Assembly (NCBI GenBank): GCA_016209985.1
Contig: JACQVB010000140.1
Location: forward strand, 1-37,938
Length of the DNA stretch: 37,938 nt
Direction: 5' to 3'
From: Gemmatimonadota bacterium
GTDB lineage: Bacteria > Gemmatimonadota > Gemmatimonadetes > Gemmatimonadales > GWC2-71-9
The notes under the pieces were generated by a model. It was given only the letters and a program-made list of their open reading frames with translations. It did no database searches and was not told the DNA's origin. The position numbers were made by a program, and so were the translations under genes. Numbering within the stretch: position 1 is the first letter of the stretch; each line of letters opens with the position of its first letter. Positions 1 to 37,938 of this stretch are shown piece by piece.

Positions 1-1
1 C

Positions 2-172
2 CGCTACGGCGCAAGACACCTCAAGCGCGCGCTGGAAAACCACCTGGTTTTTCCCTTCTCGTCGCTTATAGCCACAGGCCAGATGGAATTTGCGGGAACG
101 TTGAACGTTGGACTGAGAGATCAAAAACTCACATTCTGCAAGCAAGCTGCCGCGCTGGCCGTTGAGACCTAA
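2..172 (+). CDS. C-terminal end of a ClpA/ClpB-type AAA+ ATPase (partial)
   Basis: The reading frame is open from the window edge and stops at TAA 170-172, leaving 56 residues. It begins RYGARHLKRALENHL, close to the GARPLKR sensor-2 motif of the second ATPase module of Hsp100/Clp unfoldases, where the Arg contacts ATP. The rest (LIATGQMEFAGTLNVGL) fits the small C-terminal D2 beta-strand region. Clp ATPases unfold or disaggregate proteins in the cytoplasm. The catalytic part lies outside the window, so ClpA, ClpB and ClpC cannot be told apart. The His in GARHLKR, where Pro is usual, points to a divergent paralogue. Confidence 0.62.
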   Translation, partial: RYGARHLKRALENHLVFPFSSLIATGQMEFAGTLNVGLRDQKLTFCKQAAALAVET

Positions 173-470
173 CAAGACCTCTCGTCGGTCTGTGAGAATA
201 AGAATTGTGCACTTATCACGCTTCATTTCGGCATCATGTTCAGAACTTGTCTTTCCCCATGCATCGAAGTAGGATGCCGCCCCCACTACCCCCACTACGA
301 CATACTGTAAAAGGTCAGCCGACGACGATATCCTGTTATCGCGCCGCCGACGGCGTCATAAGAAGAACGCTGCCGGCAGTTAAAAAGATGTTAGGCAGCG
401 CCATGGAATCGCGGACAACGCTCTGGCAGCTCCCGAAGGACCCCGTTCCGATTTGACTAGAGGAGGGCAC
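173..470. other. Intergenic stretch, no convincing gene
   Basis: The 298 bases between the Clp tail and the DUF3224 gene are less GC-rich than the rest of the window. A GTG-initiated frame at 205-456 has a Pro/Arg-rich product with no domain and no ribosome site, so I do not call it. The promoter of the next gene should lie here, but I see no clear -35/-10 pair. Confidence 0.5.
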
Positions 471-869
471 ATGAAGAAGAGCGCGAATGCTCGATTCGCC
501 ATCAAGAACTGGAATGAACAGCCTTATAGTGGGGGCCAGGACCTGCCAAGACTCACTCGGGCCAGCGTCACGAAGACCTTCACCGGCGATATCGAGGGGG
601 AAGGGCAGGTTGAATACCTAATGATGTACCGCAGCGACGGCTCGGCTACGTTCGTCGGCCTCGAGCGGGTCGTCGGACGAATCGGTGGTAAGACCGGAAC
701 TTTTGTGCTCCAACGCGTTGGGGTATTCGAGAGCGGCCAGGCGAATGAGTCCTATTCCGTCGTCCCTGGCTCCGCAACTGGAGAGCTGCGTGGCCTCCAG
801 GGCGATGGGAGTACCGCCGTTGGCCACGGCACCGAGCATCCTTTCACGCTAAGCTATGACTTGGTCTAG
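471..869 (+). CDS. DUF3224 family protein
   Basis: This is a small cytoplasmic protein of 132 residues with no signal peptide or membrane segment. It resembles the DUF3224 family (allene-oxide-cyclase-like beta barrel): a KTFTGDIEGEGQVEYLMMY strand early, a G-rich strand (FVGLERVVGRIGGKTGTFVLQ) in the middle, and a final FTLSYDL strand. The function of the family is not known. I chose ATG 471 because AGAGGAGGG lies just upstream; an in-frame TTG at 453 has no such site. It has no operon partners, being flanked by gene-poor DNA on both sides, which fits an accessory or transferred gene. Confidence 0.8.
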   Translation: MKKSANARFAIKNWNEQPYSGGQDLPRLTRASVTKTFTGDIEGEGQVEYLMMYRSDGSATFVGLERVVGRIGGKTGTFVLQRVGVFESGQANESYSVVPGSATGELRGLQGDGSTAVGHGTEHPFTLSYDLV

Positions 870-1148
870 CAGTTGCATTACGGCGCTGCTAACCTGCGCA
901 GAGGCCGTGTGAAAACTGGTTGTGCCTGAGCGGTGGGCGCGCGTCCGCGGTGGTGAATACGGCATTCTGGTGGTAACGAGAGGAAAAGTGGTTCGGTGAG
1001 GTGCTCGGAGCAGGCGGGACGGTCCGGCAACTGCACGAGCGGTTAAAAACGACGGCGACTGAGCAAAAGCTCCGCGTCTTCTCCCGTCGGACCCTCGGCG
1101 TGAGTCTGTCCCGCTGGCTGAAAGGGCTTCACTTCATCGCCTCATCAA

Positions 1149-1502
1149 TCACGGAAACCCGACCATCGGCGAATTGAACGACGCCGAAACCGTAGGACCA
1201 TATTTCGACCATCCCAGAAGCAGTCGTGGTCCTATTGATACGATCCGGCGGGCCCCAAGAGAAGGGACTGGCCGAGACTTGAAGGCGGTTCCATTCCACA
1301 GGCCGATGAAAGCGAATAGTGAACTGCTCCCAGTCTTCAGGATCACCGAGTCAGGCCCGGGTGGGTCTGGGTCACAGCGCACCCAAGCAGTTGTTTCGGC
1401 GGGAGATTCAGTCGCTATCAGAGTCCTCCAGAAGCTGCCTTCCTGGGCAAAGGCACAGCCGGCATCGGCCGCAAGAACAATCGGGACGAGAAGAGCCTTC
1501 AT
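1149..1502 (-). CDS. Hypothetical secreted protein
   Basis: An ATG at 1502 opens a 117-residue frame with a plausible signal peptide, MKALLVPIVLAADAGCAFA, cleaved before QEGSFW. The mature part is short, with SPAETTAWVRCDPDPP and a C-terminal YGPTVSASFNSP segment, and I recognise no domain. There is no good ribosome site, and an open frame overlaps on the plus strand, so coding status is uncertain. It lies in a gene-poor stretch (870-1547) with little other coding signal. Confidence 0.3.
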   Translation of the reverse strand: MKALLVPIVLAADAGCAFAQEGSFWRTLIATESPAETTAWVRCDPDPPGPDSVILKTGSSSLFAFIGLWNGTAFKSRPVPSLGARRIVSIGPRLLLGWSKYGPTVSASFNSPMVGFP

Positions 1503-1547
1503 GGCTGCAATCTGCAGACCATCCCCCACGCACGTTAGACCCAACAT

Positions 1548-2003
1548 CTAGAACCTCTCCCCCCTCCCCTCCCTGATCTGACTCCCCAGCGGCCGGATCC
1601 TCGACCACATCACTACGAAGTACACGACGAACCCCACGATCTGCCCGATCGCCGCGACCACGATCACCCACCTCACCACCATCTCGTCCGACCAGTCCCG
1701 CGCTACCTCGGCCACTGACCGCGCCGACGTCGTGAGCAACAGGATCCAGTACGCCGACTCGGCCGCCAACGGACGGTAGCGCGTGTCACCCGCCGCCGGC
1801 CGCGGGAAGATCCACTGCCCCACACCCAGGATCATGAACATCACGAAGCCGATCAGCAGGATGTGGGTGTGGGCCGAGACCAGGTGCGGGTGAACTCCGC
1901 CACCGCCCAGCTCCCGCTCCACGATCATCCACCCGCCCAGCAAGAGCCCGATGACCAGGAACGCGATCGCCGTCTTGATGTAACGCCGCACCAGCGTATG
2001 CAT
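1548..2003 (-). CDS. Short heme-copper oxidase subunit I-like membrane protein
   Basis: This 151-residue protein has about four membrane helices (near residues 10-30, 41-65, 80-100 and 110-135). The second helix carries HPHLVSAHTHILLIGFVMF, which resembles the helix bearing a heme-ligand His in the catalytic subunits of heme-copper oxidases and NO reductases. Proteins like this are often annotated as cbb3 subunit I although they are far too short and lack the binuclear site. A role as a heme- or NO-binding accessory protein is inference. ATG 2003 is preferred over GTG 2006 because GAGGAG sits seven bases upstream. A palindrome (2031-2047) separates it from the divergent gene at 2100. Confidence 0.65.
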   Translation of the reverse strand: MHTLVRRYIKTAIAFLVIGLLLGGWMIVERELGGGGVHPHLVSAHTHILLIGFVMFMILGVGQWIFPRPAAGDTRYRPLAAESAYWILLLTTSARSVAEVARDWSDEMVVRWVIVVAAIGQIVGFVVYFVVMWSRIRPLGSQIREGRGERF

Positions 2004-2030
2004 CACCTGTCTCCTCAGGAGGGGCCGCCT

Positions 2031-2047
2031 TCATGAAGTTTTCATGA
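2031..2047. promoter_or_regulatory. Palindrome between divergent genes
   Basis: The sequence TCATGAA-GTT-TTCATGA has perfect 7-base arms around 3 bases and lies 27 bases before the minus-strand gene ending at 2003 and 52 bases before the plus-strand gene at 2100. Its position and symmetry suggest a dimeric repressor or activator site. The binding protein is not identifiable from sequence. Confidence 0.45.
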
Positions 2048-2099
2048 CGGCTTCAGCCCGCGACCCGAATACTGACTCTGAACCGCACCGGGAGCACTC

Positions 2100-2399
2100 A
2101 TGGAAGCCTTCCAGGCCGCCCTTGGCATCATCACCATCATCGTCGCGATGTCCCTGCTCATCCGCTACCTGGACGGCGCCAAGTTCTTCGCGCCCGGCAC
2201 CACCGACCACCTGGCCGGTTCCGCCCAGACCTTCTGCCTCGATACCTGCAAGCTGCCCGGCGGGCGCTGCCCGCTCGAGGGGAAGATGACGGTGGCCGAG
2301 TGCCCGCTGTGGCGGTTCGTCGAGTCGAAGATATCGACCGATCTGCGGGTCGATGCGTTTCGCCCGGTAGGAGCAAAGGCACCCGTCGCGACCATGTAG
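2100..2399 (+). CDS. Small membrane-anchored four-cysteine protein
   Basis: This 99-residue protein has one N-terminal membrane helix (about residues 6-22, GIITIIVAMSLLI) followed by a soluble tail with Cys46, Cys50, Cys57 and Cys68. The spacing (C-x3-C-x6-C-x10-C) could bind a metal or form disulfides. GGGAG six bases before the ATG supports the start. It is divergent from the oxidase-like membrane protein at 1548-2003 and may share its control site. I do not recognise the family. Confidence 0.6.
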   Translation: MEAFQAALGIITIIVAMSLLIRYLDGAKFFAPGTTDHLAGSAQTFCLDTCKLPGGRCPLEGKMTVAECPLWRFVESKISTDLRVDAFRPVGAKAPVATM

Positions 2400-2556
2400 A
2401 GGGCAGCAGCGCAGTCTGCGCAGTACTTTTCTATCTCTGCCCACCGCCGGCGGTCAATCAGGTGTTTCCCTGAGACGCACTCTCCAGTCGTTCGGGCGCT
2501 GGAGCCTCGCCCGCCTCGGCTGGAAGATCGTCGGTGGCCTGCCCGAGGTCCCCGGC

Positions 2557-3048
2557 ATGGTGGCCGTCGTGGCGCCGCATACCTCCAACTGGGATTTCCT
2601 GGTCGGCATCCTCGTCGCCTACACCCTGGGCGTCCCCTGGCGCTGGCGCTTCCGCTTCCTCGCCAAACATTCCCTCTTCGTGGGACCGGTGGGTGCGTTC
2701 CTCCGCGCGGTGGGCGGCACGCCAATAGACCGAGCTGCGAAGCACGACTTCGTCTCCCAGATCGCGCGCACCTTCGAGCGGGACGGCCGTTTCCTGCTGG
2801 CCGTGACCCCCGAGGGTACCCGGAAACGCGTGGAGTATTGGAAGACCGGGTTCTACTACATAGCACTGGAAGCCAAAGTGCCGATGGTGCCGGTGGCGTT
2901 CGACTATGCGACGAAAGAGTGCCGCTTCGGCGAGCCCCTCATGCCTTCAGGCGACCTCAAGGCCGACATCGAGAAACTCCGGCCCTTCTACGAAAGAATA
3001 CGGCCGAAGAGGCCGGAGTTGTTTGGGGAGATAAGAATTAGAGACTAG
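2557..3048 (+). CDS. Lysophospholipid acyltransferase (PlsC-like)
   Basis: The protein carries the acyltransferase HX4D motif in HTSNWDF and a later TPEGTRKR block typical of glycerophospholipid acyltransferases, which transfer an acyl group to lysophosphatidate or a related acceptor at the inner membrane. From ATG 2557 it has 163 residues. The frame stays open to 2401, and the upstream translation (RRTLQSFGRWSLARLGWKIV) looks like the usual N-terminus of this family. The true protein therefore probably starts earlier, for example at CTG 2470, because no ATG, GTG or TTG is available upstream. It is convergent with the gene at 3114. Confidence 0.85.
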   Translation: MVAVVAPHTSNWDFLVGILVAYTLGVPWRWRFRFLAKHSLFVGPVGAFLRAVGGTPIDRAAKHDFVSQIARTFERDGRFLLAVTPEGTRKRVEYWKTGFYYIALEAKVPMVPVAFDYATKECRFGEPLMPSGDLKADIEKLRPFYERIRPKRPELFGEIRIRD

Positions 3049-3055
3049 CAGTGCG

Positions 3056-3100
3056 CAGTGCGCAGAGGACGCCCGGCAACACGGAATCTTCTGCGCACTG
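3056..3100. terminator. Inverted repeat between convergent genes
   Basis: CAGTGCGCAGA at 3056-3066 is perfectly complementary to TCTGCGCACTG at 3090-3100. Further copies of the GCGCAGT unit lie on either side, and a TATTTTTCT run follows. It sits exactly between convergent stop codons (3048 and 3114), so bidirectional termination is likely. It belongs to the hairpin type seen elsewhere in this window. Confidence 0.6.
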
Positions 3101-3113
3101 CATTCTGCGCACT

Positions 3114-3695
3114 CTATTTTTCTCGAATCACCAGTCTTCGCTCATCCGCGTTGTACGTCACCAGCGCAATCTCGCGATCCGACAGCACCAGCGTCGTGTC
3201 GAGTTGCAGTCGTCCCGGCTCGGCCCGCCTGGCCCGCTCGGCCCGCCCGGTTTCTTCCCTCTCGTGCTCCGCCCGCTCCTCGTTCTCGACCTCGCCCGGT
3301 GCACCCTGCCGCTCGAAGTCGATGCTGACCCGGTGAGTGCCCGGTGCAAGAGGAAATTCGTGGTACACGTAGATGGGACGATCCTCCCGCGCACCCGAGG
3401 CTCGGACCATGGCGTCGGCCTCAAGCGTGTCGTCCAGCTTGACCACCAGCCGATAGGGCAACACCCGCCCTTCGCACACATCGTCCTCCCGCATGTGCGG
3501 CGGGAGTTTGGCCAGCTCCTCCGGGGTGCGATGGCGGCACTCCCGCACCCGCTCACCCCTGGTGCGCCAGGCCAGCCGCACGAGAGCCCCGCTGTCCCGT
3601 TGCGTGGTGTACGGCAACCGCGAGAGCCATCCGAGTGCTACCAGGCCGCAGAGAGCCAACATGCCGCCGCCGACCACACGAACCGAGCGCGTCAT
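3114..3695 (-). CDS. Hypothetical membrane-anchored protein
   Basis: This 193-residue protein has an N-terminal hydrophobic segment (VVGGGMLALCGLVALGW), then a periplasmic-type domain. A central part reads VCEGRVLPYRLVVKLDD, and a late low-complexity stretch rich in Glu, Arg and Ala (ENEERAEHEREETGRAERA) is encoded by GC-rich near-repeats. Its ATG overlaps the stop of the cytochrome b fusion by ATGA, so the two are made from one message and probably work together, perhaps as a periplasmic subunit. I recognise no family. Confidence 0.65.
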   Translation of the reverse strand: MTRSVRVVGGGMLALCGLVALGWLSRLPYTTQRDSGALVRLAWRTRGERVRECRHRTPEELAKLPPHMREDDVCEGRVLPYRLVVKLDDTLEADAMVRASGAREDRPIYVYHEFPLAPGTHRVSIDFERQGAPGEVENEERAEHEREETGRAERARRAEPGRLQLDTTLVLSDREIALVTYNADERRLVIREK

Positions 3696-5281
3696 GGGAC
3701 CTCCTCCGCCGTCACCGGCGGCTCACACTCGTGCATAACGTCGATCGCCGCCTCGGCAGCCGCGCGCTCCAGCGCTTCGATCTCCGAGCGGAACTGCGCC
3801 AGAGCGGAAGCCACCAGCTCCGGCTGCCCCTCGGCCACGTGCACCAGCCGTACCCGCCGCCGGTCCACCCGCTCCTGCAGCTCCGCCTCGCGATCATGAT
3901 GCATCCGCTGCTCCAGCCACTTGGGGCCCTCGCGATTCCAGCAGTCCCGCGGAGGACACGATACCACCAGCACCCCGCCCGCGCCCGATCGCAACAGATA
4001 CTCGATCACCGAGGTGTGCAGGTTGCCGGCGCAGTTCACCGGCAGCACCGGCACACCGTCGAACATCGGGCGGCCGTGCGCGGCCCCCGCGCTCCGGGTG
4101 CATCCGGCGATCACCACGGCCGGCGCCTTTCCGTTCCATTCCGCGGCGAACGCCCGAGCACCGGAAAGCTGATCGCGGCCGGTCCGCCCGGGTGGCCCCA
4201 CGCCCATCGGCGCGCAGGAGCCGGCACAGATGCCGCAGCTGACACAGAGCGACGGATCCACGTGCGCCACGAACTCACTCTTGGCCGCGAGATCGCTTTC
4301 CGGTGCGGCCCCCGCCCGGCCCGGTCGGGCGATCATGCTGATCGCCTCGTAGGGACAGTCCTGATAGCATTGCTCGCACCCGGTGCAGAGCTGCGCGTCC
4401 ACGAACGACGGCGCCGGCCGGGCTGTCGCGCGGGGTCGGGACCAGATCGGAGTGAGGAGTAATGCGAGTGAAACGGCACCCCCGCCCGCCCATGCCGCCC
4501 AGACCGGAACGGCCTTCACCACCGGCAACCAGAACGCATAGAACCAGTCGAACTCGGCCCGCCCCGGGGTCCGGAAGAGGTCTGCCGGCGGAGACATGCC
4601 GATGGGCCAGACCACAGATATAAGGAACAGCAAACCGATGGCTCCCCACATGAGACCGCGCGGGGGGAGCAACGCGGGCCGGGCCACCCGGGACACGTGG
4701 ATCCAGAGCAGGACGCCGAGGCCTATAGGTAACGCTACGTGCACAAAGAGATTCAAAAAGAAGAAGGCGCCGGGAATCGGGCGTTCGCCCACGAACGTGC
4801 GGCTGATCGGTTCGGAGAAAATCGGGATCGCATCCAGCAGCCGCGCCCCCTCGCGCGCCAGCACTTCGCCCTGGATGTCCCACACCATTACGTAGCCGGT
4901 CCAGCCGCAGACGAAAATCAGGAACAGGAGGATCAGTCCCGCGACCCAGGCCAGCGTCCGCGGTCCCCAGCTTCGTTTCTGAATCAGCAGGCGCAGCGCG
5001 TGAATGGCCGCGGCCACCACCGCCGCATCGGAGGCGAACCGGTGCAGTCCTCGGATCCAGCGGCCGACCCATACCTGATCGGTGATCCGCACGACCGAGG
5101 CGTAGGGAAGCCCAAGCCGATAGAAGAGCAGCAGGTAGATGCCGGTGACCAGCAGGACGGCGAGCAGCGCCACCACCAGCGTGCCGCTCTGGTAGAGCGG
5201 ATTCCAGCGCCAGCCGTAGAGCCGATTCATCCACGCGTCGAGGTGCGTGAGTACCCGGCGCGTGGGTGATCGAGAGGTCAT
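3692..5281 (-). CDS. Cytochrome b / two [4Fe-4S] / MvhD-like fusion protein
   Basis: This 529-residue protein joins three modules. Residues 1-280 are a bc1/b6-type cytochrome b core: His80/His94 and His181/His195 give two HX13H pairs, enough for two b hemes. Residues 290-360 are a ferredoxin with C299-x2-C-x2-C-x3-C309 and C346-x2-C-x2-C-x3-C356. Residues 385-510 resemble the MvhD/hydrogenase delta iron-sulfur domain (Cys394, NCAGN with Cys417, SCPPRDC with Cys442 and Cys447). MvhD domains pass electrons to HdrA-type flavoproteins. The likely role is a membrane electron conduit between the quinone pool and a soluble partner, but no HdrA is in the window. A perfect palindrome (5311-5332) lies 30 bases upstream of the ATG. 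Confidence 0.85.
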   Translation of the reverse strand: MTSRSPTRRVLTHLDAWMNRLYGWRWNPLYQSGTLVVALLAVLLVTGIYLLLFYRLGLPYASVVRITDQVWVGRWIRGLHRFASDAAVVAAAIHALRLLIQKRSWGPRTLAWVAGLILLFLIFVCGWTGYVMVWDIQGEVLAREGARLLDAIPIFSEPISRTFVGERPIPGAFFFLNLFVHVALPIGLGVLLWIHVSRVARPALLPPRGLMWGAIGLLFLISVVWPIGMSPPADLFRTPGRAEFDWFYAFWLPVVKAVPVWAAWAGGGAVSLALLLTPIWSRPRATARPAPSFVDAQLCTGCEQCYQDCPYEAISMIARPGRAGAAPESDLAAKSEFVAHVDPSLCVSCGICAGSCAPMGVGPPGRTGRDQLSGARAFAAEWNGKAPAVVIAGCTRSAGAAHGRPMFDGVPVLPVNCAGNLHTSVIEYLLRSGAGGVLVVSCPPRDCWNREGPKWLEQRMHHDREAELQERVDRRRVRLVHVAEGQPELVASALAQFRSEIEALERAAAEAAIDVMHECEPPVTAEEVP

Positions 5282-5310
5282 TGTCGAGTATCGATCCGGT
5301 TCACGGGATA

Positions 5311-5332
5311 TTGATCATATCCGCATGATCAA
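5311..5332. promoter_or_regulatory. Palindromic operator upstream of the cytochrome b fusion
   Basis: TTGATCAT, six bases, ATGATCAA: perfect 8-base arms. An outer perfect pair, ATCCGGTT (5294-5301) and AACCGGAT (5331-5338), overlaps its right arm and extends the symmetry outward. The same 22-base pattern recurs with one mismatch at 22546-22567 before the porin-nirK operon, so a common regulator is likely. The spacing does not match the FNR/DNR pattern TTGAT-N4-ATCAA. The site lies between the divergent genes at 5281 (minus) and 5418 (plus). Confidence 0.6.
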
Positions 5333-5353
5333 ACCGGATTCCAGTAAGAACGG

Positions 5354-5369
5354 TTGAAGAATTCTTCAA
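5354..5369. promoter_or_regulatory. Perfect 16-base palindrome
   Basis: TTGAAGAATTCTTCAA is fully self-complementary. It lies between divergent genes, 22 bases from the operator at 5311-5332. Its half TTCTTCA also occurs in the repeats upstream of the NO reductase operon (12946, 13042), which suggests a second regulator shared with that operon. A link to the Rrf2 protein encoded at 16616 is possible but unproven. Confidence 0.45.
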
Positions 5370-5417
5370 TGAATTTTTGGACAGTTCTCCTTCAGCACTG
5401 ATTCACCGGTTTTTTAA

Positions 5418-5810
5418 ATGGTTACGGCAATTCTCCCATTGCACTTCCCTGTGATGATGAGAATCGGTCCCCTGCTGCGTCGCGCAGGCGCCGGCTTGCT
5501 CCTTGTGGTGTGGGCGAATATCGCCACGGCCAACGTGGCGGTATGTGCTTTTGATATACATCTGCGTGCCGATCATACCGAGGTGATGCCGGCCACGCAT
5601 CTGAGTCCCCACGGTGATCAGCACAGCACTCCTGCCCTCGGGGCCCGCGGCGAATGCGGCGTGCCCCAGCTCCTGGTCTTGAGCTACGTCGCTCCCCAAT
5701 CGTTCGAGACGCCCATCGTCTCGGTGGACGTCGCGCGCTTCCTTCCCTCCACGCCGGAACCGCCGGCTTCGCTCAACCCGCATCTCGATCCGCCACCGCC
5801 TCGAGCCTAG
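5418..5810 (+). CDS. Small secreted His-containing protein, unknown
   Basis: The protein has 130 residues from ATG 5418, or 118/117 from the Met pair at 5454/5457, which gives a better signal peptide (MMRIGPLLRRAGAGLLLVVWANIATA). The mature part holds two Cys and a run of His residues (DIHLRADHTEVMPATHLSPH) and ends in a Pro-rich tail. His clusters of this kind could bind copper or zinc. It precedes a TonB receptor by 91 bases on the same strand, so a role in metal handling is possible. I do not recognise a family. Confidence 0.5.
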   Translation: MVTAILPLHFPVMMRIGPLLRRAGAGLLLVVWANIATANVAVCAFDIHLRADHTEVMPATHLSPHGDQHSTPALGARGECGVPQLLVLSYVAPQSFETPIVSVDVARFLPSTPEPPASLNPHLDPPPPRA

Positions 5811-5901
5811 CCCGATTTCCTGAAAGTTGACTGCCCTGACCGCGCGCGGACCCACCGCGCCGGGTCCGGGCTACGCAGGATAGGCATCGGGGAGGCATCA
5901 C

Positions 5902-8277
5902 ATGAAACGCTCTTGGCCATGGTTGGCCATAGGCTGGTTCTGGGCCGTACCGCTCGCGGCCCAGGGACTGCGCACCGAGAGCACCGGTCCGACCACGGCC
6001 CACATCATGGGCGTGTGCCGGATGCAAGGACAACCGGTGGAAGGCGTGCGGGTCCAGATCATCGACCAGAGCAACGTCGCGGTCACCGACGCGAGGGGGC
6101 ATTTCTTCCTCGGCCCCGTGCCGGTTGGCCGCTACCTGATCGAGACCCGCCGCATGGGGTTCCGTCCGGTGCGCCGCATGGTCGATCTCACGGCTCCCCG
6201 CGACACCATGATCGAGCTCGAGCTGGTTGCCGTGCCGATCACGGTGGACGAGATGGTGGTGGAGGCGATCGCGGAGGAGGGACATCGCACCCACGACCTG
6301 GCCGAGCCGCTGCGGGTGCCGCCGGTCGGCACCGGCAACGTCACCACGGTGACCTCTCGGCAGATACGGGAAGTCCACGCGCACGATTCCTGGGATCTGG
6401 CGCGGCAGACCACCGGCCTGGAGATCCACGAGCAGGGTCAGGGCCCGGGCATGGCCAGCAACGCCGTGATCCGCGGCTTCAGCTCGGATCATTCCGCCGA
6501 CCTGGCGGCCGTGGTCGACGGGGTCCCGCTCAACGAGCCGATCAACGGCCACGTGGAAGGCATCGCCGACTGGAACCTGATTCTCCCCGCCGCCATTGCC
6601 GACATGCAGGTCGTCAAAGGACCGATCAGCCTGCTCTTCGGGAATTTTGCCGCCGGTGGCGCCGTGAACATCACTACTCGCGCGTCCGCCCGCCGTCCCA
6701 CGCTGGATGTCGAGGCCGGAAGCTACGGTCAGGTCGGTGGGACCTATACCAACGGGTTCGAGAGCGGTCCCTGGGGCGCCTTTCTCGCGGTGCGCGGTGA
6801 GCGGCTCGGCGGCTGGCGTGACAACAGCGGATATCGAACCGGCCACTTCCTCGCCCGGGTCAACCGTCGGCTGTCGGATCGCGTCCTGGCCGATGGCGGC
6901 GTGCAGCTCTACAGCACGCGTTGGAGCTCTCCCGGTTATCTGTCGCTCTCGGACTTTGAAAGCGGCCGATTCACCACGGCGGCCGACCCCACCGACGGTG
7001 GCGACAAGTGGCGCGCCACCGCCCGCCTGGCCGCGCTGGTCAAGACCGAACAGCTGAGCTGGCAGACCACGCTGTGGGGATACTGGAACCGGTGGCAGCT
7101 CTTTCTCAGTCTTCCCGCCACCGGCAGCGAGATGGGCGGGCGCGGAGCTCAGACCGAAGATCGGGAAGTTCGCGATGCCTTCGGCGGGCGGTCGGTGGCG
7201 CGCTGGACCAGAGGCGCGCGTGAGTTCACGCTGGGTGTGGAAGGGCAACGCCAGCAGCCGGACTACGGCCGGTACGCCACCGACGGTCGTCTCCGCAACC
7301 TCACGCTTCGCCGGTACGAAGCCACCTACGTGAACGGCACCGGCTTCGCCGGTGTCGCGAGCACCTTCGGCCGCCTCCTGCGGCTCGAGGCCGGGCTTCG
7401 GGGCGACGTTCTCCAAACGCACAGCGCCGACCGGCTGGCGATCGTGCAGCCGGCCACCACGGCCCACAAGGTGTTGAGTCCCAAGGCGGGGGCGGTGATC
7501 TACGTCCGCAGCGACTGGCACCTGTACGCATCCGCGGCGCGAGGTTTCCGCACCGCGCCGGAATTCATTCGGGAACCAATGCTTCACCCGGTCTCCATCT
7601 GGTCGTATGAGGTAGGAACACGCTACGCGCGCGCGATGGTGGACGCCTCGATCAGCGCGTTCCGGGTGGAGAGCGATTACGAGCGTCTCTACAACCCGGT
7701 GACGCTGCGGATCGAGTCCGACGGGCGGAGCGTGCGGGAAGGAATCGAGTTTCAGGTCGCGTTCCGGCCGACGGCGATGTTGTCGTTCCACGGTCACTGG
7801 ACGGTGAACAGCAAGGGAACGCTGTTCCTGCCGGAGACTCCCGGCGCGGCGGCGGACACGACCATGTCCGGGCATCAACACGCGCCCGGAATTCCGTCGC
7901 TGCGGCAAGACGGCGGGATGGCCGGCGATTCGGGAACGGTACAGCACCACCCGATCGCCACCCTTGCCGGCAGCGTGCCGGGTGTAGCCGACTACATGGG
8001 ACAGGCCGGCATCATGTTGCGGCCGATCCATTTCATAGAAGCGAACGCCTGGATCACCCTGACCGGCCCGTATGTGCCGCTGGGCGAGCCGGGTATCGAA
8101 GTGCCGCGCCACACGCTTTCCAATCTCCAGTTTCGAATCTTCCTCGGACCCAGCACCGAAGTCGCGCTCGGGGTCGACAACATCTTCAACATCCGGGGAC
8201 CGGAATTCCGGGCCTCGGGGTTCCTGACGCCATGTCAGGCCCGCACGCTGCACCTCGGTGTCACGAGACAGGTCTGA
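5902..8277 (+). CDS. TonB-dependent outer-membrane receptor 1
   Basis: This 791-residue protein has a signal peptide ending PLAAQ (about residue 20), a carboxypeptidase-regulatory-like domain (about 30-115, VEGVRVQIID...VAVTDARGHFFLGPVPVGRY), a plug domain (about 135-255, including VDGVPLNEPINGHVEG and VVKGPISLLFGNFAAGGAVNI), then a 22-strand-type barrel to the end. It imports a ligand across the outer membrane using TonB energy. A loop near residues 655-690 is rich in His and Met (SGHQHAP, VQHHP), suggesting a metal ligand. The neighbouring copper enzymes (NirK, the CuA enzyme, SCO) make copper the best guess. GGAGG before ATG 5902 supports the start. Confidence 0.9.
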   Translation: MKRSWPWLAIGWFWAVPLAAQGLRTESTGPTTAHIMGVCRMQGQPVEGVRVQIIDQSNVAVTDARGHFFLGPVPVGRYLIETRRMGFRPVRRMVDLTAPRDTMIELELVAVPITVDEMVVEAIAEEGHRTHDLAEPLRVPPVGTGNVTTVTSRQIREVHAHDSWDLARQTTGLEIHEQGQGPGMASNAVIRGFSSDHSADLAAVVDGVPLNEPINGHVEGIADWNLILPAAIADMQVVKGPISLLFGNFAAGGAVNITTRASARRPTLDVEAGSYGQVGGTYTNGFESGPWGAFLAVRGERLGGWRDNSGYRTGHFLARVNRRLSDRVLADGGVQLYSTRWSSPGYLSLSDFESGRFTTAADPTDGGDKWRATARLAALVKTEQLSWQTTLWGYWNRWQLFLSLPATGSEMGGRGAQTEDREVRDAFGGRSVARWTRGAREFTLGVEGQRQQPDYGRYATDGRLRNLTLRRYEATYVNGTGFAGVASTFGRLLRLEAGLRGDVLQTHSADRLAIVQPATTAHKVLSPKAGAVIYVRSDWHLYASAARGFRTAPEFIREPMLHPVSIWSYEVGTRYARAMVDASISAFRVESDYERLYNPVTLRIESDGRSVREGIEFQVAFRPTAMLSFHGHWTVNSKGTLFLPETPGAAADTTMSGHQHAPGIPSLRQDGGMAGDSGTVQHHPIATLAGSVPGVADYMGQAGIMLRPIHFIEANAWITLTGPYVPLGEPGIEVPRHTLSNLQFRIFLGPSTEVALGVDNIFNIRGPEFRASGFLTPCQARTLHLGVTRQV

Positions 8278-8304
8278 GCCAACCCTTCGCTACGGAGTCG
8301 AGCC

Positions 8305-9036
8305 ATGTTTGCGCTTCAGCGCATTCCATTCTGGATGATTGCCCTGGCGGGGATCGTTGCCTGCTCGAATGACCCGACGGGAGCCGAGAATCTGACGATC
8401 GATTTCAGCGTGTCCCCGGAACACGCCTATGCCTTGAGCAACCAGGTCACCTTCACGGTTCTGGTGGAGGATGCCGACCGCCGGGTCGTCACCGATTTCG
8501 ACACCCTGGCCGTGGAGTACCGGGTCATGGGCGCTACCGGCTGGAAGCGGCTGACGCTGCAGCTCCAGACCGGGCTCTACCAGGCGAGCAGGATCTTCAC
8601 CACCAGCGGGGAACAGGAAGCACGGGTAGTGGGAAGACGGGTCGGGTCGACCGGAATGGCGGTGCTTCACCAGCCGTCGCAATCCGTGCTCCACGTCATG
8701 CGCTGGTACACCGACCAGGGCAATTACCGGATCGAGTTCGAGAGCACGCCGGGCGACATCAAGGTGGGCGATGCGCCGGTCCTCAAGTTCTGGATCTGGG
8801 GGAAAGCGGATGCCGCGGGCGTCCGGCCGCCGGTCACGGGACTCACCGCCGTGGTGCATTGCCACGAAGACAACGGAATGATGGCGGACCGAGCGCTCAT
8901 CGAGACCGCTCCGGGGGTCTACGAAACCAATGGCTGGACCTTCCAGACGGCCGGCGGAGCGTCGGCCAACTTGCGCTTCACGGCGGCGGACGGATCGACG
9001 GTTCGCGCCAAGGCCGTGCTGACGGTGGCGCCATGA
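8305..9036 (+). CDS. Putative lipoprotein between two TonB receptors
   Basis: This 243-residue protein has a lipoprotein signal (MFALQRIPFWMIALAGIVAC, with Cys20 as the acylated residue). The body appears to be two beta-sandwich repeats: residues 30-125 (VTFTVLVEDADRRVV, LQLQTGLYQASRIF) and 145-243 (APVLKFWIWGKADAAG, ETAPGVYETNGWTFQ). Both end in an xTxxGxYxxxxxF pattern like FixH/YtkA-type domains. A His/Met-containing strand (VVHCHEDNGMMADR) could bind a metal. Its stop overlaps the start of the second receptor by ATGA, so the receptor and lipoprotein are translationally coupled. Exact role unknown. Confidence 0.75.
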   Translation: MFALQRIPFWMIALAGIVACSNDPTGAENLTIDFSVSPEHAYALSNQVTFTVLVEDADRRVVTDFDTLAVEYRVMGATGWKRLTLQLQTGLYQASRIFTTSGEQEARVVGRRVGSTGMAVLHQPSQSVLHVMRWYTDQGNYRIEFESTPGDIKVGDAPVLKFWIWGKADAAGVRPPVTGLTAVVHCHEDNGMMADRALIETAPGVYETNGWTFQTAGGASANLRFTAADGSTVRAKAVLTVAP

Positions 9037-11348
9037 AGCGGGCTATTATCGCCACGCGCTGGCTATCCGCGAGCCTGTTCGCCATGGCACTATGGGCCGG
9101 TACCGTCGTTGCACAGACGGGCCGCATAGAAGGAAAGGTCTACGCCGACGACCGTGAGGAGCCCCTGGCCGGGGTGATGGTCGTGGTGAGGCCGAGCAAC
9201 CGGTCCGGCATCACCGACGCGCACGGAGCGTTCCGGATCACCGGCGTGCCGGCGGGCGAGGGTGTCGTGCTGGCCCGCTACCTCGGGCGCGAGTCACAGC
9301 AGGTCAGTGTCACGATGCCGGCGGGCGGGCTGGTCCAGATCGACTTCTCGCTCAAGCAAGCGGTCTTCCGGCTTTCCGACATCGTGGTGAGCGCGTCGCG
9401 GGAAGAAGAACGGAAGATGGAAATTCCGGTCGCCATCGGCGTGGTGGATGGGGGAGCGCTCCGCGCCGCGCAGCCGAGCCATCCGGCGGAAATCATGAAC
9501 CGGATGGCGGGCGTCTGGATCAACGTGACCCAGGGCGAAGGCCACATGGCGGCCATCCGCCAGCCGATCAGCACCGACCCGGTCTATCTCTACCTGGAAG
9601 ACGGGATCCCGGCGCGCTCCACCGGATTCTTCAATCACAACGCGCTGTACGAGATCAACGTGCCGCAGGCGGACCGGATCGAGGTCACCAAGGGACCGGC
9701 CACCGCACTCTACGGCAGCGACGCCATCGGCGGAGTGATCAACGTCTCTACCCGCGCCCCGTCCGCGCGCCCGCAGGTGGGACTGTCATTGGACGGCGGC
9801 GCCTACAAGTGGGGCCGGGCGCTCGCCACCGCCAGCAACAGCTGGGGCGGCACCGGCCTCCGGGCCGACGTGAACCTCACCCGGAGCGACGGCTGGCGCC
9901 GCGCCACGGATTATGACCGCCAGAGCGGTACGGTCCGCTGGGACCAGCAGGTGGGCACCGGCTCCCGGCTCAAGACGGTCGCCACCGCCTCGCGCATCGA
10001 CCAGCAGACGGCGGGGTCATCGGCCGTCTCGGTAAGCGATTACCTCAACAATCCGACCATCAACTACACGCCGATCTCGGTCCGCGAGGTGAAGGCGGTG
10101 CGGATCTCCACGGCCTTCGAGCAGGAAGGCTCGGCGCACCAGTTCAGCTTCACGCCATACGTCCGGTACGACTGGATGCGGGTGATCCCTAACTGGACGC
10201 TGACCTACGATCCGCAGGACTACACCACGCAGAACAAGTCGGTGGGCGCCCTGATCAAGTACCGCCGTGATCTCTCGCTGCTCCGCACCCGGCTGGTGGT
10301 GGGCACCGATGTCGATTTCAGTCCCGGCGGGCAGCACGAGAACGTCATCGTTCCGGTGCGGACCGGCAGCGTCTTCACGTCCTACACTGCGGGGCAGCAG
10401 ACCTACGATTACGACGTGACGTTCAACGGGGTGTCTCCGTACGTGCAGGCCGAACTCTCACCGATTGCCCGACTGCGGATCAATGCCGGCCTCAGGTGGG
10501 ATCATACCGGCTATGACTACACCAATAATCTGGGCCTGCTCACCACCGGCCGGTGGCGCCGGCCGGCCGATACCACGCTCTCCTATCATCACGTGAGTCC
10601 CAAGATCGGGGTCACCTACGAGTTCGCCGAGGGATTCAACGTGTTCGCGTCGGTGCGGCACGGATTCCGGGCGCCGTCGCAGGGCCAGCTCTTCCGGCAG
10701 GGATCGGCGGTGAACACGGTGGCGCTCCAGCCGATCAAGGTGAACGACTACGAGGCCGGGATTCGCGGCCGGGTGGCGTCTCGGCTCGACTACGACGTCA
10801 CGATTTACTCGCTGATCAAGACCAATGACGTCTTGAGCTACGTCCGCACCGACGGCTCGACCGAGCCGGTGAACGCGGGCCGCACGTCCCATCGCGGGAT
10901 CGAGACCGCTGTCGGAGTGCAGATGGTGCCGGGACTCAGGCTGGACGTCAGCTATTCCTACGCCAAGCATCGCTACGACGAATGGCAGCCGCGGTTCAAC
11001 GTGGATCTCTCCGGTAACGAGATCCAGAGCGCGCCGCGCCACATCGGGAATGCGGTGATCACCATCGCGCCCGTGCAGCTCAAGGGTGCGCGCCTCTGCT
11101 TCGAGGCGTCACGCATCGGCAGCTACTGGATGGATCAGGAGAACACCCACAAGTACTCGGGCCACAACCTGTTCAATCTGCGGGGAAGCACGCCGCTGGT
11201 GGCAGGTCTTTCGCTGTCGGGCCGAATCATGAACCTGACAAACAAGCGCTACGCCGAGATGTCGAGCTATACCGTGGCGCGCGGAGAGGAGTTCGCGCCC
11301 GGTATGCCGCGCCGGGTCTATCTGACCGTTCAGTACGACTTCCACTGA
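9033..11348 (+). CDS. TonB-dependent outer-membrane receptor 2
   Basis: This 771-residue protein begins at ATG 9033, overlapping the lipoprotein stop. The signal peptide ends GTVVAQ, followed by a carboxypeptidase-regulatory-like domain (about 30-115), a plug (about 130-245, with YLYLEDGIPARSTGF and RIEVTKGPATALYGSDAIGGVIN), and a barrel ending in the usual aromatic residue (VQYDFH). The plug is closer to the BtuB/FecA/OprC style than that of receptor 1, so the two are not simple duplicates. Imported ligand unknown; context favours copper or another metal used by the denitrification enzymes. Confidence 0.9.
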   Translation: MKRAIIATRWLSASLFAMALWAGTVVAQTGRIEGKVYADDREEPLAGVMVVVRPSNRSGITDAHGAFRITGVPAGEGVVLARYLGRESQQVSVTMPAGGLVQIDFSLKQAVFRLSDIVVSASREEERKMEIPVAIGVVDGGALRAAQPSHPAEIMNRMAGVWINVTQGEGHMAAIRQPISTDPVYLYLEDGIPARSTGFFNHNALYEINVPQADRIEVTKGPATALYGSDAIGGVINVSTRAPSARPQVGLSLDGGAYKWGRALATASNSWGGTGLRADVNLTRSDGWRRATDYDRQSGTVRWDQQVGTGSRLKTVATASRIDQQTAGSSAVSVSDYLNNPTINYTPISVREVKAVRISTAFEQEGSAHQFSFTPYVRYDWMRVIPNWTLTYDPQDYTTQNKSVGALIKYRRDLSLLRTRLVVGTDVDFSPGGQHENVIVPVRTGSVFTSYTAGQQTYDYDVTFNGVSPYVQAELSPIARLRINAGLRWDHTGYDYTNNLGLLTTGRWRRPADTTLSYHHVSPKIGVTYEFAEGFNVFASVRHGFRAPSQGQLFRQGSAVNTVALQPIKVNDYEAGIRGRVASRLDYDVTIYSLIKTNDVLSYVRTDGSTEPVNAGRTSHRGIETAVGVQMVPGLRLDVSYSYAKHRYDEWQPRFNVDLSGNEIQSAPRHIGNAVITIAPVQLKGARLCFEASRIGSYWMDQENTHKYSGHNLFNLRGSTPLVAGLSLSGRIMNLTNKRYAEMSSYTVARGEEFAPGMPRRVYLTVQYDFH

Positions 11349-11356
11349 CCGGCACG

Positions 11357-12925
11357 ATGCCTCGTAAGGCGACACTGCTCGCCACCGCCGCGTTTGTCCT
11401 CGCGGGGTGGCTGGCGGTGAAGGCGCTGACGGTCGGACGGGCGGGCGAGGCGGGCCGGGCGGGCGAGGCGGTCACGCCGCCCGACGTGCGCCTCGATCTC
11501 CTGTTCCTGCGTCTCGGTCTGCTGGCGATCGCGGTGGGCGCCGTCGCCGTGGTCATCCGGGCGAAGGCGCAGCGCGGCGTACCCGCGAAGGGTGCCGAGT
11601 CCCTCAACGCGGAGCCGGTGCTGCCCGGGCATGCCGGTGGCGTCAACCTGATGGGCTCGCGCGCCATCGGCAAACTGCTCGCGTCTCCCACGTTTCCCGC
11701 GGTCATCCAGGCGTTCAGCCTGGTACTTCTCGCGGCAGCGATCATCGCCGGCTTCATCGGACCGGCGACCGCGAACCAGAACCTCGGCACCGTCCTCATC
11801 TGGAGTCTCTGGTGGTCGCCGGTGATGATGCTCAGCCTGGTGCTCTTCGGCAGAGTGTGGTGCTTCGTCTGCCCGCTGGCCGGGCTCACTTCGGTGGTCG
11901 AGCGCTTCGGGCTCAGGCGCCGGGCACCGGAGTTCAATGGCACGATGCGCCTTGGGGTCTTCGTGGTGACGCCGCTCGCGTTCTCGGTGGTGGGGTTCAT
12001 CCTGATGCGCGCGCCGCTCTTCGGGACCAGCCATGCCATCAGTCAGTCGCCGTTGAAGACCAGCTTCTACTTCCTGGTCTGGGTCATGCTGGCCATCGGT
12101 GTGAGCCTGCTCTACCAGCGGCGCGCCTGGTGCCGCTACTTCTGTCCGGTGACAGCCGCGATGACGGTCATCTCTAAGCTGGCGCCGGTAGACATCGTGC
12201 ACGAGCTCACCGCCGGGGTCTCCAACTGCGTCACCAAGGAATACGGCGGCCATTACCTGACCAGCGACAAACGCTGCGTCTATTGCCTGCGGTGCACCCA
12301 GGCCTTTCCGCAGAGCGCGGTCCGGGTGCGGCTGCGCACCCCCGGCGCCGCCGTGCTGAGCGACCTCCCGCTGTTCGCCGAAGCCGCTATGGCCATCATT
12401 CTCGTGGCCATTTTCCCGATCGGGCACGGACTCAGCCAGATCCCGCCGTTCCGCCGGACCGCGTTCATCGAGGAGTACCGGCTGCCCTATTTTCTGGCCA
12501 TCGCCGGCAGCCTGATCGTCTATGCGCTGGTGAGCCGGCTCGCCGCGTTCCTAGGTCGGCGGGACTTTCGCGAGCTGTTCGCCAGGTTCGGCCCCGCCTT
12601 CGCGCCGATTGGCGTCCTGTTCTCCCTGGGAATGGCGGTGACCAGCGTCATGCGCGGCGCGGGCAACTGGCTCAACGTCGTGGCGCCCGTATTCGGTGGG
12701 TACCGGCACTGGACACCGAACTTGGTGGATCCGGCAACGATCTCCGCCTGGCAGCACTGGTCCATGAGCTGGATGACACCGATCGGCACGGTGTGGACGC
12801 TCATGATCATCGTGGCGCTGGCGCGCCGGAATAAGCTGCCCGCCGGCGGATGGATGCCGTTCGCGCTGCTTGCCGCTGGATTCGTGGTGGTGGCCCGGCT
12901 GCTCCCCATGCCGAACATGGGTTGA
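11357..12925 (+). CDS. Polytopic [4Fe-4S] membrane protein, NosR/NapH-like
   Basis: This 522-residue protein has about ten membrane helices. It carries two inner-membrane Cys motifs of the NapH/NosR/CcoG type, CFVCP (about residue 172) and CRYFCP (about 262), followed by a ferredoxin-like CVYCLRC near residue 312 that lacks the full second cluster. Proteins of this type pass electrons from quinol to periplasmic enzymes or help assemble copper enzymes; NosR does so for nitrous oxide reductase, but no nosZ is visible here. It starts eight bases after receptor 2. Residues 28-38 (GRAGEAGRAGEA) come from an 18-base tandem repeat at 11438-11471, probably a recent expansion. Confidence 0.8.
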   Translation: MPRKATLLATAAFVLAGWLAVKALTVGRAGEAGRAGEAVTPPDVRLDLLFLRLGLLAIAVGAVAVVIRAKAQRGVPAKGAESLNAEPVLPGHAGGVNLMGSRAIGKLLASPTFPAVIQAFSLVLLAAAIIAGFIGPATANQNLGTVLIWSLWWSPVMMLSLVLFGRVWCFVCPLAGLTSVVERFGLRRRAPEFNGTMRLGVFVVTPLAFSVVGFILMRAPLFGTSHAISQSPLKTSFYFLVWVMLAIGVSLLYQRRAWCRYFCPVTAAMTVISKLAPVDIVHELTAGVSNCVTKEYGGHYLTSDKRCVYCLRCTQAFPQSAVRVRLRTPGAAVLSDLPLFAEAAMAIILVAIFPIGHGLSQIPPFRRTAFIEEYRLPYFLAIAGSLIVYALVSRLAAFLGRRDFRELFARFGPAFAPIGVLFSLGMAVTSVMRGAGNWLNVVAPVFGGYRHWTPNLVDPATISAWQHWSMSWMTPIGTVWTLMIIVALARRNKLPAGGWMPFALLAAGFVVVARLLPMPNMG

Positions 12926-12945
12926 ATCCCGATCCGCTCAACAAT

Positions 12946-12977
12946 TCTTCAGAAAATCTTTTGTCTCAAATTATCAC
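12946..12977. promoter_or_regulatory. 32-base repeat upstream of the NO reductase operon, copy 1
   Basis: The core CTTCAGAAAATCTTTTGTCT is followed by an AATTATCAC block. It matches the copy at 13042-13073 in all but two of 32 positions. The centre, AGAAAA-TC-TTTTGT, is a near palindrome. AT-rich duplicated sites in the 213-base leader of a respiratory operon look like tandem operators or promoters. Confidence 0.55.
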
Positions 12978-13041
12978 CCGCGCATGACATTATGGGCATT
13001 GAAGCGCGCCACCACAGAGAACGGGACAAGGACTGAAGGAG

Positions 13042-13073
13042 TCTTCAGAAAATCTTTTGTCTGCAATTATCAC
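13042..13073. promoter_or_regulatory. 32-base repeat upstream of the NO reductase operon, copy 2
   Basis: This second copy starts 96 bases after the first, on the same strand, and ends 65 bases before the first gene of the operon. CTGAAG just upstream (13033-13038) pairs with the CTTCAG inside the repeat. The spacing is about nine helical turns, which would place two bound proteins on the same DNA face. Confidence 0.55.
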
Positions 13074-13138
13074 ATTCTCATGAACATTGTCCGATTCGCA
13101 GATGCCCCAGGCCGTTTCGGATCGAACAGGAGGAGGCA

Positions 13139-13306
13139 ATGACAGCTACGGAGCCCAATAAGCAGGAGGAAGCGATCCCGATTGGACAGCGGTTGTATGA
13201 CCGCTGGTTCCTGCTTCTCGTCGCCGGGATCGTCGTCATGGTCGCGTTCTACACCGGATGGGGAATCTGGGAACTGTTGACCCTCCCCCCCGCACCGCTC
13301 CCCTGA
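13139..13306 (+). CDS. Small single-helix subunit of the heme-copper enzyme
   Basis: This 55-residue protein has a charged N-terminus (TATEPNKQEEAIPIGQRLYDRW) and one membrane helix (FLLLVAGIVVMVAFYTGW). B-type heme-copper enzymes such as the Thermus ba3 oxidase carry a one-helix subunit IIa of similar size. A strong AGGAGGAGG site sits four bases before the ATG. It ends 12 bases before subunit II and opens the operon. Confidence 0.75.
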   Translation: MTATEPNKQEEAIPIGQRLYDRWFLLLVAGIVVMVAFYTGWGIWELLTLPPAPLP

Positions 13307-13318
13307 GGAGACCCCCAC

Positions 13319-13903
13319 ATGAACACCGGTATCCAAGCCCCTCCCGGCATTTGGTGGAAGCCGGCGCACCGCTCGGAGAAGGTCTGGGTGGGCATCGCTT
13401 TCGCCTGGTGCATGGTGCTGTTCGCGATGATGCCGCTCTGGCACCTGAAGGGTGAGCAGAATCCCGCGGGACTCCGTTACAAGGTCGATCCGCAGCGCTA
13501 CATGGAGCGCACCCAGGAATTCATCACTGCCTATCAGGTCGGTGAAGACAACGGGATTCCGGTCGTCGCTCCGCCGCCGGGGAGCGAGGTCTACCTGGTC
13601 GGGATGATGTGGCGGTGGACGCCCGTGCTGAAGCTGCAGAAGGGCGCCACCTACAGGCTGCACCTCTCGTCCATGGACGTGAATCACGGATTCAGCCTCT
13701 ATCCGATCAACGCCAACTTCCAGGTGGTCCCCGGCTACGACTACGGCCTCAAGGTGACACCGACCGAAACCGGCGATCTGCGGATCGTCTGCAACGAGTT
13801 CTGCGGCATCGGCCATCACATGATGGTGGGCCGCGTGATCGTGGAGGATTCAGCCGCCGCTCCCGCCGTGCCCGCCGCTCCCGCCAACGGAGGTGCCGAA
13901 TGA
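13319..13903 (+). CDS. CuA-binding subunit II of a ba3-like heme-copper enzyme
   Basis: This 194-residue protein has one membrane anchor (about residues 22-41) and a periplasmic cupredoxin domain. The binuclear CuA ligands are all visible: His123 (VNHGF), Cys158, Glu160, Cys162, His166 and Met169 in CNEFCGIGHHMM. CuA accepts electrons from cytochrome c or a cupredoxin and passes them to subunit I. The Ala/Pro-rich C-terminus is a tail. GAGGAG lies before ATG 13319, and the stop overlaps the start of subunit I by ATGA. With subunit I it probably forms a CuA-type NO reductase. Confidence 0.9.
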   Translation: MNTGIQAPPGIWWKPAHRSEKVWVGIAFAWCMVLFAMMPLWHLKGEQNPAGLRYKVDPQRYMERTQEFITAYQVGEDNGIPVVAPPPGSEVYLVGMMWRWTPVLKLQKGATYRLHLSSMDVNHGFSLYPINANFQVVPGYDYGLKVTPTETGDLRIVCNEFCGIGHHMMVGRVIVEDSAAAPAVPAAPANGGAE

Positions 13904-15648
13904 CCGGCCTGGCCGAGAAGACTCCCGGCGCGGTGTCGCGCGCGGTATTCCGTATCTGCCCGACGACCGGGCTTAAGGTGAACAGCCAGGCCGACGCACT
14001 GATCAAGGCGCACGCGGTCGTGGCGACCGTTTCTCTCCTGGTCGGGGGCATCGCGGCCATCGGGGTGCTGCTCACCCGCTGGCAAGCGGTCCATCTGCTC
14101 CCCGCGGAATGGTTCTACCGCATTCTGACTATTCACGGGATGAGCATGCTCATCTTCTTCATCATCTTCTTCGAAATGGCGGTGTTGTACTTCGCCAGCG
14201 CGGTGCTGCTCAACAGCCGGGTCGCGACGCCCAAGCTGGGCTGGGCGGCGTTCGGCCTGATGGTGCTGGGCGCGGTGATGACCGAAGTGGAGATGTGGCG
14301 CGGCAAGGCCGACGTGCTCTTCACCTCCTATGTGCCATTGCGGGCCAGCCCGGCGTACTACCTGGGCATCATCCTGTTCGCGGTGGGCGCGCTCGTCACC
14401 GTGTGCATCTTCTTCGGCACCCTGGTGGTGGCGCGGCGGGAGAAGACCTATCGGGGGTCGGTACCGCTGGTCACCTTCGGCGCCATGACCGCGGCCATCA
14501 TCGCGGTGATCACGCTGGGCCACGGCGCCGCGATCTATATCCCCACGTTCCTCTGGTCCATCGGCGTCATCGGCAACGTGGACCCCGAGATGTATCGAAT
14601 GGTGTGGTGGGCGCTGGGTCACTCCTCGCAGCAGATCAACGTGGCCGCCATGGTCTCGATCTGGTACCTGCTGGGCGCGTTGACCGTGGGCGCCGTAGTG
14701 CTGAACGAGAAAATCAGCCGCACCGCGTTCGTGCTCTACATTCTGTTTATCTCCATGGCCTCGGCCCACCACCTGCTGGTGGACCCTGGCTTCGGCCCCG
14801 CGTGGAAGGTGTGGAACACCAGCTACGCGATGTACCTCGCGGTGCTGGCCAGCATGGTCCACGGGTTCACGGTTCCCGCCGGCATGGAAGTGGGCCAGCG
14901 GCTCCGCGGGTTCGGCAAGGGTCTGTTTGAATGGTTGCGGAAGGCGCCATGGGGCGACCCCGGCTTCAGCTCGCTGGTCTTCTCCGTGGTGGTCTTCGGG
15001 TTTGTGGGCGGCATCACCGGCGTCACCTTCGGCACCGAGCAGATCAACATCATCGCGCACAACACGCTGCGGATTCCCGGACACTTCCATGCGACGGTGG
15101 TCTCCGGTACCGCGATGGCCTTCATGGGACTCACCTACTACGTGATTCCGTTGATCTTCCGCAAACAGGTGGCGTTCTGGCCGCTGGCGAAGATCCAGCC
15201 GTATCTCTTCGCCATCGGCATGCTGGTGTTCTCGATGGCGATGACGTTCGCCGGAACCTTCGGCGTGCCCCGGCGGCACTGGGATATCAGCTTCACCGAC
15301 GCGCCCTTCGACGTGCAGTTCAGTCCGGCGGTGGCACTCCTGATCGGCGTGATGGCCCTGGGAGGGCTGCTGGCCGCCGCCGGTGGTGGGATCTACATCC
15401 TGGTGACCGTCTGGTCGGTCTTCTTCGGCAAGCCGCTGGTGGCGGGTGCGGTGACCGGCGTGCCCCAGGGCATCAGCAGCCCGCCCCGGTATCTGCCGGA
15501 AACGGTCAAGACCATCGAAGATGAGAATCGGAGCGCCTGGGGCATGGCGCCGGGAACTATGGTGCTGGTGTTCGTGTTCCTCGCGGCCTTCGTCACCTAC
15601 TACTTCGTCAACTGGAAGCTGTTGGCGGCGCTGTGGCGAATTCACTAG
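13900..15648 (+). CDS. Heme-copper catalytic subunit I lacking the active-site Tyr; probable CuA-type NO reductase
   Basis: This 582-residue protein has about 13 membrane helices. All six metal-binding histidines are in place: His79 and His397 for the low-spin heme, His395 for the high-spin heme, and His241, His290 and His291 for the second metal. In oxidases His241 begins HPEVY, with the Tyr cross-linked to the His and needed for O2 splitting. Here the block reads HSSQQIN, so Tyr is replaced by Gln245. Loss of this Tyr in ba3-like enzymes is known from NO reductases such as the CuA-containing enzyme of Bacillus azotoformans and related sNOR/eNOR-type families. With CuA in subunit II and nirK nearby, NO reduction is the best reading. 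Database tools would probably label it cytochrome c oxidase subunit I. Confidence 0.85.
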   Translation: MTGLAEKTPGAVSRAVFRICPTTGLKVNSQADALIKAHAVVATVSLLVGGIAAIGVLLTRWQAVHLLPAEWFYRILTIHGMSMLIFFIIFFEMAVLYFASAVLLNSRVATPKLGWAAFGLMVLGAVMTEVEMWRGKADVLFTSYVPLRASPAYYLGIILFAVGALVTVCIFFGTLVVARREKTYRGSVPLVTFGAMTAAIIAVITLGHGAAIYIPTFLWSIGVIGNVDPEMYRMVWWALGHSSQQINVAAMVSIWYLLGALTVGAVVLNEKISRTAFVLYILFISMASAHHLLVDPGFGPAWKVWNTSYAMYLAVLASMVHGFTVPAGMEVGQRLRGFGKGLFEWLRKAPWGDPGFSSLVFSVVVFGFVGGITGVTFGTEQINIIAHNTLRIPGHFHATVVSGTAMAFMGLTYYVIPLIFRKQVAFWPLAKIQPYLFAIGMLVFSMAMTFAGTFGVPRRHWDISFTDAPFDVQFSPAVALLIGVMALGGLLAAAGGGIYILVTVWSVFFGKPLVAGAVTGVPQGISSPPRYLPETVKTIEDENRSAWGMAPGTMVLVFVFLAAFVTYYFVNWKLLAALWRIH

Positions 15649-16619
15649 CTCCCAGGCTGCAAACCCGCGAAACGGCGGCGGCGGCAGCCCTCGCCTTCAT
15701 CGTCGTCGTCACCGTCGCATGGTGGTCGCTGGCGCTGTGGCCGGTGGCCGGCGCAGTACCTCCCTGGCTCGCCACCACGCGGGCCTGGTGTTTCGGATCC
15801 CAGCCCAATGGCCTTCCCAGCCCGGTGGGCTGGATGCTGCTGATCGGCGAGCCGATCGCCATGATCATCGCTCTGATGATCATCGCCGGTGATGCCGTGC
15901 CGGCGGCCATCCGTGCAATAGCTTCCCATCGCGCGGGCAAGATCACTCTGGTCGCGATCGTGCTCCTCAAGGTTGGCGGCCTGTCGGCCGCCGCCGTGCG
16001 GATCGCCCACGTGCAGCAGGCGGAACGGGCCGCGGCCGAGCCCGATCCCAGGACCATGCCACCGGCGGAGCGGCTCGACCGGCTCGCGCCTCCGCTAGCC
16101 CTGATCGATCAGCACGGGGATGCCATCTCACTGGCGCGGTTCAGGGGCCGCGCGGTGCTGGTCGCCTTTGCCTACGCTCATTGTGAAACGGTGTGTCCGG
16201 TGGTGGTGCGGGAGACGCTTAAGGCGCAGGCAATCCTCAACTCAGGCGGTCGGGCAGGCGGGCAGGCGGGCAGCCTGACCGAAGGACGGCCTGACCTCCA
16301 GGCATCCGCCGGCCCGCCCGCCCGCCGGCCCGCCGTCGTTTTCATCACCCTCGACCCCTGGCGTGACACGCCGGGCCGCCTGTCATCCATTGCGGATAGC
16401 TGGAAGCTGGGGACCGACGCCTTCGTCGCCAGCGGTGCGGTGCCCGACGTGGAACAGGTGCTCGATTCGTGGAACGTGGCCCGGACCCGCGACCCGGGGA
16501 CCGGACAGCTCACGCATGCGACACCCGTCTACCTGATCGCGCCCGACGGCCGGGTGGCATACCTGGTATCGCCCTTCGCCGATGCGATCGTCCGTGCGGC
16601 ACGGGAGCTCGACTCATGA
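15633..16619 (+). CDS. SCO1/SenC-type copper chaperone with an N-terminal membrane domain
   Basis: This 328-residue protein starts at GTG 15633, inside the end of subunit I. Residues 10-135 form three membrane helices, an unusual addition to SCO proteins. Residues 150-328 are a thioredoxin-fold SCO domain with the copper-binding CETVC motif (about residue 184) and the distal His in LTHATPVY. SCO proteins load copper into CuA, which fits the subunit II next door. Between the CXXXC helix and the VVFITLDPW strand lies a stretch of about 30 residues (GGRAGGQAGSLTEGRP...) encoded by an inverted GC-rich tandem repeat (16246-16335). The stop overlaps the Rrf2 gene by ATGA. Confidence 0.85.
   Translation: MANSLAPRLQTRETAAAAALAFIVVVTVAWWSLALWPVAGAVPPWLATTRAWCFGSQPNGLPSPVGWMLLIGEPIAMIIALMIIAGDAVPAAIRAIASHRAGKITLVAIVLLKVGGLSAAAVRIAHVQQAERAAAEPDPRTMPPAERLDRLAPPLALIDQHGDAISLARFRGRAVLVAFAYAHCETVCPVVVRETLKAQAILNSGGRAGGQAGSLTEGRPDLQASAGPPARRPAVVFITLDPWRDTPGRLSSIADSWKLGTDAFVASGAVPDVEQVLDSWNVARTRDPGTGQLTHATPVYLIAPDGRVAYLVSPFADAIVRAARELDS
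16246..16335. repeat. Inverted tandem-repeat insertion inside the SCO gene
   Basis: The left arm holds three tandem CGGGCAGG-like units (16246-16275), and the right arm holds the complementary GCCCGCC units (16307-16335). The design is the same as the intergenic hairpins elsewhere in the window, but here it stays in frame within a coding region and adds a loop to the protein. Confidence 0.6.
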
Positions 16620-17014
16620 TCCTCTCCCAGACCGCCGAACACGCTTTGCGCGCCGTACTGTACCTCGCCCAGCACGAGGAAGAGCTGGTCCGGGTGGGGG
16701 ATATCGCCGAGGCGCTCCGCATTCCGCGGAATTACCTGTCGAAGATCCTCCACCTGCTGGCCCGCGAAGGGGTCCTGGCATCGACCAGGGGGAAGGCCGG
16801 CGGCTTCCGCCTGGCGGTTCCGGCCGCACGGCTGCCGCTCATCTCGGTGCTGGAGCACTTCGACCGGTTCGACGAACGGCGCCAGTGTCTACTCGGCCGC
16901 CCGACGTGTAATGATCGCACCGCCTGCGCGGCTCATTCCAAGTGGAAAGGGACCGCGGAGCAGGTCGCCGGATTCTTCCGTGACACCACGGTTTCCGACC
17001 TCCTTTATCCCTAA
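16616..17014 (+). CDS. Rrf2-family regulator, NsrR-like
   Basis: This 132-residue protein has an N-terminal winged helix (about residues 1-65, with IPRNYLSKILHLLAREGVL) and three cysteines, Cys91, Cys98 and Cys104 (CLLGRPTC, NDRTAC). That is the arrangement that holds an Fe-S cluster in NsrR and IscR. NsrR senses NO through this cluster and represses NO-detoxifying genes. As the last gene of the probable NO reductase operon it is the natural candidate to control the 32-base repeats at 12946 and 13042. It starts at ATG 16616, overlapping the SCO stop. Confidence 0.85.
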   Translation: MILSQTAEHALRAVLYLAQHEEELVRVGDIAEALRIPRNYLSKILHLLAREGVLASTRGKAGGFRLAVPAARLPLISVLEHFDRFDERRQCLLGRPTCNDRTACAAHSKWKGTAEQVAGFFRDTTVSDLLYP

Positions 17015-17129
17015 AAGTCGCTTCACGACCATCTCACAGGCCCATCATGGCGCCCCCGGTTCCTTTAAGTTCGCGGCCATCGTCCGCTTCAGGGCTTTGC
17101 TAGGGGCTCAAACAGGGGGAGTGGTAGCT

Positions 17130-18380
17130 ATGCGTGTAACGAATTTCGGCGCTTCCGCGCTGTTCGTAGCGCTCGGTCTCACGGCCATTACCCCTTCGGC
17201 CGGGATGGCCTCCGCGCCGTACCGCGCCGGGTGCTTATGCGCCGCGGTCGGCGGCTCCGCATCGGTCTCGACATTCCTCCCGTCATGGAACGAGCCTGCG
17301 CTTCCCGGGTTGCGCGCATTCCCCGGTCCCGTGCCAGCCGTTCGCTCCAAGCTCTACGTGGCCAACGAGCTGGAAGGAAGCCTGACGGTCATCGACGCCT
17401 CGACCAACCAGGCCATTCGTCGCCTGGCCTTCTCCTACAAAGTGCCCAACTCCCCTTACGAGATGGTGTTCACCCCTCGTGGCGTGGTCGTCGCGCCTGA
17501 TGGCAAGTCCGTCTGGGTGACGGCGCCAATTCCGCAGTCCGACTGCGCGGGCGGCGAAGGCTTGTGTGACGGCCCGGCCATCCCCCCCGGGGCAATGGAA
17601 GAGATGGTGGTTATCGATCCCACCGCCGACACCATTCTCGCGCGCATTTCGGTGCCGAGTCTCGACGGCACCGGCGTGCACCTCTCGAGTGTCGTGATCG
17701 ACAAGGATTCGCGCTTCGCCTACATCGCGGCCAACGGTGCCAGCCAGATCGTACGGGTGGATGTTCAGACCCGGACGCTGGCCGGCCGAGTCGACCTCGG
17801 CGCCAACCGCGATCCGCAATCCATCCAGATCTGTGACGACAAGCTGGTGATCGCCAACGGCGCCGGGCAGAGCCTGTCCGTGGTGGAAATGTCCCGCGGT
17901 ACCGCCGAAGAAGTCCCCCTGGGCGGCGTCGCGATCCAGGCAGTGTGCAGCAACGATGCACGCTTCGTCTATGCTACCGTGTACGACAAGAAAGAAGAGG
18001 TCCGCTACGCGTTCGCGACCGGCGCGATCACGCACCTGCCGTTGCCTGCTGAAGCGGTGGGTCCGAGCCAGCTCGCGCTGTCCACCGACAACAAGAAGCT
18101 CTACGTACTGGACCAGGGCACGCTGATGGGTCGCGCGCTCAGCGATAAGATGTTCGAGCTGGATCCGCAGACCGGCGCCGCCAAGGCGACCATTACGGTG
18201 GGACGCAGCCCGCGCGGCCTGGTGCTGAGCGAGGACGGCAAGCTGGCCTATACCGCCAATCTGTATGACGGCAACATCTCGGTGGTGGATCTCGCCACCC
18301 GCAAGGTGGTGGCGTCGGTGGTGACCGGCACTGCTCCCCATGGAATCGGGGTCTGGCAGGCAGGCGCGTTGGTGCAGTAA
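17130..18380 (+). CDS. Secreted YncE-like beta-propeller protein
   Basis: This 416-residue protein has a signal peptide (MRVTNFGASALFVALGLTAI..., cleaved near residue 26-30). It is followed by seven or so propeller blades with the typical LYVANELEGSLTVIDASTNQ, FAYIAANGASQIVRVDV and LAYTANLYDGNISVVDLATRK repeats. Family members act in the periplasm; related propellers include NirF and the d1 domain of nitrite reductase, but heme d1 residues are not evident. It follows the Rrf2 gene by 115 bases and ends at a strong hairpin. An electron-transfer or copper-related accessory role is only inference. Confidence 0.75.
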   Translation: MRVTNFGASALFVALGLTAITPSAGMASAPYRAGCLCAAVGGSASVSTFLPSWNEPALPGLRAFPGPVPAVRSKLYVANELEGSLTVIDASTNQAIRRLAFSYKVPNSPYEMVFTPRGVVVAPDGKSVWVTAPIPQSDCAGGEGLCDGPAIPPGAMEEMVVIDPTADTILARISVPSLDGTGVHLSSVVIDKDSRFAYIAANGASQIVRVDVQTRTLAGRVDLGANRDPQSIQICDDKLVIANGAGQSLSVVEMSRGTAEEVPLGGVAIQAVCSNDARFVYATVYDKKEEVRYAFATGAITHLPLPAEAVGPSQLALSTDNKKLYVLDQGTLMGRALSDKMFELDPQTGAAKATITVGRSPRGLVLSEDGKLAYTANLYDGNISVVDLATRKVVASVVTGTAPHGIGVWQAGALVQ

Positions 18381-18456
18381 CCTCACCTCTGTCCCCTCTC
18401 CCCTTCGCTCCGCTCAGGGCGGCGCCTTACGGGAGAGGGGGACGGCAGAGCAGAGG
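18381..18456. terminator. Long imperfect hairpin between convergent genes
   Basis: The left arm from 18381 (CCTCACCTCTGTCCCCTCTC) pairs with the right arm ending at 18456 (GGGAGAGGGGGACGG...AGAGG), followed by GTTTTTGA. It begins at the propeller gene's stop and lies before the convergent radical SAM gene's stop. The CCTCACC-CTGTCCCCTCTCC unit recurs at 24080 and 24470. Confidence 0.65.
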
Positions 18457-18521
18457 CAAAGCGTTTTTGAGTAGATCTTCACTTCGTTTTCAACGCGTCA
18501 CTGCAATCTCTCGTCCCCCCT

Positions 18522-19625
18522 CTACACGGCAGCCGGCACCTTGGGCTTGTACGGGCACAGCGGATCGCTTTCCAGGTAGTCTCCCGTTGCCGCGTACGCC
18601 CGCGCCCGCGAGCCGCCGCAGACCGACGCGAACTCGCACCAGCCGCACTTGCCCCGGAGCTGTCCCAGGTCCCGAAGCTGCATGAACACGGGATGCGATT
18701 GATAGAGATCGACGATGCTCGTTTCCCGCACGTTACCGGCGACCACGGGCAGGAAGCCCGAGGGGTAGACCTCACCGGTATGGGACACGAACATCACGCC
18801 GTTGCCGTCGCGAATGCCGAATCCCCGCCCGTTGGGCGTGCGCATGATGGCCGCGTCATCCATGCCCTGCCGGCGCATCTGCTTTACCGCCACCCGGCGG
18901 TAGTGCATGGCCTCGGTGGTCTTGATCGCGTAGGGGACTCGCAGCGAAAGATCGCAGAGCCAGCGGAAGAGCTTCTCCGATTCAACCGGAGTGATCTCGG
19001 TGAGACCCGCCCGTCCCCGCCCCACCGTAATGAGGAAGAAGAGACTCCAGCGGGTGATCCCCAACTCGGTCAGCTGCTCCGCCAGTCCCGGGAGGTCCGC
19101 CATGGTCTCCTTGGTCACCAGCGTGTTGATCTGCAGTGGGAAGCCCTCTTCGCGAATCCAGCGGGCGGCGCGCATCGTCTGATCGAAACAACCCCGCACG
19201 CCGCGGAACGCATCGTGACGCTCGGCCGTGGCGCCGTCGAAGCTCAGCGAGAACCCATCGACCCCCGCCTGATTCAGGGCCTGGATCGCTTCCCGCGTAA
19301 TCAAGGGCGTGCCGCTGGGCGCCAAGGATACCCCGAAACCCAGCTGCCGCGCCTCGAGAATGAGTGGCAACAGATCGCGCCGCTTGAACGGGTCCCCTCC
19401 GGTAAAGACGAAGTGCGGGAGGGGCGCTCCGAACGCCACCGCGTCGCGCAGCATGGCGCGCCCCTGCTCCTCGGTCAGCTCGAGGGGACTCCGGCGGGGT
19501 ATCGCTTCGGCCCGGCAATGGCGGCACGCGAGGTCGCATGCCCGGGTCATTTCCCAATAGATCAGCATGGGCGCCCGGGCGAATACGAACGAGTGATCTT
19601 CCAGCGGCTGCGTTGCGGTCAACAT
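18522..19625 (-). CDS. Radical SAM/SPASM protein, AhbD/NirJ-like
   Basis: This 367-residue protein has the radical SAM cluster motif C30-x3-C-x2-C37 (CDLACRHC), the FTGGDP glycine-rich block, and a C-terminal auxiliary-cluster region CGWCEFASVCGGSRARAYA...TGD...DPLC, typical of AhbD and NirJ. Those enzymes make heme by the siroheme route (AhbD) or heme d1 (NirJ). Since the nitrite reductase here is the copper type, heme d1 is not required for it, so the substrate is open. ATG 19625 is chosen because GAGGAA precedes it; the frame also has TTG 19637. It lies 81 bases after nirK on the same strand. Confidence 0.8.
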   Translation of the reverse strand: MLTATQPLEDHSFVFARAPMLIYWEMTRACDLACRHCRAEAIPRRSPLELTEEQGRAMLRDAVAFGAPLPHFVFTGGDPFKRRDLLPLILEARQLGFGVSLAPSGTPLITREAIQALNQAGVDGFSLSFDGATAERHDAFRGVRGCFDQTMRAARWIREEGFPLQINTLVTKETMADLPGLAEQLTELGITRWSLFFLITVGRGRAGLTEITPVESEKLFRWLCDLSLRVPYAIKTTEAMHYRRVAVKQMRRQGMDDAAIMRTPNGRGFGIRDGNGVMFVSHTGEVYPSGFLPVVAGNVRETSIVDLYQSHPVFMQLRDLGQLRGKCGWCEFASVCGGSRARAYAATGDYLESDPLCPYKPKVPAAV

Positions 19626-19706
19626 CTGTTTCCTCAATCGAAATGACGTCTCATATACGCCATTGCCGAGGCAATTCGGGGTGAAGCAATTATGGATATT
19701 TCTTCA

Positions 19707-21143
19707 TTAATGGCCTGCGGCGGGCGCCTGCTCCGGGGCCGGCAGTTTGCGCGCCGCCGCGACATCGGCAGGTGTCACGTCATGCCCGGCGTTTTTCCAC
19801 TGGCTGTAGATGTAGGTCAGAGCACTGGCGACGTCCGGGTCCTCGAGCCGCAATGCCGGCATGACATTGTTGAACTTCGCCCCGTTCACCGTCACCTCAC
19901 CCGAGAGCCCGTGCAACACGACCCCGATGGCGCGCTGCTTGTCGGCGTTCAGGAAATCCGAGCCGGCGAGCGGCGGGAACACGTTGGCCAATCCCTGCCC
20001 CTCCGCCTGGTGGCAGGCCGCGCAGTTCTGCTGGAAGACCCTGCGGCCGGCCTCGACCCGCTGCTGTTTCGTCTGCGCCGGGGGAGCCGCGCGCCGGGGC
20101 GTCGCGACGACCTGCACGGCGCCGCCTTCCGGCTGGTAGACGTGCTCCATGAGCTTGCCGGAGTAGATCGCAACGTTGGTCGGGCCATCCGCCTTGATCT
20201 GCGCCAGCGCACCCTTGTTGAAGGCGCGGAAAATCGAGTGGTCCACCAGCAGATAAGTCCCCGGGACGTCCAGCTTGAACTCGGCGATCGCCGAGCCACC
20301 GGCGGGGATGAGCGTGGTTTGGAGATTGGTTTCGATATCGAAGCTGCCCTCGGCGTACACCCGGTCGAAGATCTCGCCGATCACGTGGAATGACGACACC
20401 AGGTTGGGACCGCCGTTTCCCACGAACAGCCGGATGGTCTCCCCCACATTGCCCTTCATCGCGTGGTCGCCCATCAGCGCGCCTACCGCACCGTTGAAGA
20501 CCACGTAATCGGCCTGCTCCCGCAGGGCCTTTTCCATACTGAAGCCCTGGTGACCCGTCTCTCCGAACCCGCCTGCTGTATAGAACTCACTCTGCATCAC
20601 GTAGTACTCACGATCGACCTTGGGCAGCCCGCCTTCGGGCTCTACCAGGATCAGGCCGTACATCCCGTTCGCCACGTGCATCCCCACCGGCGCGGTGGCG
20701 CAGTGGTACACGTACAAACCGGGATTCAGCGCCTTGAACGCGAAGACCGAGGTTTGACCCGGCGCCGTCACCGATGCGGCCGCTCCGCCGCCAGGCCCGG
20801 TGACGCCATGCAGGTCGATGTTGTGGGGAAACCGGCTCTCGGGGTGATTGCCCAGGTGCATCTCGACGTAATCGCCTACGCGAACCCGGATGAACTTGCC
20901 CGGCACCTGGCCACCGAAAGTCCAGAAGGTGTAGTCGACTCCGTCCGCCAGGCGGGTGGTGACTTCCTTGGTCTCGAGATGCACGATGACTTTGGTCGGG
21001 TGATCGCGGGTGATGGGCGGGGGAACGTTAGGCGCGTCGGTCAGAACCGCCGTCTCTTCGCCTTGAATTTCAGGCCCGGCCTGTGCAAAACAGAGTGCGG
21101 GCAGCGAAAATATGCAGAGCGCTAAAACGAAACGTGCTGGCAT
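19707..21143 (-). CDS. nirK: Copper nitrite reductase fused to cytochrome c
   Basis: This 478-residue periplasmic enzyme reduces nitrite to NO. After a signal peptide (cleaved near ALCFA) come two cupredoxin domains. Type 1 copper ligands are His107, Cys148, His156 and Met161; type 2 ligands are His112, His147 and His302; the catalytic pair is Asp110 and His253. Residues 360-450 form a C-terminal cytochrome c with C374-A-A-C377-H378 and a VMPAL axial Met, so an electron donor is built in. ATG 21143 follows GAGGA; a TTG ten codons upstream is less likely. It is 60 bases downstream of the porin gene, probably in one operon with it and the radical SAM gene. Confidence 0.95.
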
Positions 21144-21203
21144 CGTATCCTCACTAGAGTTGTACCGTTGCAAACCTTCAACCCCTTGTAACCACTCTAA
21201 GCG

Positions 21204-22526
21204 CTAGTACGACAGCGTGACCGAGCCATACGCGAATTCTATCGGTCGCGCGGCGCCGGTCTGTCGAATGAATCCTCCCGGCCAACACCGGCTATACCCC
21301 GTCGTAATCGAAACGTGCGGGCCGGCGCGATAGGTCGCCAGGAGATCCAGCTCGGTGCCGACCGCCCTACTCACCGCGGTGCCCGGCGCCCGTTCCACGC
21401 TTCCCGACGCGTTGTAGAGCGCGTCGCCGGCGCTGGCCCGGGTGAACCGTGAGACCGTCCCATCGATCGTGAGCGTGGGCGCCGGCTTCAGCGCCACACC
21501 CGCGTTGGGCGCCACGACATTCTGCCGGCCCACTACGTCGATGAAACCGAGAAAGGCGTGGCCGAGCGGGAAAAGCTGGTTGAAGGTCCCAACGTTGCCA
21601 CCCGGCGCCGCATCCCCGCCGGCGTAGTCGAGTCCCGCATGAAAGCGCGGTGCACCCGGCACTCCTTTGGGCAGATACGCCAGATCGGCCGCGAACATTC
21701 CAGCCGCGATGTTGCCTGCGCCCAGTGTGCCAAGTTGATAGGCGGCCTCGAGATCGTATTCGACGTGGCCGCCCGCCCGGTTACCAAAGAGACGCGCGCC
21801 CAAGGTGTGGCGGTTTTCTCTTCCAGTGGTCCCGTTGACCGTCGCGGCCGCGCGACGAAACCCGAACCAGTAGAGATCCAGCGCCGGAATCACTCCCGGC
21901 TTTTTCTGGACGTAGAGGCCATAGAGATCGACGTCGCCGTCCCACCGGTTGAAATCCGATTTGAGGATGCGAACCGGGTGGGTGAAGAACCCGTCGAGGG
22001 TCCAGCGCGTGTCGCTGAGCGTCAACCGGACTCCCTCGAAGGAGCGGAGGGTATTGCTCCAGTCGAGGGGGCTCACCAGCCGCTGTCTTCCGAACAACAG
22101 CTCCTGCCGGCCGACCCGAGCCGCGAGCGGGCGGGCTTTGCCCTCCAGCGAAAACTCGACGTAACCCTGCTGCAGGTCGGCGTCGTCGGCGTCGGAGGTA
22201 CGCCGCCCGCCGGGGAGGTTGCGGTCGGTGAGCGCGGCACCCTTCCCCTGCACGAAGAGCCGCAGATGACGGCCGGCGTGCAGATCGGCGCTGGCCAGCA
22301 GGCGACCGAGCACGAACGCGTCGTTGGGATCGGCGGGAGCGCCGAAGCCGAAGTTCCGCCAACCTTCTCCCCGCACCCGCACCTGCCCGCCGAGCGCGAG
22401 CCAGACCGAACCGTTGCCGTTCAGTTCGATGTGTTTGAGCGGGGGCCGGGCCGGGGCGGGTTGCTGTGCTTGGAGGGGCGCGGCCAGCGCGAGGGCAGCC
22501 AGCACACGCGCTAGGAAGGGTTTCAT
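21204..22526 (-). CDS. Alginate-export-family outer-membrane porin
   Basis: The protein has 440 residues from ATG 22526 with a signal peptide ending LQAQ. The rest is an outer-membrane beta barrel of the alginate_exp type, with regularly spaced strands, ARVGRQELLFGRQRLVSPLDWSNTLRSFEGVRLT in the middle, and a final FAYGSVTLSY strand. Such porins let small anions through the outer membrane; position ahead of nirK suggests nitrite or another anion. The in-frame ATGs at 22553 and 22550 fall in or beside the operator (22546-22567), which favours the later start. It is the first gene of the porin-nirK-radical SAM unit. Confidence 0.8.
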   Translation of the reverse strand: MKPFLARVLAALALAAPLQAQQPAPARPPLKHIELNGNGSVWLALGGQVRVRGEGWRNFGFGAPADPNDAFVLGRLLASADLHAGRHLRLFVQGKGAALTDRNLPGGRRTSDADDADLQQGYVEFSLEGKARPLAARVGRQELLFGRQRLVSPLDWSNTLRSFEGVRLTLSDTRWTLDGFFTHPVRILKSDFNRWDGDVDLYGLYVQKKPGVIPALDLYWFGFRRAAATVNGTTGRENRHTLGARLFGNRAGGHVEYDLEAAYQLGTLGAGNIAAGMFAADLAYLPKGVPGAPRFHAGLDYAGGDAAPGGNVGTFNQLFPLGHAFLGFIDVVGRQNVVAPNAGVALKPAPTLTIDGTVSRFTRASAGDALYNASGSVERAPGTAVSRAVGTELDLLATYRAGPHVSITTGYSRCWPGGFIRQTGAARPIEFAYGSVTLSY

Positions 22527-22545
22527 GACCCGTGAATCAACAATC

Positions 22546-22567
22546 TTCATCATGATGATATGATCAA
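22546..22567. promoter_or_regulatory. Second copy of the TTGATCAT-N6-ATGATCAA operator
   Basis: TTCATCAT-GATGAT-ATGATCAA differs at one arm base from the site at 5311-5332. It lies 20 bases upstream of the chosen porin start. An ATGAAAA/TTTTCAT inverted repeat (22578-22603) lies between it and the stop of the hemerythrin gene and could terminate that transcript. Confidence 0.55.
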
Positions 22568-22613
22568 AATCGGGATTATGAAAACTTTCGGAAGGATTTT
22601 CATCGGGGAGACT

Positions 22614-23060
22614 TCAGCTGATCCGGCGGCTGAGAGCGGAAATGCCTTCGGGGCCCAGGATGGACCGCGCCACCGGGAAAAGGACCTCATTCTCCCGGGC
22701 GATGTGCTCCCGCAGCAGCTCCACGATCTCGAGCGAGAGGCGGGCGATCTGGGTGTCCGGCGCCGGGCGTTCGAGTGCGGCTCGCAGCTCGGTCTCCAGC
22801 GCCCACAGCCGGCGGTGCTCGTCCTCGAAAATCATGGTGGGGGCGTCGTCCACTAGCAGCGGGAAGAGCGCCTCCTCTTCCTTCTCGTTGTGATCCTTGA
22901 CCGTGGTGGTCAGCACCTCGAGCACCGAACGGACCGTGTCCCGGTCGTCCGCGGTGGCCGACTGGTGTGCCAACGCCTGAGCCGCATGCTCCAGCCGCAA
23001 GAGAGCCTCGAGGGCCTCCTGGTGTTCCGCTTCCAGCACCCGGAAGGGATCCCGGCTCAC
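22614..23060 (-). CDS. Hemerythrin-domain protein
   Basis: This 148-residue four-helix protein has hemerythrin HHE-type motifs: EAEHQEALEALLRLEH, KDHNEKEEEALFPLL, EDEHRRLWALETEL and REHIARENEVLFPVA. These ligate a di-iron site that binds O2 or NO. GTG 23060 overlaps the had stop (GTGA), so it is the last gene of the benzoyl-CoA operon. Its likely job is to scavenge O2 or NO, or to repair clusters, near the oxygen-sensitive reductase. That role is inference from context. Confidence 0.85.
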   Translation of the reverse strand: MSRDPFRVLEAEHQEALEALLRLEHAAQALAHQSATADDRDTVRSVLEVLTTTVKDHNEKEEEALFPLLVDDAPTMIFEDEHRRLWALETELRAALERPAPDTQIARLSLEIVELLREHIARENEVLFPVARSILGPEGISALSRRIS

Positions 23061-24079
23061 GGCGTCACCACCCACCGCACGCCGCGGCCCTGCCGGAGAT
23101 TGTCGAGCCCCGCGTTGATCTCTTCGAGCGGCACGGTCCCGCTCACTACCGGGTCCAGTCGCAGAATGCCGGTGCGAACCAGTTCGATGATTTCGGGATA
23201 ATCCTTGCCGCCGCAGCCCAGGCTGCCTACCACCTCGAGCTCGTGATACATGATCTTGGCCACCGAGAGGGGCGCAACCTCGCTGGAGTACCCGATGACG
23301 CAGAGCCGGCCGCCCTTTCTCAACAATCCGAGCGCCAGCTCCAGCGTCTTGGGAGTGCCCACGGCCTCGAAGGCGACGTCCACCCCGCCGCCGGTGAGTT
23401 GGCGCACGGCTTTGTCCACCCGCGCCATGACGCCGGGATTGAAGACCTGCAGCGCGCCGAGATCGCTGGCGATCGCGAGCCGCGCTTCGTTGAGGTCGAT
23501 GGCGATGACGGTGGCTCCCGCCGCCACCGCGCACTGTACTACGTTGAGGCCGACACCACCGCAGCCCACCACCGCCACCGTGTCGCCCAGGGAGACCTTT
23601 CCCCGGTGTTTGACCGCGTGATAGGGCGTGGACAGCGCATCGGCGATGACACAGGCGGATTCCAGCGGGAGGTCATCCGGCAGCAGGAAGATCTCACCTG
23701 CCGGCACTACCACATACTCGGCGTAGGCGCCGTCCACGTTGTTGCCCAGCATCCGCAGGTTTTCGCAGAGATTGGCGCGTCCCTCACGGCAGTAGCGGCA
23801 GCGGCCGCACGACAGCACCGCCGGTATCAAGACCCGATCGCCTTCCTTGCGACCGTTCGGGCCCGGGCCAGTTTTCGCGACTATGCCCGCGGCCTCGTGG
23901 CCCAGCACCATCGGGGGCGCCTTGAACGTGGGTACCCCGTGATCGATGTAATGCAGATCGGTGTGACAGAGCCCGCATCCCGCCACCCGGACCAGCACCT
24001 CGCCGGCGCCGGGAGTCGGGGTGGGCACCTCGGTGACGTCGAGGGGCTGATGGGGCCCCCGAAAAACGGCCGCTTTCAT
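23057..24079 (-). CDS. had: 6-hydroxycyclohex-1-ene-1-carbonyl-CoA dehydrogenase
   Basis: This 340-residue zinc-dependent alcohol dehydrogenase family protein has the catalytic zinc ligands in GCGLCHTDLHYIDHG and GHEAAG, structural zinc cysteines in CGRCRYC...NLC, and the NAD-binding loop GCGGVGL. In the benzoyl-CoA pathway Had oxidises 6-hydroxycyclohex-1-ene-1-carbonyl-CoA to the 6-oxo compound with NAD+. Family membership alone does not prove this substrate; presence beside bcr, dch and oah homologues makes it very likely. Its start follows a GTCCCCTCTCC-type repeat that forms the leader. Confidence 0.85.
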   Translation of the reverse strand: MKAAVFRGPHQPLDVTEVPTPTPGAGEVLVRVAGCGLCHTDLHYIDHGVPTFKAPPMVLGHEAAGIVAKTGPGPNGRKEGDRVLIPAVLSCGRCRYCREGRANLCENLRMLGNNVDGAYAEYVVVPAGEIFLLPDDLPLESACVIADALSTPYHAVKHRGKVSLGDTVAVVGCGGVGLNVVQCAVAAGATVIAIDLNEARLAIASDLGALQVFNPGVMARVDKAVRQLTGGGVDVAFEAVGTPKTLELALGLLRKGGRLCVIGYSSEVAPLSVAKIMYHELEVVGSLGCGGKDYPEIIELVRTGILRLDPVVSGTVPLEEINAGLDNLRQGRGVRWVVTP

Positions 24080-24126
24080 GGCCTCACCCCTGTCCCCTCT
24101 CCCACACGGGAGAAGGGGACGAGAGA
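24080..24126. repeat. CCTCACCCCTGTCCCCTCTCC-type repeat before had
   Basis: CCCCTCTCCC pairs with the GGGAGAAGGGG that follows, giving a hairpin in the leader of had. The same unit recurs inverted at 24470-24511, so the DUF559 gene is bracketed by two copies. A related copy is at 18381. Confidence 0.55.
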
Positions 24127-24189
24127 GCGAAACTGAAGTGTTGAGGTGCCAGCCTGTGACATCTTTTTTTAGCTCCGAATCGCGGGAAA

Positions 24190-24510
24190 ATGGTGGCGAA
24201 GGTTTCCGCTGGCTGGAAACTGGTACGCGGACGCAGGTTGCTCGGCCTGAAGTTCAGACGTCAACGTCCGATTGGTCGCTTTGTGGCCGATTTTTATTGC
24301 CATGAGCTGAGGCTCATCCTCGAGGTCGAAGGTGGAATTCATGACAACCCCGATCGGTTAGCAGCGGACCAAGAGCGCACGACCATCCTTGAAGGCCTCG
24401 GATTCCGGGTCGTCAGAATTCAGAACGTGAACGCCACTGCCGATCATCTTCGACGCCTTATCGCCACTCTCCCGTCCCCCTCTCCCGTCAGGGAGAGGGG
24501 ACAGGGGTGA
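24190..24510 (+). CDS. DUF559 (restriction-endonuclease-like) protein, N-terminally eroded, inside the bcr operon
   Basis: The 106-residue frame matches the DUF559 pattern: GRRLLGLKFRRQRPIGRFVADFYC, then LILEVEGGIHDN, then GFRVVRIQNVNA. This is a small nuclease-fold family related to very-short-patch repair enzymes. The usual N-terminal helix is missing or frameshifted upstream of ATG 24190. It lies antisense to the operon, between bcrD and had, and its C-terminus ([13 protein letters not shown]) is encoded by the repeat at 24470. It overlaps the 3' end of bcrD by 23 bases. It looks like a repeat-borne mobile insertion. Confidence 0.6.
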   Translation: MVAKVSAGWKLVRGRRLLGLKFRRQRPIGRFVADFYCHELRLILEVEGGIHDNPDRLAADQERTTILEGLGFRVVRIQNVNATADHLRRLIATLPSPSPVRERGQG

Positions 24511-24511
24511 G
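24470..24511. repeat. Hairpin repeat at the 3' end of bcrD
   Basis: CCCCTCTCCC (24477-24486), a 4-base loop GTCA and GGGAGAGGGG (24491-24500) form a perfect 10-base stem, followed by ACAGGGGTGAGG. It encodes the last residues of both bcrD (LTPVPSP) on one strand and the DUF559 protein on the other. Confidence 0.65.
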
Positions 24512-25303
24512 GGCCAGTTTTCGCAGGCGCCGCTGCCCCAGCACCGCCGCCCCCACCGCGGCCACGAACTGCACCAGATCGCCGGGGGGGACGTTCACCG
24601 GCTTGCCCAGCTGCTGACGAACCACCTCGACCATCCGCTCGAACCGCAGAATCCCGCCGATCAGCGTGAACTCGGGTTCCATGCCGACCCGCTTGAGCAG
24701 CTGTACCGAGCGCCCGACCAGGGAGACGATGGCGCCGTGCATGATGTCGGCCGGCGCCACTCCCTGGGAGAGCTGGTTGATGACTTCCGACTCGGCGAAC
24801 ACCGCGCATACGCCCGAAATCGGCACCGCTTCTTTCGAAGTGGAAACCAGCGGTCCGATCTCGGTAGTGGAATACCCCATGTAGCGGGCGGTCTTCTCCA
24901 GAAACGCTCCGGTACCGGCTGCGCACTTGTCGTTCAGCCGGAACGACTTGACCTTGGCGGCCTCGGTGACCCGCGTGGCCTTCATGGTCTGGCCGCCCAC
25001 ATCGAGGATGGTGCGCGTCCCGGGGAAGAAGAATGCCGCGCCCCGCGCCGCCGCGGTGAGGTCGGTGACCTGGGCATCGGCCATGGGGGCCTGATGGCGG
25101 CCAAAACCGGTGTTCACCAGATAGCCGACGTCTTCCGGCTTGAGGCTCGCCTGCTCCAGCGCCTCCGCATACGCGCTCGCCGCCACGTCGGCGAACTTGA
25201 AGCCGGTGGGCTTGAGCACTCGCGCGACGATGTGGTCGTTCTCGTCGAGCACGATCACCTTGGTATAGGTGGATCCCAGATCCAGACCGGCGGTGTAGGT
25301 CAC
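24488..25303 (-). CDS. bcrD: Benzoyl-CoA reductase ATPase (activator) subunit, BcrD-like
   Basis: This 271-residue ASKHA-fold ATPase starts at GTG 25303, overlapping bcrA by GTGA. It has the phosphate-binding loop [11 protein letters not shown], cluster cysteines Cys127 ([11 protein letters not shown]) and Cys166 ([16 protein letters not shown]), and the GGILRF block. Two such subunits share one [4Fe-4S] and couple ATP hydrolysis to electron transfer in class I reductases. Its middle ([22 protein letters not shown]) is closer to the Thauera BcrD pattern than its partner is. The last residues (LTPVPSP) derive from a hairpin repeat, so the original end was probably near RRLRKLA. Confidence 0.85.
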
Positions 25304-26115
25304 GCGGCCGACTCCGCGCCGGCCGGCTGGCGGCTGGCCAGGATGTGATCCAGCGCGAAGAGCGCGGCCCCGAGCGCGCCCATAAAGTGGGACTCCTCGC
25401 TGACGTTGAGCTTGAGCCCCAGCCGCTCCGATAGCGCCGCGACCATGGCCTGGTTTCTGGCCACGCCCCCGGTGAACGTGACCTGCTCCTCGATTCCCAC
25501 CCGCCGCAACAAGCCGGCCGACCGCTGGGCGATGGATTGATGCACCCCGAGGAGGATGTCTTCGATCTTCTTCCCCTTGCCGAGCCAGGACAGCACCTCG
25601 GATTCCGCGAACACGGTGCAGGTGGTGGTGATCTTCACCGGCCGCTCGCCCCTGAGGGCCGTGGGGCCGAGGTCGGGGAGCGGCAGGCCCAGGGCGCTGG
25701 CCGCGGCTCCCAGAAAACGCCCGGTGCCCGCGGCGCACTTGTCGTTCATGCAGAAATCGATGATCTCGCCGGTGGGTGCGACCTTGATGGCCTTGGTGTC
25801 CTGCCCGCCCATGTCGATCACCGAGCGGGTGGCCGGGAACATGTGCACCGCCCCGCGCCCGTGGCAGCTGATCTCGGTCACCTGGGTGTTGCCGAAGGTG
25901 ACCTTGTAGCGGCCGTAGCCCGTGCCCACCACGAATTCCACCTCCTCTTCCTGCAGATTGGCGCTCCCCAGCGCTTCCTCAAACGCCTGCTCGGCCGCGC
26001 GGATCACGTTCGCGCCGGTGTCGGTGAGACAGCGGCCCACGATCGCCTTGCCCTCGTCAACGATGACGGCCTTGGTCTGGGTCGAACCCACATCTACGCC
26101 TGCGGCGAATGCCAC
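25300..26115 (-). CDS. bcrA: Benzoyl-CoA reductase ATPase (activator) subunit, BcrA-like
   Basis: This 271-residue ASKHA ATPase starts at GTG 26115 with GGAGG five bases upstream. Key parts are [23 protein letters not shown], Cys127 in [13 protein letters not shown], Cys166 in [16 protein letters not shown] and the GGVARNQA loop. It pairs with the product of the next gene to form the ATP-driven activator half of the reductase. The order C-B-A-D matches bcrCBAD and bzdNOPQ. The short length (Thauera BcrA is around 430 residues) points to the Azoarcus bzd type. Confidence 0.85.
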
Positions 26116-26128
26116 GATTCCTCCAATG

Positions 26129-26226
26129 CAGCCGTCAGCCAACAGCCACGAGCCATCAGTGTTGCGGCGCCTGGATCCCCGCTCATGGCGACACACTGAC
26201 GGCTGACGGCTGATGGCTGATGGCTG
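26129..26226. repeat. Inverted repeat between bcrB and bcrA
   Basis: Arms of 34 bases at 26129-26162 and 26193-26226, built from GCTGACGG/GCTGATGG units, are complementary with about six mismatches. The right arm lies inside the bcrB reading frame and encodes its last residues ([14 protein letters not shown]). It could act as a processing or attenuation hairpin within the operon. Confidence 0.65.
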
Positions 26227-27496
26227 AAGTTGTTTTCCTCGCAACCAGACCCTCAAAAAAAGCGTCCACCCGGTTCTTGAGCTGCGCCTCGGACACGACC
26301 CGCCGGTCCATCATGTCGGACTCGATGAACAGGGTCGGTACGTCGCGCAGCTTCATCAGCGCCCGCCGGTTGTCGGCCAGGCCGGTCGAGACGGTGCGGC
26401 AGCTCTTGATGGGATGAAACACCACGCCGTCGGCGTGGTAGTTGTCGATCATATCCGCCAGGATCTGGGTCTGGAAGAACATGCTGTCCATCGCGTCGCG
26501 GACGTTGATCAGCAGGCCTTCCGCGAGACTCTCGAGCGGATGGCTGAGGTCGTACTGGTATCCCGCGTTGGTGCCCCCGGACGCGAACCACAGGTAGGTC
26601 GAATTGACGAAGGTGCCGCCCCATTCGGTGAACAGCTCGCTGAACCGGCGGAAGATCGGATAACAGGGAACGCCCACGAAGATGAGGCGGTGCCGCTCGT
26701 CGGTGAGCGTGCCGATTCGATGATCCGCCTTGAAGGCCAGCTCGTCCGCGAGGTCGTTGAAGTAGCGCGCTCCTTCCGCCGAGCCGCGGAAGCCGTTGGA
26801 CACGCCGAGGTAAATGGTGCCGTCGGAAAGCGCGTTGAACACCGACGGCTGGCTGCGGTTCAGGTCGAGCACCCGTTTCCACGCCAGGCTCATGTCGTTG
26901 GCGTGCTTCATGGTCTCACGCAAGCGGTCGATGTCGAACCGGATGCCGGAGATTTCCTCCAGCCTGGGGATCAGCTCGCGAAGCTGGGAGAGGACATAGC
27001 GCCGGTCGTTCTCGAAATCCCGCTGGCCCGGCCAGGTCGGTCCGCCGGCCTGTCGGGAGCCCGGCACGTCCAGTGTGAAGGTCGGAATCCGGTACATCCG
27101 TTCCCAGATTTCCGCCCACTTGATGTAGGTGTTGCAGGCGTTGGTGAGGACCGCGATCCGGGGCTTGGGGATCCGCCCCATGGGATGCTCGCCGCCGCGA
27201 AGCTGTACCGCGACATCGGCCTTGACGTAGCCGCAGATGTCGGGCGAGTAGCCATAGTCTTCCGCCTGGTTCAGGTACTCGTGCGCCACCCGGCGAACGG
27301 CCGCCTGCAGCGAGTTGATCTCGGGAAATACGATGGGGAAGTCGAACACCCGTAGGAGCTCGGCCAGGCTGCCCATCACGAAGACGTAGGCGGCCGGCCG
27401 GTTCTGCTCCGCGGCCCGGGTCAGGCCCTCGAACCACTCGCGAAACAGGCGAGCCCCGTCACGGTTTCCGCGTCCGACGATTTCCGACTGGTTCAT
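26183..27496 (-). CDS. bcrB: Benzoyl-CoA reductase subunit BcrB
   Basis: This 437-residue protein of the 2-hydroxyacyl-CoA dehydratase D-component family is one of the two substrate-binding subunits of class I benzoyl-CoA reductase, which reduces benzoyl-CoA to the 1,5-dienoyl-CoA with two electrons and ATP. Likely cluster cysteines are Cys121 ([10 protein letters not shown]), Cys278 (VPCYP) and Cys366 ([11 protein letters not shown]), as expected for this family. The length matches BcrB. GGGAG precedes the ATG. The last 14 residues or so come from a hairpin repeat and have no family counterpart. Confidence 0.9.
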
Positions 27497-27518
27497 TGGG
27501 CTCCCATTTTCAATCGGG

Positions 27519-27587
27519 CGGACAGACGGACAGACGGACAGTCGGCCAACTCCGATGCGACCGTCTGACCGTCCGACCGTCCGACCG
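27519..27587. repeat. Inverted tandem repeat between bcrC and bcrB
   Basis: Repeated GGACAGAC units (27519-27545) face repeated CGTCCGAC units (27561-27587); the 27-base arms pair with about six mismatches. It fills most of the bcrC-bcrB gap. It has the same architecture as the hairpin at 26129 but a different repeat unit. Confidence 0.65.
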
Positions 27588-27592
27588 TCGGC

Positions 27593-28759
27593 CTAATCAA
27601 AGAGCAGACTCTCCACGAATGTCTGCAGCTGGATCTCCATCTGGTCGAAACTGCTCATGCTCTCTTCGAACTCGCCGACGAAGTACGGGATGTTCTCCCG
27701 GTCCAGCGCGCGGGTGTATCCCACCTGTTCTTCCAGCCCGGGCTCGCACATCTTGGCCGCGGCAATGATCGCCGCCTCCGCCCCCGACGCGCGGATCCGC
27801 TGGAGCAGCATTTCTTCCTTCGGCTTCCGCAGGTCGTGCTGCACCGGGCTGTAGGAAGAGTTCTCCAGATAGGCGGTGGCCAGGCTGAGCAGCGGATCGC
27901 CGGCGGTGGGGACGTCGTCCAGCATCCACCGGAGCCCGATCAGGAAGTCGTCGTCCACCACGTAGCACGACTGGCCGATGGTGCGGATCAGATCGAGCGG
28001 CGGCTGCTCGCAGAAGCCGCCTTCGAAGACCACGCGGATCCGGTCCTGCTTCTTGGCCGCACGACCGGGTATCTGGGGCAGCACCTGCGCCAGCAGGGCG
28101 TTGTGCTCCTCGCGGGGGACCAGCCCGCCCACCGCCAGCAGCGCGTAGGCTTCCTCGGCCGCGAGGAGCCACGGGGTCTCCCGCTTGATCCGGTAGAGCT
28201 CGCGGAGCAGCCGGCGGTTTTCGTTGTACACGTCGAGCGAGTGCCGCAGGTCGTGACTGCTCACCGCGTGGCCCACGATCTCCTCGATGGTGCGCTTCAA
28301 TCGGTCGTACTCGCCGCGCAGGTATTCCGCCGCATGTTTTGAGTTGGCGTTCTGCGGCAGATACAGGATCTGGCAGGGATACGGGAAGTTGCGGCCCCAT
28401 ACGCCCGCCAGGTTGCGGGCCGCGTCGCAGATGGGGTGCGTCACGAAGAGCTCGAGCGGCACCTTCCCGCTCAGCGCCAGCTCCAGCGAGGTCTTCAGAA
28501 TGGAGCAGAGATAGGAGCCGAAATGCGAGTCCGCTCGGGTCGGCTCGATGGGCGCTCCCCGAATCTTGAACGGCAGCAGGCCGGCCGCGTGCGCGATCTC
28601 TTCGGGGAAGTACACCTGGAAATGGCCCACCACCTTGCCGCCCGCTTCCCGCCAGCGCCTCACGGTGGGAAACTCGGTGTCCTCGACCAGCTCGCGGCAG
28701 TGATACAGCGCCTGCTCCAGCGGCTGATCCCGCCACTCGGGAAAGGTGAGGGTCGTCAT
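27593..28759 (-). CDS. bcrC: Benzoyl-CoA reductase subunit BcrC
   Basis: This 388-residue protein of the same dehydratase family as BcrB forms with it the benzoyl-CoA-binding half of the reductase. Cluster cysteines expected for the family are seen at Cys85 ([15 protein letters not shown]), Cys111 ([15 protein letters not shown]) and in [12 protein letters not shown] near residue 340. It is the first bcr gene in the operon, as in Thauera and Azoarcus, and its length agrees with BcrC/BzdN. The start ATG 28759 lies about 100 bases after dch; the gap is filled by hairpins. Confidence 0.9.
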
Positions 28760-28768
28760 GCCGCTAGT

Positions 28769-28860
28769 CGCGGGCTAAAGCCCGCGCTCGGCCAAAGGAC
28801 TGGTCCTGAAGGACGCACGGCCGAGACGCCGCTCATGCCGTCGTGCCGTCGTGCCGTCAT
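28769..28860. repeat. Cluster of hairpins and 8-base tandem repeats between dch and bcrC
   Basis: CGCGGGCT-AA-AGCCCGCG (28769-28786) is a perfect stem. CTCGGCC (28787-28793) pairs with GGCCGAG (28819-28825), enclosing a small GGAC/GTCC stem. Three GCCGTCGT-like units follow at 28837-28860. Stem-rich spacers in a long operon often set segment-specific mRNA stability. Confidence 0.6.
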
Positions 28861-28862
28861 TC

Positions 28863-29633
28863 TCACGTGTGCTTCCATACCGGCCTGCGCTTCTCCATGA
28901 ACGACATCAGGCCCTCGAGCGCGTCGTCGGTGGCCATCACGTCGTCGAGATACGATTCGCCCGCGTGGCGTAACGCGGCGGCGCGTACCTCGCTGGTGCC
29001 CCCGCGCAGCGCCCGCTTGGCCAGTCGCAGCGTGGCGGCGCTCTGCCGCGCAATCCGGCCCGCGATCTCCAGCGCCACGGCGTCGACCTCAGCGTCGTCC
29101 ACCACCCGGGCGACCAGGCCCGCCGCCGCCGCCTGCCCCGCGTCCATGGAATCGCCGGTGTAGATGAGCTGCGCCACGGCGCTGGGCATGATCTTGTGGC
29201 GCAGCAGCACGCACGCGGCCGGCGGGATCACCCCCAGCTTGATCTCCGGCTGGCCGAACGTGGCGCTCTGCCCCGCGACGATCAGGTCCGCCGCCTGCAC
29301 CAGCTCGAACCCTCCCCCCAGACACTGGCCGCGGACCGCCGCGATCACCGGCACCGGGAACGCATCCAGCGCGGCGATCGTATCCACGAATTCGGGGATC
29401 AGCTCGGCGTCGTTCGGGGGGAGGTGCTCGCCGACGTCCGCGCCGGCCGAGAAGTGCTTTCCCTCCGCCATCAGCACGGCGACCCGCAGGCTGCGCTGCG
29501 CCGAGAGCGCCTCCAGCTCTTCCCGCAAGTCGGTCAGCAGATGCCGGGTGAGGATATTGAGTGGGGGGTGGTTCAGAACCAGCCGCGCTACCCCGTTCTC
29601 CACGGCCGACGCGATCGTGGTGGTTTTCGTCAT
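28863..29633 (-). CDS. dch: Cyclohexa-1,5-diene-1-carbonyl-CoA hydratase
   Basis: This 256-residue crotonase-fold enzyme has oxyanion-hole segments HFSAGADVGEH and GQCLGGGFELVQAADL. Dch adds water to the dienoyl-CoA made by the reductase, giving 6-hydroxycyclohex-1-ene-1-carbonyl-CoA, the substrate of Had. The crotonase superfamily is broad, so specificity rests on length, the segment QPEIKLGVIPPAACVLL and operon context. Its ATG overlaps the SDR stop by ATGA. Confidence 0.8.
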   Translation of the reverse strand: MTKTTTIASAVENGVARLVLNHPPLNILTRHLLTDLREELEALSAQRSLRVAVLMAEGKHFSAGADVGEHLPPNDAELIPEFVDTIAALDAFPVPVIAAVRGQCLGGGFELVQAADLIVAGQSATFGQPEIKLGVIPPAACVLLRHKIMPSAVAQLIYTGDSMDAGQAAAAGLVARVVDDAEVDAVALEIAGRIARQSAATLRLAKRALRGGTSEVRAAALRHAGESYLDDVMATDDALEGLMSFMEKRRPVWKHT

Positions 29634-30343
29634 TCCACCGCTCCCAGTAGTTGTCCGCCGTCCACCGGTATCGTCGCCCCGGTGATGAATGCCGCTTCCT
29701 CGGCGCAGAGGAATCGCACCAGAGCCGCGACTTCCTCCGGGTGGCCCGTGCGGCCCAGAGGAGTCCGCGCCACTGCCTTGGCCCGCGCCGCGACCGGCAG
29801 TGCGTTGGTCATCGGCGTCTCGATGAAACCGGGCGTGATCACGTTGACGGTGACTCCGTCACGCGCCAGCTCGTGGGCCAGGGTGCGCGCCAGGCCAACC
29901 AGTCCCGCCTTGGAAGCGGCATAGTTCGCCTGCCCCAGCCGTCCCCGCGTGCCGTTGATGGATCCGATGAAGATCAAGCGCCCCGAATCAGAACGTCGCA
30001 AATGCGGCGCGGCCGCGCGCGCGACGTGGAAGGCGCCGCCGAGATTGACGGCCATCACGTCTTCCCAGTCCTGATCCGACATTTTCCAGCTCATCCGATC
30101 GCGCACGATCCCCGCGCCGGAAATCACCCAGTCCAGGCCGCCGCGCTCCTGGACGATGCTGTCCACCGCCCGCTGGATCGCATTGCTGTCCCGCACATCG
30201 GTCTCGAGGGTACGGCTCGCCGCGCCGGGCCCGTCGGGGAAGGCGGTATCCAGCGCCGCGACCCAGGCGTGCTCGGCCAGCGCCTGGACCGTGGCGCGGC
30301 CGATCCCGCGGCCACCGCCGGTTACGAGCGCGGTGCGCCGCAT
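29630..30343 (-). CDS. SDR dehydrogenase, possibly 3-hydroxypimelyl-CoA dehydrogenase
   Basis: This 237-residue short-chain dehydrogenase has the Rossmann motif TGGGRGIG, the NAG-like variant SGAG, catalytic Ser (GSIN) and YAASK, and a C-terminal PVDGGQ. ATG 30343 fits the usual SDR N-terminus; the frame extends upstream but that part overlaps oah. Overlap with oah is 22 bases. After ring hydrolysis the product 3-hydroxypimelyl-CoA must be oxidised, and a FabG-like SDR in this slot could do that, in place of the usual HBDH-type enzyme. The substrate is inferred from position only. Confidence 0.8.
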   Translation of the reverse strand: MRRTALVTGGGRGIGRATVQALAEHAWVAALDTAFPDGPGAASRTLETDVRDSNAIQRAVDSIVQERGGLDWVISGAGIVRDRMSWKMSDQDWEDVMAVNLGGAFHVARAAAPHLRRSDSGRLIFIGSINGTRGRLGQANYAASKAGLVGLARTLAHELARDGVTVNVITPGFIETPMTNALPVAARAKAVARTPLGRTGHPEEVAALVRFLCAEEAAFITGATIPVDGGQLLGAVE

Positions 30344-31380
30344 GCTCCGCAGAACCGGTGCTCGGCCGGAAGGCCGGTCGCCCCGCACGCCACGCAGCTC
30401 GTCACCGGCGGTCCCCACTGGAACTCGGACGAGCCGCCTTCGGCCGCGCGCGCGCGCAGCAACGCATAGCGCGCCGGCCGTTTCTCCACGAATGCCCGCA
30501 TGCCTTCATGCGGCTCCCAGCTCGCGTAGTGCAGCGAGAGCCAGTCCTGCGCATGCCGCACGGTCGAATACCACACGAAATCCTTGAGCGCATTGACCTG
30601 CTGCTTGGTGTAGCGGGTACATTCGGAGAAGGAGGCCAACAGGTCGCGGGCGAGCGCGTTCACCCGCTCATCGAGCTTGGTGAGATCGAGCGAATAGCCA
30701 TCCTGACCGCGTTCGGCCTTCTTCACTTGGTCGGGGGTCGCCTGCTCGATCCACTCCCCGTTATGCCGGACCGACGGCTCGACGTAATTGACCAGGCCCC
30801 AGCTCTCAGCCTTCCTCGCAGGGACCACCTTATTAAGGAAGAGTATTTCCCGCGCCCGTTTGTCCCCCACCACGAGGGGCAGCCACTGGGTGGCGCCCCC
30901 GCAGGCCACCGATCCCACGTGGGTGCCGACCTGCCGGAGATAGGCATGGTCGGCCATGACGGTGAGGTCGCACGCCAGCTGACTCTCGTTTCCCCCGCCC
31001 ACCGCCATGCCGTTGATGCGAGCGATGACCGGCTTGCCGGTGTTGAGGATGCTTTCGATGTAGCCGCGGAAGAGCGCCATATACTTCCAGTAGTCGCGCG
31101 GCCTTGCGGTGTAGTCGGCCGCGTACTCCTTCACGTCGCCGCCGGTGCAGAAGGCGCGATCTCCCGTGCCGGTCAGCACGATCACGCCCACCCGGTCGTC
31201 GAAGGACGCGTCGCGGAAGGCGGCGGCCAGCTCTTCCAGCGCGGACGTGGAATAGGCGTTGTAGGCCTGCGGCCGGTTCAGGGTGATTCGCGCGATCCCC
31301 TCCGCCTTGGCGTAGCACACTTCCTGAAAGTCGAACTCGGATGCGTCCCGGGACGCGAAGCGCCGGGGCGCCGCGGTCAC
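30322..31380 (-). CDS. oah: 6-oxocyclohex-1-ene-1-carbonyl-CoA hydrolase
   Basis: This 352-residue crotonase-fold ring hydrolase starts at GTG 31380, overlapping the TetR stop. AFCTGGDVKEY and NGMAVGGGNESQLACDL form the active site, and the extended C-terminal region (VKKAERGQDGYSLDLTKLDERVNALARD) is typical of Oah. It hydrates and cleaves the alicyclic ring to 3-hydroxypimelyl-CoA. The last 25 residues carry C-x2-C-x11-C-x2-C (CVACG...CGACG), a zinc-ribbon-like tail I would not expect in Oah. Confidence 0.88.
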   Translation of the reverse strand: MTAAPRRFASRDASEFDFQEVCYAKAEGIARITLNRPQAYNAYSTSALEELAAAFRDASFDDRVGVIVLTGTGDRAFCTGGDVKEYAADYTARPRDYWKYMALFRGYIESILNTGKPVIARINGMAVGGGNESQLACDLTVMADHAYLRQVGTHVGSVACGGATQWLPLVVGDKRAREILFLNKVVPARKAESWGLVNYVEPSVRHNGEWIEQATPDQVKKAERGQDGYSLDLTKLDERVNALARDLLASFSECTRYTKQQVNALKDFVWYSTVRHAQDWLSLHYASWEPHEGMRAFVEKRPARYALLRARAAEGGSSEFQWGPPVTSCVACGATGLPAEHRFCGACGAPRS

Positions 31381-32003
31381 TGGCACGTGAGACCTCCTGT
31401 GAGATGATCGGCGAATTGTGAGCCCAGCTCTTCGGCGTGCAGCGAGCCCTCGGGCCGGTACCAGCGCGCGATCCAGTTGATCGCGCCGAAGATGGCGAAC
31501 GCCGCGATCTTGGAGTTGACCCGCCGGAACTCGCCCTGGGCTATGCCCTGCTCGATCAGCGCGCGCACGCCGTTCTCGTAGCGGTCGCGCCGTTGAATCA
31601 CCTGGGCGGCGTGGGTGGGAGACAGGGCCGTGGTTTCGAACGTGAGCGGGGAGCCCTCGAGCGTTTCGGTCATCACGCGGACGTGCTCCTTGATGACGTA
31701 GCGAAGGCGCGCCGCCGAGGAGGCTTCCCGCTGCAGCGCCTGCCCCAGGATTTGTTCCACTTCCTCCAGCGCTTCCCAGTGGCAGGTGTAGAGAATCGTT
31801 TCCTTGTCGGGGAAGTAGTGGTACAGGGCGGTTTTCTGGACGCCGAGCCGCGCGGCGATGTCGTCCAGCGTGGTGCCGTGGTAGCCCCGCTCGCGGAAGG
31901 CCACGCGCGCGGCGTGGAGGATCTCGCGACTGCGGCGAACGCGCTTCTCCCGGACACGGGCGGAGTGGGACGCGGGCGGCCGACGAAGCGACGACGGCTT
32001 CAC
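31377..32003 (-). CDS. TetR-family regulator of the benzoyl-CoA operon
   Basis: This 208-residue protein has an N-terminal TetR helix-turn-helix (REILHAARVAFRERGYHGTTLDDIAARLGVQKTALYHYFPDKETIL, about residues 26-72) and a ligand-binding helical domain. It is the first gene of the operon and translationally coupled to oah by GTGA. GTG 32003 has GGAGG seven bases upstream. A TGA-N-CG-type palindrome at 32023-32036 just upstream suggests autoregulation, with an aromatic-CoA or similar effector (inference). Azoarcus uses the unrelated BzdR, so the control here differs. Confidence 0.88.
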   Translation of the reverse strand: MKPSSLRRPPASHSARVREKRVRRSREILHAARVAFRERGYHGTTLDDIAARLGVQKTALYHYFPDKETILYTCHWEALEEVEQILGQALQREASSAARLRYVIKEHVRVMTETLEGSPLTFETTALSPTHAAQVIQRRDRYENGVRALIEQGIAQGEFRRVNSKIAAFAIFGAINWIARWYRPEGSLHAEELGSQFADHLTGGLTCQ

Positions 32004-32022
32004 GAAGCGACCTCCGAATGAA

Positions 32023-32036
32023 TGAACGGACGGTCA
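32023..32036. promoter_or_regulatory. Probable TetR operator
   Basis: TGAACG-GA-CGGTCA has arms matching at five of six positions and resembles sites bound by TetR-type regulators of CoA-ester pathways. It lies 20 bases before the TetR start codon, so a bound dimer would block the operon. Confidence 0.5.
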
Positions 32037-32040
32037 AAGA

Positions 32041-32067
32041 TTGAACGCAGGGTAAAATTTCGGTGGG
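32041..32067. repeat. 27-base element shared with 35106-35132, copy 1
   Basis: TTGAACGC..GGTA.AATTTC.G.GGG matches the copy at 35106 at 22 of 27 positions. It lies 38 bases before the TetR start, read on the opposite strand. Both copies are upstream of minus-strand genes, so it may be a shared promoter or activator site, or a boundary of the radical SAM block between them. Confidence 0.5.
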
Positions 32068-32106
32068 GCTCCATGAAGCAGCTACAAAGCCCGGGTGAAG
32101 GCCTCT

Positions 32107-33801
32107 TCACGCCTGTCGCGAGCGCAGACCGCTGGAGTAGTCGGTCCTCGGGAGCTTACCGGTAGAGGGGAAACGTTGCTGCCAGCGCCGCCAACGCGCC
32201 CCGGAGGGGGCATCCGACATCCTGAACGTATGCCTCATCAGCGGCGGGTGCTGGAAGAGACCCAACCGGAGGGTAAGTCCGGTCCAGCAAGCCAGGCCCA
32301 CTGCCCCAATCGCCTGGAGTCGCTCCTTCCAGGTGGGACGCCCCAGCGCCGCATGGAGCCGCTCCTGGAGGTTGCCAATCCAACGCCGTACTTGCGCCGT
32401 CGGCCCGAACAGCCTGCCCGTCAAGAACAGCGGATACGCTTGCCTGAGGTCGCGCGCGATTCGCTCCGCCTTGGCGCGGAGAAACGCGCTCGGGGACTCC
32501 CGGAGCTTGAGGTATCCCTCCAGCCATCGCTCCACCGAACGGTGCAGGACCGGTCCCAACCTCCGGAAATCTTCCTGAAAGCAATGTTGTTGGGCAGCCT
32601 CGATCTGGCCGGGCGTCATCGAGGGATGGCTGACCATCGCGTAGAACCCGCTACCCCGGCGATAAAACAGTTCGGGATTTTCCGCCACCTCGGGAAGGAG
32701 TTTCCCTTCCCGAACGACCTGCTCGTAGAACGGAGTGCCGGGACAAGGGCCGTAAATCAGGAACTGCGTGAGCACCGGGCGCAACGCGAGGAGGCCCGAC
32801 AGCTCCTCTTCGATGATCTCGGGTGTCTGGTAGGGGAAACCCACGATCATGGACGCCAGGATGGTGATGCCGTGCTCGCGGAACTCGCGGAAGATTTCTT
32901 CGACCGGCCGGCCCTTCTGTTTCGCATAGCCGGACCGCGTTCCCTCGTAGCCGATCCACATCCCATCGATCCCCATCTCGAGAATCTCGGTCACTGTGTA
33001 CTGGCTCAGGGCCTTGATGCTGGCGAAAACGAAAATAGAGAGAGGCTGTCCACCCCGGAGAACACATTCCCGGAACGCCATCGCGCGGCGACGATTGAGC
33101 AGAAAATCCTCGTCCAGGATCAGGATGGAGAGCTGGGGATCGACCTGGAGGTAGCGTTCGACCACCTGGTAGAGGTCGGCCCCCGTCGGAAGCAGGCGGA
33201 TATGCTTGCGCTTGAAGAAATGTGACGTGCAGCAGAAGTCGCATCCGTTGGGACATCCCAGGCCACCGAACACGATCCCGGTCCGCGAGACTTCCCTCCC
33301 GAACACCCGGAGGGGGTTGATGATCAGAGGGTGGCGGTAGGGCATCGGGATTTCGCGTGCGCCCAAGAGGCGCCGCATGAAACCGACTCCCTCCTCCCGG
33401 CATATGTGGTCGCCGTAGGGGCGAAGCATCTTATCGGGCGCCACCGTCCCGTACCCGCCCAGCACGATCTGGGACTGGGGCGAGTATTTCCGCACCAGCG
33501 CGACAGCCTCCTTCATGCGGTGATAAGTAGCCAGGACGAACGAGATACCCACGACCGCGTACCCGCGCTTGAGCTCCCGCACCAGCTCCCGCCGGGAGGG
33601 ATACTGGAGCACCACGGTGGGGACCTCGAGGTTCTCGGCGATGTATTCCAGCGAGAACTGGATATGGTGAGAACGAGGGCTGAACAGACCTTGGACGCGG
33701 GTCACTTGCTCGTGGAGCAGCTCGTACCCGACACTCGGGGAATCACCGTGGCGGACCCCGAGGGGACGGCAGACGCTGGTAAGCAGGACCTGGCGCGTCA
33801 A
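32107..33801 (-). CDS. B12-type radical SAM protein, unknown pathway
   Basis: This 564-residue protein has an N-terminal cobalamin-binding-like domain (about 1-135: VVGISFVLATYHRMKEAVALVR, IVLGGYGTVAPD) without a clear DxHxxG His. A radical SAM domain follows, with CPNGCDFC (about residue 185) and an MIVGFPYQTPE segment. The C-terminal 150 residues are Arg-rich with hydrophobic patches. Related enzymes methylate or rearrange lipids and natural products. It starts nine bases after the radical SAM gene at 33811-35097, so both probably serve one pathway. I cannot name the substrate. Confidence 0.8.
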   Translation of the reverse strand: MTRQVLLTSVCRPLGVRHGDSPSVGYELLHEQVTRVQGLFSPRSHHIQFSLEYIAENLEVPTVVLQYPSRRELVRELKRGYAVVGISFVLATYHRMKEAVALVRKYSPQSQIVLGGYGTVAPDKMLRPYGDHICREEGVGFMRRLLGAREIPMPYRHPLIINPLRVFGREVSRTGIVFGGLGCPNGCDFCCTSHFFKRKHIRLLPTGADLYQVVERYLQVDPQLSILILDEDFLLNRRRAMAFRECVLRGGQPLSIFVFASIKALSQYTVTEILEMGIDGMWIGYEGTRSGYAKQKGRPVEEIFREFREHGITILASMIVGFPYQTPEIIEEELSGLLALRPVLTQFLIYGPCPGTPFYEQVVREGKLLPEVAENPELFYRRGSGFYAMVSHPSMTPGQIEAAQQHCFQEDFRRLGPVLHRSVERWLEGYLKLRESPSAFLRAKAERIARDLRQAYPLFLTGRLFGPTAQVRRWIGNLQERLHAALGRPTWKERLQAIGAVGLACWTGLTLRLGLFQHPPLMRHTFRMSDAPSGARWRRWQQRFPSTGKLPRTDYSSGLRSRQA

Positions 33802-33810
33802 CCGGACTGA

Positions 33811-35097
33811 CTACCTCGCACGCTGCAACGCCACGACTTCGGCCTTCGCTGCCTCGGGGAGGGCTTGCGCCTTCGGCACCGTTCGCGCGAACTGGCCGAA
33901 ATGAATGCACTCCTCCAGCCGGCAGGACCACGCCAGCCTGCCATCCCACACGGTCATGTCGGGGCACCCATCGCACATGTTCTGGCGTCCGTCCGCCAGG
34001 ACATCCACCGGTGAAATGATCATGATCGACTGGAGGTAGAGCCGGCGGAACAGGAGGCTGGGAGACCGCAGGGCCCGGAGGAGCGTTCGGCGCAGGCCGG
34101 CGTCGAACGGCCAGAGCAGGAGCATGGATCTCCCCCACCGCGATACCGCCGGTGCGGCGTAGGCGAGATACCGGCCGGTCCACAGATGGTGCCACACCTG
34201 GGCGAGCTCCACCATCTTGCGACCGAGGTACCCGTAGATGCGCTTGCTGGTCCCCAGCCGAACCGACAGGAGCCACTTGAATGAATCGGGCTTCTCCGTG
34301 CCGTTGAGATACGCGGCGGGGGCGAAGTCGGGTATGCGTTCCCGGATCTTGGCGACCACATCGGGGGCCGAGATGTCGATCCGTTGGCCGGTCTCGGCGT
34401 AGGTGAGCGGGGCCATGTCCACCCTAGTCCCGCCCACGTAGTAGTCGAACTGCTTCGGTTCAGCCGGCTCGCGGTAACAGATGAACACCATCACGTGGAC
34501 GATGTCGATGTGCTCCTGGGCCCAGGCGACCAGGTCCGGGATGGCATCGAGCGTGTCCTGATACACGGTGGCGTTGAAGGAGCACGTGAGGCCGCCCACG
34601 CGCGCGACCATCTCGGCAAAGTGAAGCCGGAGGGCATTGTGTTCCTGTTCCGTCTTGCCCTTCCACTTGGGGCGATGCTGCTTGCTGTCGATGTGGAACG
34701 TGAGACCGAAAAGGCCCGCCCGCTTCAGGTCCAGCAGGAGATCCTCCGTCAGGGCGAGGCCGTTGGTGTTGAGAATGGGCTTCCAGCCCCGCTCGGCCAC
34801 CATCCGCACGATGTCCACCACCTGAGGATGGGTGAGGGGGTCGCCGCCCGCGATGGAAATACCATCGGTCTTGCGGTAGCGAGCGAAGACATCGAGGTCC
34901 CGGGCCACTTCATCCAGCGACTTGTGTTGGTTCACATTGGCCCGGTAACACCCTTCACAGGCGAGGTTGCACTTCATCGTCGGTTCAAGCCACGCAATAG
35001 CGTTGTCCGGCAGGGTCCACGGCAGTCGGTACAGTTCGCGGTGGTCGAGTGCTACGGTCACGGTATCCGTCTTTTCCCGTTTATGGTGAAACACCAA
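33811..35097 (-). CDS. Radical SAM protein with C-terminal Cys cluster, unknown pathway
   Basis: The protein has 428 residues if started at TTG 35097; GTG 35061 is an equally plausible start and has a better upstream site. It has CNLACEGC near residue 43, ISIAGGDPL, and a C-terminal auxiliary-cluster-like region MCDGCPDMTVWDGRLAWSCRLEEC. Between them lies a hydrophobic segment (GRSMLLLWPFDAGLRRTLLRALRSPSLLFRRLY), which may associate with membranes. It resembles MoaA/PqqE/HpnH-type enzymes but not closely enough to name. It is probably co-transcribed with the B12-type radical SAM gene. Confidence 0.8.
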   Translation of the reverse strand: MVFHHKREKTDTVTVALDHRELYRLPWTLPDNAIAWLEPTMKCNLACEGCYRANVNQHKSLDEVARDLDVFARYRKTDGISIAGGDPLTHPQVVDIVRMVAERGWKPILNTNGLALTEDLLLDLKRAGLFGLTFHIDSKQHRPKWKGKTEQEHNALRLHFAEMVARVGGLTCSFNATVYQDTLDAIPDLVAWAQEHIDIVHVMVFICYREPAEPKQFDYYVGGTRVDMAPLTYAETGQRIDISAPDVVAKIRERIPDFAPAAYLNGTEKPDSFKWLLSVRLGTSKRIYGYLGRKMVELAQVWHHLWTGRYLAYAAPAVSRWGRSMLLLWPFDAGLRRTLLRALRSPSLLFRRLYLQSIMIISPVDVLADGRQNMCDGCPDMTVWDGRLAWSCRLEECIHFGQFARTVPKAQALPEAAKAEVVALQRAR

Positions 35098-35105
35098 TCG
35101 AGTCT

Positions 35106-35132
35106 TTGAACGCGCGGTACAATTTCAGCGGG
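35106..35132. repeat. 27-base element shared with 32041-32067, copy 2
   Basis: TTGAACGCGCGGTACAATTT followed by CAGCGGG. It sits just upstream of the radical SAM pair on the minus strand, 9 bases from TTG 35097 or 45 from GTG 35061. The latter distance is close to that seen before the TetR gene. It overlaps the last bases of the membrane-protein gene ending at 35125. Confidence 0.5.
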
Positions 35133-35892
35133 ATTCCCGGAGGCGCCGGGCGCCCGGGATCCCGATGTCCTCGACAGCATCGTGGCCCGCTCGGGCCGCG
35201 GCTGGAAGGTCAGGAACGAATCGCCCGGTCAGCGCTCTCTCTGTCTGCCAACCTTTGAGGCCGAGCATCGCCACGATCCATATCGCGAAAAGGGAGGTAC
35301 CCCGGTTGGCGAGCGCCATCCACATCACGCTACCGGGCGGCGACAGAGCCCAGCCGATGACGGTAAGTGCCGTGACCAAGAGCCCGAGAGCAAGGACCCA
35401 GCGACGACTCAAGACCGTCAGGCCGAGCAGCGCGACAGGAACGTAGAGCGTGGCCACGGCCACTCCCAAAGGCATCTGTACGTCCAACTCGAAGACGGCT
35501 GCGACGAGCCCGAAGATCAAGAGGACCGCCAGCCCGCGGGGGAATGTCTGTCGCGCTCCCCTCATCCTCCAGGCCGCAACCGCTCCGAAGACCAGAATCG
35601 ACGCGCTGCGATTGGCCACCGCCATCCACGGAGCCGCCCCGCTGGGGGAGGAGAGATACCCGATCACGGTGAGGACGGTGGATAGAACCAAGAGCGCCAG
35701 CACGGCTCCGGCGGCGCGGACGCGCCAACCCAGCACGATCACCGGAACGTACAGAATCGAGATCGCGACTCCGCGCGGGGTGACGAGGTCCAACGCGAAG
35801 ACGCCTCCGGCCAGCGCCAGGGCGAACACCAGTGGCCACCAGCGCCCCCGCGCCTGTTGGACCCGCGCCCAGGAGACCGCACGGTTGAGCAT
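35125..35892 (-). CDS. Membrane protein with two tandem copies of a sensor-like unit
   Basis: This 255-residue protein has about eight membrane helices in two halves that repeat each other. Half one (residues 23-110) reads FALDLVTPRGVAISILYVP...STVLTVIGYLSSPSG...ANRSASI; half two (115-210) reads FELDVQMPLGVAVATLYVP...VTALTVIGWALSPPG...ANRGTSL. This unit is usually the membrane sensor part in front of histidine kinases, but here no kinase follows; the C-terminus is a short soluble tail. It ends just before the radical SAM pair. Function unknown. Confidence 0.75.
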   Translation of the reverse strand: MLNRAVSWARVQQARGRWWPLVFALALAGGVFALDLVTPRGVAISILYVPVIVLGWRVRAAGAVLALLVLSTVLTVIGYLSSPSGAAPWMAVANRSASILVFGAVAAWRMRGARQTFPRGLAVLLIFGLVAAVFELDVQMPLGVAVATLYVPVALLGLTVLSRRWVLALGLLVTALTVIGWALSPPGSVMWMALANRGTSLFAIWIVAMLGLKGWQTERALTGRFVPDLPAAARAGHDAVEDIGIPGARRLRESR

Positions 35893-35957
35893 CCAGGTAT
35901 GCCCCGCACGTCAACGCGGCAGGCGGCTCCGTCGCGCCGACGGACCAGCATCCCACC

Positions 35958-37055
35958 CTAGCGAGCGTGCTTCACTGTCCCGTCGTGCACCGCCCCAGGT
36001 ACGCGCGCTTCACCTCGATCATGAGGTACGTCGGTCAGGGGGATGGCTTCCCCGCCGAGCATGATGCAGCGCCCCTCGCAGGGCGGCCCGCCCGGGTTGC
36101 CCGGATGAAGGGAGCACTCGCTGAGTGCGGCCGCCTCGTTCCCACCCAGGCCCGACAGATGCACCTGAGCCTCCACGCCGTGCACCGGGCAGACCACCCG
36201 AAACGAAGCCGAGCTCGGCGCCGCCTGGGCATCACTCTGCTTCATGGCCACGATATTGCCCTCGGTATCGAAGACCTGAGCGGGGGCGGCCCGACTGAGC
36301 AGTCTTCCGATCAGGCGGTACACCAGACCGAGAAACACGACAGTCCACGCGGCATATGCGACGTACACGAAGTAACGGGAAATGGGCAGCAGAAAATCCA
36401 AGGCCGGCGTCGTGGACAGCTGGTAGGTACACACCGTATACATCCCCAGAGGGAACACGAGCGACCAATACTGGGGATCGTACCGGAGCGGAATTCGCTG
36501 TCGCACATGGCGCCAGGCACCGAGGGTCAAGAGCAACGGGATCCACCAGGTGGCGGTCACCCACGAGACCAGCGTCAGGCCCGTGAGGAAGGGGACCAGT
36601 TCCTGAAGCAGGCTCCACTCGTGCGCGTGCACGATGAGCGTCGCGCCGGCCAGCGTCGTGATCGCGAGGGCTCCCATGTTGATCCAGTACGCCGGGGTGA
36701 GCGCGTCGGCCACGAGCGGGATGAACGTAAAGCGATAGAAGATCAGCGAGATGATCACAACGTAGAGGACGCAGCCGAGCAGGTACATGGCGGCGGCGAA
36801 CAGGAGTACCACCTCGTCCCACGGCGCCAGAATCGGGGCGGTGAGCGTACCCAAGGCGGACACCGACTGCGTTCCCACCACGGCAATCAGCCAGGTGCCG
36901 TTGATGCCGTGGGCCAGGTCGGGGTTGTCGTCTCGAACGGTGATCGCCGTGAGGAAGCTGTAGGTCAGCAGGAACCACAGCATCACCCCGACGCTGCCCA
37001 GGACGGCGGCGGCGTAGAGGCCGCCGGTCAGGGTCACGATCTGGCTTCCCAGCAT
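35958..37055 (-). CDS. TDT/SLAC1-family transporter, main part of a frameshifted gene
   Basis: This frame encodes most of a TehA/SLAC1-like anion channel or C4-dicarboxylate transporter: about eight helices with ITVRDDNPDLAHGINGTWLI, YWINMGALAITTLAG, ATWWIPLLLTLGAWRH and FPLGMYTVCTYQL. Its N-terminal part lies in another frame (37056-37347). After the last helix comes a 90-residue soluble tail with Cys/His pairs (VVCPVHG, ECSLHP, PPCEGRC) that could bind a metal and is not usual in TDT proteins. The ATG at 37055 is internal to the family alignment, so it is probably not a native start. Confidence 0.75.
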   Translation of the reverse strand: MLGSQIVTLTGGLYAAAVLGSVGVMLWFLLTYSFLTAITVRDDNPDLAHGINGTWLIAVVGTQSVSALGTLTAPILAPWDEVVLLFAAAMYLLGCVLYVVIISLIFYRFTFIPLVADALTPAYWINMGALAITTLAGATLIVHAHEWSLLQELVPFLTGLTLVSWVTATWWIPLLLTLGAWRHVRQRIPLRYDPQYWSLVFPLGMYTVCTYQLSTTPALDFLLPISRYFVYVAYAAWTVVFLGLVYRLIGRLLSRAAPAQVFDTEGNIVAMKQSDAQAAPSSASFRVVCPVHGVEAQVHLSGLGGNEAAALSECSLHPGNPGGPPCEGRCIMLGGEAIPLTDVPHDRGEARVPGAVHDGTVKHAR

Positions 37056-37347
37056 GCAGGTCCCGGCGACGATTCGTAAAGAACGCCGGGCCCCTGGCGT
37101 GATCGGTGAGGTCCTCGACGACGCGTCTGAAGTAGAACGCCAGGCGGAGCGCGGTGAGAACGACCAGCACGCTATACGCGGCGACGTTCAGCCACAGCAG
37201 TGGGTCCGCCAGCCAGACGATGCCCAGCAGGTGTGCCGAGACGGAGACCACGCCGGTCGCCATGACGAGGGCGAAATAGCCGGGGTACAGGCGGGCCACC
37301 GCCTCCCGGAACTCAGGCCCCAGCGGCCCCCTTCGCAGGCTGCTCAC
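37056..37347 (-). pseudogene. N-terminal part of the frameshifted TDT/SLAC1 transporter
   Basis: From GTG 37347 the frame encodes the first helices of a TDT transporter (LYPGYFALVMATGVVSVSAHLLG, then VLTALRLAFYFRRVVEDLTDHA). It then runs out of frame after PAFFT. Removing one base near 37073-37076 joins it to VAGTCMLGSQIVTLTGG in the next frame, restoring a full transporter. The cause is a single-base change, either a real lesion or a sequencing error. The start overlaps the stop of the next transporter by GTGA. Confidence 0.7.
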
Positions 37348-37938
37348 GGCACCCCTCGCCGCGCGGCCGCCGTCTGCTTCGGCAACGTCACCAAGCGGTG
37401 GACCATGCCGTAGAACGTCGCCAACCAGGCCGCCAGCGCGACGTAGATGAAGACCCGAGGGATCGCCAGCAGGAAGTCGAGGTTCATCGCGCGCGCCATC
37501 TCGAACGTGCAGGCGGTGTACATCCCCAGCGGAAAGACTGCGCCCCAGTACAGAGGGTCGTAGGTCAGCGGGAATTTCTTGTACACGTGCCGCCAGAGCG
37601 CCAGGATGAAGAGCATCGGGATCCACCAGGTGCCCGTCGCCCAGAAGAAGATGGTGAACCCCTTGAGAAAGGGGAGCAGCGATTGCAGGAACCAGGCGTC
37701 CACGGTGTTCTCCACCAGGAGCGACCCGGCGAGCGTGGAGATGGCCATCGCCCCCATGTTGATCCAGTACGGGGGCGAAAGATCGCTCGGGGAGAACTTG
37801 AAAAACGTGTATCGATAGAAGATCAGCGAGATCATCCAAATGTACATCATCCCGCCCCAGAGCCACATCGACAGGGCGACGAAATTGATGTGCAGCCGCC
37901 GGGGCTGCTCGAAGTGTTGGGCCAGGAGCGCGCTCAGG
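37344..37938 (-). CDS. Second TDT/SLAC1-family transporter (5' end outside the window)
   Basis: The frame is open to the window edge, showing the last 197 or so residues. It repeats the motifs of the neighbour (YWINMGAMAISTLAG, GTWWIPMLFILALWRH, FPLGMYTACTFEM), so the two genes are tandem paralogues. It lacks the neighbour's Cys-rich tail. Transport of nitrite, sulfite, tellurite or C4-dicarboxylates is known for the family; none can be chosen here. Confidence 0.8.
   Translation of the reverse strand, partial: LSALLAQHFEQPRRLHINFVALSMWLWGGMMYIWMISLIFYRYTFFKFSPSDLSPPYWINMGAMAISTLAGSLLVENTVDAWFLQSLLPFLKGFTIFFWATGTWWIPMLFILALWRHVYKKFPLTYDPLYWGAVFPLGMYTACTFEMARAMNLDFLLAIPRVFIYVALAAWLATFYGMVHRLVTLPKQTAAARRGVP

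Follow-up and report, generated by a model that had tools for sequence, protein, structure and literature searches.

This work addresses the function of a heme-copper enzyme that keeps every metal ligand of an oxygen reductase and carries a glutamine at the site of the cross-linked tyrosine. The gene lies in a window of 37,938 nucleotides (contig JACQVB010000140.1) from a Gemmatimonadota bacterium, and an earlier note had read it as a CuA-type NO reductase of the sNOR/qCuANOR kind, possibly a new subgroup, likely to be mislabelled as an oxidase. The gene cluster comprises the following features:

13139-13306, plus strand: 55-aa single-helix protein, just upstream of subunit II, in the small-subunit place of ba3-type operons
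13319-13903, plus strand: subunit II with a CuA cupredoxin domain (CNEFCGIGHHMM); CoxB C-terminal domain, 42.6 bits, below the family cut-off
13900-15648, plus strand: heme-copper subunit I, very probably of an eNOR; 582 aa, six His and Gln245, clade support 100/100, AlphaFold model
14611-14640, plus strand: active-site stretch ALGHSSQQIN of subunit I (A238-N247), with the CuB ligand His241 and Gln244-Gln245
15633-16619, plus strand: SCO/SenC copper chaperone (Pfam SCO1-SenC, PF02630, E 2.6e-20), with CxxxC in the sequence
16616-17014, plus strand: Rrf2-family regulator (TIGR00738, 111.4 bits, cut-off 73.3), with three Cys near the C terminus

Alignment of subunit I (residue numbers count the initiator Met) to the Thermus thermophilus ba3 oxidase showed that His79, His241, His290, His291, His395 and His397 are all present, that is, the six His ligands for the low-spin heme, the high-spin heme and CuB, and that Gln245 occupies the position of the cross-linked Tyr237; the cross-linkable Tyr that follows the first CuB His in B-type oxygen reductases is therefore lacking. 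Coordinates and numbering of these residues matched those given earlier exactly. The reported replacement of HPEVY by HSSQQ was correct as a replacement, but HPEVY is the A-type form and the proper counterpart is the B-type HP(I/L/V)VY. Each of the 28 Gln-type proteins compared has Gln at this site, as do 54/54 members of a second, larger alignment of relatives, with carriers that include Gemmatimonadota, Myxococcota, Pseudomonadota, Thermus and Thermomicrobium, among others; given this conservation, Gln245 is due neither to chance nor to a sequencing error. The AlphaFold model of subunit I (pLDDT 84.8) had a ba3 oxidase as its best fold match in the PDB, with a TM-score of about 0.76.

A Tyr relocated to another helix had been named as a point that would speak against NO reduction. 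At the cbb3-type position, which we take to be five residues before the HisHis pair, subunit I carries Ser285 and no Tyr, and to this extent the reading holds; on the other hand, Tyr256, Tyr280, Tyr309 and Tyr312 are invariant in the Gln-type set (second alignment), and a Tyr from another helix of subunit I could conceivably still reach the active site. Regarding the proton path, ba3 Tyr248, Ser309, Tyr244 and Thr312 are presumably K-channel residues; of these, Tyr248 and Ser309 are conserved in subunit I as Tyr256 and Ser318, Tyr244 is replaced by Val252, and Thr312 by His321, which is invariant among relatives. The invariance of Tyr256, Ser318 and His321 at K-channel positions across the Gln-type set, read from sequence alignments, fits a modified channel and is no proof of pumping. 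Separately, the Gln-type enzymes on Thermus thermophilus plasmids (L030:6983-8665 and L031:2983-4668) have GHFK rather than GHFH, so that Lys replaces His at one of the axial positions of the low-spin heme.

The residue at the Tyr site distinguishes the classes of the superfamily: oxidases have Tyr, cNOR and qNOR have Glu, sNOR and CuANOR have Asn, gNOR has Asp and eNOR has Gln (PMC8756737); the Gln signature is thus known and not new. Furthermore, PMC11388526 cites eNOR among the biochemically characterized NO reductases, with a characterization dated 2024 and a relationship to the B family, and in PMC8879329 an alphaproteobacterial 'ba3-a1' oxidase is re-named eNOR after a reported NO reductase activity. 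We built a tree of 52 sequences, which included Gln-type proteins of Thermus and Thermomicrobium and did not include the eNOR references of Rhodothermus marinus, Ardenticatena and Natronomonas. Within this set, the Gln-type proteins formed a single clade (100/100), sister to the Tyr-bearing B-type oxidases (B-type set 96/96) and on a long branch beside them (1.86 changes per site); subunit I is accordingly related to the B family and lies outside the B-type oxidases. The Asn-type sequences (L125 and L164-L168), which come from Thermomicrobium and Burkholderiales and were not assigned to a named Asn family, formed a 100/100 clade of their own, and both these and the A-type sequences were apart from the Gln clade. 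Identities within the phylum were mostly 65-83% for eNOR and 29-35% for B-type oxidases, with one protein at 45%. For reference, the eNOR class reportedly goes back to Hemp and Gennis in 2008 and to Murali et al. in 2024 (PNAS).

On the basis of the Gln signature, the B-family placement and the Thermus and Thermomicrobium relatives, we assign the subunit I gene with high confidence to eNOR, a predicted B-type-derived heme-copper NO reductase. Gln245, the tree and the published signature agree with the earlier view of a CuA-type protein that is not a normal oxygen reductase and bears the mark of a NO reductase family. The suspicion of mislabelling was also well founded: database relatives are annotated as 'cbb3-type' or 'b(o/a)3-type cytochrome c oxidase'.

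Three other identities were weighed against eNOR. The sNOR or CuANOR/bNOR type proposed at the outset draws on the CuA subunit II and the adjoining SCO/SenC gene, which resemble norSY-senC operons (PMC6967387), but those enzymes have Asn where subunit I has Gln245, and subunit I does not group with the Asn-type proteins, which stand in their own clade; this identity was rejected as extremely improbable. A new NO reductase subgroup, or an enzyme that uses this scaffold for another reaction, could appeal to the long branch of the Gln clade and to the fact that NO activity of subunit I is a prediction; SSQQ is, however, the common form among relatives (48/54), for which reason a subgroup defined by it was dismissed, and NO reduction has been reported for a published member of this family, as cited in PMC11388526 and PMC8879329, leaving this alternative very unlikely. 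We grant equally little to oxygen reduction despite the loss of the Tyr, the enzyme then being a high-affinity oxidase, a role suggested for the Nitrosomonas sNOR: every heme and CuB ligand is present, the model predicts a ba3 fold, and heme-copper centers may favor O2, as argued in PMC6967387, yet Tyr is lacking at both the cross-link site and the cbb3-type site, the clade is separate, NirK is encoded close by, and the same genome already has two true, Tyr-bearing B-type oxidases with HPLVY (L001 and L002).

Related clusters also contain divergent homologues. In many proteobacterial eNOR clusters (L118:11193-12629, L159:3540-5426, L158, L112, L120 and others) a second heme-copper-like subunit was observed, with the heme His present and the CuB HisHis pair absent (GGGHxxQF, AHYH); this protein appears degenerate, and a sequence search found no PDB relative for it. 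Two Burkholderiales loci (L161 and L163) encode an odd heme-copper homologue with GHNMHY, in which Tyr-His replaces HisHis and Tyr replaces the heme a3 His.

The remainder of the operon is consistent with an eNOR. A cupredoxin CuA subunit II adjoins subunit I, and its motif CNEFCGIGHHMM bears out the complete CuA site described before. We surveyed 80 eNOR loci from named records, 44 of which had sufficient flank: the CuA motif family occurred in 79/80 loci, a stretch homologous to the 55-aa protein in 76/80, and SCO in all 44 well-flanked loci. ATGA overlaps join subunit II to subunit I and SCO to the Rrf2 gene, and the SCO start lies within the end of subunit I; co-transcription from subunit II to Rrf2 is supported by these overlaps, as the earlier note held for both the chaperone, also backed by its PF02630 match, and the regulator. 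The latter belongs to the Rrf2 superfamily, but the earlier label 'NsrR-like' is not established, since it scored 44 of the 182 bits set as the cut-off of the NsrR profile.

With respect to denitrification, one further gene of the window is of direct relevance:

19707-21173, minus strand: NirK copper nitrite reductase with a C-terminal cytochrome c domain (TIGR02376, 362 bits, cut-off 296)

This gene lies 4 kb from the eNOR, on the opposite strand, adjoining a TIGR04053 radical SAM gene; a similar set occurs on a Thermus plasmid, where a NirK-matching multicopper oxidase, a TIGR04053 radical SAM protein and an Rrf2 gene accompany the Gln-type enzyme, and in Ardenticatena maritima eNOR and NirK share one operon (PMC4653789). 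The host genome, of which the window represents contig 93, is a draft of 4.64 Mb in 289 contigs, and its closest named relatives are Gemmatimonadota MAGs, in keeping with a Gemmatimonadota host. A COX1 family search of this draft found no cNOR or qNOR, leaving eNOR as the sole NO reductase candidate found in the genome, and a profile search found no NosZ above cut-off, which for the draft genome points to N2O as the likely end product of NO reduction. The beta-propeller protein at 16911-18380 was considered as a lactonase-type N2O reductase and rejected (42 of 700 bits).

Other genes of the window were noted in passing. A 152-aa membrane protein at 1548-2006 (minus strand) has an AHTH motif, resembles the first third of a heme-copper subunit I and gave weak COX1, NnrS and DUF2871 matches. 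The plus-strand genes at 5902-12925, situated between the eNOR operon and the cytochrome b module described below, encode two TonB receptors, a YtkA-like protein and an Fe-S membrane protein resembling NapH/NosR, possibly for copper uptake. Finally, benzoyl-CoA reductase-like, dienoyl-CoA hydratase-like and ring-opening-enzyme-like genes (22614-37055, minus strand), with scores below the equivalog cut-offs, suggest anaerobic aromatic degradation beside the denitrification genes.

The eNOR class and its Gln signature are already known; less expected is a cytochrome b module that accompanies eNOR almost constantly, represented in the window by two adjoining genes:

3114-3695, minus strand: 193-aa protein with one membrane helix and a beta-sandwich, two invariant Cys; adjoins the cytochrome b fusion
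3692-5281, minus strand: fusion of cytochrome b, two 4Fe-4S and FlpD, with four conserved heme His; conserved eNOR partner

The fusion has invariant heme His at positions 80, 94, 181 and 195, two 4Fe-4S motifs and a FlpD part with four conserved Cys; in a second version of the module, Fer2-FAD-NAD(P) domains replace the Fe-S/FlpD part. The 193-aa protein was modelled confidently (pLDDT 90), matched no Pfam family and gave no convincing PDB fold match (best E 0.026, TM 0.34). A cytochrome b module was present in 44/44 well-flanked loci, as the FlpD version in 41 and the Fer2-FAD-NAD(P) version in 10, some having both, and the 193-aa protein in 43 of the 44. In the window, 8 kb of sequence with a TonB receptor and other genes separates the module from the eNOR operon; the two adjoin each other directly in most Gemmatimonadota relatives.

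Genome-wide counts indicate that the two are co-inherited. In an even draw of 298 Gemmatimonadota genomes, eNOR was found in 66, cytochrome b-FlpD in 67 and both in 64 (Fisher p 8e-59, a value that is too small owing to shared ancestry); among the cytochrome b-only exceptions, L196 and L197 lie at contig ends, and in G138 (L195:5858-9170) cytochrome b-FlpD and its small partner stand beside a heme A synthase-like (CtaA-like) gene, with no eNOR. In Burkholderiales, the flavin version occurred in 18/19 genomes with eNOR versus 1/231 others, the single exception having the module on a short contig with SCO. The module was absent from the stretches or genome examined of the early branches Thermus, Thermomicrobium and G223, and therefore goes with the main eNOR clade. 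The link between eNOR and cytochrome b was not found in the literature searched, which excluded the 2024 PNAS eNOR paper.

We propose for the cytochrome b module a role dedicated to eNOR, in either electron supply or maturation. Our tentative reading for supply is that eNOR in many bacteria would form part of a larger unit, in which cytochrome b-Fe-S/FlpD or cytochrome b-Fer2-FAD-NAD(P), with the membrane-anchored beta-sandwich protein, feeds it from quinol or directly from ferredoxin, NAD(P)H or a similar cytoplasmic donor, the two swappable modules setting the donor for NO reduction. A role of the same proteins in assembly rather than turnover, with their electrons going to heme A synthesis or to copper reduction at SCO, is likewise plausible if short of probable: heme O synthase genes occur in 36/80 loci and heme A synthase-like genes in 23/80, which would fit a part of the module in inserting heme or copper, and the G138 pair adjoins its CtaA-like gene where eNOR is missing. 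Nevertheless, two bis-His heme sites and long Fe-S or flavin chains seem to exceed the needs of a maturation reductase, and the co-occurrence of the module is with eNOR.

Following the electron-supply reading, the cytochrome b-FeS-FlpD protein would act as an electron-transfer partner dedicated to eNOR, taking electrons from quinol or a donor in the cytoplasm, moving them to the outer side and delivering them to CuA. Entry into eNOR is most likely through the CuA of subunit II, presumably loaded by SCO, and 2 NO would most likely be converted to N2O at a heme-CuB center devoid of the cross-linked Tyr, with NO putatively supplied by the NirK encoded nearby; the signal sensed by the Rrf2 regulator is probably NO or the iron-sulfur state.

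Since annotation routinely labels eNOR genes as cytochrome oxidases, the N2O-forming capacity of Gemmatimonadota and of many Pseudomonadota is easily undercounted, and the presence of the clade in 66 of the 298 evenly drawn Gemmatimonadota genomes gives the scale. If the cytochrome b module is indeed a dedicated donor or maturation system, the question of how eNOR is fed becomes directly testable, and the module would provide a second marker gene separating true eNOR from oxidases.

Compared with known systems, the enzyme shares with eNOR the Gln, the six His, the cupredoxin CuA subunit II, the sister position to B-type oxidases and a nearby NirK; no essential difference was seen, the host phylum here being Gemmatimonadota and the named references being absent from the tree. 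With the T. thermophilus ba3 oxygen reductase (1EHK) it has in common the fold, the ligands and the K-channel Tyr248 and Ser309, at about 25% identity, and differs in the replacements Tyr237 to Gln245, Tyr244 to Val252 and Thr312 to His321. A CuA subunit II is common to sNOR (norSY-senC) and bNOR/CuANOR, and the SCO gene is shared with sNOR; both, however, have Asn in place of Gln and belong to a separate clade. As for the partner, its four heme His, two 4Fe-4S motifs and FlpD Cys are those of cytochrome b6, MvhD (FlpD) and ferredoxin modules, but it is a single fused protein genetically tied to eNOR, and its second version has Fer2-FAD-NAD(P) domains instead.
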